Shown: positions 1 to 64,000 of the stretch, piece by piece | Layout of the letters: the number at the start of each line of letters is the position of its first letter | How positions within the stretch are numbered: the first letter of the stretch is position 1 | From: Sorghum bicolor | Taxonomy: Eukaryota > Streptophyta > Magnoliopsida > Poales > Poaceae | NCBI RefSeq assembly: GCF_000003195.3 | Contig: NC_012873.2 | Span: forward strand, 13,415,894 to 13,479,893 | DNA length: 64,000 bases | Direction: 5' to 3' | Notes under the pieces: generated by a model | Database searches by the model: none | What the model was told of the DNA's origin: nothing | What the model saw: the letters and a program-made list of their open reading frames with translations, nothing else | Made by a program: the position numbers and the translations under genes

Positions 1-1660
1 ATGCATGGTGGCGGGGCCAAACGGCCTAGATTTGAAAATTTTTTAAGAAGCGGTCTAAATTTGAAATTTGTTTTAAAAATGGACTAAAAATAAAAAAAAA
101 TTCTCAATAGGCCACTGCGGGTGAAGTGGGAGGGTGGAGATGAGAGCGCCGCCATCAGTGAAGTCGGAGTCGGGAGGAATCACCGTCTCTAGATGCGGCT
201 GGCCTTTCGACCGGATTCCGCTGCTGGTGTGCCGCAAGGCCGCCTCCACCGGTGTGGCATGGGGCCGCTGCCACCGATAGTGTGGGCCCCGATGCCGCCG
301 ATGGATTGAGGGTGAGCACGATGAGCACCATGGGGAAGCCGCCGCCGCCGCCGCCGGCAGCACCTGTGCTTGCGGCCAAAAGAGGGTCGAATTTTCTTTT
401 TTAAAGAATCACATGGTCAAATTTTCTTAAGATATATACAGTCCATTAACAGGCCGGGAAGCTTTTCTCAACCCGTTAACCAGTCTACCACTACGGTCAA
501 ACATGAGGAGAGGTTTGACGGGCGTATGGATGCGTGATTAGATGTAGGGAGTAACTACTCCTAGGGAGTAGAAAAAATTTACCCTATATATATATATATA
601 GGCACAGGACATGGCCACCCGAAGCGGCCCGAGCACAGGCCGCAAGTAGGTGAGGGCGCAAGCACTGGCCATGGAGGACCCAAGCCGCCAAGGACAATAG
701 CACGAACACGGCCTCAATGCTGTCGTGCAAGAGCATAAGCATTCATCAGGAACTCGCCCCCAGAGCACATGAATGACGATCCCTAGTAGCACCACCAGGG
801 CCCAGTAGGATTCATACGACTCCAACAAGGAGGAGGTAGCACGCTAGCAACCTCAGGAAGCACCCCTGCGTGGAGGAGGCCACCTAGGAGCCATGCCCAA
901 CCCAGTGCCTCGCGGGGATCCACGAGGCCTGCCACGTAGGACGCCGCCGTGCTGACCAACGCTACACCTGTAGTAAATGAAAGGCTACCACTGTTGTACC
1001 ACACTCTAGATTTGGGGAGAAAGGTGGGAGATCTGGGCCTAGATCCCCCGAAAGTCACTAGATACCCACTCAACCAAAGATGTAGGGAAGAGGAGTGGTG
1101 GTAGAAGAAGTGGAAGGTAGAAAGGAGAGGCACTATGGATGACACCTAGTTGAGCACTACCACTTGCTTGATAGTGGCACTGGAGGTTGGAGGGGTGGCC
1201 GGATATATAGGAGAGTTTGTGGCAGCACTGGAATCTTTTGTGTGCGTCTCTTACGTCACATGTCGAGGTCATGGTTGTTCCCAAAATGTATGCTGAGAAA
1301 GAAATACATAATGCTACAAACAATTGAAGGTTGTTGTAGACCATATTTATACTTTAAACGATCTCAAAATGATTAACATGGATCTTCTCGACCTTGCTCC
1401 ACCAACCGCTTCATCACTTTTCGAACCAAACACCTAGAACTGAAACAACTTCACCCAAAAAAACTCCTTAATTCACGTTGACCAGGGCCAAAGATGGATG
1501 GTGAAGCTGAAAAAAAACAACTTCGTTCACCCACCGGCTTCGTTGTGGTCCCGTGGATCTAGCACACGACTGTGGATTAGTTTATTGAGTTACATGCATC
1601 GACCAATTCAACCTAAAAGCTTTATTGGTAAGATGGGCAATTCACTTTATATTCTAATGT
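1..1660. other. Unassigned repeat-like sequence
   Basis: I recognise no gene here. The stretch 120-360 is GC-rich with CCG triplet runs and gives short open frames in several phases that overlap each other; none has a recognisable domain. Around 551-602 there is a GTAACTAC motif running into a (TA)n tract, which recurs at 1926 and 2304. Positions 1310-1370 weakly resemble 6870-6945 (both contain an ACAATTGAAGG core), suggesting a shared dispersed repeat. Most likely decayed transposon sequence. Confidence 0.5.
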
Positions 1661-3550
1661 TGGCATTTCTTAGCATCACTTAAAAGCTGGGTTGTTATCG
1701 CCAGCATGATGCTAAAAATACTCTATTGGTACTAATGCAAATTCCTTCTTGATATCCACAAGCGCACAAATATAATACCATTGTAGCACTTCACTAGAAG
1801 TAAACCAGATACCGTTATTTATATTTTTACCCATGGAAAAGGATGGCTAAGGAAATGATCATCACTTACATGTGACAATGGAGAGGCAAACCATGTCTTA
1901 TCTATCTTTCTCATAAGGGTATATAGTAACTACTACTGGGAGTAAAAAGGAATTATATATATATATATATACGTGTTTTTTCTACACGCGCGTGTAGTTA
2001 CTCTCATGTCTATATCTCTAGATTTAAGGTGTATATGATCGAACGAAATGTATATAGAGGAAATATATGATCATACTAGAACATATAGGGTGATATGTAT
2101 GTTAAGTATCCATGCATACATAGAGTATATGGTTATACTTATTGTATATAATATAGCATTTTAGTAATATATTAAAAATATGAATTCCTTTGAAAAATTT
2201 TCGCGTGATAAGATCTAGAGTATCTTAAGTATGAGTATATAAACATACTTAAACTGATAAACAAGTATGAACACATACACAATGTGGTTTATTAAAGATG
2301 AGAGTAACTACATGACATGTAGAATGGAATTTTCCTATATATATATATATAATGAATAAATGATAAACCACATGTAATAATAGATAAACATCTCGTCAAA
2401 GTACTCTAGTCTATAGCACTAGCATCAATTAGGTAGAACTAAAGGATAAATCCAATGTTATTCTAACTGTAAGTCAAAGCATACTATGATTAGTGCAATT
2501 ACACTTGGAAACATGGCAAGACAGATTTATATGTACGCATAGGGACATTGCTAATTAAGAAAGATCAAGAATAGAGCAATCCTTTCTTCGTAATCAGGTC
2601 CTACAGGATCTACATTAGTGTCACATCTGTGATCTACCACAAGGCCTAGAATAAACACAGACGAACCTAGTATAGACACCACGCCTACACAATGTCGACC
2701 ACTCACCCATGAGTTCAATGAGCGAGCGCTATATGATCGTATGTTTGAATATAAAACTAATCCAACTATACCAAGCATATAATCAAAGTACACTAAGAAC
2801 ATTATAATTAATCACATAAGCAAATAGAGTAAAGTCGATCATATCCAATAGAATAGAATAGAATAGAATAAAGTCATATTCATTGTAGCTAGATGAATAA
2901 TATGAGTAATACAGAAAGAACTCAAAATAGAAGACGTCACAAGGATTTACTGAGCAAACTCTCTTGGTAGATCTAGAAACCAAGCTGATGCTTGCCTCCT
3001 CTAATTCTAAACCTATGTAGCTAGGCTTCTAAACTATATGGATCTCTAGATGAGATTAGATCTTTCTAGCTTTGGTGGCTTGATCAAATGACTTGATGAC
3101 TTTAGATGTTGTGAAATCCTTGAGCCAGGGCCTGATTATATATCCCCATAGAATGAACCGTGTCCTTTGGATCAAACCGCCTTTTGCTAATGGCTGAGAT
3201 GATAGATCAAAGACGGTTTAGCACCGACATAGAAGCTGAGGCCGACAGGTGGACCCACACCAGGGCGGGCGCCTTGGGGTGAGGGCGGCCACCTTGCCCC
3301 TATGGCAGGTGGGCCCCACCTATGGTCTAGTGCCTTCTAGTTATATGTAGCCTCTTTATCTCTATGTAAACCTGACATGTTGGTCTTCCTTGGCTCTTTT
3401 CATATAGAACCCTACAAAAATAGATATTTACCAAAACTCATGGAATTCTATCAATGTACACCTTGTATCTATGTGGTGATTGCTTTTAAGTCCTTTCTCA
3501 TGTTTCGTTGATGGTTTAAAATTAGAGTTATCTACTATCAACATCCAACA
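1661..3550 (-). mobile_element. Diverged Athila-type LTR (with nested MITE)
   Basis: The left edge, TGGCATTTCTTAGCATC at 1661, parallels the edge of the LTR at 48798 (TGGGTATTCTTAACATC). The following blocks also match that LTR: AAGCGCACA with GTAGCA near 1760-1790, ATACCGTTATTTATATTTTTACC near 1810-1832, the 'location'-like middle, and CCAAAACTCATGGAATTCTATC near 3432-3454. The right edge is ACATCCAACA, giving TG...CA ends. To the right, CCCCCAAAAAC reads on the minus strand as a polypurine tract, as expected next to the 3' LTR of a minus-strand element. No coding domain of that element is recognisable beyond it. I found no target duplication, so it may be a truncated element rather than a clean solo LTR. 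Confidence 0.6.
1972..2335. mobile_element. MITE-like element in a TA-repeat target
   Basis: An inverted repeat with 15 identical bases (TGTAGTTACTCTCAT at 1993-2007, reverse complement at 2298-2312) extends imperfectly outward to about 30 bp each side. Both ends abut (TA)n tracts, so the target duplication cannot be separated from the repeat. There is no coding capacity. The element lies inside the diverged LTR 1661-3550. The superfamily is not assigned. Confidence 0.5.
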
Positions 3551-3972
3551 TGTTTTGCCCCCAAAAACAACATAGGGAGACATTATTGGGGCAGCACTGC
3601 TTGGGTAGTAAGCAACCCTGAGGTCTGGGGACAATGGCACTTGGGCATTGAAGGTGACACTAGGGGCAGTGGACATAGGCAGAGGAGAGGTGTAAGGGGG
3701 TGGCAATGGAGATGAGCGGGTTTGGCGGTGGTGGAGGAGGTGATGCGTGAGGACAGGAAGGGGCGGGATGTGTTGCTAGATGTGTGCTAGTAGCATTCGT
3801 AGAGGGTGAAAATGTTATATTGGTTTCTTTAGGATTTTCTGCATGGAGTGCTGTGCATGACCCCCTTTTTTTGCCATGACTGCAATCTACAGGAAATTTT
3901 CTATAGGGCATGAAGTAATATTCTTTTTGTGCCATAGGTCAAGGATGGGTCATGTCTGTTCTTTCGCCATAA
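3551..3972. other. Unassigned sequence after the LTR
   Basis: It begins with a pyrimidine tract that would be the polypurine tract of the neighbouring minus-strand element. The remainder (GGGGCAGCACTG..., GGTGGTGGAGG) has only short overlapping open frames with no recognisable domain. Confidence 0.4.
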
Positions 3973-4215
3973 GAGCAAGTATTATAGTGGGCTGTAAGCT
4001 GGCTAAATACTGAGGTGGAGGACAGAAGGGAGGAGAGAGAGAGGAGAAGCAGGCTGTAAGCTTACAGCCAGCTTAGGCACAGGAACCAAAAACCTTGTGA
4101 GAGAGATAAGTGGGCCATGTATTAATAGTGAATAGCTAACTATTGTATGGGTAGGCTGGGAGAAGACTGCAAGAAACCTTACAGGCAGCAGTGGGCTGTA
4201 TTATTAAACTTGCTC
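3973..4215. mobile_element. Tourist-like MITE (TAA target duplication)
   Basis: The terminal inverted repeat GAGCAAGT...ACTTGCTC encloses 243 bp, flanked on both sides by TAA (3970-3972 and 4216-4218). A 3-bp TAA duplication and this size fit PIF/Harbinger-derived Tourist MITEs. The inner sequence GTGGGCTGTAAGCTGG is mirrored near the right end (AGTGGGCTGTATTATTAAACTTGCTC read inverted). Non-coding. It lies about 770 bp upstream of the expansin start codon. Confidence 0.75.
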
Positions 4216-4796
4216 TAAGATAGCATTGCTATCGATTTTTGGCGGTCGTCAAGAGTTGTCGACCTACACATAAGTTTTTGGCAATCTACGCTGCATGAGT
4301 CTAGATTTTTTTTGTTCCTTTTTTAAATCTCCTTGAGATGGAGATGCTCGAAGAACGTGTCATTAATAAATGTCACTTACACGCAGATGGGCGCAGCCAA
4401 TATATAGCAGATGTTTCGTTCAAGTCCAGGTGCAGATCATCACTCGTAGGTACGTGCCTCTGACGAAACAAACGACCGACGATCGACATCCTTTCTTAGA
4501 CAAGGGGATTATACTAGTTGATTATACTAGCAAGTATTATATACATATATGATCATATATAACGCCCATCTGTGGCAGCGGCGTACTTGCGTCTCTCTTG
4601 TGGATTGCACCTTAAGCCATGCATATGCTGGGGCTGCACATAGCCATAGATATGTGCACGCTAACTAGTGGATTACCAGGCTTGCTTCGTTCGACGCACT
4701 TACCAATTCCCAAGCTGACCTCGCGCCGCCTTGCAATCAACCGTAATCACGAAGGCCTCAACCGTCATTACGAAGGCTAGTGGTGGCTGTTGTGTG

Positions 4797-4808
4797 TGTA
4801 TATATACA
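4797..4808 (+). promoter_or_regulatory. Probable TATA box of the expansin gene
   Basis: GTGTATATATACACG lies about 180 bp before the chosen ATG at 4983, in an otherwise mixed-sequence upstream region. The position fits a plant TATA box with a leader of roughly 150 bases. A second TATATA run at 4859-4868 lies within the probable leader. Confidence 0.45.
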
Positions 4809-4982
4809 CGACCAATCATCGATTCATCACAACAAAATCCATCCATACCCATACTTACATATATATACACACACACACCAACAATTTATTCAGGCAACAC
4901 GATCTCCACTTTCTGAGCTACATATATACAGTAGTACTCCAGATTCTTCTCGATCGTACGGTTCATAGAGGTGGTATCTATT

Positions 4983-6018
4983 ATGGCTCAAGCTCGAGTC
5001 TTCACGCTCTTGGTGCTCGCAGCTGCCGGTTGGGTGTCGGCCATGGCAGCTAATGCTCCGGCACCAACCGGGTGGCTGAAGGCACATGCCACCTTCTACG
5101 GAGGCGCTGATGCCTCCGACACCATGGGTAAGCTAGCTAGCCGCTCAAGAACCTGCATTGTATAGCTTTCCTATGCCACGAAAATGATGCACGCACTGTG
5201 CCGACCGATATCACACATATGTCGTCGTCTAATCTGTTCTAAGAATATATATGTGTGTGTATGCATGGTGGCAGGCGGCGCGTGCGGGTACGGCAACCTC
5301 TTCTCACAGGGCTACGGCACGCGGACGGCGGCGCTGAGCACGGTGCTCTTCAACGACGGCGCCTCATGCGGGCAGTGCTACAAGATCGCGTGTGACCGCA
5401 AGAGAGCCGACCCCATGTTCTGTAAACCTGGTGTCACGGTGACCATCACGGCCACCAACTTCTGCCCGCCTAACATGGCGCTGCCTGAGGGCGGCTGGTG
5501 CAATCAGCAGCGCCCGCACTTTGACATGGCGCAGCCGGCGTTTGAGAAAATCGGCGTCTACAGCGGCGGCATCATCCCCGTCATGTACAAGAGGTCTCTT
5601 TAATTTAATTTCCAACATGTTCCTAGTCCGCCTCGACCTATCATCATAAAAAAAAAGACAAACAAATTGGGATGCAATATCTTACGATGACTTTCTTGCT
5701 TGTAGAGTTCCTTGCGTGAAGCGAGGTGGAGTCAGGTTCACAATCAATGGGCATGACTACTTCAATCTTGTGCTTGTGACCAATGTTGCGGCTGCCGGCT
5801 CCATCAAGTCCATGGATGTCAAGAGCTCGAATTCGACCGAATGGACCCCAATGGCACGAAACTGGGGCGCAAACTGGCACTCTCTGGCCTATCTCACAGG
5901 GCAACTGCTCTCGTTCAGAGTCACCGACACGGATGGACAAACTATTGAATTCACAAACGTGGTGCCACAGGGATGGAAGTTTGGCCAAACATTTGCATCC
6001 AAGTTGCAGTTCAAGTGA
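4983..6018 (+). CDS. EXPA: Alpha-expansin, three exons
   Basis: Exons 4983-5127, 5275-5593 and 5706-6018, with GT-AG introns, give a 258-residue secreted cell-wall loosening protein. Alpha-expansins act non-enzymatically on cellulose-xyloglucan contacts at acid pH. Residues 1-23 or so form a signal peptide ([20 protein letters not shown]). The GH45-like domain contains AHATFYGG (about 35-41), GACGYGNL (49-56), conserved cysteines (CGQC at 80-83, NFCPP at 110-114, GGWC at 121-124) and the HFD motif at 130-132. The C-terminal cellulose-binding-like domain starts near RVPCVKRGG (155-163) and keeps several tryptophans (201, 208, 212, 245). The length matches the usual 240-260 residues, and the GGWC-to-HFD spacing is alpha rather than beta type. 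The ATG at 4983 is chosen because it starts the signal peptide. No disrupting mutation was seen, so it is likely functional. Confidence 0.93.
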
Positions 6019-6533
6019 CGATGAGAGCTCCATCATCCAGGATTATTTCCGGTGACTCGTCACTAGTCACAGGAGTATGATTCAAAAAAGTTGCTGGTCA
6101 AAATGCATGAATAATGGAGTTGCTTGTGCTAGCTGTACGCTATATATGTGCATGACTTGTATATACCGCCTATTCATCAGAGCGACGGCTATATATGACT
6201 TGTACCTCTCACTCTTTTTATTTATATTGTAATAATAATAGTCATGTCTAAATTCAATTTATATGGTGTATATAAATATGTTCTTAATTTTATATCTTCA
6301 ACAAGTCTGCTGCAATGACGGGATTTTGTTGGCATATACTTGGGGCATGTTTGTTTCATCTTAATTATAATCCCAGTTTTCACCGCACGAGACACATCCA
6401 CATCAAAAATGAACTAAGGACTCGCGTTTCCCATGCCGCGTGCAGGAGGTACTGATGCTGCATTGCACGGCCTCCCCGCCACGGTGGCAAACACGCCGCC
6501 ATGGTGGCAAACACGCCCTTATATAAGCAACTA
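6019..6533 (+). other. Expansin 3' region
   Basis: AT-rich sequence after the stop codon, with AATAAT-type motifs near 6110 and 6229-6240 that could serve as plant poly(A) near-upstream elements. From about 6340 the sequence becomes GC-richer with no recognised feature. Confidence 0.4.
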
Positions 6534-6790
6534 CTCCCTCCATTCCTAATTATAAGTCATTCCAAAAATATTGGAGAGTCAAAGCATCTTAAGTTTGACC
6601 AAAATTATAGAAAAATTTACAAAGTTTTGTGACATCAAATAGATATACTATGAAAATATAATTAATGAAGAACCTAATAATACTTAGTTGATATCATAAA
6701 TATTATTATTCTACCATATAAATTTGGTCAAACTTGAAATACTTTGACTCTCCAAGATTCTTGGAGAGTCTTACAATTTGGGATGGAGGA
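6534..6790. mobile_element. Stowaway-like MITE
   Basis: It starts CTCCCTCCATTCCTAATTATAAGTC after a TA and ends with the inverted copy ...ACAATTTGGGATGGAGG. The inner arms AGTCAAAGCATCTTAAGTTTGACC and GGTCAAACTTGAAATACTTTGACT pair as well, so the whole 257 bp can fold into a long hairpin. The terminus is the classical grass Stowaway (Tc1/mariner-derived) signature. It sits between the two host genes. Confidence 0.85.
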
Positions 6791-7581
6791 ATAACTGTTT
6801 ATGTAAGCCTCAAGGGATCCTGCATACGGCATTCTAAAAAATTATGCTAAGGGATAATGGATCATGTTACGAACAAGAACAATTGAAGGTCGCCGTAGAC
6901 TGTAGTGACATTAAATTACACCTTAAACGGTCACATAAAGCTGTCAATGCATGAGATATCGATGTTAAATGCTCAATTTATTATTAGGTCCTATATTTTC
7001 TGAGTTCTAACAGATAGCCAATATCAAACAATTGCTGCCACAAATTTCATGCAAATCACAGATACCAAACAATTGATGTTCACCCGGCCACTTCTGAACA
7101 GTCCTGCTGCATGCAACTGACTCCGTTTGTACCATTATAAGTTGTAGTAAAATTGAAGGAATGGAAACTGCTGGAGGCCTTTTAGACCATCACGTACTAG
7201 TACAACCTTTTTGGGATTCAGATCAAGTTTGAACCAGACTGCAAAAGGAGGCAAAAAAAAAAGGCAAAAAAAAAAGAGAGAGGATCGCTCCCACTCAAAC
7301 TGGCCTCACAAGACTCTTGGGACACGCATGAACCAATGGGTTAAAAAATTCTTCCACGGCAAAACTTGACAATTCTTGACATAGGTCAACTCCACTTCAA
7401 CTGCTAAGTTACATTTCTGAAGAAGCTGAGACTGCCATACAAGCAATCGCGTTCAGGTGACATGTGTCCACAAACAGATTTTGCTTTCCACCCAGGAGAA
7501 CTGTACAATCTGTCAGAACCTACTCCTGTACTTACACAAACAAGGACTCTGGAACACGAAATTACAAAATGTAAAGTCATC
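6791..7581. other. Intergenic sequence / 3' flank of LIKE-COV gene
   Basis: No coding feature was seen. It contains A-rich runs (7252-7275). The last few hundred bases before 7581 are probably the 3' UTR of the minus-strand LIKE-COV gene, because its stop codon is at 7582-7584. Confidence 0.4.
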
Positions 7582-10500
7582 TCAGCTTCGAGTGGATCTG
7601 ATCCTGTTCAACTGGTTTGGCTCAGTTTCCAGAATCGATAATACTTGAGGCATCGTCGTGCCCACAGAGACAACAATTTCTGCAATAGGATGATGTTTAA
7701 TATCAAAGCAATTCAAAGCATACTTATCTGAATATATAAATAAGACGGAAAAAAAAGGAAAAGAACTGTAATGTGCATACCAATGCCTTCGCGAACAGAC
7801 ATGTTCGGCCTAATCACGTCACTTGAGCTGACCAGAAATATGTCCCCAATATAGAGATGGTTGGTTGGAACATAAACACAGTACATCTTTTCTTCACTAG
7901 AATAACCCTGAGTTCAAAAAGTGTAATACATCAGCAATAGTTTTTACACGAACTTACAGTCCAGATGAATGCAGTTAATTATGCAAACTTTTATCTCAGC
8001 TGTGCATAAAAAAGGGAATATCCATATACAATATTACATCCACATTAAACTAGGTAACACAGTTTCAGGAACCAAACGCATGAATTGAATCTACATGTTT
8101 GGCTCAGAGATTCTTTTTACTTAGGACACTGAATGTTTTCAACTTACAAAGCATATGACAATAGCACAAACTCCTGTTATCTCTAGATATGTTCCTAGGA
8201 AAAATCTGTTGTTCCACATTTGGACAACACATTAAGTACAATTAACAAATCAAGATGAATTTTCAGATAGCCTGTATCCAATAGCTCACACCAACACCCA
8301 AAGTTCCCAAACAAATATTAATTTCTGACTTTCTCAGTCTTTGTTAATTATAATAGTGACTGGTTCAGCAGATTCATAAATTGCTTAACTTGTTTAACAG
8401 GCATAACCTAAAATGTGGGGGAAAAAACCTGCAGGGAGCAGGAACTTCTATATGTATGAAAATAATCATGATATTATGATAATGGTTAATTGACCAGATC
8501 AAATAGTAAAAGCATACAAACCTGAAGTAGAACTTCCGAAGTGATAAATCCAAATGCATATTCGCCAATTCTTGGGTGCCTAATGATGACCACTTCCTTG
8601 AATGCATGCTTGTTTTGATCTGCATGAAACTGTGATTTGCTTAGAAACATTTGAATTATGATTTTTAGAATCATAAAATGGCAATGTATCTAACCAGGTG
8701 AAATGGCAGCACTGATTTGCTTAGATGCATCATAAATATGGCGAACAAATGGCATTCGTTTTATGAACCACTCTCCGAGACCAAGGATAGATGCCCCCAG
8801 CCAAGATGACATGAATACACCAACCACGAAAATGAAAGATATCGATGTTACAAAACCAAGCCCTGCAAGAAGGTAAAAAAAAAGGCATTAAATTTAAAAA
8901 TTTAGTGAAAAAACAAAGATGATTCTAAAGATTTCCATATAAAGCTACTCAACGTAGAAAGAACATCAAAGAAGAGAGGATTCCATGAACATGCTAAAAG
9001 AGAGTTAGTTTGCTTAGTATACAATGGAACTGGGCTTTGAATTTGGGAAAACAGGGCACTGATAGTAAACCAAGAGGATGGAGTTTAGGAACCAAGTTGA
9101 AGGAAAAGCTTGAACCCATCACTAGATTAAAAACAGTCATTCCAATGTCTCGCATGCACTTGCACAGTGCAGAAAACTATGGGCAGCAGGACAAGGTAGG
9201 CTCATGGTCATTGAGAGATATAAGCATTAACGATTTCATGAACTGACATAGCAAAACAAACAGCTAAATAGACCATGCGGTGTTTCCAAAGTCTATTTGT
9301 TATTGCATTTTACAGATACATGGAAATGCACTTAGATGGCTAGGTCTCAAGGTTGCCCAACATGTCAATGATAATGCAGCAGTTTGGATCCTCTGGTAAA
9401 GCTTGCCTCGTCTTGCCCAGCGAGGATTTGCAGCTAGATATGTGTTTGGACTGCTGGCAAGCACACCTTGTAGGCTGCAGAGGCAAGCTTGCTGCTGTGA
9501 GGGAGCCAATTCTGCTCTCCTATCTTGGCAAGGCAAAGCTCGCCTGGCAATCAAACACCCCAATAGGTGCACACATCACTCTTACACTATGAATTAAGAT
9601 TCTGCAGCAAGTCTCATGACCATTATAAAATAGACAAAGGTAATAGTAATCTAGACTGAAGCAATACTTTGCTAATAGTGAGCTACATAAATAAACATTA
9701 TTAGTTTTCAATAAAAATTGCATCTCACCATATGTACAAGTCAGAGTTCTGGTAAGTATTCTAGAAAGTAAATTGCAGCAACAATCACTCTGCATCTCAT
9801 ACATACCAAATATTTTGATTCCCAAGTGAGCATATATTGGGGAGAAAAAGCCATCCACAAAACGAAAGAACCACCATGTCACATAGAATGTAACTGCAAT
9901 TGGGAAGAGGATGACACTGCAAGAGAATTAGGGAAACCACATCAGTTGAGTGATCAAGAAATAACCTGAAAAGAATGTACCTTGCACTAATCTCTACTTA
10001 AGCACACAACAGTACAATAGCTTGTGAATATGCCAAACTATAGTGAAGATAATATGATCAGAACATTGGTCCATCTCAAATTTCATTGTATGCTGATCCT
10101 TCCCTGACACAAATAGAGAAATCATGCAAACATGGCTGACCCGATCTAGATAAACAGAAGCCTTGCCCAAACAAACCAAAAAAAAAAACTCAGTATAGTG
10201 TACTATTCTAGCCCATGGGTTTAATGCTAAATCAATTTTATAGTACCACTTTTTAACATTACAAATAGTACATATTTTGCTTAAATCATGTTGACAAAGC
10301 ATATGTCAGGCCAAAACAAATAAAGTAGACAGAAAACTCAAAAAAATGCTTCTTTCCTAAATATTCATTTGCATAGCCAACTTATGATGAAATGCATTCA
10401 TGTTAAGTTTATGCTATGACATCATTAATAACAAGATAGATAATGATGAAACCGAAAAAGAAAAGTAGAAAGTGGAATTGAAACGTTATTGTGAGAGATA

Positions 10501-13500
10501 TAGAGAAGAAAAGAAGATACAGTGAGACAATTCTAAATTCATCTTTTCAAGAAACTTATCCATAACTTTCTAGATCTAAATGCACAAAATTATAGTTCAT
10601 TCCGTGTTTCACTAATATCTTCTGGTGCTACACTCTGCATCTTATTCAATTTATGCATGTCATTTATGGCCAGCATCAACATACTGGTACTAAGAACCCC
10701 TCTAGTGGTACTAACTCTCATTTCTACCATTTTCCAACATCAAACACTTCGAAAGCACTCAAGGATAATATAATATTCTGTCACCCTCCCAAATGGAGTT
10801 CCCCATAGCGGGCCTAGCAGGCCGGCAGGGGGCCAAGACCCAGCAGCTGCCGACGCTGGGGGCACCCCACGCACACCAGAAGGGGACACGGCAAGGGGGG
10901 TCCGTCCACCACTGCCACTGTGTTATCCCGGATTTTAGAAGAATTAGGAAAATAAGGAGATTTAAGGGGGAAATAGGAATGATAGGTAGAGATTTGTTTA
11001 GGAAAAAGAATTGAGATTACTTAGGAAAGAACAGAGATTTGCTTTAGGAAAAAAGAGCTCAAATCTATAAGGACTCCTTCATAATTTCCTTGGTGTGCAA
11101 GTCCAATAAGCCATACTTTTTCTGCCGTACTTTTTCAGGGCTCCGTTCGCTTGTCTTATAAGCCGTACTTATAGGGGCATTGTAAATATTTCAATCAAGC
11201 AAAGGAATAAGCATTGCTCTTTAAACAAATCTCTCCCTCTCTCTCTCTAGCTCTCAAGCCGCTGCCGCCCCCTCCCTCTGCCCTAGCCGCCGCCACCACC
11301 AACGGCACCAGCAGCAGCTGGCACGGCCTCACACCGCCACTGATCAGCCATGCCGCCTCTCTCCCTGCCCTAGCCGCCCCTAACCGGCCACCACCAAGAA
11401 AGACCGTGGCATATTCACGTTGCTCCATTTGTACCCAGAAGAAGGATAACTGACAATATTATTCAGCAAAATTATCAGAAAACATAGCTAAAAGTTCTGC
11501 TAGGACAGTACACATAATATGAGGGCAACAGCGAAGGTAAACAACTACTGATAATGTTTTCATGTCTGGTGGCACAGGGGCGAAGCCCAGTAGTGGCCCG
11601 TGGATGCGGATGCACCCCCCAAAAATCAGAAACTAGTTATTACTATCAGATTTCGGCCCTGTATGCACCCCCCTTGGGCCAATATGCTGCACCCCCCCCC
11701 CCCCCCCCCTAGCCCAGCTCAGAGCAGCCAGTCCAGTTAACTTGAGCCCATCGCTGGAAGATGAAACGCGCAGCGCCGGAGTGCGTCGACTCCGCTGCTT
11801 TCCCTCGAGGCTCGCATCCGTCGCGACGTTCTTTCTCCCCCTCCGTGTGTCTCCATGGCCATTGGCCGTCGCTGAGCCTGAGCCTAAGCTTTGGAGCATG
11901 CCTGCTGTCTATGTCTATGCGCCCCTGCTCTGCAATCCAGGCATCCGCCGGCTGTCGACAGTTCCGTCTTGCCAGTTCTGAGTGGTGAGCCTTAGTTTGC
12001 ATTTTGCAACGTTTCTGCCTACTGAAGTTCACAAAGCTCAAAGTTGTTGTCTCCTGTCTGGCCGGTATACAGTCTCAGTGTCCAGGCATCAAGGATTCAA
12101 TCTTTCAAGGTACGAAGTAGTATTTTAGGTCTGTAGCTGTAGTCTTGTACTCATGTAGATATTTCATATTTGCCTCTATTTCTTTCTCAAGTTATTTACT
12201 GGACGGTGTACTGATGACAGATTAATCAATGGAAAGATTTTTCAAAAGAAAAGCGCCAGAACCAGATAGTGCCAACAATGCTCGCAATTTGTGTTTGGAT
12301 GATATCAACTGGGAAGAGGAGATTAAATATGATCCTGGGTTGCGGAAACAAATTGATGACTACCATCCTAATCAAAGAGAAATGGTGAGAAGGAAGTACT
12401 TGGAAAAAGGGCCTTGTCAGCCTCGCACATTTAGTTTTCCAGTGACAAATATTGGAGGAGGGCCAAGAAGGTTTATTCCAGAATGGTTCGATGAGTTTGG
12501 AAGTTGGCTTGTGAAGCTTTTGTGAAAAATGGTTGGAATGGTTTTCATAGAAAACAAAGGCTCAAAGATCATGTGGGTGATGTCGGTGGCTCACACTATC
12601 TAGCAATGAAGAAGTGTGATGATTTGCTGCAAACAAGACAACACATTAATGTGGCTTTCCGTGGTGTGAATGAAAGTGCTAAGAGGGACTATATTACTCG
12701 ATTGAATGGGTCTATTGATGTTGCTAGAATGTTAGCAAAGCAAGGCTTGCCTTTTCGAGGCCACGATGAGTCGAAGGATTCTTTAAATAGAGGAAATTTC
12801 AGGGAATTTCGTGATTTTGCAGCGGAGCAAAATCCAATCTTAAGAAAGGCAACAAGTAAAGGAAAATCAGAAAATAGTCTTTTGGTTTCCCTTGAAATAC
12901 AAAGGGACATTGTGCATTGTTTTGCAAAGGAGGTGCTACAGGCTATTCTAGAAGAAATTGGGAATGATGTTTTTTGCTTGCTAGTTGATGAGTCAAGAGA
13001 TGTTTCTTGGAAAGAACAAATGGCTGTGGTCTTGAGATATGTAGATAAATATGGAATTGTGAAAGAGAGATTTGTTGGACTTGTTCATGTGAGTGAAACA
13101 ACTTCAGCCCATCTCAAGTCTTCTATTGATGCACTATTTGCTGAACTTAACTTAAGTTTAAAGCAAGTTAGAGGCCAAGGATATGATGGTGCTAGCAATA
13201 TGAGAGGTGAGTTCAATGGCTTGCAATCATTGATCATGAGAGAAAATAGTTCAGCTTATTATGTTCATTGTTTTGCTCACCAACTCCAATTAGTCCTTGT
13301 GGCTATTGTGAGAAAGCATAGAGGGGTTAGTGATTTTTTTACCAAGGTTTCCATGTTACTAAATGTTGTTGGTGGATCATCTAAGAGAAGGGAAATGATT
13401 AGAGATATTAACCTTACAGAAATGAGTAAGGCACTTGGGTGTGGGCAACTTCAAACTGGGACAGGGTTAAATCAAGAGCAAAGTATTCAAAGACCTGGAG

Positions 13501-15637
13501 ATACTCGTTGGAGTTCTCATTATAAATCTCTCAAGAGTATAGTTGACATGTTTTCTACAATAGTCAAGGTGCTAGAAATTGTGGAAAATGATAAAAAGGA
13601 CTAGAAAATTAGAGATCAAGCATCAAATCTTCTAGAGTATTTCCAGTCTTTTGACTCTATCTTCTATTTGCATCTCATGTTGACTATATTAGGAATCACA
13701 AATACCTTGTCCTTAGCACTGCAGCGCAAGGATCAGGACATAGTGAATGCTATTAATTGTGTGAGAGCCACTAGATGCCAATTGGATGAGCTTAGAAGAG
13801 AAAAGTGGGGAAAACTTTTGGATGACGTGTATGAATTTTGTGAGAGGAATGATATTTCCATATTGAAAATGGAAGATGAATATATTGATCCAAAGAAGAG
13901 GAGGCAAAAATCTGGAATTACAAACCAGCATTACTATCAAGTAGATTGTTTCAATGATATTATTGATTGGCTACTTCAAGAGCTTGACAGCCGCTTCAAT
14001 GAGACAAGCTCTCAATTGCTTGTATGCTCGGCCTCTTTTAGCCCAAGAGACTCATTTTGTGATTTTAATGTGGACAAGTTGTTGACCCTAGCGAAGCTTT
14101 ATCCACATGATTTTGATTCCGGAAATCTGAGGGACCTTAGCAATGAACTTGGCCTCTACATATTTGATGTGAGAGATGATGACAGGTTCTCCAGCATACA
14201 AACTATTGCCGAGCTTTCTCAGAAAATGGTGGAGACTAGAAAACATGAACGTTACCCACTGGTTTATCGACTTTTGAAGCTTGTACTAGTACCGCCAGTT
14301 GCTACTGCTACAGTTGAGAGGATTTTCTCTCACATGAAGATTGTGAAAACAAATTTACGCAATCGCATTGGTGATCAATTTATGAGCGATTGTCTTATTT
14401 GCCATGTGGAGAAAGAAGAATGATGAAAATCACGAATGAGTCCGTGATTCGTCGCTTCATGAAAATGCAGGAACGCAGATTTGATGACAATTAAAGGTAA
14501 TAGTTTCATGATAATATATTTTGTCTATCTTAATAGTTTTGACCATATGCGACTAGTACTTACATTGTTGTTTTTTTTCATTACTTCTTTATAGTCGCAC
14601 CCCCCTTTATTGCGCTCTAGCTTCGCCACTGTGGTGGCATATATAGAAATCAAAAAATTACTTTAAACCAGTGTCCACATATAAAACAATTGTGAAACCC
14701 ATGGCAGGACCAATAAAAGTTTTACTAGACTGTAAGCTTTTGCTTAAAGTTGACAAAGTAAAAGATGGGAATTTTGAGCTTTGGTATTTTGGTGCAAAAG
14801 CTTATAGCTTAGCAAAATGACCAATTGCATTGCAATCTCAGGTGCAGACATGTAGTCTATACTCAGTTTATAGTCCACATGATTTTCAATCGCAATTAAC
14901 TGACAGTACAAAACCGCATTGACATTATACAATGTACAGAACAAACAGCTTCAGCATGCATCCATGTTCAATCTTAGGATATAAACCCAACAGTAGAACC
15001 ACAAAACCTGCTGCATTTTTCATGTTTCAATGGTTTTAGCCCTACAAACGAAATACCAAAGCTTAAAAATCCCATCTTTTCACAGTATACAGCTACAGCA
15101 GCAAAAGATCCATTGGATTCAACGTCGCACAAATAAAATCCCTACAAAATGCGAGTCCCATAACGATACTACCAGTCCGGATTAGAGATTCAGAATCCAA
15201 GGAGCATACATACCATCCGGTCATGAACTTCTTGGACGCCCAGCTATGCACAACCTTATGGAACGCCTAAAACAAAAAGCACAAAAAAAATCAGCTACAT
15301 TTCATATCCCACAACAATTCGCGCATTGACATTTCTCGGGCAGACCAAATCTGACTCGAGAAGCCACCGCCATGCGAGGCGAGGGGGAAGTAGGAGGAGG
15401 GGAAGAGGGAAGGGCGGCGACCTCGCGGCCGGTCTGCGCGGCGGCGGCGGCGGCGGAGGCAGAGGAGGGCTTGCTCTCGTCGTCGTCGGAGTCGGCGACG
15501 GCGCGGGCGGACGGGGACGCATGGGTGGCGACGGCGGCGGTCGGCACGAGCAGGTCCCGGTCCCGGTCCCGGTCGCGGTCGCGGTCGCGGCTGGGCATCG
15601 GGATTAGCACCGACGGCTTCGCGTCACCCATCGCCAT
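7582..15637 (-). CDS. LCV: LIKE-COV (CONTINUOUS VASCULAR RING family) membrane protein, seven exons
   Basis: Exons from the start: 15637-15368, 15266-15214, 9916-9807, 8862-8695, 8619-8522, 7907-7781 and 7679-7582. Phases fit and all introns are GT-AG, giving 307 residues. DUF502/COV1-family proteins are Golgi/trans-Golgi multi-pass proteins needed for vascular patterning and trafficking in Arabidopsis. Recognisable blocks, in order: SWASKKFMTG, VDGFFSPIYAHLGIKIFG, FMSSWLGASILGLGEWFIKR, FVRHIYDASKQIS, VIIRHPRIGEYAFGFITS, YVPTNHLYIGDIF and VIRPNMSVREGIEIVV. The N-terminus is low-complexity, with six Arg-Asp repeats at residues 17-28. Exon 1's donor is the least certain boundary. Intron 2 (9917-15213) is enlarged by a hAT transposon and a probable solo LTR, yet the splice sites around it are intact. 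No coding lesion was seen. Confidence 0.9.
10779..11455. mobile_element. Probable solo LTR in intron 2 of the LIKE-COV gene
   Basis: The interval begins TGTCA and ends TGACA. ATATT lies at 11456-11460 and also at 10773-10777, one base off the left edge, resembling a 5-bp target duplication with a one-base change. Inside are a GC-rich start, an AT-rich middle, and near 11180-11260 a CAATCAAGCAAAGGAATAAGCA-like segment followed by CT repeats, typical of an LTR R-U5 region. No internal retrotransposon sequence flanks it. Family unknown. Confidence 0.45.
11575..14631 (+). mobile_element. hAT transposon inside LIKE-COV intron 2
   Basis: Imperfect terminal inverted repeats (CAGGGGCGAAGC at 11575 and GCTTCGCCACTG ending 14631) are flanked by an identical 8-bp direct repeat, TGGTGGCA (11567-11574 and 14632-14639). 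An 8-bp duplication is the hallmark of hAT insertion. The element is 3057 bp and carries one transposase pseudogene on the + strand, opposite to the host gene. A C-rich run (11690-11708) lies near its left end. The perfect duplication implies no rearrangement since insertion. Confidence 0.92.
12229..14423 (+). pseudogene. hAT transposase (ZMYM1/TTF-finger type), broken
   Basis: This would be the DNA-binding, RNase-H-fold transposase of the element. The N-terminal part (12229-12520) starts MERFFKRKAPEP and enters the TTF-type finger (RFIPEWFDEFGSWL). The frame then shifts near 12510, and the cysteine-rich part of the finger is absent before KNGWNGFHRKQRLKDHV resumes. The catalytic core follows (LLVDESRDVSWKEQ, GQGYDGASNM, VHCFAHQLQL, RPGDTRWSSHYKS). 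An in-frame TAG lies at 13602-13604. The C-terminal dimerisation block (LLKLVLVPPVATATVERIFS) ends the frame. Loss of the zinc-binding part plus the shift and stop make it non-functional. Confidence 0.9.
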
Positions 15638-15919
15638 CCGAAGATCTCCCTCCCTCTCGAGGCTCTCAGCTGGAGGCTGGAGCGGCCGGCTCCAGCTGCC
15701 TCCTCTCTCTCTCTCTCTCTCTGGTTTCTTGTTTGGGGACTTGGGATGTTCGTGGTTTTGGGCTACTGCTGGCCTCGTTTTCGGTTTTTTTTTTTTTTTT
15801 TTTTTGGCTGAGGCCGACGCCCTCCGGAACCAGAGTAGGCGCAGCGGCGGCACATGGAATCGGCTGTCGATTCTCGGAGGTTCGGATATGTTTGGCTCGA
15901 GTCAACGTACTTCATCTTG
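15638..15919 (-). promoter_or_regulatory. Leader/proximal promoter region of LIKE-COV gene
   Basis: Upstream of the ATG at 15637 (reading minus) lie a (CT)n microsatellite (15703-15722, GA-rich on the coding strand) and a run of about 22 T at 15785-15806. GA-rich tracts are common in grass 5' leaders. No clear TATA box was seen. A MITE starts immediately upstream at 15920-16160. Confidence 0.4.
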
Positions 15920-16160
15920 GGCCTTGTTTACTTCCTCAATATTTTACAAAATGTTTCAGATTTTTCGTCACATCAAATCTTACGGCATATGTATAAAGTA
16001 TTAAATATAGATAAAAATATAACTAATTATACAGTTTGTATGTAATTTACGAGACGAATCTTTTGAGCCTAGTTAATCTATGATTGAACAATATTTGTTA
16101 AATACAAACAAATGTGTTATTGTTCACATTTTGCAAGTTTTTTTGCAAGTAAACAAGGCC
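15920..16160. mobile_element. MITE with GGCCTTGTTTAC ends
   Basis: GGCCTTGTTTAC at 15920 is inverted exactly at 16149-16160 (GTAAACAAGGCC), and the 241-bp body contains the block ACGAGACGAATCTTTTGAGCCTAGTTAATCTATGATTG. This is a very common grass MITE family, from memory usually hAT-like. No unambiguous target duplication could be picked out. It lies about 280 bp upstream of the LIKE-COV start codon. Confidence 0.8.
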
Positions 16161-16188
16161 TGTATGTTATTCTACAAATTATAGGTTA

Positions 16189-16225
16189 CTAGCAAAACTA
16201 CCCGTGCGTTGCAATGGGAGAAAAA
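16189..16225 (-). mobile_element. Helitron 3' terminus
   Basis: On the minus strand it reads CCCATTGCAACGCACGGG (stem-loop), seven bases, then GCTAG with a following T outside, which is the standard grass Helitron 3' end (hairpin close to CTRR). The element body extends to the right. Its 5' TC end was not located and no Rep/helicase coding is present, so it is non-autonomous or truncated. Confidence 0.65.
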
Positions 16226-18450
16226 AAGTTATCAAATCTATATCTATATTTCTATTATATAATTATATATAATAACAAAGAGGCAAAATTTTAGCCTATT
16301 TTTTGTCCATCTATTTTTTGTTCATCTCCCTCTAACTACCGGACAATGCAGAGTTTCTTTCGTCCGAAATTATATATAACTCGTGCTTATACGAGTTAAA
16401 ATAACTCTTGTCTAATATGATATGGAGTTCTATTCTAGTTTTATATAGGTCATATATACGGTAACCTTGATAGCTAGAAAAAGTCCTAATCTTAATATAA
16501 ATAGATTACTTTAATCTTTTGAGTAAGCTAAATAAGAATTCTAATTCAAGAGTTTGATTCCAGATTTATATTGATACTATATAGGGTAATATTGATAGCT
16601 AGGAATCCTAATCCTAATCCTATACAAATAGATTACTCATCTTTAAGTAATCCAAATAAAAAAAGATATAAAATTTTCTATTTTATTGGTTTACCTTTTT
16701 TCTATTATTTTTTATCTATCTCGTCCCGGACTACTCCCGCAAACCCATGGGGTTTTTAAACCCGGTTCACCATATCATCACACAATATAATTAGTACATA
16801 AAGAACAAAATGCAAGAAAAAATAAACAAAATAGAGAACATGCATGCTCGATACTTTTTTAGTAGAAGCTCCTTATGTAAAAACTACAGGTAGCTAGTGC
16901 GTCTTAGTGCATGCACTTAGTTTATCTGGACTCAAAGATATGACAGATGTTGACACTAAGCATTAGCAGGTCATGGCCCAATGCATGCTAGAGGTGAGTG
17001 TTTCTGTCTCAACTCGCAAATGTCTAGTGAGGAGGTGCAATAACACACAACATGATTCTCACCTTGCCAATTGATTCAACTTTAAGTATTTTGGTGCGCT
17101 ATAAAGTAGACTTGCTCACTTGACTGGATGACCATCTTGTGACATGCTGTGACGGGCACGGGCAACCCGTTAAATACCCGTGACGTGACGGGTCATGGGT
17201 TTTTTAGTGGGCACATTATGTTAATGGGCATGAGTTTGGGATAGCAAAACCCAGCGGGTTTATACCCGTTGCCATCTTTAGTTAGGTTGGAAGGGACGTG
17301 TCAAGGAGAGACTTGTTGTTGGCCAGAGAGACACGCTACGAAATGGAAAAGATGACGATGTGATCGGATACTGGCGGACAGGATTGTGGCGGACAAAAAA
17401 AAGACAGGCTGAAATTTTTCTTTTTAATCAAGCATCACATTAAATAGGCTATCATAAAATTTTCATAATAATTGGAGTAAGATAATTACAATTTTAATTT
17501 TACACTAAAAAATATAGGCAAGCATCTCCGACAAAAACAAATATACTAAAAATTATGATATTTTTTGTTTACGACATGGATCTAAATATGTGGAGCTGAA
17601 TAAAATTTGTTTTGTAATTTTTAGATTTATTTATGAATTACTATAAATTTATTAATTTTATAGGAGATTTTACATTAGGAACCTTAGAAAACTTTTATTT
17701 TTTTTTCTCTTTCAGCAGGCTACCTACAAGCTACAGGCCGATTGCGGAATGCGGATGCAGCCGATTGACGGCCAGATTTGCACTTAGAACCTTGTACTTT
17801 CTTTATTCTTAATATGCTCTAATATATATAAATGATTTTACATTGGGAACCCTAGAAAAACTTCTATTCTTCTTTTTTCTACTCCACAAGGTACAGGATT
17901 CGGATATGGTGGGCAGAAAACTTTTGGACGGAATGAAATTTTCCCTCTTTATAGATAGGTATAGATTTTGATTTTTTATGGCAAAATAATTTTTACCAAA
18001 CATCAAAATATATATGGTATGTCTGAATATCCATTCTAAATTACAAAATTATAAGATGTTTTGGTTTTCTAAATAATATATCTAGAAAACCTAAAATATT
18101 TTATAATTTAAACAAAGGGATTGGGTACTAAGAATGATATACTTAAAATATTTTTATTGCAACTATTTATAATTTGCATTGAAGGAAGTATTTACTGATA
18201 TGCGTAAGAGTATCTTCAAGAGTTTCCAAATTAACTCTACTTTTGATCGCAAGAATTCCATAGGAATTGTGTAGTAATTTTATACAAATCAGTTAATTTT
18301 CATAGAGAAAACGTAGAAAACTGATAAATCTCGCAATCCAAAGTGGTCTTGAATCTTGTTTTTTAGCAAGATTAGGAAAAAAACTCAGTCTCCAATAACC
18401 CCTTAGAGCATCTCTAAGAATAGAGCATTTGCATCACAAACTCACAATAA
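16226..18450. other. AT-rich non-coding repeat sequence
   Basis: No protein domain is recognised. Contents include a repeated TATAGGGTAATATTGATAGCTAGGAA-like unit (about 16440-16480 and 16580-16615) and a stretch rich in CCCGT/ACGGG (17145-17275) resembling Ac-like hAT debris. TTTACATTAGGAACC / TTACATTGGGAACC is repeated at 17670 and 17840. Probably Helitron interior plus older insertions. Confidence 0.4.
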
Positions 18451-18485
18451 CTAGGAGAATTCCCCGCGCGTTGCCGCGGATATGA
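18451..18485 (-). mobile_element. Second Helitron 3' terminus
   Basis: Minus strand: CCGCGGCAACGCGCGGGG, then AATTCTC, then CTAG followed by T outside. Hairpin-to-CTAG spacing and the A/T target context fit a Helitron 3' end. The body would extend rightwards and would include the tandem repeats at 18612-18783. The 5' end was not located. Confidence 0.6.
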
Positions 18486-18611
18486 AGGAGGAATATAATA
18501 AATATATAACTCTTTTATTAGCATAATCATTGGAAATTGTATCCATAGTGGATGATGTGTCTCGTTGATGTGGATGTCATAATTCTTGTGCTAGTTAACT
18601 TTAATGCAAAC

Positions 18612-18783
18612 GATAGTAGATTGCTGAGGTGGACACCTTGCATGTCAGGAGAAATTGATAGAGGCAAATGATAGTGGACTGCTGAGATGGACGCTTTGTA
18701 TTTTAAGAAAAATAGATAGTGGAGTTGATAATGGACTGCTGAGGTGGACGCATTGCATGTCAAGAGAAATAGATAGTGGGGTT
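18612..18783. repeat. Three-copy ~57-bp tandem repeat
   Basis: Units begin GATAGTAGATTGCTGAG (18612), GATAGTGGACTGCTGAG (18670) and GATAATGGACTGCTGAG (18727). They share a TGGACGCATTGCATGTCAAG core, with the copies diverged from each other. The periods are 58 and 57 bases. The repeat lies within the presumed Helitron starting at 18451. Confidence 0.85.
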
Positions 18784-19239
18784 TTGCTTTATAAGAGTTA
18801 TAGATATGTATACCTCATAGCACACCTAGAGAGGAATACTAAAGTTTATTTCACTGCATTTATATTTTTATTAATTCCTTAAGAAATTAATTTGTTTCTC
18901 CAACATAAGGCAAATATAGCAAACAAATCATTATAAAGTAAAAGGTACATTTGCAGATGTTTTTTATAGTTAGGAAACATCATAAATTTAAGGAAATTGG
19001 GTTTTTCAAATTTTAAGTGCAATAGTTAGTGCTAGAGGAGCCAAACCAGACAATAGCTTTATACTAGTGGAGCTATTAGCTAACCTATGAGAAGAGCTCC
19101 ATTTGGATCCTAGATCTAATAGTTAGTCGGTCTTTAGGGCCTATTTATTTGAGATGCATCTTTTGGTGTATTGGCTCAAAAGCTATTTTCTGTTTTTTGG
19201 TTTATGGCTTCTGGCTATAGACTTTTGTAATAATGTTTT
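18784..19239. other. Unassigned flank left of the CACTA element
   Basis: No gene. At 19137 a GGGCCTATTTATTTGAG segment occurs, and an inverted look-alike (AAAACAAACAGGCCC) ends at 42680 beyond the CACTA element. The CACTA element may therefore have landed in an older MITE, but no target duplication supports this. Confidence 0.35.
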
Positions 19240-19245
19240 AGCTTC

Positions 19246-19366
19246 TTATCTGCGACGTTTGTTGGCTACACGTGTCGCAGATAAGCCCTTATCTGCGACA
19301 TGTGGAGCCAATAAGAGTCACTGATAACGAACTATCTGCGACGCGTGTAGCTAATACGCGTCACTG
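19246..19366. repeat. Left CACTA subterminal repeats
   Basis: Several copies of TATCTGCGAC / GTCGCAGATA and RCGCGTCACTGATAA occur in both orientations within 120 bp, matching the array at 42236-42537. In CACTA elements such arrays bind the regulatory TNPA/TNP1 protein. Confidence 0.75.
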
Positions 19367-19795
19367 ATAACAATTTCCGAAAAATAAAAAAAATCATATA
19401 TATATATAGGGCATATATATATACCCTATATATATGTATATGATTTTTTTATAAATATATATATAAGCACACACAAATGTTTCACCATTTCAACAATACA
19501 TTCTTTACAAGGTTTTTAGATACAATTCATACTACAAAATATTCATGTCGTCTCAGGGTGAGCCAAGCTCATTACATAGATATCAAGTTCTTGCATAGAT
19601 ATCAAGTTCTTGTAAGTTCAACAGATAGCAAATAATAGTACTCTATATGAAGAAACTCATTACATAGATATCAAGTTCAACAGATTCACATTCATGTCAA
19701 ATTCATCGACAACAAGTTCCGTCACAAGATTGTACAACTTATTCACTCACACACTGGACACATTGATAATAATGGCAATCACACATCACTGGAGC
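19367..19795. other. CACTA non-coding left arm
   Basis: It holds a near-perfect AT-rich palindrome (19390-19440: TATATAGGG...CCCTATATA) and repeats of CATAGATATCAAGTTC (about 19574-19684, four copies). No coding sequence was seen. Confidence 0.5.
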
Positions 19796-20400
19796 TTAAC
19801 TAGGATTATGGAACTCCCCTCTCTTGTTGATGATCTGTTCCATAAAGAACTTGCTCAGCTTCTCCCTAATTGCGTTGAAATCGATAGGCGCCGTCAGCAC
19901 TTCAAATTCCTGTGTCAAGATATAACTCTAGTAAAAATGAAAACATGGCACAATGCAAAGTACAAATCATATTAGTAAAACTCAAATGCACTGTTGGCTT
20001 ATATATATTTCTTGTGTTGGATAGGAGAGGTAGAAATGAAACCATCCTAATGCCGCCTATTTCATTTTTGAAAGATTCAACAATTGATAATTCCATTCTA
20101 ATCTAGTACCTTCTGATCTAGTAGTAGGGCACTAAAAACATGGACACTAAAATGCTGTAAAGCAAAGATTTATAGAATCCAATAGATTTTCTGATCAGGT
20201 ATGCTTTTAACCATTTTAACAGTGAAGTAATGATGTCAAATGGAAGATTTGCAGAGCTGGGAAAACTGTGGCTAGTAATTTATTCAGAGATCATTCTAGA
20301 AGAATACCTCAGGGCATTCCAAGTCTGTCTTTTGCATGGCTAACATCAAGTTGTGTGCAGCATAGAAGCTGGATGTCTTGCTAGAAGTTTGTTGTTGGCA
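19796..20400 (-). pseudogene. 3' exons of CACTA-borne Ulp1-like protease gene
   Basis: The minus strand gives an upstream exon around 20399-20300 (CQQQTSSKTSSFYAAHNLM, then KTDLECPE). A last exon around 19917-19796 reads QEFEVLTAPIDFNAIREKL then INKRGEFHNPS and a TAA stop. The pattern is the C-terminus of the Ulp1/SENP-type (C48) cysteine protease often fused to the second CACTA gene. Where family members carry the catalytic Cys (QxxxxxxCGYY), this copy appears to have Ser, so activity is doubtful. The rest of the gene lies beyond the nested Tat insertion, at 33089 onwards. Confidence 0.6.
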
Positions 20401-20468
20401 CTGCAACATATATATTAATTAGAGGTGAATACACACAATCATTTGAAAATGGAAGTGGGACACAATAC

Positions 20469-21167
20469 TGTTGATGCAAAAGCTGATCTGCAAACACAAA
20501 GGGCTAATACCCGATTTAAACGTTAAGGCGTGCCAGCCGATTTGACCTTACTATCGGCAAAGGTGGTAACTCGAATACTTTGGTCCCGACAACAGCGATG
20601 CGCCCGGATGCCACGGCCAAAAGGTATTCACACGAAACTTGAGAACACGTCGAGCTTAAGTCGACGAATTCCTAAGAACTCGTAACGAAAAGGAAAAAAG
20701 TATGACGAAGTCGTCGAAAAAGTAGATGCTAGAATTTGAGTAAAAACGTGTGTTTGATTGATTGATAGATAAATTCTTTACAAGGCCCTAGGGTCTACAT
20801 TTATACCCTGCTCAAAGAGCTACAACCAGACACGACTAGGATTCGAATTCCAAATTTAAACAGAATCCGTGTACAAAACGACTTAAATAACTAAGGAAAA
20901 CGCAAAACTATCCTCACGTGACAAACTAGAACACCCCCACAAGCCGACCGGCAACTTCCAGGCTCTCCCTCCGTATCATCGGCAGACTCCCTTATCATAG
21001 CCATCGGCACAAGCACATCGTCACCTATGGACTCGGTCACGTTCCGCCATACTTCCATCGGCAACCATCCTCATCGGCAACTCACCCTGTAGATCAAGCA
21101 CTGCCGTCTTATCTTACCGACCTACACTTTACCAATCATGGACACGTGCCTAAAAACGGTGTCAACA
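20469..21167 (-). repeat. 3' LTR of Tat copy A
   Basis: TG...CA ends on the minus strand (TGTTGACACCG...GCATCAACA). It includes a TATAAATGTAGACCC promoter-like segment (forward 20805-20815) and six exact GCCGAT/ATCGGC hexamers. It is directly preceded, on the minus strand, by the polypurine tract. Confidence 0.95.
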
Positions 21168-21185
21168 CATGCCCCCCAATTTCGG
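21168..21185 (-). other. Polypurine tract of Tat copy A
   Basis: The minus strand reads AAATTGGGGGGCATG immediately before the 3' LTR, the expected primer site for plus-strand DNA synthesis. The same tract precedes the LTR at 56921. Confidence 0.8.
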
Positions 21186-21793
21186 AGTATGAAATCATTA
21201 ATACTCCAAAATTCTCTGCAGTAATGATGCCTTTCCGCAATTAATGCTCCCAATCTGGTAACCGACAGCCTTAATCTGAACAACTCTGATCATATTCCTC
21301 TGCAGATTCCTCCAAATCCTCAACCTCCCAAACGGACATTTCCACTTTAGTCGCGCATCTGCAATATTACCGTTACAGGGACTTGCCGATGGACGTCCAT
21401 ATCCCATCCTCCCAAACGGCTATCTCCACTTTATTCGCCCATCGGCAATATGACCGTTACAAGGCGCTGCCGATGGACCGACCAGGAGATCTCGCACAGT
21501 GAAATATCTGTGGACAATGACCGCTTCCTGTCAAATCGCCTGCACAATCCCTTGATTACCGTGCGAACAGTTACCCCTCGGATTTCACGGATACGGCGAA
21601 GAGATAAGTCAAATTTACCCTTGCCCGTTTTGTTCTATAAATAGTTCCTTCTCGGGTACTCCTTCTTCATCACATCATTCCACAGCTCCAACTTCACTTT
21701 CCCGGCGGCGGTGCTGTTCAAGAGCTCCAAGATCCCCAAGGAAACCCCTTCTTCACCAACTCCGAAGCCTTCGACCATCCTCTTCGTGACAAG

Positions 21794-24700
21794 ATGGCCA
21801 TCAACTTCACCGTTCCTGAGGTTAGTTCTTCACTCCACCTTTTGTGCTTTTTCTCACATCCCTGTTCATCCGCAATCCATTTTACTGAACATTTTCTTTT
21901 TCTTTCTTTGTTCTTCTTTTACCTTCAAAAACCATTAGGATCTGTCCAACAAAATTGTCATCCCCACCGATCAACCACACCTCCAATGCCTTGGTCCGTT
22001 AGGGAATCCAGATCCAACCGAGCTCATTAACGCAGAAACCAACAGAATCCCTTTTAGAGCCGAGAACTTTTCTTTAGATCTATGGAAGGATACTTTCCGT
22101 TCTTGGCTCAGTCCTACCGTGGGATGGACGGATTGTTTCTTGAGGGTTAGCCACTCAAATGAAGTCCAGTGGGGCGAGAGAAAACTAGACCAATGCATCA
22201 GGTTGTCTATTGCCGATATGCATAGAAATGAATCACTGCTGATAGCTGCATCACACTTCTGGTCAGACACGCTCAACGCTTTTGTCTTTGGCCACGGCCC
22301 TGCCTCCCCTACTCTTGCCGATGTAGCTATGCTCACTGGCCTAGATGTATCTTCTGCCGATAGCACTCATTTCTTCGATACCAAACCCAGTGCTAAGATA
22401 GAAACTCGTGTCATCGGCGGTTGGTCAGGGTACATCCAAAAATACAGACGAACAGGCCCTGTCAACATAAAGGAGCAGACCAGCTTCCTGAACATGTGGT
22501 TAGATAAATTCGTGTTTTGCGGCCGATCGGCAGGACCAACTTCCGTTTACCTAGCAGCAGCAAGAAAATTTGGCTAACGGTGGCCGATTTCCCCTCGGCC
22601 GATACCTGCTCGGTGCAGCCTATCACCTCCTTCACCAAGTGACTAGGAAACTCCTACTCGGCCAGTCTATCGTCAACTTGGGAGGTCCCTGGTGGTTCAT
22701 CAACATGTGGCTCAGTCTCCACATGCACAAGCGTCTTGAGTTTGACCTTTTTGCACAGCGTTTTCCAAGAGACATAGCCGAGGACTATGAACTGGATGAA
22801 GAAGAATCGGCAACACGCCCTCCCCTAAACTTTGGTGAAGCTGTCATAGTTCTACCTGGTACAGGGGGTAATGCAGACCAGGTCAGTCGATTCTTCCAAA
22901 CCTTGTATGAAGGCTTGACCAGAGAGGAGCGAGCATGGTTGGCTTATGACGATCCAGACACCATGTTTCCTCTGGTTTTCAACCCATTCAATGATGCTCT
23001 TATCACGGATCACGAAGTGAAGATGGCACTGGTCACTCCCAGAGCTATACCAGTGAATTTCTTTGGCAGTGGGAAAACCTCCAACCAGACCTATGAGTTT
23101 TACAACCCATCGGCATTAGCTCGTCAATTAGCTTTTGGCCAGCTGCCGATTGCACTCTGTTATGACGATGTGATAAAACCCAGGGAAACCATCACTAGCC
23201 TCCTTGAATGGATCCGAGTAGCCCAACTGCCATCAAGTGCCGATACAGATGTAGACTTGTCAGAGTGGGTTCCAGCCGCCTTCATCACTCAGGCGTACAA
23301 GCAATGGTGGGCAGAATGGAAGGAACATCTGTTCTGCAGATCGGCTCTTACGTATCGCGGCATGATCGACCCCGAGTACAAAGTTCCCGATAACACTGTA
23401 AGTATCTTCAAACCGATGTTTCAATTTTCTCATTTTTATTTCCATTGGCGATTTACCTTTGTATCATCCTGCAGGTTGACAACACCCCTCCATCGGTCAG
23501 CAGGAGTGGCAAGCCGATTGACCTATTCCCATCTGGTCCAATCTCTTCAATCGGCAACAACTCTCCCACCCTGGCCGCCATCATGCATCGAGGTGTACGC
23601 CTCAAGAAAGTCACCACTAGGAGGACTCAAATATCTCCATCGGTAGCCGCTTCCACTTTGGCATAGGTATTCAAGGTAATTGTTAAACCTTTTCATTCAT
23701 ACCAATTCTTATTTTACATCTGCCACACTTGTACTCATAAACCTTTTCCACATCAGCAGACCGGCGCATCGGCAAAGACCAGAAGCAAAAGTGCCGATGC
23801 CCCCCAGTCCAGTCAACCGAAGAGAAAGGGTGCCAAGAACACCAGGGCACAAGCAAAGCGCCAAAGGGTAGCAACGCCTCCTCCTCCTCCCCCGGTATCT
23901 CCAATCCCAGTGGAATCTTCTCCTTCTTCTCCAGAAGCCCAGATGCAACAAGTGCCATCTCCCCCTCCAGTGCAAGAAGCACCACAAGTGGAAGAACCCC
24001 AACCAGAAGAGCCTCAACCAGAAGTACCTCAACCAGAAGACACATCGGCTGATGTGCATGAACGAACTACCGATCCAGCAGGTTCCATTATAGCATCGGT
24101 GGTCTCTTCCATCCAGACAAGTACTGCTCTTCCTCAAGGTAACACACTTTTATAATATTACTGCCGATGAACTTATTTTTCCAACTTTATAACCTCTTCT
24201 GTTAATTTTTAGCTGACATAGTTCCATCGGCAACTCTGGCCGATCAACCCGTGGCTCCATCGGCATCTTCGAGTCAGAGGCGGGAGATTGCCCTGAAACA
24301 AGTAAGTTATCCAACCCCTGTTTGCATCATTTATCAATACCTGACCATAGAATAACTCGTTTTATTTCCTTTTCAGGAGCAGGACTCTCCCGACAGCTTG
24401 TTCTCTTTCGCCATCGACATCTCCGAAGATGAGGGTGAAGAAGCAAGCTCTTCTCGAGCAGTTGTGATCACATCGGCAGAAGTCAGGGCGAAGCTGGAAG
24501 AATTATCGGCTCTCCTCCACCAAGACACAGCCCAGCTAGTCGATGATTCCGATCCGGCTAAGGCTTTATTCATGACTCTGAGGGGCCACATCCCCGTCGA
24601 TGCCGAAGAAGTTCTCTTTCAAGCAGCACACCTGGAGAGCCGTCAACTGCAATACCAGAGGGCTGCCCAGCGCCTTGCCGACAGAGTCGCTCAGACTCGT

Positions 24701-25072
24701 CTTTCCGAGGAGATGATGAAAGAAAAACTTCTTACCGATGAAAAGCATAAGACCATCGGCACCCTGAAGTCCCCGGGAGATGCACTGAAGCACAAAATCT
24801 CCGATCTGTCGGCAAAAAGAGAAGCTCTATTGGCAGAACTTAAACAAGTAGAGAATGCCCTGTCCCAAGCCAGACAGGAAGAAAGCCAACTGCCGGAAAC
24901 AATCAAGCTTCTTGAGCAAGAGCGAAATGTCCATAGTCACAAAGCACTGTAGTTGAAGAAGAAGTTGAAGCCAGTAGAAGGTTCTGAAGATGAAGACGTC
25001 AAAGAGATAGAAGCAGCCAATCAAATCCGCCTGCGTGCTATATCAGCCATCCAAGCGCTGCTAAACATGTGA
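21794..25072 (+). pseudogene. Antisense plant-mobile-domain (PMD) gene carried by Tat copy A
   Basis: This gene lies between integrase and the 3' LTR and runs opposite to gag-pol. Splice sites define six exons: 21794-21820, 21939-23397, 23475-about 23666, 23757-24138, 24213-24301 and 24377-25072. All introns are GT-AG and phases match. Exon 2 encodes the plant mobile domain (GWTDCFLRV, ADVAMLTGLDV, GGPWWFINMWLSLHM, YNPSALARQLAFGQLP). Exon 4 is Pro/Glu-rich and lysine-rich. Exon 6 is acidic, then a long coiled coil (about residues LEELSALLHQ to LLEQERNV). Damage: a one-base insertion near 22569 (AAAATTTGG), a TAG at 23664-23666 and a TAG at 24950-24952. PMD genes are known passengers of Tat elements; their role is unknown. 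Confidence 0.8.
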
Positions 25073-25229
25073 GCACTTCATCGGCAACATACTCACCTCT
25101 CTCTGCTTTCCAGCTTTCTTGATGTTTAGTCTAGCCGATAGGACTGTTATCGGCATCTTTTGAAACATTAAGCTCGGCCTCAGACACATTTCAATTTAGC
25201 CGATAGGAGTGTTATCGGCACTTAAACCT

Positions 25230-26522
25230 TTATGCATCGACCCATATGCTTGGGTAGTACTTCTTCAGATATTTGCCATTTAATGCTCTGGGAAATTCAA
25301 CTCCTTCGAGAGTTTCTAGAATATAGGCATTACCAGGAGCCGATCGACTTATCCGATAGGGACCCTCCCAATTGGGAGACCACTTCCCAAATTTTGAACT
25401 TTTAGTCCCGATCGGCAAGATCAATTTCCATACCAAGTCTCCATCGGCAAACTCCTTAGCCTTCACTTTCTTATCGTACCATCTAGCAACTCTCTTCTTA
25501 TTTTCTTCTATACTCATTAAAGCCTTTAACCGATGTCCTGCTAGATCGTCTAACTCATCGGTCATCAAAGTGGCATAATCATCGACAGCCAATTGATCTT
25601 GAAAAGATAGTCGCCTAGATCCAGTCTTAATTTCCCAAGGTAACACTGCATCATGCCCATACACCAACTGATAAGGTGAAACCTTAGTTGATCCATGATA
25701 AGCCATTCGATAGGACCATAAAGCTTCACTTAACAATGTGTGCCACCGCTTAGGATTTTCTTCAATTTTTCGTTTGATAAGCTTGATAATTCCTTTGTTA
25801 GATGCCTCGGCCTGTCCATTAGCTTGAGCATAATAAGGAGAAGAGTTTAACACCTTAATTCCCATACCGATTGCGAATTCATCAAACTCCCCCGATGTGA
25901 ACATAGTACCCTGATCGGTAGTGATTGTTTGAGGAATCCCAAATCGGTAAATAATGTGCTCCTTCACAAAATCAATCATATTGGCCGAGGTAACTTTCTT
26001 CAAAGGAATAGCCTCAACCCATTTGGTGAAATAATCGGTGACAACCAAGATAAACTTATGCCCTTTGCTAGATGGCGGATAAATCTGACCGATTAAGTCA
26101 ATAGCCCACCCCTGGAACGGCCAAGGTTTGATAATAGGATTCATGGCCGATGCGAGTGCTCTTTGAATGTTGCCAAATTTCTGACATCCTTGACATCCCT
26201 TGAAATATTTAAAGCAATATTCAAGTATGGTCGGCCAATAATACCCGTTCCTCCTAATCATCCACTTCATCTTAAAAGCCGACTGATGTGCTCAACATAC
26301 CCCTTCATGGATTTCTCCCATCAAACTCTTAGCTTCATCATCACCTAAGCATCGGAGAAGAATCCCATCAACAGTTCGATAATACAATCCATCTTTGAGG
26401 AGCACATACTTGGTGGCTTGAAACCGAACTCGTCTTTCGACTTTCTTGGATGGATCTTTCAAATAGTCAACGATTTCTTTTCTCCAATCATCGGCACCAA
26501 TTGCCGATATTGCATTAATCAT
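25230..26522 (-). pseudogene. Tat copy A integrase
   Basis: The integrase inserts element cDNA into the genome. The catalytic core shows D (GWAIDLIGQ), D (ITTDQGTMF) and E (GQAEASNKG), followed by a C-terminal domain ending KYYPSIWVDA. The preceding zinc-binding part (RYYWPTILEYCFKYFKGCQGCQ) is present. One nonsense codon (TGA at about 26292-26294; copy B has GGA) separates it from the linker LLKDGLYYRTVDGILLRCL. The core itself is uninterrupted from 26270 to the stop at 25230. Confidence 0.9.
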
Positions 26523-28462
26523 AGCTGATATCCCGAGGCTTGCTGAGCCAACCGATTGGTCTCTTCATTATGCAATCGAGGAACATACTCTAATCGAAAA
26601 TCCTTGAATTCCTTTAACAATTGCATACTCCGCTCGTAATAAGTTATGAGAACTTCATTTCGGCACTCATAGCTTCTAGTCAATTGATTTATAACTAGCA
26701 TAGAATCCCCAAAAACTTCGACAGCATCAGCATGAACTTCCCTTAACAATTCCAATCCCTTTATTAAAGCTTGATACTCAGCCTGATTATTCGTCGACGT
26801 GGCAACAATTGGCAAGGAAAACTCATACTTCCTTCCCCGAGGGGAAATTAATACTATACCCATTCCTGCCCCCTGGTCACATGTAGATCCATCAAAGAAA
26901 AGCGTCCAAGGTACAATTCCCAAAGCCTCCACTGTACCGCAATGTTGAGTTACAAAATTGGCCACAATCTGCCCTTTAACTGCCTTAGCCGATTCATAAC
27001 GCAGATCGAACTCCGACAGCGCCAAAATCCATTTACCGATCCTGCCACTCATAATCGGCATGGACAGCATGTACCGGACCACGTCATCTTTGCAAATAAC
27101 AGTGCATTCGGCCGATAACAAGTAGTGCCTTAACTTGATACAAAAGAAATATAGGCACAAACATAGTTTCTCAATAGCCGAATACCTGGTCTCAGCATCA
27201 ATCAACCTCCTGCTTAAGTAATAAATTACACGCTCCTTCCCTTCAAATTCTTGAATTAAAGCCGAACCGATGGCCATCCCATCGGTAGACAAATACAATC
27301 TGAAGGGCTTCCCTTGCTGAGGTGGAATTAGAACTGGAGGGTTCACTAAATAATTCTTGATTTCGTCCAGAGCCAACTGTTGTTCCTTCCCCCAAACAAA
27401 CTCTTGATCGGCCTTTAACTTAAGAAGAGGACTGAAAGCACGAATTTTACCAGACAAATTAGATATAAACCTTCTGATAAAATTTACCTTGCCGATCAAG
27501 GACTGGAGCTCGGTCTTGTTGGTAGGGGCCACTATCTTATTGATGGCATCAATAGATCTTCGACTGATTTCAATCCCCCTTTGGTGCACCATGAAACCAA
27601 GAAATTGTCATGCCGATACACCAAATGCACACTTATTGGGATTCATTTTCAAACCATGCTTCCTTGTGCACTCTAACACCTTTCGTAAATCGGCAAGATG
27701 CTTTGTGAAGTCTCCAGATTTTACCACCACATCATCAATATAAATCTCCACCAGCTTGCCGATGAACTCATGAAATATAAAATTCATGGCCCTTTGATAA
27801 GTAGCACCAGCATTCTTTAAGCCGAAGGTCATGACTATCCATTCAAACAATCCAACATGACCAGGGCACCTGAACGCGGTCTTTGGAATATCCTCTTCAG
27901 CCATGAATATTTGATTGTATCCTGCATTGCCATCCATAAAGCTAATAATCCGATGCCCAGCCGCAGCGTCAACTAGCAGATCGGCAACTGTCATTGGGTA
28001 TCCATCCATCGGTGTAGCTTTGTTGAGATTCCTGAAATCAATGCAGACCCGAAGCTTCCCATTCTTCTTATAGACCGGAACAACATTGGAAATCCGCTCG
28101 GCATACCGACACTGCCGAATAAACTTGGCTTCAATAAGTTTGGTTATCTCGGCCTTAATATCAGGGAGGATATTAGGATTTCATCGGCGAGCCGGCTGCT
28201 GATGTGGCCGAAATCCAGACTTGATAGGTAACCGATGTTCAACAATTGATTGGTCCAAACCAGGCATCTCAGTATAATCCCAAGCAAAGCAATCTTTATA
28301 TTCCTTTAACAAATCGGTTAACTGTTGCTTACACTCAGAATCTAATTTAGCACTAATAAAAGTGGGTCTAGGCTTATCACCACTACCTATATCTACTTCT
28401 ACTAGATCATCGGCCGATGTGAATCCCTGGCCTAACTTTCCATCATCGGCGAACCTATCCAT
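26519..28462 (-). pseudogene. Tat copy A reverse transcriptase and dual RNase H
   Basis: The reverse transcriptase contains RVCIDFRNLNKATP-type motifs, FMDGNAGYNQI and the catalytic YIDDVVV. It is followed by gypsy RNase H (LYLSTDGMAIGSALIQEF, YSAIEKLCLCLYF) and a second plant-type RNase H (LFFDGSTCDQGAGMGIV, TNNQAEYQALIKGLELL, VFGDSMLVINQL). The N-terminal piece begins near ISAKLDSECKQQL. Stops relative to copy B: TGA at 28181-28183 (copy B has TGT) and TGA at about 27608-27610. A one-base deletion near 26524 shifts the frame before the integrase. Confidence 0.92.
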
Positions 28463-29448
28463 TAAAAACCTTCATCAGAACCGACTGCTTGGATCGGTGG
28501 AATCTCGTAATCGGCAACCTTAAGAAAATCCTTTTCCCAAATTTCTCCTGAAATACACCTAGTCTTTTCGTAGGTGTCTGCCTCTGCTGATGTGATGACA
28601 TAAGAAGAATCTCCTGGGACAATTTCAATCTTGTCACCTACCCACTGGACCAAGCATTGGTGCATTGTAGACGGGATGCAACAATTAGCATGAATCCTAT
28701 CTCTTCCCAACAGTAAGTTGTAAGCACCCTTTCCACTGATCACGAAGAATGTTGTCGACAAGGTTTTACTGCCGATGGTCAACTCTACGCATATTGCCCC
28801 CTTTACCGGAGACACATTTCCTTCAAAATCCTTAAGCATCATATCAGTCTTGGTTAAATCCTGATCCCCTTTCCCAAGCTTCCGATACACTGCATATGGC
28901 ATGATATTAATAGCGGCTCCACCATCAATCAGAATCTTGGTCATCGGCTGACCATCCACTTTTCCTTTAACAAACAGGGCCTTGAGGTGCTGCCTTTCAT
29001 CATCGGCAGGCTTCTCGAAGATAGCCGTCATCGGATCCAGAGCCAACTGAGCTATCTGGTCAGAAAATTCCAACTCATCATCACTGGATGGTGCAAGGAA
29101 CTCCATCGGCAACATTAATACCATGTTGACATCTGCCGATGGACCTTTCCCCTTAGGATCTGATTGTTGCTGATCCCCAGACTGTCCAGAGTTCTCCCCT
29201 TTGCTTAACTCTTCTCGCCTTTCGTGCTGCAGTCTTCTCTTTTGAGTCCTGGTCAACCCCTCTGGACACCATGGAGGCAGTTGCTGCTGCCTTACCGATG
29301 GGCGATGACTCTCCCTTGACTCCACCCGATAAGTATTGGCATCCCTACAAAATACGAACTCATCGGGAACCCGAGCATTAGCCATTTCTTCAAGTTCTTC
29401 CTGGTTCCTGGGAGAATATTGAACACGATCGCCAAGCCTGTCGTGCAC
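28462..29448 (-). CDS. Tat copy A protease and gag C-terminal region
   Basis: An open frame starts just after a G-run frameshift near 29455 and carries the gag tail (SADVNMVLMLPMEFLAPSS) followed by a retropepsin domain. The active-site region is ILIDGGAAINIMP, and the flap/late motif is NLLLGRDRI. The aspartic protease would cleave Gag-Pol. It is uninterrupted within this segment but cannot be translated in frame with the upstream gag. This segment is exactly what copy B has lost. Confidence 0.85.
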   Translation of the reverse strand: MHDRLGDRVQYSPRNQEELEEMANARVPDEFVFCRDANTYRVESRESHRPSVRQQQLPPWCPEGLTRTQKRRLQHERREELSKGENSGQSGDQQQSDPKGKGPSADVNMVLMLPMEFLAPSSDDELEFSDQIAQLALDPMTAIFEKPADDERQHLKALFVKGKVDGQPMTKILIDGGAAINIMPYAVYRKLGKGDQDLTKTDMMLKDFEGNVSPVKGAICVELTIGSKTLSTTFFVISGKGAYNLLLGRDRIHANCCIPSTMHQCLVQWVGDKIEIVPGDSSYVITSAEADTYEKTRCISGEIWEKDFLKVADYEIPPIQAVGSDEGF

Positions 29449-29455
29449 GCTGAGC

Positions 29456-32118
29456 CTGCCCCCAGCCGATCGTGAACGGACGCTCTTCCTCTGATCGGCC
29501 CATTAGATCGCCGATTGTCGTCGTGATAGCGCCGATTGGATCTATCATACCGATCATAACCGTTGCACTCAGGGCACTCTCTGACAGTGGGAAGCTTAAT
29601 ATTCTCCTCCCAACAATGAATGAAGAACGGGCAATTCCAGTGATCCCTATGCCGATTCCATTCTTGTCGGCGTCTTTCCTCTTCCCGACGATAATCCTCT
29701 TGCTGGCGCCGGTACCGATCTTCACGTTGCTGCCAAGTCTCCCGAGGCCTCCTGTGAGTTATCACAATACCAGATCGGGGAGGCCTTCCTGAGTTAGCTC
29801 CCTCCTGGATCAAGCCTTTTCCTTTGGCATCGGCAGTAGTGATCTGATGCTGAGGATCCACCGATGCACTTCTTTCAGCTGCTTCCGACGTCAAGACCTT
29901 GGCCTTTCCCTTAGCATCCAACATGTTCGTTGGGAAAGGATGTTGATCAATCTTCATCGGCTTCTGGGTCTTGGAACTATCAAATTTGATCCTTCCAGAC
30001 TCTATAGCCGATTGCAGCTGCTGTCTGAAAACCTTGCACTCATTAGTGTCGTGAGAAGTTGCATTGTGCCACTTGCAATACTTCATCCTTTTTAATTCTT
30101 CAACCGATGGGATCACATGATTAGGTGACAGCTTGATCTGACCTTCCTGGAGCAGAAAGTCAAATATCCTATCAGCCTTGGTGGTGTCGAACGCGAACTT
30201 CCCTGGTTCTTTATGTCCAAAAGGACAAGACATCGGCTTTTTATTTTTCACCCATTCTGCCAAGCCGATGACTGGTTCTTCATCGGAGTCCGAACTTGCC
30301 GCTTCATCCACAAATGATACCTTTTTATTCCATGCTCTCTTGGATTCAAACGGCTTGATGTCCTGATCAGAGATTCTCTGCACCAAATGACTTAAGCTTT
30401 CAAACTCCTGAGATGCATATTTGTCCCTTATGTGCGGCAACAAGCCCTGGAAAGCCAAATCGGCTAGCTGCCGATCATCCAGAACCAGGCTATAGCATTT
30501 GTTCTTGACCTCCCGTATCCTCTGCACGAAACTTTCAACCGATTCATCATTGCGTTGCCTTAATTTGACCAAATCGGTGATCTTCTTCTCATGGACCCCA
30601 GAAAAGAAGTATTTGTGGAATTGTTTCTCCAAATCGGCCCAGGTAATCACTGAGTTGGGAGGTAATGATATAAACCAGGTGAAAGCTGATCCAGACAACG
30701 ATGACGAGAATAAGCGAACCCTTAACTCGTCTCTGTTACCAGCTTCCCCGCATTGAATGATGAACCTGTTGACATGCTTCATGGTTGACGTGTCATCCTG
30801 CCCAGAAAACTTAGTAAAATCCGGTACCTTGTACTGATTTGGAAGCGGCATAGACTTTGGGAGGATACGGTGTCCGATAAGAATAAGTGTTGACTTTGGG
30901 CTTTATCCCAAATTGATCCCTCATTACTTCAGCAATCTTATCGGCCCAATAAGCATCGACATCTTGCCGATGAGGTGGTTGCGGATCCGGCGCCTGCTGG
31001 TAAGCTTCCACGTGTCTGTGCGGCGCACGATCTGCATGAAACATTGGGTTAATCATTTGGCCCCCAATCTGCGGACCCCCAAGCTGTTGCCTGCCAATCT
31101 GCTGTCCGCCGACCTGCTACCCGAGATTCATTGGCTGGTTAGGGATCCCCTGATTCTGGAACCCGAGATGGATCTGGCCTTGCTGGAACCCTGTAGCCTG
31201 ATGACTCTGTTGGGGTGTTTGCGGAAAGACTTGCTGCCCAAGCCATCCACTATTAGCATTCATCGGCATAGGCCCTGCCGATGATTGGTAATTGGGCATT
31301 ATCATTGAATTGACATACCCTGGTTGAGTCATAAACCTCTGTTGCATCAGCATTGAGTCTGCCGATGCGTTAGGCATCTGGAACGTTGGAGCTTGAGAAT
31401 TCCCAGTGTAAGGTCTTGCAGTAGTAGTTGTAGTATACTGGGGACTTTGATTCATCGGCATATTAGGAGGTGTCGATGCCATAGGAGCCTTGCCTCTCAT
31501 GTCAGTTGCCTGAGATGTGCCAGGCGTCTTCAAGTATTCCGGGGGCATACCGAAACCCCACCAGTTAGGAGGAGGAACCGGTCCTGACATTGCCGATGCT
31601 AATAGATCTGTAGTGAGCCTAATCTGCTCATCTGAAGTCGGTGGATTGGCTGTCATCGGCGTAGATTGTGCATTAGTGACTCCCAACGTACTTGGAGGAA
31701 CGGTAGTCTGTATTCCCGCAGCGGGTGTAGCGGCTGGTGGAGCTGTGACCACCGGTGACCCTGGCTAGTGATGAGAGGAGCCCACATAATCTGGTGGCAA
31801 TTGTCTTTCCTTGAAGGTTCTGGCCACGACATTGAAAACCGTATTGGACAGTACACCAGCTTGGTTGATCAAAGCACGGTTGATAGCACTATCAACCATC
31901 TCTTGAAGTTTACCAGGATTGGCTTCAAAAGTAACCTGCCGAGGCGTCGGCAGTGCATCCTTCTGGATCACTTCGCCGCTCCTGTTCATACTGAAGGATC
32001 TCAGGCACTGCTGCTTGTAATCCTCCATGGCTTTAGCAATAGCTTGCTTCTGCTCATCCTTGAGATTGGCTTCCATCACGGGGATGACGTTCTCTTGATC
32101 AAACTCAGAAGTCGACAT
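29456..32118 (-). pseudogene. Tat copy A gag
   Basis: The start is ATG at 32118 (MSTSEFDQENVIP). A Gln/Pro/Met-rich middle follows, then the capsid-like domain (KVPDFTKFSGQDDTSTMKHV, AFTWFISLPPNSVITWADLE, FVQRIREVKNKCYSLVLDDR). The C-terminal part is rich in Arg and charged residues (RYRRQQEDYRREEERRRQEW). The frame is broken by TAG at 31765-31767 and 31117-31119 (both CAG in copy B), an indel near 30845, and one G missing from a G-run near 29455. It packages element RNA in the cytoplasm in intact relatives. Confidence 0.88.
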
Positions 32119-32164
32119 GTTGATCTTGATCTTGAATCTGTCCCACTGGGCATGCCAAAAGATG

Positions 32165-32863
32165 TGTTGATGCAAAAGCTGATCTGCATACACAAAGGGC
32201 TAATACCCGATTTAAACGTTAAGGCGTGCCAGCCGATTTGACCTTACTATCGGCAAAGGTGGTAACTCGAATACTTTGGTCCCGACAACAGCGATGCGCC
32301 CGGATGCCACGGCCAACAGGTATTCACGCGGAACTTGAGAACACGTCGAGCTTAAGTCAACAAATTCCTAAGAACTCGTAACGAAAAGGAAAAAAGTATG
32401 ACGAAGTCGTCAAAAAAGTAGATGCTAGAATTTGAGTAAAAACGTGTGTTTGATTGATTGATAGATAAATTCTTTACAAGGCCCTAGGGTCTACATTTAT
32501 ACCCTGCTCAAAGAGCTACAACCAGACACGACTAGGATTCGAATTCCAAATTTAAACAGAATCCGTGTACAAAACGACTTAAATAACTAAGGAAAACGCA
32601 AAACTATCCTCACGTGACAAACTAGAACACCCCCACAAGCCGACCGGCAACTTCCAGGCTCTCCCTCCGTATCATCGGCAGACTCCCTTATCATAGCCAT
32701 CGGCACAAGCACATCGTCACCTATGGACTCAGTCACGTTCCGCCATACTTCCATCGGCAACCATCCTCATCGGCAACTCACCCTGTAGATCAAGCACTGC
32801 AGTCTTATCTTACCGACCTACACTTTACCAATTATGGACACGTGCCCAAAAACGGTGTCAACA
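32165..32863 (-). repeat. 5' LTR of Tat copy A
   Basis: 699 bp, same ends as the left LTR. Immediately inside it the minus strand reads CATCTTTTGGCATGCCCAGTGGGAC, where the primer binding site is expected; I could not assign the tRNA with confidence. Confidence 0.95.
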
Positions 32864-33088
32864 AATACTAAATATACTAGAGGCACAATACTGAATTTTA
32901 TATTTGGAAACACTTACCGGATATTTAGAAGCGTGCGTCAATGGTTGCGGCCTGTCTTTCATCTTGCTTGTGTGTTTTTCATAAGCCCTACATGCAATCC
33001 AGTACAGCACACACATATATGCCTCATTATTTTTGTTCAATGACATTGGCATTTATAAAACAAGTCATATAGTAGGTAAGGAAAGAAC

Positions 33089-35560
33089 TCACTCATCAAT
33101 CAAGGATTTTAACATGCTGAAATCATGTTTTGCAGATCTGTTGGAATCAAGGTATATGACCTTATTCCACTTTTGAATTATTATCACCACGATCCAATGA
33201 GCACCAGCTAAGCCACCAATGTTGTAGGCAAACATTATGAAGTCTCTATTGGTATACCTAGTGAAGGCCTTTTGAACATTCTGCATAACTCGGTCTCTAT
33301 CAAAGTTTATGCTATCTAGTGACATCAGTTGTGGATCAAGAAAGCCCACATGAATGTTCTTGGTCTTAGCTTCCAGAACCAGTGATCTAAAAATAATAAA
33401 GAACATGTAGAGAAAATAAGAAATAAGAGGTACTTGCAGCTGAAGATAAGTGCAAAACAGACCCTAAATCATGTTAGCATCACAAGCATATATTCTATCT
33501 TTAGTCATTGCAAATGCAGAAATAATAGTACTATCAATAGGACTATAGCAGTTACTTACAATGTCAAACATTGAAGAAGCGAGGAATCCAAAGCACCGAA
33601 GTTGAAAAGGTCATAAAGAACATTATATCTCACAAGGCTGACCTCAAAGTCTGCTGAGTTTAGCATATAAGTACCTCTGAACCGAACCAATATCCCACTC
33701 TTCACATTTTCAATGCAATCTTTCATGTAATAAGAATGAAGAGCGATACATCCCGGTCCTGCCTTCTTGAGGTCCAGTGAATGGAGAAATGCCTGCCCAC
33801 ACTTGTACTTAGAAGCCCCTTTTTGCTGCTGTTGTTGTTGTTTTAGACTCCCTCTAGCATCCTCACTAGCCGCCTTGTGTTGCTTAGGTGGCTTTGCACT
33901 CCCTCCAGCATCCTCACTAGCCACTTTGTGTTGCTTGTGTGGCTTTGCTGCATCAGATGTGGCAGGAGATTGCTGCTTTGAAGGAGCTGAATTGCCTCCA
34001 CAAAGTTGCTTTGTCGAGATTATAGCACTATTGCCCTTCGAAGCACTCTTGGCACTATTTATGTTCTCAATTTGTTGAGATTGGGCTGGCTGGGTAGGAT
34101 TGACATAAATGCGATCCCTCCTCCATTGTATTCTCTGCAGTAGAGCGTCTCCAAGTGTTTCGGTCTCATCATTGGGGGGAAGCTGCAACACATGATCCTC
34201 ATGCCCCTAACATACACATTCCACTTGGACTACTGCATGATCATACTGTATTGGGACTGTGTGTAGCTCAAGTTGCTTTGGGAACACTCGACCCTCTGCA
34301 ACCACAACTCGTAAGCCTCTAAGGTCTGCCAGAAGAGAACATTGTGTTGGCTCTGTGAGAAGATCAGTAGTATCCGGATCAATTGAATTAGGCCCCAACT
34401 CAGCAGCATCGGAGGCAGAGCCACAACTGCTCCTTCGTCCGCAAGCAGGACTAGGGGTCCTAGAAGGTGGTGGTCTTACCAACAATCCTTGGTCAGCAAG
34501 AGTTTTGATGACATCCTGTGTAACTTCTCATCTGAGTTGTTCCAAATCTAATGCACTAGGCCTCTTCCGCTTTCTGTACGTGCCAGAGCACTCAGGCCAA
34601 CCATGCTTCCAGCTGGTATAACTTGAAACAGCGCGTACTCGACCTGGCTGTTCAGGGCCCAAACATGCAGTTAGCAGATCATTCTCCCTGACCCAAGTGA
34701 TGCCCGATGCTTCTGCAGCTGAATGCTTCACTTTGATGTCTTCAGAGATTTTTTTGTTGCATCTTATGTCCAGATGATCTCAGCTTTATTTTCTGATATA
34801 TCAAGCTTACTCCTTCCTCGCATAAACCTCATGTGGCGGCCTTCAGGGAATTCTTGCCATGGGTTACTGATGCCTTTACTGGCTAAAGTTGCATCCTCCG
34901 TCTCCCACTGTTTTGATTTGCCCTCATACCCTGCTGTGCCCAAACAATGGTTGTGCACATTCTTTTGGCAAAGAATTTTGTATTTCTCACTTATTGTTGC
35001 TGCTTCTGTGGACTGCTTCAATGCCACAAATTCATCCCAATCATCAGGTTCAAGGTATGGGTGCTTCTCAAAGGGACTAAGGTTTTTCTCAATATAACCA
35101 GTTACTAGCCTACATTTGTGGCTTCTCTCTTAGATATCACCTTCATTATATACTTAAACCCCCCTGTCTTCATTGCAGTTGGGAACTCCAAGTAAGGCAT
35201 GACATGTCTATCAAACAATTTCCATTTCCTCTCATCAGTAAGGTTTTTGAATGATGGCATCACTAAGGATAGTTTTTCCATAGCAATAAACGAGCAAGCA
35301 ACCACAATCTTCGTTGTGCTCTCACCTCAGTTGGCATCCCATCCGGACGAATCACTGTGACGACAATCTTGTCCGTCGGCCACTTAGACGGTGTCTTTGG
35401 TTTTCTAGGACGACGCATAGGCCCAGGCAAACACTGCTGCTGCTCGTCTTCAATGGAACATTGCTGCTGCTCGTCTTCAATGGAACACTGCTGCTGCTCG
35501 TCTTCAATTGGTGACTCTACGTCCTCAGAAACATTTCGTCGTCACCACTTGACGAAGATT
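33089..35560 (-). pseudogene. CACTA second gene (TNP1/Ptta-like with Ulp1 domain), 5' part
   Basis: Several minus-strand exons fit the second gene of plant CACTA elements. An N-terminal Gln-rich segment (EDEQQQCSI repeated, 35435-35510) comes first. A DNA-binding Ptta/En-Spm-like region follows: HVMPYLEFPTAMKTGGFKYI at 35105-35305, then KNVHNHCLGTAGYEGKSKQW and NPWQEFPEGRHMRFMRGR at 34764-35027. The remaining pieces are a linker (34207-34485), a Lys/Gln-rich segment (33556-34191) and the start of an Ulp1-like protease (33089-33406: GAHWIVVIIIQKWNKVIYLDS with the His and Asp of the triad). It continues at 19796-20400 across the Tat insertion. Exact exon borders were not resolved. Confidence 0.65.
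35435..35510 (-). repeat. 27-bp coding tandem repeat
   Basis: Three near-identical 27-base units (starting 35435, 35462, 35489) encode nine residues each (CSIEDEQQQ) in the N-terminus of the CACTA second gene. Confidence 0.85.
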
Positions 35561-36317
35561 CCGCGGAAGACACCTATCAATCAAAGATGCGGTTCAACAA
35601 ATTGCACAAGACTAAATTTAGATGCTAGAAATATGTTATTCGCTGGAAATGATTGTGGAGACTGATAGCTTACCATTTTGATGTGGAACTTGATTCAATA
35701 GCACACACAACGCCAGCGACTCAGCTTCAGCATATCATACATGGGTTTGTTCACATGTAAAAAAGTGACCATCAGCACATTGTAATTATACTGTAAATAA
35801 TCTGCATTAAATCAATACTGATGCAAAATGAGCTGCTACTCTAGTGAAAAAGAAATCAATACCCATGCCCAATATTGACTGAGTAATCATACAAATATTG
35901 ACTGAGGAACAAATCACAGCCAATAGGAAGTTGTTGGGTTCACACAAGAAAGAAAAGGCTTACTGATATGCACAAGTTTTATAGAAAAAAACAGTGACAT
36001 TATATATTCCAACTCTGCTATCATAGTGTAAAAAAATAAAAGATGCACATTCAGAGTTTTGTAGCAAAGTTTGGATAGCAGGTAAAAAAAGCCATTCAGA
36101 GTTTAGTTGTATAGTATGCTGTTACTGTTACTTATTCATTCACCATGCAGATGCACTAGTGTAAAGTGTAGTAAACTTTAACCACAGAAAGAAAAGAAAA
36201 GGCTGAAACAGTGAACCCTATCTACACATCGTTTTCAGTTTTCAGTTTTTCACCAATGACAGACACAAGACCACAGACAATTCCCATGAATTGAAATGCA
36301 TCAAGCACGCAATCAAA

Positions 36318-36376
36318 GAGGCATACAAATTGTCAAAAGAGGCATACAAATTGTCAAAAGAGGCATACAAATTGTC
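36318..36376. repeat. 21-bp tandem repeat, ~2.8 copies
   Basis: GAGGCATACAAATTGTCAAAA is repeated at 36318, 36339 and 36360 (the last copy partial), without sequence divergence in the shared part. Confidence 0.9.
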
Positions 36377-36822
36377 ACATATATACAGTCCTTCACATTT
36401 CAGCTTAAGTCACATATATACAGAATCTAAGATGACAAACCAATAAATAGGTCTCTCATTTTCAGTTCAACAATATCAGTAACTACAGAAGAACACAAGT
36501 TTCAGTAATGAACTAATAATGATATAGGCATCTAGCAAGGCACTCATCAACGAACCATAGGTGATGTTTGATTGAAATCAGAGCATTTGGAAGGAACAAA
36601 TGAAATCAGAGCAAGTGGGGAGCACTCACCCTTTCGAAATTGGACTGGGAACACGCAGCTGCTGCAGGTGCTAGTCGCGGTGACTGGTGGATCTCCAGCC
36701 CGAGGCCCCAACTCTGCGCGCCGCCGGCGAAGCCGCTATGGCTTCCCTGCGTCGTCTACACCATCCTCGCCTCCTGACCTCTTGACCTATCAGCACCATG
36801 AAAAACAAATCAGTCGGCTGCG

Positions 36823-37040
36823 AGACTTGGGGACTTGGGGACTTGGGGACTTGGGGACTTGGGGAGTCAATGGCTTACCTGCTTCTTGCTCGAGAGTCGA
36901 AGGCGGCGCACAGGAGAGAGGCGGCGCACGGGGGAGAGAGGCGGCGCACGGGAGAGAGGCGGGACTTGGGGAGAGAGGCGGCGCACGGGAGAGAGGCGCA
37001 CGAGACTTGGGGACTTGGGAGAGGCGGCTGCGAGACTTGG
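36823..37040 (+). repeat. GACTTGGGGA and GGCGGCGCACGGGAGAGA minisatellites
   Basis: At 36823-36868 GACTTGGGGA is repeated about five times head to tail. At 36900-36990 a GAGAGAGGCGGCGCACGG-type unit is repeated four to five times, and GACTTGGGGA reappears at 36962 and 37003. Runs of G4 spaced by six bases could form G-quadruplexes on the plus strand. Confidence 0.85.
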
Positions 37041-37124
37041 AGATATACTCGTACTTGGGCCTGTACGCTTCCGGCCTAAACAAAATAGAATGACCTCTGC
37101 ACATGAGGAAACAAGTCAGCTTCA

Positions 37125-37850
37125 CTGTCAATGCTCCCTCCTGCACCATTTGCTTGCCATTCTAGAATATGAATATGAGCAGTTAGCATGTTTACTAACC
37201 ATGATATCAAATTATTTGAAGCAAGCTGAAACCTAATTCAACACAAGTAAATGCATACCTGAAGAAGAACAAGTAATTTGTTCACGATTCCATCCAGGTA
37301 AGGCTTCAAAATTTCCGGTGTACAATTCTCACTAAAATTCAAAATTGCTGAAGCTGCATGTGCCTGCCAACAAGAATAGCAAATTAGCAATAGTCGCCAG
37401 GTCCTAAGATGTATGACATGAATAGGTACACAGGCCGATTTAGAAAATAAGCATAAAGAATTGTCAGGCCAACAGCTCTTGCAGAATTGGTAATTTAGTA
37501 TTTGTCAGGCCATTCCACAAGATGAATCCATGGAAAAAAATATTGTTCATAACATCCTGTTTCCTGATGCTGTGATGCAACATGCTAAAAATATCAATTT
37601 TATAACTACCCAAAAAAGAAAAACAAATATCCTTTGGGTTGATCAACTGATTACTAAATATTTGACATACTTATAAAGTTAAATCAGGCTAACCTTTGCA
37701 CATCCTTCCGCAATCTGTGCAAGTGTAATGAGCGCAGCATGGTGCTTCTGCCACTCAGGAGCAGACAGGTACTGTGGTAGCAGCTCAGATGCAATTGGCA
37801 CAATTGTGTTCCCACCAATGGCGATGGCAAGGCGGTCAAGTCCACTTGTC
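37125..37850 (-). pseudogene. Captured importin-beta3 (IPO5/KPNB3-like) gene fragment in the CACTA element
   Basis: The minus strand carries three consecutive pieces of a HEAT-repeat nuclear import receptor, with introns kept. Exon piece about 37850-37694: GLDRLAIAIGGNTIVPIASE ... PEWQKHHAALITLAQIAEGC. Complete exon 37363-37259: AHAASAILNFSENCTPEILK ... NKLLVLLQ, 35 codons, with AG before and GT after. Partial exon 37161-about 37125: NGKQMVQEGALT, then similarity ends. One exon present in importins between the first two (HEAT repeats around HPRVRWAAINA) is missing. Intron retention shows DNA-level capture, not retrocopying. It lies just downstream of TNP2 on the same strand. Confidence 0.8.
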
Positions 37851-37945
37851 CTGTTGCCAATGCTCCACTGTTTTTTCAAAATCAACACGACCCACCATCT
37901 CAGCAAGGCCGACAAACTGGCCACTTGCATTCACCTTCAAAAAGA
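37850..37945 (-). pseudogene. Captured YTH-domain (ECT/CPSF30-like) exon fragment
   Basis: The minus strand reads VNASGQFVGLAEMVGRVDFE, then KTVEHWQQDKWT. This is the m6A-binding YTH domain segment that includes the WQQDKW block. It is joined at about 37850 directly to the importin fragment, in a different reading frame, with GGAC at the junction. An AG precedes the first codon, consistent with an exon edge. It is only about 32 codons long, so it has no function as a reader protein by itself. Confidence 0.75.
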
Positions 37946-37989
37946 GAATACATAACAGCATAAGCATGGTGAATGATCTCAATGAAGCA

Positions 37990-40900
37990 TTAGTTTTTGC
38001 GCGCTTGCAGTTTTCGACGACGTTTTGCCACGGTGACCTCTTCTACATGACCTTGTCTTAAGTATGGAGTTTTCTCACTCTCTAGAATCACAGGGAGGGT
38101 CCAATCACCAAATTGAGGGATTTCACCAGATGGATTGTACTCTTCCTCATCCACATCATCTTCAACTCCGGCCACCCGTTTTTTACCGGGGAGAACTACA
38201 AGGCGTTTCTTGTTTCTCGTGTCGAGCACATAAAAGACTTGTGAAACCTGAGCTGCAAGTACGAATGGTTCATCCTTGTACCCAACCTGTTCAAAGTCAA
38301 CAATGGTGAATCCATATATGTCCTTCATGATGCCCCTTGTGCCCTTAACCCAACGGCACCGAAAAATGGGCACCTTGAAGGGCACCTTGACGCCAGGATA
38401 AGTGAGCTCCCAAATCTCCTCTATCTGACCATAGTATGCATCCTTTTGTACATCCGTGCTGTCGAAAGCATCTACGCGAACACCACTATTTTGGTACACG
38501 CTTTTCTGGTCTTGAGCCAAGGTGTAGAATGTGTATCCATTTATGTCATATCCCTGGTAAGTTGTGATTGTGAACAAAGGGCCTTCTGCTAGGTTCCGAA
38601 GGCCCTCATCTATACAAGAGCTGAAATGGAGGATTCACTTTTTGAACCAAATGTTGAATCCCTTCATATGTGCCTTCGCTATCCAAGCTTCGCTCCGACC
38701 TGGATTCTCTTCACGCAACTTGTCCTTATGCTCATCGATATAAGGAGACACCTCTGCTGTGTGTTCCAACACGAGAAAGTGAGCTCGCCGGTAATCATCC
38801 AGATCTGGAGTAAGTGTCTTCTTCCCAAGAGTCCCTGTCCCCACAATCCTTCCCTCGTGGCGAGACTTATACATGCCGATTGGATTTGTAGGATCAATGT
38901 AACTAAGGCACCACTCAACTACCTCCTCAGCAGAGTAACCCTGGACCATGCTTCCCTCTGGATGAACCCGACTCTTTGTATACCGATTCAAAGTGCTCAT
39001 GAACCTCTCGTATGGATACATATGATGGAGGAACATAGGACCAAGATACCGTATTTCCTTAACCAGATGCGCAATGAGATAAACAGATATATCGAAGAAT
39101 GTCGGTGGAAAATACGCCTCTAGAAGACACATTGTCTGGAAAATGTCCCTCTCAAGATTGTCCAGTGACCTCTCATCAAGAATCTTCTGAGATATTGTAT
39201 TGAAGAAGAAGCATAAGCCCATGATTGTCTTTCTGACTTTTTCTGGCAAAATGTTCCTGATCCCAACCGCAAGCATTGTTGTGAGCATGACATCGCAATC
39301 AGGAGCCTTCATGGGGAGCATTTTGTTCTCTTTGGCTGCCACAAGCTTCCTGATGTCTGCGGAGTATCCTGAGGGAACTTTCACGCTACGGAAGAAGTCG
39401 TACAACTCCTGCTTCTCTTCCCTCTTTAGATTGATTACAGATAATGGTAGTGGGGCATTGGGGCTCTCGGGACGCAACTCGGGCCTTATATCCATATCTT
39501 CCATATACGCCCGTGCATTTGCATGGTCCTTGCTTTTCCCTTTGCTGTTCAAGAGTGTTCCGAGTAAGCTTTCACAAACATTCTTTTTCACATGCATGAG
39601 ATCAAAGCTGTGGTGAACTGCTATGTCTTTCCAATAAGGCAACTCCCATAGAATTGACTTCTTCTTCCACCTCTTATCAGCAACTTCTTCCTCCTTGTCC
39701 TTGTGCTTTCTCTTCACAAGGGCAATCTTTTTGTTCTTCCCCAATGAAACATTGACATCCTTTACCTGCTCATAAACATCATGCCCACTGAAATGCCTCG
39801 GAGCAGATCCTGTCTCAACCGTGCCATCAAACTGGCCTTCCATGCGCCGGTAAGGATGAGATCGGCGAAGGAAACGACGATGTCTTGTGTACACCCTCTT
39901 CTTTGACTTGTTCAGCCAAAGACTCTCGGTGTCATCTAAGCAGTGAAAGTAATCTTTCTCTCCTTTAGACTTCCTAGATAAGCAACGGTGTCCTGGAACA
40001 TCGGTAATGGTGGTTAACACCATGGCATGCAACTTGAATGACTCTCGCTTGTACCCATCATATACCTTGACACCATCTGACCACAAGATCTTGAGCTCAT
40101 CCACAACCAGCCTCAAATACGTATCGATGTCATTGCCAGGCTAATGCGGACCTGGGATCAGAAGTGGCATCATCATGTATTTCCTTCTGTTACACAGCCA
40201 TAGTGGGATATTGTAGATCGACAGCAACACAGGCCAGACACTGTGTGAGCTACTCATATTACCGAATGGGTTCATGCCATCGGTGCTCAGGGCAAAACGA
40301 ATGTTCCTTGCCTCATCTTTAAAGAACTCATACTTGGAATCAATGATGCGCCACTGAATAGCATCTGCTGGATGCCGTAGGTAATCATCAATCTTGCGTC
40401 CCTCCTTGTGCCAACTCAGCAGTTGTGCGTCCTTAGCAGTTGCAAATAGACGCTTCAGGCGAGGAACTATAGGAAAGTACCACACCACCTTCCTGGCAGC
40501 TCCGTGTCTCTTGTTGTCATCACCCCCATCATTTCTTTGTTTGTATCGAGTTACTCCACACTCGGGGCACTCAGTCAGTTTAGCGTTGTCTTCACCATGG
40601 TACAGGATACAATCATTTTTACAAGCATGAATTTTCTCAACCTCCAGTCCCATAGGGCAAACAATCTGCTTGGCCTCATATGTGGTCTTGGGTAACTCAT
40701 TGCCCTTAGGAAGTATGTCCTCTAATAGATGAAGAAGCTCATCAAAGCTCCGGTCAGTCCAATGATGTGTCGCCTTGAGCTGGAGAAGCTTGAGAGTGGC
40801 AAACAACTTTGTATACTTCTCCTTGCACCTCTGATAGAGCGGCGTCTTCATATCTGCCACTAGCCTCTTCAACTTCTTCAAATCCACTGTGGTGAACTCA

Positions 40901-41382
40901 TCATACCCCATGGCATCAGGCACCATCTCCTCGAGATCCTCTGCCTTTTGGACATAATTGGCACCGATATCTTCTAGCTGATCATCAGTCACATCCGGGA
41001 TGCAATCAGTAAGATCCGGGCTGCAAAAGGGTCTTTCCTCCTTGTCCTAACCAACAACATGAGTTCCATCATCCTGACGTTGACTACCAGAGACTCCTTG
41101 GTCCATACGACCAGCTTGCAAGTCTCGTCCATTGACTCCTTCTTCCCCATGCTTGTTCCAACATTTGTAGTCTTCCATAAATCCTCGCATGACCAGGTGG
41201 CCATATACTGTCAATGAACTCAAGAGCTCGTTTCCATTCTTACAATCTTGGCACGGACACCAGAGAGTTGTCTTCTGTTGATTCGACATATCCGCCTTTG
41301 CAGCACTTATGAATGATTTCAGACCATCTAAGTACTCAGCACAAGTGCGACAGCGAAGATACATCCAGCTCCGATCCTCCAT
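37990..41382 (-). pseudogene. TNP2-type CACTA transposase
   Basis: A single reading frame runs from ATG at 41382 to the stop at 37990 (1131 codons), broken only by TAG at 41047-41049, TAG at 40141-40143 and TGA at 38635-38637. Domains in order: the transposase-associated N-terminal domain (DRSWMYLRC...EYLDGLKSF, with WCPCQDCKN), the TNP2 core (CPECGVTRYK, IRFALSTDGMNPFGNMSSSH, WPVLLSIYNIPLWLCN, GVKVYDGYKRESF, then HHSFDLMHVKKNVCESLLG), a DUF4218-like part (FFSVKVPSGYSADIRKLV-like, LPEKVRKTI, YLIAHLVKEIRYLGPMFLH, MYPYERFMSTL) and a C-terminal DUF4216 (FTIVDFEQVGYKDEPFVLA). TNP2 excises and reinserts CACTA elements. The few stops suggest recent loss of function. Confidence 0.92.
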
Positions 41383-42235
41383 ATCTACAAAAGTATGAAG
41401 ACAAAAATGAAACCAACCAATCAATTCCACACAAAGGACTGATAACTACTACTATGTTTGACAGTATGCCAGTTCCATCATCATAGTTTGACAAAATATC
41501 TTAACATAGATACGCGGACACAAAGGACTGACTACTACTATGCTAAATCTGAAATGAAACAAGATGGTGTCAAATGCAGCCTCGACTCAGCATGCATGAC
41601 CAGGGAAAAAAATTAACAGCACCTTTGATCTAGTTAACTGTAGCTTACATTGATAAGCTACACTGTAGCACCCTTCCATATGTAAGAATATGCCATATAT
41701 GCATGACTACATGAGTAAAGTGAAGGTATTTCTAACCTTTGAAATAAATTTGCTGCAAGTGGACGGCTCGGTGCTGCAGGTGTTGCGAGGTGGCGCCGGC
41801 CGGAGCGCCTCCCGAGCTGGAGCTGAAGAGTTCTGATCCAGCAGCAGAACTGGAGCTAGGGTTGTCGAGCTCCTCCCGAGCTGGAGCTGGAGCGGCCGGA
41901 GCGCTGGGGTTATCAGCTGGAGCGGCTGGAGCAGCAGCTTCGCGGACGCGGCGCGGGGCGGGCGGGCGGCCGGCACGGCGCGGCGCGGGAGGGCGGGCGG
42001 GCGGCCGGCGCGGCGCGGGCAAGGCGGGCGGCCGGAGCGGCGCGGATAGGGTGCGGGCAGGGCAGCCGGCCGGAGCGGCGCAGACAGTGCGGCCGGCGTT
42101 GGGAAGGGCGTCGGCGCTGCGGAGAATTTTTTTTACCGGAGAAGGAGCGGTGGCGTTGTGTAATGGGGTGCTGTGTACATGCATTAAGATTCGTGCTGTG
42201 TACAAGGTATCTGTGACCCTTGTAAGCAATATGAG
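41383..42235 (-). other. TNP2 upstream region, GC-rich
   Basis: 41740-42130 is strongly GC-rich (GGCGGGCGGCCGG runs), in contrast to the AT-rich sequence at 41440-41700, and lies between TNP2 and the right CACTA end. It probably contains the transposase promoter and leader. The long frames on both strands are compositional and not supported as genes. Confidence 0.5.
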
Positions 42236-42537
42236 TCACTGATATGTCCCTCTATCAGTGACGCGTCACTTCTATTATCAGTAACGCGCCTTCATAAAAC
42301 GCCTCACTAATAGTACCTCCTATCTGTGACGCGTGTTGTTAATACGCGTCGCAGACTATATCAGCGACGCGTTTTCTTTACCCGCGTCGCTGATATATTG
42401 TTCTCAGCATTACAGGCCATGGTGGCAGCTTATCAGCGACGCGTCTAGCTAACCCGCGTTGCTGATAGCCTTATCAGTGACTCTTTTTGTTCTTAGTCTA
42501 TGTAGAAGCGTCACTGATAAGGCTTTTTGGCATAGTG
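42236..42537. repeat. Right CACTA subterminal repeats and terminus
   Basis: At least eight copies of a TATCAGYGACGCGT-like motif occur in both orientations, ending in GGCTTTTTGGCATAGTG (CACTATGCC on the minus strand) at 42537. Confidence 0.88.
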
Positions 42538-42738
42538 CCTATCGCCATGTTTTTCAACTTTTAGTCCATTTCCTCGGTCAACTTTTAGCTTTCAAAAGAC
42601 AGCTCAACAGCTATACTGTTTGTTTTATCTTATAGCTTCTAGTTAACAAAAACTAGCAAAAAGCTAAAACAAACAGGCCCGGGAAAGATATTTTAGCTAT
42701 TAGTTAGAGTATTAAGTAGGTTGTTTGATCTACTAGTG
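42538..42738. other. Flank between CACTA and Tekay-type element
   Basis: It contains AGCTTCTAGTT...AAGCTAAAACAAACAGGCCC (ending 42680), typical of the edge of a grass hAT-like MITE; the matching left edge may be at 19137. No gene. Confidence 0.4.
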
Positions 42739-45660
42739 TGTAACACCCAAATTTTTTATTTCAATTAATAGGAATTAATTTGATTTATCTAAGTATTTTT
42801 GTGAACATTTAATGTAGTAATTTCAATAAATTTTATTGAAATTAAAATCCATCATAAAGTATAGTAACTTGTTTATGCATTCATGCTGAAGCATATTTTA
42901 TTTTGTGTTGGTTGCCTTTGGCTAGAATTTAATTGCATTCAAAATTCTATTTGGAAAATGTTTTGAAGAAAAGGAAATAAAAAAACAAGAAAGGCCAGTA
43001 GCAGCAGCGGCTTGCCAGCCCAGCTCGCGGCCCATTTTCCCCGCAGCCCACGCGCGCCCCACCTCTCCCCTCTCCCTTCTTCGGCTGACGGCCGAGACCG
43101 CTGCGACACACGCTGACACCCGGGCCCCACCTGGCAGTGCCCTGCCCTCCCTTCTTCCTTCGCTCGTGACCGAGCCGGAGTTGAGGGCGTCTACCGAATC
43201 TTCCCAATCCCGATTTCTCAGGGATTCGATCTCCCTGAGTCCTTTTTAAGCACCGTGGAGCAAACCACGACTTCCTTTTCCATCTATCGCACCGGGGAAG
43301 CCCCTCTAACCCTTGTTTGGCGAGGTCTAGATCCCGCCGAACCTGTCCCCAAGCCGCCGTCGTGATTGTCACCAATCGAAGCTTCTCTGCGGCTTGAGAT
43401 TCGTCGCCGAGGTCCGCGTGGAGTTTCCAAAGTCGCTGAGCCTCTCCATTCTCTCTCTCGTGTGATCTAAGCCGCGCTAACCGCTGCCGAACCTACAGGA
43501 ACGCTTTCGGCCGCCATTCGAAGCACTACACCGCCCTCGTGGATTCCTCGTCCCTGTCTTTGTGCTAGGTGAGTTCGCACAAAGCTCCGCTTTGTTTCCG
43601 TACCCTCGGCTAGGAGAATGGTGCACTGAATCGCGAGGTGGGTGATCTCCGGTGAGGTTTTCGGCCTCACGGCCATGGCGCCACCGAGCCGGGCCTGGGC
43701 TCCGGCGGCCGGCCGCCGCCTGGGACTCTCCCAGCTGAATCTCAGCCGTTGGATCGGCCCTGGATGGTTAGGATTAGAAGGTACCCCTTCGAGGGGATTT
43801 TTCTTTAAGAGACCCTGGAAAAATTGAGACTCACCCCGTGGTCCTTGGCGCCCTGTGCAAGTTTCCGCTTTCCAAGTTAGAAAGTGTATTCCTATCGGTT
43901 GAGTTCAAATGCGCTTTCTAGAAATTACAGTTTTGCTATTGGTTTTGTTTTGGTCATAAAATATTTGTTTTAACTCCGTTTTGGTCCATTCAAATTTCGT
44001 TAGATTCATATTTACGAGCTCTACATGTTAGAAGTATTATTTCACTGTTTTGAATCTTTTTAATTTCGTGGTACTATTTAATTAATTATTTCTCTATAGG
44101 AATCTTGGAAAATTCATAACTTCTACGTTTTAAATCCGATTTTCGTGAACTTTATGTTTGTGTGATCGTAGCGCTGCATAGAACATTTTGATAAACTTTT
44201 ATCTTTGTTTTACTACTATTTGGTGTATTGTTCTAATTATATCTTGCTTGCATCGTGTATGATTGTCTACATTGGATTGCGTGTTGTTGATTGATGATCG
44301 AGTATAGACGGTGAGCGATACGTTGGTGATCAAGGTCAAGCTTTTGACGACCAACAGCAGTCTCAGGAGAGCTTTGATCAAGGCAAGTATAACTTGAGAC
44401 CATCCTTGTTACCTATACACAATTAATACAATATATCATATGCATGTGTCTACCTTGATGACCTTAGCAAAATTATAGATGATTGTTATCCTGAATTTCT
44501 TGTTACCTATTTGGATATGCATTTGCGGTAGTTCTTGCTAGTGTTTGATTAATAATCCATGATCTTGTAATATGAATATTTGGATATACAATAAACAATA
44601 AAATAAGCTTTCTAGCAACTTGAACATAAAGGGTGGAAAGAACTCTAGCTTTTGCTAGATTGATCTTGACCCTCCATAAGGACTTATCCCTTGGCAAAAG
44701 CTGGGACAACTCGTACAACCATGAGGGCTACATGGCTCTGGTTTTAGCTCAGTATGAGGACCTTTTTCTAGCTTGTTAGCGGTTACCTTAAATGGCGTAA
44801 GAATGGCTAGACACGTTGGGTATAGTGTGGCCTCTATCCATGTGTATAGGCTGTGGGTTATGTGCCATGGAAGGGGGGCTCTATATCTGCCTGCTGAGTG
44901 AATCTAATGGCCCTAATTTGTTAGACGAAACCTTTAAAAGGCTTCATAGTGATCCCTGCCGACCTTCCTAGGAAGGAGGTTAAGAGACTTGCAACCTCGG
45001 GCGAAAGGGTAAATCACGACTCATGGGTAAAGATGTACAACCTCTGCAGAGTGTTAAATCTGGTATACTAGCCGTGCCCACGGATACGGGTGGCCCGGAA
45101 AACTGACGGAATAGATGGACACTGATGAACATGATTAATGATGATAATTGATGGTTTATTATGTTGTTTATATGTGTTATTCTTAGTTCTTGTATACATT
45201 GATCATGTGGTTATGAGATTATTTATGCTACCTTGATATTTGCTATCCAATGATTAAACATGCTATCCACTATTAAAAGCTAAATGCAGTCAAATCAGTG
45301 GCAGCTATTTGAGCCTCATGAACCACTGGTTATACTTGTTGAGTACGATATGTGCTCACTCTTGCAATTTTCCAACACCCCAGGTTATGCAAGTGATGAT
45401 GTTTGGAATGAGGACTACCGTTATGAGTACTAGGCTTGGAGTCAACCAGTCAACAGTGTCCCTGTGTGGAGCTTCCGTCGAGAGCGTTGTTTAATATTAT
45501 TATCATTTTTGTGTAAGACTATGTGATTTATTATGTTCCGCTATGTTATAAACACTGCAATGGTACATTTGAGATTTGTCTACTTATGTGTGCGACTATT
45601 CCTTGGGCACATATGAGTCTTTTATGCATCCTATTTTGTTCTTAAAATATGGGTGTGACA
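42739..45660 (+). repeat. 5' LTR of Tekay-type element
   Basis: The ends TGTAACACCC and GGGTGTGACA are almost perfect inverted repeats; the length is 2922 bp. It is GC-rich at 43000-43760 and AT-rich elsewhere. The five bases before it are TAGTG; the partner duplication is not in view. Confidence 0.88.
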
Positions 45661-45676
45661 ATTTGGTATCAAATCC
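45661..45676 (+). other. Primer binding site (tRNA-Met type) of Tekay-type element
   Basis: ATTTGGTATCAAATCC follows the LTR and resembles TGGTATCAGAGC, the complement of initiator tRNA-Met used by chromoviruses. Two positions have changed. Confidence 0.75.
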
Positions 45677-46601
45677 TTGTTGACTGTCGGACGCAAGCCT
45701 TGTTAGAAATTGGCCGTCTTAAGGTTTTGAAATTGCTATAAAATTTTTGTTCTATAAACCTTGATATTTTATCCTATACTATATCATTTTCATTGCTATC
45801 CATCTTTACCTTGTTGCTTATTTTAAAGACTTGTTCTTACCCCCACTCTTGCTTGATATACTTTTAGAACCTTGTCTTACCACTTTCTGGCGTCATTGAA
45901 ATAGGAGTCTTAGGACCTTTACCCTTAATAGTAAGAGAACGATAGTACCGCAAGTTGAGTCAATGCTTGAAGTGTGAACTTTTGATGCTTGGTTTGGTTT
46001 GTTATTATGCCTATGTTTGATTTGGATCTTTGTAATGAGTGTAATGATCTTGTGGAAATTTCTCCATAATTTCATTGACTTTATAGGCCTAAGGCATAAG
46101 GATTAATGAACTAAATAGTTTGGTTCGGTTAAAATTCTGCTTTTATCCCTTGCTGTGTTCTGAAGCAGTCTGCACTAATTCTGGCATATCTCAAACTCTG
46201 TTCGTGCAAAGTTTATCAAATTTTTCTGGGAACAAGTAGACTATCATATCTTTCCAACGCCACAAGAATGACATTATTAACTGTTATGAGCTGTGAGTTA
46301 TGGCTGTTCAAAGTTGAGGTTTCTGTGCAGTCTGGAATTCTGGAACAGTTTCGGTTGTGCCCAGTTTTTGGTTAATTTAACGATGGAATCTGTCAATATG
46401 GTCCAAATAAAAGTTGTAGGTAATTTCTTTATCTTTCCAACGGTGTATAGAATGTATCCTTTTGAATTCTGGGACTCAAGATATGACAGATTTTCTGAAC
46501 TGCTGATGTTGGATGTTACCCAGAAAATTCCAGATTCCGTTAACTCTTGTAATTGTCATGTTGGACATTACTAAGATATGTTTCTATATCTTGGAATGCA
46601 G

Positions 46602-47620
46602 ATGGCAGCAAGGGAAAGAGGCAGAGGTAGAGGCCTTGGTAGGGGTGCTAATGCTCCAATCTCAGTGGAGGAACTTATGCATACATAGAATGAGATGATG
46701 CATGCATTCCTACAACATCTTCAGCACCAGCCTACAGCTCCACCACCACCACCACCTGCCTATGTGATGGATAAGCGTGGCGAGTTTATGAAGGGACGAC
46801 CTCCAGTGTTCACTCATTCTGCTGATCCTATGGAAGTAGATGATTGGTTGCGTGCTGTGGAAAGACAGTTAAACATAGCTCAGTGCAATGATCTAGAGAA
46901 GGTGCTATATGCTTCTGGACAGCTACAGGGAGCAGCTCAAACTTGGTGGGAATCATACCAAGCTGCTCGTCCTGATAATGCTCCCGCCGTCACTTGGCAA
47001 GAATTATGTAGAGATTTTAAGGCACGTCACATCAATGAAGGGATGATAGAGATAAAGCAAGAAGAGTTTAGATCACTCAGAATGGGCTCTATGACCGTTG
47101 CAGAGTATCATGATGTCTTTGAGCAGCTGGCTCGCTATGCTCCGAATGAGGTCAAGGAAGATGTTGATAAGCAGCGTCTATTTATGAAAGGCCTTTACTA
47201 TGATCTCAGATTGCAGTTGGCTGGAAACACTTACCCTACTTTCCAAGCTCTGGTGAACCGTGCCATTGTGCTGGATGATATGCGCAAGAGTCAGGATCGG
47301 AAGAGGAGAATGCAAGGACAAAGTTCGGGTAGTAATAACCGCCTGTGCTTTGGCTCTCAACAAGGTTTCCATCAGAGTTATCAGGGACCAGTTAGTCAGT
47401 GGAACCATGATCAGTATCCTCAGCATACCAGAATCAACAGCAGAGTGGGAATCAGCGCTTTCATTTTCAGCAACGTAACTCTTATTAGTAGCAGGATGGT
47501 CGACAGACACCTCAATCAAGGAATCCTAATGCCACCCCTAGGAAGAACAGTGCTCCCAAGACTCCTAACAGGTGTTTCCACTGTGGAAAGGATGGACATA
47601 TGTCTTATAATTGTCCAAAG
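46602..47620 (+). pseudogene. Tekay-type gag
   Basis: The ATG at 46602 begins MAARERGRGRGLGRGA. A TAG at 46686-46688 interrupts before NEMMHAFLQHLQ. The capsid domain contains PMEVDDWLRAVERQLNIAQC, AAQTWWESYQ and RHINEGMIEIKQEEFRSL. A frameshift near 47430 and two adjacent TAG codons near 47487 precede the zinc knuckle [14 protein letters not shown] (about 47577-47620), which is in the frame of the downstream pol. The leader 45677-46601 has no other coding feature. Confidence 0.88.
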
Positions 47621-48797
47621 AATTTCAACCCACAGAATTCCCAAGGGCAAAACAGCAACCAGGAGAACAATCGGACACCTAACACTAGAAGAGTGAATCA
47701 TGTGTCTGCAGAGACAACTATGGAGGATCCTAAAGTTATGATTGGTATGTTTGATGTCCATTCCACTCCCGCTACCGTTCTTTTTGATTCTGGAGCTTCA
47801 CATACTTTCATTTCACAAGCTTTTGTTAGAACCCATAATATACCTGCTTGTGCCATGAAGAGCCCCATAACCGTAAATTCACCAGAAGGGACTATACCAG
47901 CTTCACATTGTTGCTTTCCAGTTAATTTGACTTTAAGGGGGGTAGACTTTAAAGTGAGCCCCATAGTGTTGAGAACAGTTGGAGTTGATCTCATATTGGG
48001 TACAGATTGGATGATGCAACAAGATGCAAAGATTGAGTGTGAAGGGAAGGTAATGGAACTAACATCACCAACTGGAGACCGACTCAAGGTAGAGGTTAAG
48101 GTGCAGGAACAAAAGACTTCCATAGTGAACCAGTTGAATGAAGATGCTAAACCTCAGGACCGTGTTGTGAATGAATTCCCAGATGTATTTACAGATGAAT
48201 TGCCGGGTATGCCACCTAACCGTGACATCGAGTTTATAATTGAATTACTAGCTGGTACTGCACCTATCGCTAAAAGACCATATAGAATGGGGGTTAATGA
48301 GCTAGAAGAACTTAAGAAACAAATAAAGGAATTGCAAGATAAAGGGTTCATTCGTCCTAGTTCATCACCATGGGGTGCACCAGTTATCTTTGTTGATAAG
48401 AAGGATGGTAGTCAAAGGATGTGTGTTGATTATCGGTCACTTAATGAGGTCACTATCAAGAATAAATATCCCTTGCCTAGGATTGATGACTTGTTTGATT
48501 AGCTAAGAGGTGCTTGTGTGTTCTCTAAGATTGATTTGCATTCTGGTTATCATAAATTGAAGATTCAGAATTCAGATATACCAAAGACAGCTTTCACATC
48601 AAGGTATGGGTTGTATGAGTATACAGTTATGTCTTTTGGTTTGACCAATGCACCAGCTTACTTTATGTACATGATGAATAAAGTATTTATGGAGTATCTT
48701 GATAAGTTTGTGGTGGTCTTTATTGATGATATTCTGGTATTCTCTAAAACCAATGAAGAACATGCTGAACATCTGAGAATGGTCTTACAGAAACTAT
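47621..48797 (+). pseudogene. Tekay-type protease and truncated reverse transcriptase
   Basis: The retropepsin active site is [13 protein letters not shown]. Reverse transcriptase motifs include [55 protein letters not shown] and the catalytic [15 protein letters not shown] at 48500-48502 falls between PRIDDLFD and LRGACVFSK. The frame ends at [10 protein letters not shown], where the inserted LTR begins at 48798. Confidence 0.92.
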
Positions 48798-50437
48798 TGG
48801 GTATTCTTAACATCATTACCAAAAGTAGACTTAGTTTTCTAATTCTGATAACGGTGCCAAAAATGCCAAACCTATCTCTCATACCACTTAAGCCAAGTTG
48901 TCATCCCCAGCATGACATGAGAGACGCGGTATTAAAATATGCAATTGCTCTTCTAAATAAATAATGAATGAGATCTGCAAGCGCACAGATTAATACCAAT
49001 GTAGCATTTTAACCGGGAAGTATTCCAGGTATCGTTATTTATATTTTTATCACTGGGAAGGGATTAGCAATCATCAATATTGATTACAGAATGGAATATG
49101 AGATTGAGTATCTATCATTGCATGTATAATTGAGAACATTTATATAATTCTTTCATACAGGGCTAAGTGTCACATAAAAGATATATGAAGTAATGAATAG
49201 TGACAAAGATAATTAATCTGATCAGCATAACTTAGCCACATATAAATATGATAAGCACCTCAATCAGATATTCTAGAAAGTCATTAGCATGGTATTAGAA
49301 CAAACTACAAGAATATTTCCTAAGTTATTCTCAACTATATAGTCTAGCATTATCATAGTTAGTGCAATCATACTTAGCAATCATTGCGAGACAAGACTAC
49401 GCCCATGCATAGTGATATTAGCAAGGTAAATGAGAAACATAGCAATCACCCCCCTGTAATAATATTGCTCTACCAGCCCAATACACGAGAGGGGGACTAT
49501 ATAAGAATCAATGAAGCTGTCACTATCACGAACTACCCCACGATCTGGCATATTGGGTACAATCGCAGATAAATACAGTATAAGCACCACGCCTACACAA
49601 TATCTATCATTTACCCATGGATCCGATGGATAAACACTATACGATCCTAAACATGTATATAGATCCAATCTAACTAAGACAAGTATATAACTATGATAAA
49701 CTAAGAACAATATAATCTTGAATATAAACAAGTAGAGCAAAGTCATAAGCAATATATTGAAGTAGAACAAAGTCATATTCATAACATTGAAGAACAAAGA
49801 TGATTAGAAGAACAATTAGAAGAACAATTAGAGAATTACCAAGAATCCTCTTGACAGATCCGGAAACCAATCGAAGATTGACTCCTTCTAGTTCTAATCC
49901 TATGTAGCTATGCTAATCTAGATATCTAATTGATGTGGTGGCTCTAATCTTGATCAGAGGCTTCTTCTCCCTTATGGAATAATGAATTAGGGTTGAGAGG
50001 CTCCCTCCTCCAGGGGCCAGGGGGTCTGGTTTTATAGTCCCTTCAAGTGAATATGGGCCGTTGGATCAAACCGACATTGATTGAACGGTTATCCTTGATC
50101 CTTTAGGTCGGTGGAGATTAGTCCCGAAAGAGAGTCCTGTTTGGACTCCAGGAGGGGGCGGGCGCCCAGTGCCTGGCCCTGTTCGGCCTCCGCTTCCTTC
50201 CCGTGGCTTCTGGAGTCTTCTAGATGTAAGATAATTGCGCGGCACGTTGATATCTCTATGTAATACCGACGTGTGGGCCTTTCTTCCGTATTTCCTGATA
50301 ACCCCCTGCAGAAATAGACAAACACCAAAACTCGTGGAATTCTATCAGATAAAACCCTAAGTCTGGATGTTGATTTCATTTTGATCCTTTTCTTTGTTTA
50401 TTTGATAATTAAATTTGATACTTAAGGATCGTCAACA
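48798..50437 (-). repeat. 3' LTR of Athila-type element
   Basis: 1640 bp, TGGGTATT...CAACA on the plus strand (TGTTG...CCCA on the minus). The first 640 bp match 56100-56737 closely. It is followed by AACTCCCCCAAGCTT, which on the minus strand is the polypurine tract. Confidence 0.9.
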
Positions 50438-52728
50438 AACTCCCCCAAGCTTACCTCTTGCTCGTCCCTGAGCAAGGATAATCTCAGCGATGGATCAGAA
50501 GTTGTTGTAATGCCTTTAAAAATTGACGGTACACATGATTTTAAATAAGGTCTCATCTCTGAGTTAGAGTAAACTATCAAGAACTAAAACTTATTCATTT
50601 TACCTTTCACCATGGGACTTGTAACCGTCACTTCTGTCTTGAGTAGTTAAAAGATAGAACAGTCTAGTCAAGTTCCATGTCTCTTATTCTTGATCAGCTA
50701 TAGCTCTAAAGTTTTTGCAAATTTTCAAATAAAACTCAGAGATTCCTTGTATAACTCTCTCATATCTCTCTTTTGTGGTATTTTTGGATCCTTACCAAGG
50801 CAGTGATGGTATATGCCTTCTCTCAATATATATATGGTATTTATGGTATAAAGCATATTGCCCTCTCTCTCACCCTACTCTAATAAGGTTTTAATATCTG
50901 GAGCTCATAGGTGGAAGATAAAGTATACATACTCACAAGACATTTATTGTATAGTCAAACCATGGATCCAAAGAAACAAATCAATAAGTCAAATCAAGAT
51001 GTGCATGTGTGGTGAATGAATGGTGTATGGTGATGATGGTGATAACAATGGTGAAAGTATAATTCTACTTTTTCTCTTTGAGGGGATACATACCTTCCTT
51101 GCTCTCTGAAACTTTGTGAGAAGAATGAGATGCTCTTCTTTTTCTTTTCTCTCAGGTGGGTATCTTGTACCCCTAATTCTACTGTCGGACACTTGTCCAT
51201 TTTTACCTCTCGTCTCACTTTTTCTTTTCTTTCGAGGTTCTGGGCACTTGCCCCTTTTTATTTCCTCGTATATTTTTTTTCTTTTTTTTAGAGCACTCAT
51301 CTCTTGAGATGGTATAGCAAGTGGTAATAACAGGATAACTTAAGCATTTATTTCACAGGGGAAAACAAAGATGTTTTTGGCTTTTCTCTCCCGGATTAGG
51401 AGTAGAATATTTTTGGGTGGTTCTAGAGATGGAAATGAGTGGATATATGTGGATGGTACTTCCGGAGTAGAAGCAGCATATGTGAGTGAACGTGCAAGTG
51501 AATCTTGATTTAAACCACATGACAAGCTCCTAAGGGTCTACACAGCTTGACCACACTCAATGCTCATAAGTAGTAAAAAGTAAATGTGTGGCTCAAAGTC
51601 TAGCAAACATGTATATATGGCTGTGGTAGGAATTTAAACTCTCATCATACAGGAACTCATCATGCAACATTTTAAATATTTTCAAAGATAAAATTCTCCA
51701 GAATTCTAGCATCTCTAGGAACAGATAAACAACAGCTCAACCTTCCCATATCATATCCGTTAACAACTTAGACTTCAGATCAAGTTTTCTTCCCACAAGT
51801 TTAGGTTTAGAGCAAGCTTTAAATTATAACAGTTATGTCTAAACTTGAGAGAGAACTCAAATTTAAAAATTAGGCAGAGCAACTATTCATCATATCCATG
51901 CTAGAGTTTTTTTTATTAAGATTCAGATTAGCATAGCCACTTTATTTATTTATTAAGCATACTAAGTAAAAGATATATATATATATATATAAGCACAAAA
52001 TCTTTATTTAGTTTTCCATAGTAATGTATATTTTAATATAGTATAAGTATAAAGATAGATAGAAATACTTAGCGGGATAAATGGGGGTGCTCTCCCCCAA
52101 GCTGAATTTTGACGTAATTTCTCTTGATGTAGCTAGCAGGTGGCAGAGGTGTATTTGAAAGTCGGCAGTATTCTGACAGCGATTAGAATGTCCTCCGTCT
52201 GCTAGTCTTCTTGATTCTTAAATTCTATGGAGCTCAAATAAACAACAAAGCTTGTGGAACTGATTAAGTGTTAGCATAAATATCTAGCCTTCATCATATT
52301 GAGTCTCCTGAATAACTATTACTCCCTATTTTTATATTTTTTATTTTATAAAGTAGAAAAAATATTTTTATGCCACCACAGTGAATGTACTTATGGGTTT
52401 TATGCCACTCGTATACTCACATGGGGCTTACTGTTTTTTTTACCTTTTTATTTTCTTTTTAGGATAGTATTAACATAATTAACTAAGCAAACTATTTTAA
52501 ATAATTGAAAGGAAAAAGATAACTACCAAGTTTACCTCTTGGCAAAGCGTTCAGTGTTTTTAAGTCCTCCGAACGGGACTCTCCGTTTTCTCAATTCTCG
52601 TGGGATTCGTTGGTTGGCGTAGTCGGTACTTCCGGCGGCGCCTCCTCTTCATGTATAGTTATCTTCTCTCTGCATACCTGACTCGGTGCTACGGTCTCCT
52701 CTGGATAATTCTGTTTAAACTGTACGTC
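50438..52728 (-). other. Non-coding 3' part of Athila-type element
   Basis: No protein domain was seen in 2.3 kb where polymerase and integrase would be expected in an autonomous relative. It starts (minus strand, 3' end) with a polypurine tract and GGACGAGCAAGAGGTAAGC. Another CTCCCCCAAGCTG tract at 52094-52106 is a second polypurine-like site. A TA microsatellite lies at 51975-51990. Confidence 0.6.
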
Positions 52729-53200
52729 TTATGACCTCACAACTTCTCCTTCATAGTATGCCCATCCGTCCTTGATGATTTCCCTCCTCTGGTTGCGATT
52801 GCATCGTTTTTTGACCTGCTTAGATTCTTCAACGATATAGTTAGGGTCAGTAAAATAGCGGCGCAACTTCTCTGAGGGGAAGTGCATATGGACTTCTCCG
52901 GTTCCAATGTAGATTATTGCTTTAACGGTGCTGAGGAACGACGGTCTTCCAAGGATGATGGGTGGATCGTACTCGTCTTTTCCCATGTCAATAACCTAAA
53001 AGTCTGTGTAGACAAAATGATCGTCTATTTTAACTCAGACATCAGTTACCGTACCTTTAACCTCTCGAAATGTCTGATCTGCCATCTAGAGCTGAATGTA
53101 TATTGGTTTTAGGGGCATGGTTCCGAACAAGAGCCGATAGGTGACTGAGGCCATTATGTTGACGCTCGATCCGGTGTCGCAAGTCGTCTTGTAGGAGTTG
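52729..53200 (-). pseudogene. Second retropepsin-like domain of Athila-type element
   Basis: A second aspartic-protease-like unit follows the first: CDTGSSVNIMASVTY, then, after TAG at 53086-53088, MADQTFREVKG..., and after TAG at 52996-52998, VIDMGKDEYDPPIILGRPSF and AIIYIGTGEVHMHF. Both stops sit where Gln is expected. Its active-site triplet is the standard DTG. The frame ends at 52729. Confidence 0.7.
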
Positions 53201-54235
53201 TATGTATTTATGGAGCAATAGATGCTTGGCATTCCTGGGTCGTCCTTCTTGGTCAAAAATGGTGAATTAAGTCGATGATCTTGACCTCCATGAACTGCAG
53301 TGACCATCTTAGCTGACTCGGTCCACACTTGCTTGTTCCTGTTCCTCCTATTGGTCCTCTTCCTTGATTCACGTCTGTATTGATCTGGGATTTGTGTAGC
53401 CTTGTTCTTGAAGGAAAACGTCTCCTTCTTCCCTCTGATATAGAAACTGATCTTGGTAGCACTAGCGTAGATGACAGCTCCCGAGGTGTTTAAGAATGGC
53501 CTCCCTAAGATGATGGGTGCTCTCTCATCATTACCGGTCTCTATCACCACGAAGTCTGCTGGGGCATATAAGGTACCAACTCGGACGCAAAGGTTCTTCA
53601 ATATTCCTTTTGGAAAAATTATCGTCTGATCTGCAAACTGCAAACACATGGTTGTTTCTAATAAAGGATATGTAAAGAATTTTTCATAGAGTACCCTGGG
53701 TATAATGTTGACACTAGAGCCAAAGTCACAGAGTGCTTCTGGGACGTCCACCATGCCGATGGAGATCGGGATGACGGGGCGTCCTGAATCACCTCTCTTG
53801 ACCGGTAGAAGGTCAGTAGTGAATTCAGTGACGGGGTTACTCCAATTACCTGCATCAAACATGTCTACAAGATTTGCAAATTCTAATCCTTCCGATTGTG
53901 ATGGTATACCGAGGTTAGTAGTAGGAACAGCAGCAGCTATTTGATTTAACTGGGATTCAATCATTTTGTTAAAGCTAATTTGATTCTTGATGGCAGTAGA
54001 GAAATTATCCATTCTATTATTTATATTTTCTAGCATTTTATCATTTGATGGCAGTTTCTTAGATAGGTTCTCCATTAGCTTTCCTTGATTAGACACTAAC
54101 TCTCTCAAAGGTGGAAAATTATTAGTATTATTGTAAGAATTATTACCTTGATAATTACCTGAGTAGTTAGGTCTTTGTTGATTCCAACCTTGATTTTGTT
54201 GAGGACGGTTGTAGTTGTTGTTGTTGATGTAGTTC
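53201..54235 (-). CDS. Athila-type gag C-terminus and first retropepsin-like domain
   Basis: The open frame continues gag beyond the solo LTR with an Asn/Gln-rich linker (NNNNYNRPQQNQGWNQQRPN), a heptad-like region (LMENLSKKLPSNDKMLENIN) and then a protease fold: PEALCDFGSSVNIIPRVLYE, CVRVGTLYAPADFVVIET, APIILGRPFLNTSG. The active-site motif reads DFG rather than DTG/DSG, so catalytic activity is questionable. A basic linker (RRESRKRTNRRNRNKQ) leads to the second domain. Confidence 0.7.
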
Positions 54236-54933
54236 TGTTGACACCGTTTTTGGGCACGCGTCCATGATTGGTAAAGTGTAGGTCGGCAAAATAAGGCGGC
54301 AGTGCTTGATCTACAGGGTGAGTTACCGATGAAGATGGTTGCCGATGGAAGGATGGTTGAACGTGACCAAGTCCATAGGTGATGATGTGTTTGTGCCGAT
54401 GGCTGTGACAAAGGAGTCTGCCGATGATGTAGGGGAAGAACCTGGAAGTTGCCGATCGGCTTGTGAGGGTGTTTTAGTTTGTCACGTAAGGGTGGTTTTA
54501 CGTTTTCCTTAGTTATTTAGGTCGTTTTGTACACGGATTCTGTTTAAATTTGGAATTCGAATTCTAGTCGTGTCTGGTTGTAGCTCTTTGAGCAGGGTAT
54601 AAATGTAGACCCTAGGGCCTTGTAATAGACATCTAAATCAATCAATCAAACACAAGTTTTTACTCATATTCCAACATCTACTTTTCGACGACTTCGTCAT
54701 ACTTTTTTCCTTTTCATTACGAGTTCTTAGGAGTTCGTCGACTTAAGCTCGGTGTATTCTCGAGTTCCGCGTGAATACCTCTTGGCCGTGACATCCGGGT
54801 GCATCGCTGTTGTCGGGACCAAAGTATTCGAGTTATCACCTTTGCCGATACTAAGGTCAAATTGGCTGGCACACCTTAACGTTTAAATCGGGTATTAGCC
54901 CTTTGTGTTTGCAGATCAGCTTTTGCACCAACA
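54236..54933 (+). mobile_element. Solo Tat-family LTR inserted in Athila gag
   Basis: 698 bp from TGTTGACACC to GCACCAACA, nearly identical to the LTR at 56921-57618, flanked by perfect AGTTC duplications (54231-54235 and 54934-54938). No internal sequence, so it arose by LTR-LTR recombination after insertion. Confidence 0.95.
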
Positions 54934-54938
54934 AGTTC

Positions 54939-56011
54939 ACATCCTCAAGCATCTCAGGGCAGTGATTGCCTGAGTGTCCAGTATCTCCACACTCCTCACA
55001 AGTCATGTGAGAGTCGTAGATGTGCATAACTTCTTTCTTGTCTCCAGCTCTATCTTCGAGCTTCTTCATGAGCAGGTCTAGCTTTGCAGATAGCATGTCT
55101 ACCTCCTTGAGCTGATGCATACCTCCACCTCTCTTGCGTGTCTGGGTCCTCTCTTCATTCCAGCCTTGGTTGGACGCCATCTTCTCCACAAGAGCTGTGG
55201 CTTGTGATATGGTGAGTGATAAGAATGCTCCTCCAGCTGCAGCATCCATGGTCTCTCGAGCACTGTTGTCGAGCCCATGATAAAATGTTTGCATCAGTAG
55301 CCAGCTCTCCATTCCATGATGGGGACATTCTAGGATGTAGTCTTGAAAGCGCTCCCATGCTTCTAGAACAGATTCATCATTTTGTTGCTGAAAACTTGTA
55401 ATCTTCCCACGAAGAGCATTGGTCTTGCCCATGGGAAAGAACTTAGCCAGAAAGTTTGTTGAGCAGAGTGCCCACGTAGTATTCTTTTCCTTTGTAGCGT
55501 AAAACCACTACTTTGCTCTTCCTAATAGTGAGAATGGGAAAAGGCGAAGTAGTATAGCATCTCTGGGGACTCCTGATATGGTAAACGTGCTGCAAATCTC
55601 AAGGAAGTGTTGGAGATGAGCACTAGCATCTTTGTGTGCCTTCCCACAGAACTGGTTGGATTGCACCATGTTGATAAGTCCAGGCTTGAGCTCAAAGTTG
55701 CCATCGATCTCTGCAGCAGGTCCAGTGCGGATGTTGTCCGTAGTGGGACCTGAGAACTCACGGATTGATTTGTTCGCCATAGCTTCAAACTCTGAAGACA
55801 AGTTCCGGTGATCTTCTTGATTGGATGAAGCTTCTTGCTGAAGTGTTGATGATCTCTTCTTGAGCTTAGCTCTTGTTTTTCTAAATAACGCTTCGGGATT
55901 GTCAACAAAATTTTCTAGAAGATGTCTTCTATTCATACATTCTCCTGCATAAGATAAAAATAGAAAAATATCGGGGTAAAACTGTATGAGAGAATTGATA
56001 AGCTCAATCAT
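54939..56011 (-). pseudogene. Athila-type gag, N-terminal and nucleocapsid part
   Basis: The start is probably ATG at 55936 (MNRRHLLENFVDNPEALFRK). The gag core reads GNFELKPGLINMVQSNQFCG, KDASAHLQHFLEICSTFTI and LRLFPFSLLGRAK, then TAG at 55508-55510, then WFYA...FFPMGKTNALRGKITSFQQQ. The zinc knuckle CEECGDTGHSGNHC is near 54970-55010. It continues at 54235 beyond the solo LTR. Confidence 0.88.
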
Positions 56012-56070
56012 ATTAGTGATGCGAATGATGACTCAAAATCCTTTATTCATTCCTGATTAGTAATCAACCT

Positions 56071-56088
56071 TCCCCGGCAACGGCGCTA
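56071..56088 (-). other. tRNA-Asp-type primer binding site
   Basis: The plus strand TCCCCGGCAACGGCGCTA equals the 3' end of tRNA-Asp (GGCGCCA with one change), so the minus strand is the complementary primer site next to the 5' LTR, as in Athila/Tat elements. Confidence 0.8.
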
Positions 56089-56099
56089 AAAATGCTTGT

Positions 56100-56737
56100 T
56101 GGGTATTCTTAACATCATTACCAAAAGTAGACTTAGTTTTCTAATTCTGATAACGGTGCCAAAAATGCCAAACCTATCTCTCATACCACTTAAGCCAAGT
56201 TGTCATCCCCAGCATGACATGAGAGACGCGGTATTGAAATATGCAATTGCTCTTCTAAATAAATAATGAATGGGATCTGCAAGCGCACAGATTAATACCG
56301 ATGTAGCATTTTAACCGGGAAGTATTCCAGGTATTGTTATTTATATTTTTACCACTGGGAAGGGATTAGCAATCATCAATATTGATTACAGAATAGAATA
56401 TGAGATTGAGTATCTATCATTGCATGTATAATTGAGAACATTTATATAATTCTTTCATACAGGGGCAAGTGTCACATAAAAGATATATGAAGTAATAAAT
56501 AGTGACAAAGATAATTAATCTGATCAGCATAACTTAGCCACATATAAATATGATAAGCACCTCAATTAGATATTGTAGAAAGTCATTAGCATAGTATTAG
56601 AACGAACTAAAGTTATTGTCAACTATATAGTCTAGCATTATCATAGTTAGTGCAATCATACTTAGCAATCATTGCGAGACAAGACTACGCCCATGCATAG
56701 TGATATTAGCATGGTAAATGAGAAACATAGCAATCAC
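56100..56737 (-). repeat. Truncated 5' LTR of Athila-type element
   Basis: Matches 48798-49447 with a few substitutions and a roughly 14-bp gap near 56605, then breaks at CAATCAC, after which Tat sequence begins. About 1 kb of LTR is missing. Confidence 0.88.
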
Positions 56738-56920
56738 TAAAGTGGAAATGTCCGTTTGGGGAAGTTGAGGATTTCGAGTTATCTGCAGAGGAATAGGATC
56801 AGAGTTGTTCAGATTAAGGCTGTCGGTTACCAAATTGGGAGCATTAATTGCGGGAAGGCATCATTACTGCAGAGAATTTTGGAGCATTAATGATTTCATA
56901 CTCCAAAATTGGGGGGCATG
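56738..56920 (+). mobile_element. 3' tail of a truncated Tat element
   Basis: It matches the reverse complement of 21168-21350 in copy A, including the polypurine tract AAATTGGGGGGCATG directly before the LTR at 56921. Everything upstream of it in that element is missing. Confidence 0.9.
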
Positions 56921-57618
56921 TGTTGACACCGTTTTTGGGCACGTGTCCATGATTGGTAAAGTGTAGGTCGGCAAAATAAGGCGGCAGTGCTTGATCTACA
57001 GGGTGAGTTACCAATGAAGATGGTTGCCGATGGAAGGATGGTTGAACGTGACCAAGTCCATAGGTGATGATGTGTTTGTGCCGATGGCTGTGACAAAGGA
57101 GTCTGCCGATGATGTAGGGGAAGAACCTGGAAGTTGCCGATCGGCTTGTGAGGGTGTTTTAGTTTGTCACGTAAGGGTGGTTTTACGTTTTCCTTAGTTA
57201 TTTAGGTCATTTTGTACACGGATTCTGTTTAAATTTGGAATTCGAATTCTAGTCGTGTCTGGTTGTAGCTCTTTGAGCAAGGTATAAATGTAGACCCTAG
57301 GGCCTTGTAATAGACATCTAAATCAATCAATCAAACACAAGTTTTTACTCATATTCCAGCATCTACTTTTCGACGACTTCGTCATACTTTTTTTCTTTTC
57401 ATTACGAGTTCTTAGGAGTTCGTCGACTTAAGCTCGGCGTATTCTCGAGTTCCGCGTGAATACCTCTTGGCCGTGACATCCGGGCGCATCGCTGTTGTCG
57501 GGACCAAAGTATTCGAGTTGTCACCTTTCCCGATAGTAAGGTCAAATTGGCTGGCACGCCTTAACGTTTAAATTAGGTATTAGCCCTTTGTGTTTGCAGA
57601 TCAGCTTTTGCACCAACA
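56921..57618 (+). repeat. LTR shared between truncated Tat element and copy B
   Basis: 698 bp, TGTTGACACC...CACCAACA. On its left is a Tat 3' tail, on its right a Tat 5' leader (CATCTTTTGGCACGCCCAG), so it serves as 3' LTR of one element and 5' LTR of the next. It contains TATAAATGTAGACCC at about 57283. Confidence 0.92.
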
Positions 57619-57664
57619 CATCTTTTGGCACGCCCAGTGGGACGGATTCAAGATCAAGATCAAC

Positions 57665-60600
57665 ATGTCGACTTCTGAGTTCGATCAAGAGAACGTCATC
57701 CCCGTGACGGAAGCCAATCTCAAGGATGAGCAGAAGCAAGCTATTGCTAAAGCCATGGAGGATTACAAGCAGCAATGCCTGAGGTCCTTCAGTATGAACA
57801 GGAGCGGCGAAGTGATCCAGAAGGATGCACTGTCGGCGCCTCGGCAGGTTAGCTTTGAAGCCAATCCTGGTAGACTTCAAGAGATGGTTGATAGTGCTAT
57901 CAACCGTGCTTTGATCAACCAAGCTGGTGTACTGTCCAACACGGTTTTCAATGCCGTGGCCAGAACCTTCAAGGAGGGACAATTGCCACCAGATTATGTG
58001 GGCCCCTCTTATCACCAGCCAGGGTCACCGGTGGTCACAGCTCCATCGGCTACCACAGCCGCTGTGGGAACACAGACTACCGTTCCTCCAAGTACGTTGG
58101 GAGTCACCAATGCACAATCTACGCTGATGACAACCAATCCACCGACTTCAGACGAGCAGACTAGGCTCACTACAGATCTATTGGCATCGGCAATGTCAGG
58201 ACTGGTCCCTCCTCCCAACTGGTGGGGTTATGGTATGCCCCTGGAATACTTGAAAACACCTGGCACGTCTCAGGCAACTGACATGAGAGGCAAGGCTCCT
58301 ATGGCATCGACACCTCCAAGTATGCCGATGAACCAGAGTCCCCAGTATACCACGACTACTACTGCAAGACCTTACACTGGGAATTCTCAAGCTCCAACGT
58401 TCCAGATGCCTAATACATCGGCGGACTCAATGCCGATGCAATAGAGGCCTACGACTCAACCAGGGTATGTCAATTCGATGATCATGCCCAATTACCAGTC
58501 ATCGGCAGGACTTATGCCGATGAATGCTAATAGTGGATGGCTTGGGCAGCAAGTCTTTCCACAAACGCCCCAAAAGAGTCATTAGGCTATCGGGTTCCAG
58601 CAAGGCCAGATCTATCCCGGGTTCCAGAATCAAGGGATCCCTAACCAGCCAATGAATCTCGGACAGCAGGTCGGCGGACACCAGATTGGCGGGCAACAGC
58701 TTGGTGGTCCGCAGATTGGGGGTCAGATGATTAACCCAATCTTTCATGCAGATCGTGCACCGCACAGACATGTGGAAGCTTACCAGCAAGTGCCGGATCC
58801 GCAACCGCCTCATCGGCAAGATGCCGATGCTTATTGGGCCGATAAGATTGCTGAAGTAATGAGAGACCAATTCGGGATAAAACCCAAAGTCAACACTTAC
58901 TCTTATCAGACACCGTATCCTCCCGCATATGATTTGATCCCGCTTTCGAATCGGTACAAGGTACCGGATTTTACCAAGTTTTCTGGGCAGGATGACACGT
59001 CAACCATGGAGCACGTCAACAGGTTCATCATTCAATGCGGGGAAGTTGGTAACAGGGACGAGTTAAGGGTCCGTTTATTCTTGTCATCGTTGTCCAGATC
59101 GGCTTTCACCTGGTTTATATCATTACCTCCCAACTCAGTCATTACTTGGGCCGATTTGGAGAAACAATTCCACAAATACTTCATCTCTGGGGTCCATGAG
59201 AAGAAGATCACCGATTTGGTCAAATTAAGGCAACGCAATGATGAATCTGTTGAGAGTTTTGTGCAGAGGATACGGGAAGTCAAGAACAAATGCTATAGCC
59301 TGGTTCTGGATGATCGGTAGCTAGCCGATTTGGCTTTCCAGGGTTTGTTGCCGCACATAAGGGACAAATATGCGTCTCAGGAGTTTGAAAGCTTAAGTCA
59401 TTTGGTGCAAAGAATCTCTGATCAAGATATCAAGCCGTTTGAACCCAAGAGGGCATGGAATAAAAAGGTATCATTTGTGGATGAAGCGGCAAGCTCAGAC
59501 TCTGATGAAGAACCAGTCATCGGCTTGGCAGAATTGGTGAAAAATAAGAAGCCGATGTCTTGTCCTTTTGGACATAAAGAACCAAAGAAGTTCACGTTTG
59601 ACACCACTAAGGCCGATAGGATATTTGACTTTCTACTTCAGGAAGGTCAGATCAAGCTGTCACCTAATCACGTGATCCCATCGGTTGAAGAATTAAAAAG
59701 GATGAAATGTTGCAAGTGGCACAATGCAACGTCTCACGGCACTAATGAGTGCAAGGTTTTCAGACAGCAGCTGCAATCGGCTATAGAGTCTGGAAGGATC
59801 AAATTTGACAGTTCCAAGACCCAGAAGCCGATGAGGATTGATCAACATCCTTTCCCAACGAACATGTTGGATGCTAAGGGAAAGGCCAAGGTCTTGACAT
59901 CGGAAACAGCTGACAGAAGTATATCGGTGGATCCTCAGCATCAGATCACTACTGCCGATGCCAAAGGAAAAGGCTTGATCCGGGAGGGAGCTAACTCAGA
60001 AAGGCCTCCCTGATCTGGTATTGTGATAACTCACAGGAGGCCTCGGGAGACTTGGCAACAACGTGAAGATCGGTATCGGCGCCAGCAAGAGGATTATCGT
60101 CGGGAAGAGGAAAGACACCGACAAGAATGGAATCGACATAGGGATCACTGGAATTGCCCGTTCTTCATTCATTGTTGGGAGGAAAATATCAAACTCCCCA
60201 CTGTCCGAGATTGCCCTGAGTGCAACGGTTATGATCGCTATGATAGATCCGATCGGCGCTACCACGACGACAATCGGCGATCTAATGGGCCGATTGGAGG
60301 AAGAGCATCCGTTCATGATCGGCTGGGGGGCAGGCTCAGCGTACACGACAGGCTTGGTGATCGTGTTCAATATTTTCCCAGGAACCAGGAAGAACTCAAA
60401 GAGATGGCCAATGCACGGGTTCCCGATGAGTTCATCTTCTGCCGAGATGCTAATACTTACCGAATGGAGTCAGGAGAAAATCGACACCAATCAGTAAGGC
60501 AGCAGCAACTTCCTCCCTGGTGTCCAGAGGGGTTGACCAGGACTCAGAAGAGAAGACTGCAGCGCGAAAGGCGAGAAGAGTTGAGTAAAGGGGAGAACTC

Positions 60601-60832
60601 TGGACAGTCCGGGGATCAGCAACAATCAGATCCTAAGGGGAATGGTCCATCGGCAGATGTCAACATGGTATTTATGTTGCCGATGGAGTTCCTTGCACCG
60701 TCCAGTGATGATGAGGTGGAATTTTCTGACCAAATAGCTCAGTTGGCTCTGGATCCGATGACGGCCATCTTCGAAAAGCCTACTGATGATGAAAGGCAGC
60801 ACCTCAAGGCCCTGTTTGTTAAAGGAATATAA
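57665..60832 (+). pseudogene. Tat copy B gag
   Basis: The ATG at 57665 starts MSTSEFDQENVIPVTEANL. Domains are as in copy A, including VPDFTKFSGQDDTSTMEHV and FHKYFISGVHEKKITDLVKL. Stops: TAG at 58442-58444, 58583-58585 and 59318-59320 (each CAG in copy A) and TGA at 60011-60013 (CGA in copy A). The frame from 60023 to 60832 covers the Arg-rich part and ends KALFVKGI just past a 661-bp deletion that removed the protease. Confidence 0.9.
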
Positions 60833-62534
60833 AGATTGCTTTGCTTGGGATTATACTGAGATGCCTGGTTTGGACCGATCAATTGTTGAACATCGGTTAC
60901 CTATCAAGTCTGGATTTCGGCCACATCAGCAGCCGGCTCGCCGATGTAATCCTAATATCCTCCCTGATATTAAGGCCGAGATAACCAAACTTATTGAAGC
61001 TAAGTTTATTCGGCAGTGTCGGTATGCCGAATGGATGTCCAACGTTGTTCCGGTCTACAAGAAGAACGGGAAGCTTCGGGTCTGCATTGATTTCAGGAAT
61101 CTCAACAAAGCTACGCCGATGGATGGATACCCAATGCCAGTTGCCGATCTGCTAGTTGACGCTGTGGCTGGGCATCGGATTATTAGCTTTATGGATGGCA
61201 ATGCAGGATACAATCAAATATTCATGGCTGAAGAGGATATTCCAAAGACCGCGTTCAGGTGCCCTGGTCATGTTGGATTGTTTGAATGGATAGTCATGAC
61301 CTTCGGCTTAAAGAATGCTGGTGCTACTTATCAAAGGGCCATGAATTTTATATTTCATGAGTTCATCGGCAAGCTGGTGGAGATTTATATTGATGATGTG
61401 GTGGTAAAATCTGAAGACTTCACAAAGCATCTTGCCGATTTACGAAAGGTGTTGGAGTGCACAAGGAAGCATGGTTTGAAAATGAATCCCAATAAGTGTG
61501 CATTTGGTGTATCGGCAGGGCAATTTCTTGGTTTCATGGTGCACCAAAGGGGGATTGAGATCAGTCGAAGATCTATTGACGCTATCAATAAGATAGTGGC
61601 CCCTACCAACAAGACCGAACTCCAGTCCTTGGTCGGCAAGGTAAATTTTATTAGAAGGTTTATATCCAATTTGTCTAGTAAAATTCGTGCTTTCAGTCCT
61701 CTTCTTAAGTTAAAGGCCGATCAAGAGTTTGTTTGGGGGAAGGAACAACAGTTGGCTCTGGATGAAATCAAGAATTATCTAGTGAATCCTCCAGTTCTAA
61801 TTCCACCTCAGCAAGGGAAGCCCTTCAGATTGTATTTGTCTACCGATGGGATGGTCATCCGTTCGGCTTTAATTCAAGAATTTGAAGGGAAGGAGCGTGT
61901 TAATTATTACTTAAGCAGGAGGTTGATTGATGCTGAGACCAGGTATTCGGCTATTGAGAAACTATGCTTGTGCTTATATTTCTCTTGTATCAAGTTAAGG
62001 CACTACTTGTTATCGGCCGAATGCACTGTTATTTGCAAGGATGACGTAGTCCGATACATGCTGTCCATGCCGATTATGAGTGGTAGGATTGGTAAATGTA
62101 TTCTGGCACTATCGGAGTTCGATCTGCGTTATGAATCGGCTAAAGCAGTTAAAGGGCAGATTATGGCCGATTTCGTAACTCAACATTGCGGCACAGTGGA
62201 AGCCTTGGAAATTGTACCTTGGACGCTTTTCTTTGATGGATCTACGTGTGACCGGGGGGCAGGAATCGGTATAGTATTAATTTCCCCTCGAGGAAGGAAG
62301 TACGAGTTTTCCTTGCCGATTGTTGCCACGTCGACGAATAATCAGGCTGAGTATCAAGCTTTAATAAAGGGATTGGAATTGTTAAGGGAAGTTCATGCTG
62401 ATGCTGTCGAAGTCTTTGGAGATTCTATGCTGGTTATAAATCAATTGGCTAGGAGATATGAATGCCGAAGTGAAGTTCTCATAACTTATTACAAGCGGAG
62501 TATGCAATTGTTGAAGGAATTCAAGGATTTTTGA
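60833..62534 (+). pseudogene. Tat copy B reverse transcriptase and dual RNase H
   Basis: An uninterrupted frame from the deletion point to TGA at 62532-62534 (CGA in copy A). It includes YKDCFAWDYTEMPGLDRS, RVCIDFRNLNKATPMDGYP, the catalytic YIDDVVV, LYLSTDGMVIRSALIQEF and the plant-type RNase H LFFDGSTCDRGAGIGIV...GDSMLVINQL. The catalytic residues appear intact, but there is no in-frame link to gag. Confidence 0.92.
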
Positions 62535-63886
62535 GTGGAGTATGTTCCTCGATTGCATAATGAAGATGCCAATCGATTGGCTCAGCATGCCTCGGGATAT
62601 CAGCCTATGATTAATGCAGTATCGGCAACTGGTGCCGATGATTGGAGAAAAGAGATCGTTGATTATTTGAAAGATCCATCTAAGAAAGTCGAAAGACGTG
62701 TTCGGTTTCAAGCCACCAAGTATGTGCTCCTCGAAGATGAATTGTATTATCGAACTATTGATGGAATTCTTCTCCGATGCTTAGGTGATGATGGAGCTAA
62801 GAGTTTGATGGGAGAAATCCATGAAGGGGTATGTGGAGCACATCAGTCGGCCTTTAAGATGAAGTGGATGATTAGGAGGAACAGGTATTATTGGCCGACC
62901 ATACTTGAGGATTGCTTTAAATATTTCAAGGGATGTCAATGATGTCAGAAATTTGGCAACATTCAAAGAGCACCCGCATCGGCCATGGATCCTATTATCA
63001 AACCTTGGCTGTTCCGGGGGTGGGCTATTGACTTAATCGGTCAGATTTATCCGCCATCTAGCAAAGGGCACAAGTTTATCTTGGTTGCCACCGATTATTT
63101 CACCAAATGGGTTGAGGCTATTCCTTTGAAGAAAGTTACCTTGGCCAATATGATTGATTTTGTCAAGGAGCACATTATTTACCGATTTGGGATTCCTCAG
63201 ACAATTACTACCGATCAGGGTACTATGTTCACGTCAGGGGAATTTGATGAATTCGCAATCGGTATGGGAATTATGGTGCGTATTATGCTCAAGCTAATGG
63301 GCAGGCCGAGGCATCTAACAAGGGGATTATCAAGCTTATCAAATGAAAAATTGAAGAAAATCCTAAGTGGTGGCACACATTGTTAAATGAAGCTTTATGG
63401 TCCTATTAAATGGCTTGTCATGGATCAACCAAGGTTTCACCTTATCAGTTGGTGTATGGACATGATGCAGTGTTGCCTTGGGAAATTAAGGCTGGATCTA
63501 GGCGACTAACTTTTCAAGATCAATTGGCTGCCGATGATTATGCTACTTTGATGACCGATGAGTTAGATGATCTAGCAGGACATCGGTTAAAAGCTTTAAT
63601 TAGTATAGAAGAAAATAAGAAGAGAGTTGCTAGATGGTATGATAAGAAAGTAAAGGCTAAGGAATTTGCCGATGGAGACTTGGTATGGAAGTTGGTCTTG
63701 CCGATCGGGACTAAAAGTTCGAAATTTGGGAAGTGGTCTCCTAATTGTGAAGGTCCTTATCGGATAAGTCGATCGGCTCCTGGTAATGCTTATATTCTAG
63801 AAACTCTCGAAGGAGTTGAATTTCCCAGAGCATTAAATGGCAAATATCTGAAGAAGTACTACCCAAGTATATGGGTCGATGCATAA
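62535..63886 (+). pseudogene. Tat copy B integrase
   Basis: Linker and zinc-binding part up to YFKGCQ, TGA at 62940-62942 (GGA in copy A), then the core AIDLIGQIYPP and ITTDQGTMF. A deletion of about 14 bp near 63274 shifts the frame before the catalytic Glu region. The C-terminal domain is open from 63410 to 63886 (ends YYPSIWVDA). Confidence 0.9.
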
Positions 63887-64000
63887 AAGTTTAAATGCCG
63901 ATAACACTCCTATCGGCTGGATTGAAATGCGTCTGGGGCCGGACTTAATGTTTCAAAAGGTGCCGATAACAGTCCTATCTGCTAGACTAAAACAACAAAA
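63887..64000 (+). other. Start of Tat copy B spacer
   Basis: It matches 25076-25229 of copy A in reverse complement; it contains GCCGATAACACTCCTATCGGC and GCCGATAACAGTCCTATC, two similar short inverted units. The window ends here. Confidence 0.75.

Follow-up and report, generated by a model that had tools for sequence, protein, structure and literature searches.

Dense GCCGAT sites along a Tat-type Ty3 retrotransposon family of Sorghum bicolor: a possible array of binding sites for an element protein

Introduction

The closest described system is that of the Arabidopsis VANDAL elements and their VANC proteins. In the parts of the two reports covered here, VANDALs are DNA transposons whose motif, YAGTATTAY, is found chiefly outside coding sequence, arranged in tandem and in the same orientation, and both VANC binding and methylation loss are reported (PMC5735166, PMC10398659). 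Retand retrotransposons carry antisense Transposase_28 (TRP28) genes that are predicted to be DNA-binding and whose function is called unknown in the covered parts of the source, which also describe tandem arrays in about half (PMC11963269). A further point of comparison is provided by the host plant mobile domain (PMD) proteins MAIN and MAIL1, which, according to the sections covered, are needed for TE silencing and for the expression of genes enriched in the promoter motif DOWN (PMC7156037).

Here we describe a short word, GCCGAT/ATCGGC, in a retrotransposon family (F1) from Sorghum bicolor. The sample, called the window below, is a single stretch of 64,000 nt; the family copies and the other families compared with it are loci of the same genome.

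Results and Discussion

Copy A, the main F1 element in the window (Table 1), is presumably Tat-type, a label that we take from the initial annotation. It shows the Ty3 domain order (gag, protease, RT, RNase H, integrase), and its region between pol and the 3' LTR (21168-25229, 4.1 kb) holds antisense ORFs, both as in Tat-type elements. A Pfam scan of six window ORFs, and of three from locus L010 of a related family, gave PMD and retrotransposon domains, including an integrase domain (rve, PF00665, E 3.1e-15) on 25230-26291.

Table 1. Features of family F1 in the window
Feature	Position	Strand	Remarks
Copy A, Tat-type Ty3 retrotransposon, family F1	20469..32863	-	91 GCCGAT/ATCGGC sites
Copy A 5' LTR	32165..32863	-	Repeat pair; 6 sites
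Copy A 3' LTR	20469..21167	-	Repeat pair; 6 sites
Start of gag region, site-free	31765..32164	-	0 sites in copy A
gag region	29292..31764	-	21 sites, 8.5 per kb; Retrotrans_gag PF03732, E 2.7e-15 on 29503-30902
Protease ORF	28472..29502	-	gag-asp_proteas PF13975, E 1.7e-06; 6 sites in part 28472-29291
pol (RT, RNase H, integrase), several frames in copy A	25230..28471	-	19 sites
Antisense gene with PMD, two frames	21939..23300	+	PF10536, E 8.5e-10 on 21939-22577
Another antisense ORF	24356..24952	+	No Pfam match at E 0.01; 3 sites
Copy B, family F1, cut by window end	56921..64000	+	53 sites
Solo LTR, family F1	54236..54933	+	6 sites

The window contains 161 GCCGAT/ATCGGC sites, 11 of which lie outside copy A, copy B and the solo LTR, and the density in F1 is about 7 per kb. 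GCCGAT is a clear outlier in copy A, where 300 dinucleotide shuffles gave a mean of 4.7 and a maximum of 11 against the 91 observed, and it is the top hexamer of both copies against first- and second-order Markov expectation. The shuffle mean corresponds to a chance level of about one site per 2.6 kb, of the same order as the one per 2 kb or so estimated initially. The local counts of the initial annotation were exact (six sites in the LTR at 20469-21167, seven in 27001-27780 and none in the Tekay-type coding region at 46602-48797), and copy B and the solo LTR are as rich in sites as had been stated. Near-variants had also been called common. This applies to ACCGAT, which stands out with 29 occurrences against 4.7 expected; the remaining 17 one-letter variants occur 3-14 times each against 3-8 expected, GCCGAC having the largest ratio (9 vs 3.2). 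Extension of the word beyond its six bases is weak (TGCCGATG). Among 20 evenly placed genome samples, four of which were all N, the three with family copies held 27-77 sites and the other 13 held 0-7.

Sites are present in the LTRs, spacer, gag, pol and antisense PMD gene of copy A, the PMD gene region (21939-23393) accounting for 13. The initial annotation had described a similar frequency in gag, PMD exons and spacer; all of these carry sites, but density is uneven, ranging from none in 31765-32164 and 3.9 per kb in 21168-21938 to 5.9-9.3 per kb elsewhere. The gap near the start of gag recurs at 57140-58045 in copy B and at 3171-3670 in the copy L009. The stretch 22561-25230 does hold 24 sites, but it is largely an antisense gene region and not the non-coding spacer that it had been taken for.

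Of the sites in copy A, 51 read in the sense direction of the element and 40 in the opposite one. All six strand/phase classes are raised, confirming that all codon phases are used, and the 61 sites observed in the coding comparison exceed those of codon-preserving shuffles (mean 12.9, maximum 24, n=1000). A signal acting at the RNA level, in packaging, export or splicing control, is scarcely credible with such a strand split. Packaging, which had been among the roles first suggested, is unlikely for a word found on both strands.

The sites are dispersed and are not amplified sub-repeats, the alternative that had been named at the outset. Similar flanks were found in few site pairs of copy A beyond the LTR pair (best 20/30 bases), and the mean flank likeness of sites, 7.9/30, is hardly above the 7.6/30 of random ones. 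There may be a preferred spacing of 15-17 bases, seen in 9/90 neighbouring site pairs, LTR pairs being counted twice. Local duplication, or a shielding of the word from mutation, would find some encouragement in the two short arrays that Tandem Repeats Finder detected in copy A (15 bp x 3.3 and 84 bp x 1.8) and in an array of another family, F3 (70-bp unit, 4.6 units, two words per unit). Such a mutational origin is nevertheless very improbable, given the unlike flanks, the use of all phases and the far lower conservation of CG words in general; nor would mutation readily produce different words in related families.

Between F1 copies that are 85-89% identical, GCCGAT/ATCGGC is intact in 74-85% of places, compared with 30-49% for CG words not touching a site. 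This test was one-way, with controls not touching a site, and was run on six of 15 possible pairs: A-L009 (48/57 vs 431/1131 control CG words), A-L021 (29/39 vs 211/627), A-L026 (22/26 vs 185/485), A-L027 (60/74 vs 704/1434), L009-L027 (29/35 vs 292/712) and L027-L021 (31/41 vs 208/700), with p < 1e-5 in each, although the pairs share sequences and the p values are thus not independent. Against same-letter permutations, A-L021 gave p 0.035. A cruder two-way count placed the motif above other NNCGNN words in 15/15 pairs of six copies (0.68-0.86 vs 0.29-0.58). Words one step away also turn into GCCGAT 4.5-9 times as often as the corresponding change occurs for other CG-centred hexamers (0.06-0.13 vs 0.013-0.014), and with gains and losses pooled the word ranks 1, 1, 1 and 2 for such changes in four pairs. 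Among hexamers with at least 20 cells, three pairs placed its conservation at rank 2 of 80, 6 of 21 and 10 of 133. Of the hexamers ranked higher, several overlap GCCGAT; CTTGAA, TCCCAA and ATCCAT do not, so that high conservation is not unique to GCCGAT.

By region, conservation is seen in the LTR of A-L009 (0.92 vs 0.51) and in non-coding DNA of A-L021 (0.83 vs 0.17); it is weak in the PMD gene of A-L021 (0.44 vs 0.30, 9 cells) and fails in the LTR of the A-B pair (0.55 vs 0.60). F1 pol residues depart from those of other families at 60% of 35 site-touched codons, against 51% of 650. Small wrong-word controls in F1 gave 3/7, 6/11 and 2/3. Taken from these alignments, GCCGAT/ATCGGC is apparently under selection, even inside the genes of F1.

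A host transcription factor or chromatin protein might be recruited to the family's benefit, different Tat families using different host factors. A selected, double-stranded, CpG-centred word would suit such a protein, as would the conservation of LTR sites in A-L009 and A-L027. We consider it unlikely on the whole, however: gag and the antisense gene are as site-dense as the LTR, and no GCCGAT factor for retrotransposons appears in the titles among the literature matches listed.

The word is replaced in related families. Family F2 is saturated with CCTCGA/CTCGA, not GCCGAT; at its locus L010, CTCGA occurs 117 times against 33.9, and the word is conserved in 44/58 places compared with 554/1117 for CG words, a first test with CTCGAG having been non-significant (12/17, p 0.09 and 0.2). 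In a third group the enriched word is CGACCA(G); CGACCA counts are 33 vs 4.7 in L032, 17 vs 4.0 in L036, 11 vs 2.3 in L035 and 9 vs 2.0 in L033, all higher than any of 60 shuffles gave. F2 has an excess of CGACCA as well (L010, 15 vs 5.3, maximum 10). In F3, conservation was not above that of same-letter permutations (20/23 vs 77/100, p 0.4). The nearest Tat relative seen, F5 (RT 51%), is represented by a single locus, L034, which is without a saturating word and has no PMD or Transposase_28 match in the 3.4 kb downstream of pol and 4 kb more, possibly outside the element. In L017, outside the Tat-type lineage of F1, AACTAG occurs 28 times against 5.9. Relatives sought in viral_contigs and genome_contigs were not found.

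Two further readings bear on the word as a property of whole elements. The first is binding by an element protein that acts during replication, either the Gag nucleocapsid or integrase; its role would be to coat or compact the double-stranded cDNA, or to label it for import into the nucleus or for integration. The sites extend over almost the entire element, both LTRs and the coding parts among them, which is easier to square with a coat than with a role in the promoter, and they lie on both strands. Yet gag and integrase are common to Ty3 elements at large, and five Ty3-type samples of other lineages showed no excess of GCCGAT, CCTCGA/CTCGA or CGACCA(G). We know of no sequence-specific coating by either protein and regard this reading as doubtful. 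The words might instead serve for self-recognition at integration, in the choice of targets or in target immunity; family-specific words across whole elements would make self distinguishable, but we think such a tag improbable.

The explanation that we favour, and whose chances we would put at about even, is that selection maintains GCCGAT as an array of sites at which double-stranded DNA is bound by a family-specific element protein that keeps the family transcribable. Selection would multiply the word and keep it throughout the family, and the putative binder would be an element-encoded DNA-binding protein, for which the initial annotation had proposed the Gag or PMD product. The best candidate is the product of the antisense gene between pol and the 3' LTR, which is of PMD type in F1; in families with other words the candidate would be the Transposase_28-type antisense protein, found at L010, L032 and L036 and carried by F2, F3 and F7. 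With sites packed so closely along its full length, an element could be recognized by the protein as a member of its family, which isolated sites in other DNA would not be, and binding, as with VANDAL/VANC, may keep the element transcribable against host silencing.

More tentatively, and with chances somewhat below even, Tat-type elements may possess a family-specific DNA code: each family would have its own antisense DNA-binding protein and a matching CGA-cored word (GCCGAT, CCTCGAG or CGACCAG) filling the whole element, genes included, protein and word evolving together so that self is told from all else. This link between antisense gene and word draws on a handful of families from one genome, F5 being a single locus. 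The PMD and Transposase_28 profiles show no match to each other (hhalign probability 0.1 of 100, from shallow alignments in both cases), so that two unlike proteins would need to do the same job. Structure models of the PMD protein (P0007 + 26 relatives, mean pLDDT 36.6) and the Transposase_28 protein (P0122 + 21 relatives, mean pLDDT 39.3) were unusable.

If the favoured explanation is correct, VANC-type sequence-specific self-recognition arose in LTR retrotransposons, which form the bulk of many plant genomes. The family also appears to be an unusual instance of selection at the DNA level imposed on protein-coding sequence over almost the full length of an element. No title among the open-paper matches listed refers to a short word saturating an LTR retrotransposon of plants.

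Comparison with known systems

The host proteins MAIN and MAIL1 share the PMD domain with the F1 antisense gene but, in the parts of the source covered, are host genes (PMC7156037). Retand elements resemble F1 in their long region between pol and the 3' LTR with antisense ORFs; as far as the covered parts of the source go, F1 differs in that its antisense ORF is of PMD type, no Transposase_28 domain being found in the window family (PMC11963269). Those parts hold no saturating short word for Retand, the term 'hexamer' occurring 0 times and 'motif' twice. If the explanation proposed here is correct, it would give the Tat antisense genes, whose function is called unknown there, a concrete testable target (PMC11963269).

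The analogy with VANDAL/VANC, drawn in the initial annotation, holds in part. F1 is an LTR retrotransposon with a putative binder, and its CpG-cored sites lie in coding DNA too, are mostly dispersed and occur in both orientations, unlike the mainly non-coding tandem arrays of one orientation described for VANDALs in the parts covered, the F3 array being an exception. The conservation of the word, its presence on both strands and its replacement between families stand on the side of the analogy. As in VANDALs, on the evidence of the sections covered, GCCGAT in F1 is a dense short motif that is unique to one family and changed between related families (PMC5735166, PMC10398659).

A short word saturating the F1 family

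Copy A, a Ty3-type LTR retrotransposon, has LTRs of 699 bp and contains gag, protease and pol; between pol and the 3' LTR it carries an antisense gene containing a plant mobile domain (PMD; PF10536, E 8.5e-10). The family comprising copies A and B, F1, is large and young: all 150 scored reverse transcriptase (RT) matches, from 16,893 first-look candidates in the 709-Mb genome, have at least 97% amino-acid identity, many of them within an open frame of 1081 residues.

The initial annotation described this Tat family as saturated with GCCGAT/ATCGGC. This is confirmed and strengthened: the word is an outlier in copy A, with 91 sites against a mean of 4.7 and a maximum of 11 in 300 dinucleotide shuffles, and ranks first among hexamers in both copies A and B when compared with first- and second-order Markov expectation. 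One clear variant, ACCGAT, was found (29 vs 4.7 expected), and of the 489 CpGs in copy A, 120 lie within RCCGAT. Outside F1, the window showed no excess over shuffles of GCCGAT or of the words CTCGA/CCTCGA and CGACCA discussed below.

Sites in copy A lie in both orientations (51 element sense, 40 antisense), and neighbouring pairs are arranged +- (29), -+ (28), ++ (22) and -- (11). Their flanks barely resemble one another, and preference beyond the core is weak (T before 56/91, G after 47/91). A 400-base stretch at the start of gag is free of sites, as is the same region in copy B and in L009, a locus picked, with bias, by a genome search for GCCGAT; this may represent a leader or packaging constraint.

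When synonymous codons were shuffled inside the ORFs, keeping proteins and codon usage, 1000 shuffles gave a mean of 12.9 sites and a maximum of 24, against 61 observed, and all six phase/strand classes are elevated. The abundance of GCCGAT is therefore not a coding effect, as its reported independence of reading frame had implied.

Features located in this analysis
Feature	Sequence	Position	Strand
Copy A	window	20469-32863	minus
Antisense PMD gene of copy A, spread over two frames (intron or break)	window	21939-23646	
Site-free stretch, gag start of copy A	window	31765-32164	
Copy B, cut by the window end	window	56921-64000	plus
70-bp tandem array, 4.6 units, 94% matches (F3)	L032	501-824	
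GCCAAT cluster, 8 of 13 (F5)	L034	1652-2178	
Match to protein P0095 over 44 residues, F2 LTR	L031	1681-1812	
Match to protein P0095 over 44 residues, F2 LTR	L010	7576-7707	

Conservation of GCCGAT between copies

L021, L026 and L027 were found among 20 evenly placed genome samples chosen without regard to the word, four of which are all N. Per 10 kb, site counts are 45, 27 and 77 in the three samples with F1 copies and 0 to 7 in the remaining 13. In the six pairs that were cleanly tested, of 15 possible, 74-85% of sites are intact in the partner copy vs 30-49% of CG words not touching a site (p 3.7e-6 to 6.4e-12, values that are not independent, as pairs share sequences). Sites remained more conserved in all six under a same-letter permutation control, A-L021 being weakest (p 0.035). 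When six copies including copy B were compared in all 15 pairs by a coarser two-way count, the motif scored 0.68-0.86 vs 0.29-0.58 for other NNCGNN words and was ahead in 15/15.

By region, higher site conservation was found in gag-pol, non-coding DNA and the LTR, with none in the LTR of A vs B (0.55 vs 0.60); for the PMD gene, A-L027 shows it clearly (0.79 vs 0.35) and A-L021 weakly (0.44 vs 0.30, 9 cells). Other hexamers are conserved too, the word ranking 2/80, 6/21 and 10/133 among those with enough cells. Between copies, one-letter neighbours turn into GCCGAT at 4.5-9 times the frequency seen for other CG-centred hexamers, gains and losses being counted together. Selection acting on GCCGAT is supported by these sequence comparisons.

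Words of other families

A degenerate RT-motif search returned 5865 places, with several family signatures among the first 100 listed. F2 (L031, L010 and parts of L021 and L026), whose RT is about 45% identical to that of F1, has 4 GCCGAT in 13.9 kb. In 8.5 kb of L010, an arbitrary stretch taken together with L009, CTCGA occurs 117 times vs a mean of 33.9 (maximum 53) in 60 shuffles, and CCTCGA 57 times vs 10.7 (maximum 21). These words run from LTR to LTR and thin out at the element ends, where GC content also drops. CTCGA is intact in L021 at 44/58 places vs 554/1117 CG words not touching TCGA. Codon-preserving shuffles were exceeded in the gag-protease ORF and the tested part of pol, just equalled at their maximum in a 1923-bp antisense ORF (28 vs mean 15.0, maximum 28), and not exceeded in a 945-bp antisense ORF (5 vs 3.4). 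CGACCA is also elevated in F2 (15 vs 5.3, maximum 10), which counts against a clean separation of family words. P0095, a protein of the PMD set that matches the F2 LTR, is probably a chimeric metagenome record.

CGACCA is raised in F3 (L032, 33 vs 4.7 expected; L037, 23 occurrences), F7 (L036, 17 vs 4.0), F6 (L035, 11 vs 2.3) and the fragment L033, F4 (9 vs 2.0). The L032 array, with two CGACCA per unit, holds 9 of its 33. Conservation of the F3 word (20/23 intact vs 1364/2122 CG words, p 0.03; p 0.4 against permutations) is suggestive only. F5 (L034), whose RT is the closest to that of F1 (51%), lacks a saturating word; its GCCAAT excess (13 vs 4.0) is clustered. None of the three words is in excess in five other Ty3-type samples (L011, L017, L019, L020 and L025). 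That the word changes from family to family is supported across the sequences compared. L017, of another lineage, has 28 AACTAG in 10 kb (5.9 expected). In the pericentromeric samples L012, L024, L014 and L023, the top hexamers reach about 20 to 108 copies per 10 kb and probably reflect satellite arrays.

Candidate binding proteins and comparison with VANDAL elements

Antisense PMD genes are present in several F1 copies (L005, L006, L007 and L027) and antisense Transposase_28 genes in F2, F3 and F7; neither domain was found in the stretch of F5 read. According to PMC11963269, 97% of Retand clusters have antisense Transposase_28, predicted to bind DNA and of unknown function. By this association, the antisense gene product is the leading candidate to bind the word. 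Gag and integrase are possible alternative binders, and any function of the word is likewise putative.

The nearest known case is that of the Arabidopsis VANDAL transposons and their anti-silencing VANC proteins. As described in PMC5735166, they share with F1 a short, dense, family-specific motif that differs between relatives, but belong to a DNA transposon system whose sites are mainly non-coding, tandem and in one orientation. The F3 tandem array, with its repeated CGACCA, resembles the VANC-target arrangement. F1 is not a member of the VANDAL/VANC system but, by analogy, may work like it.
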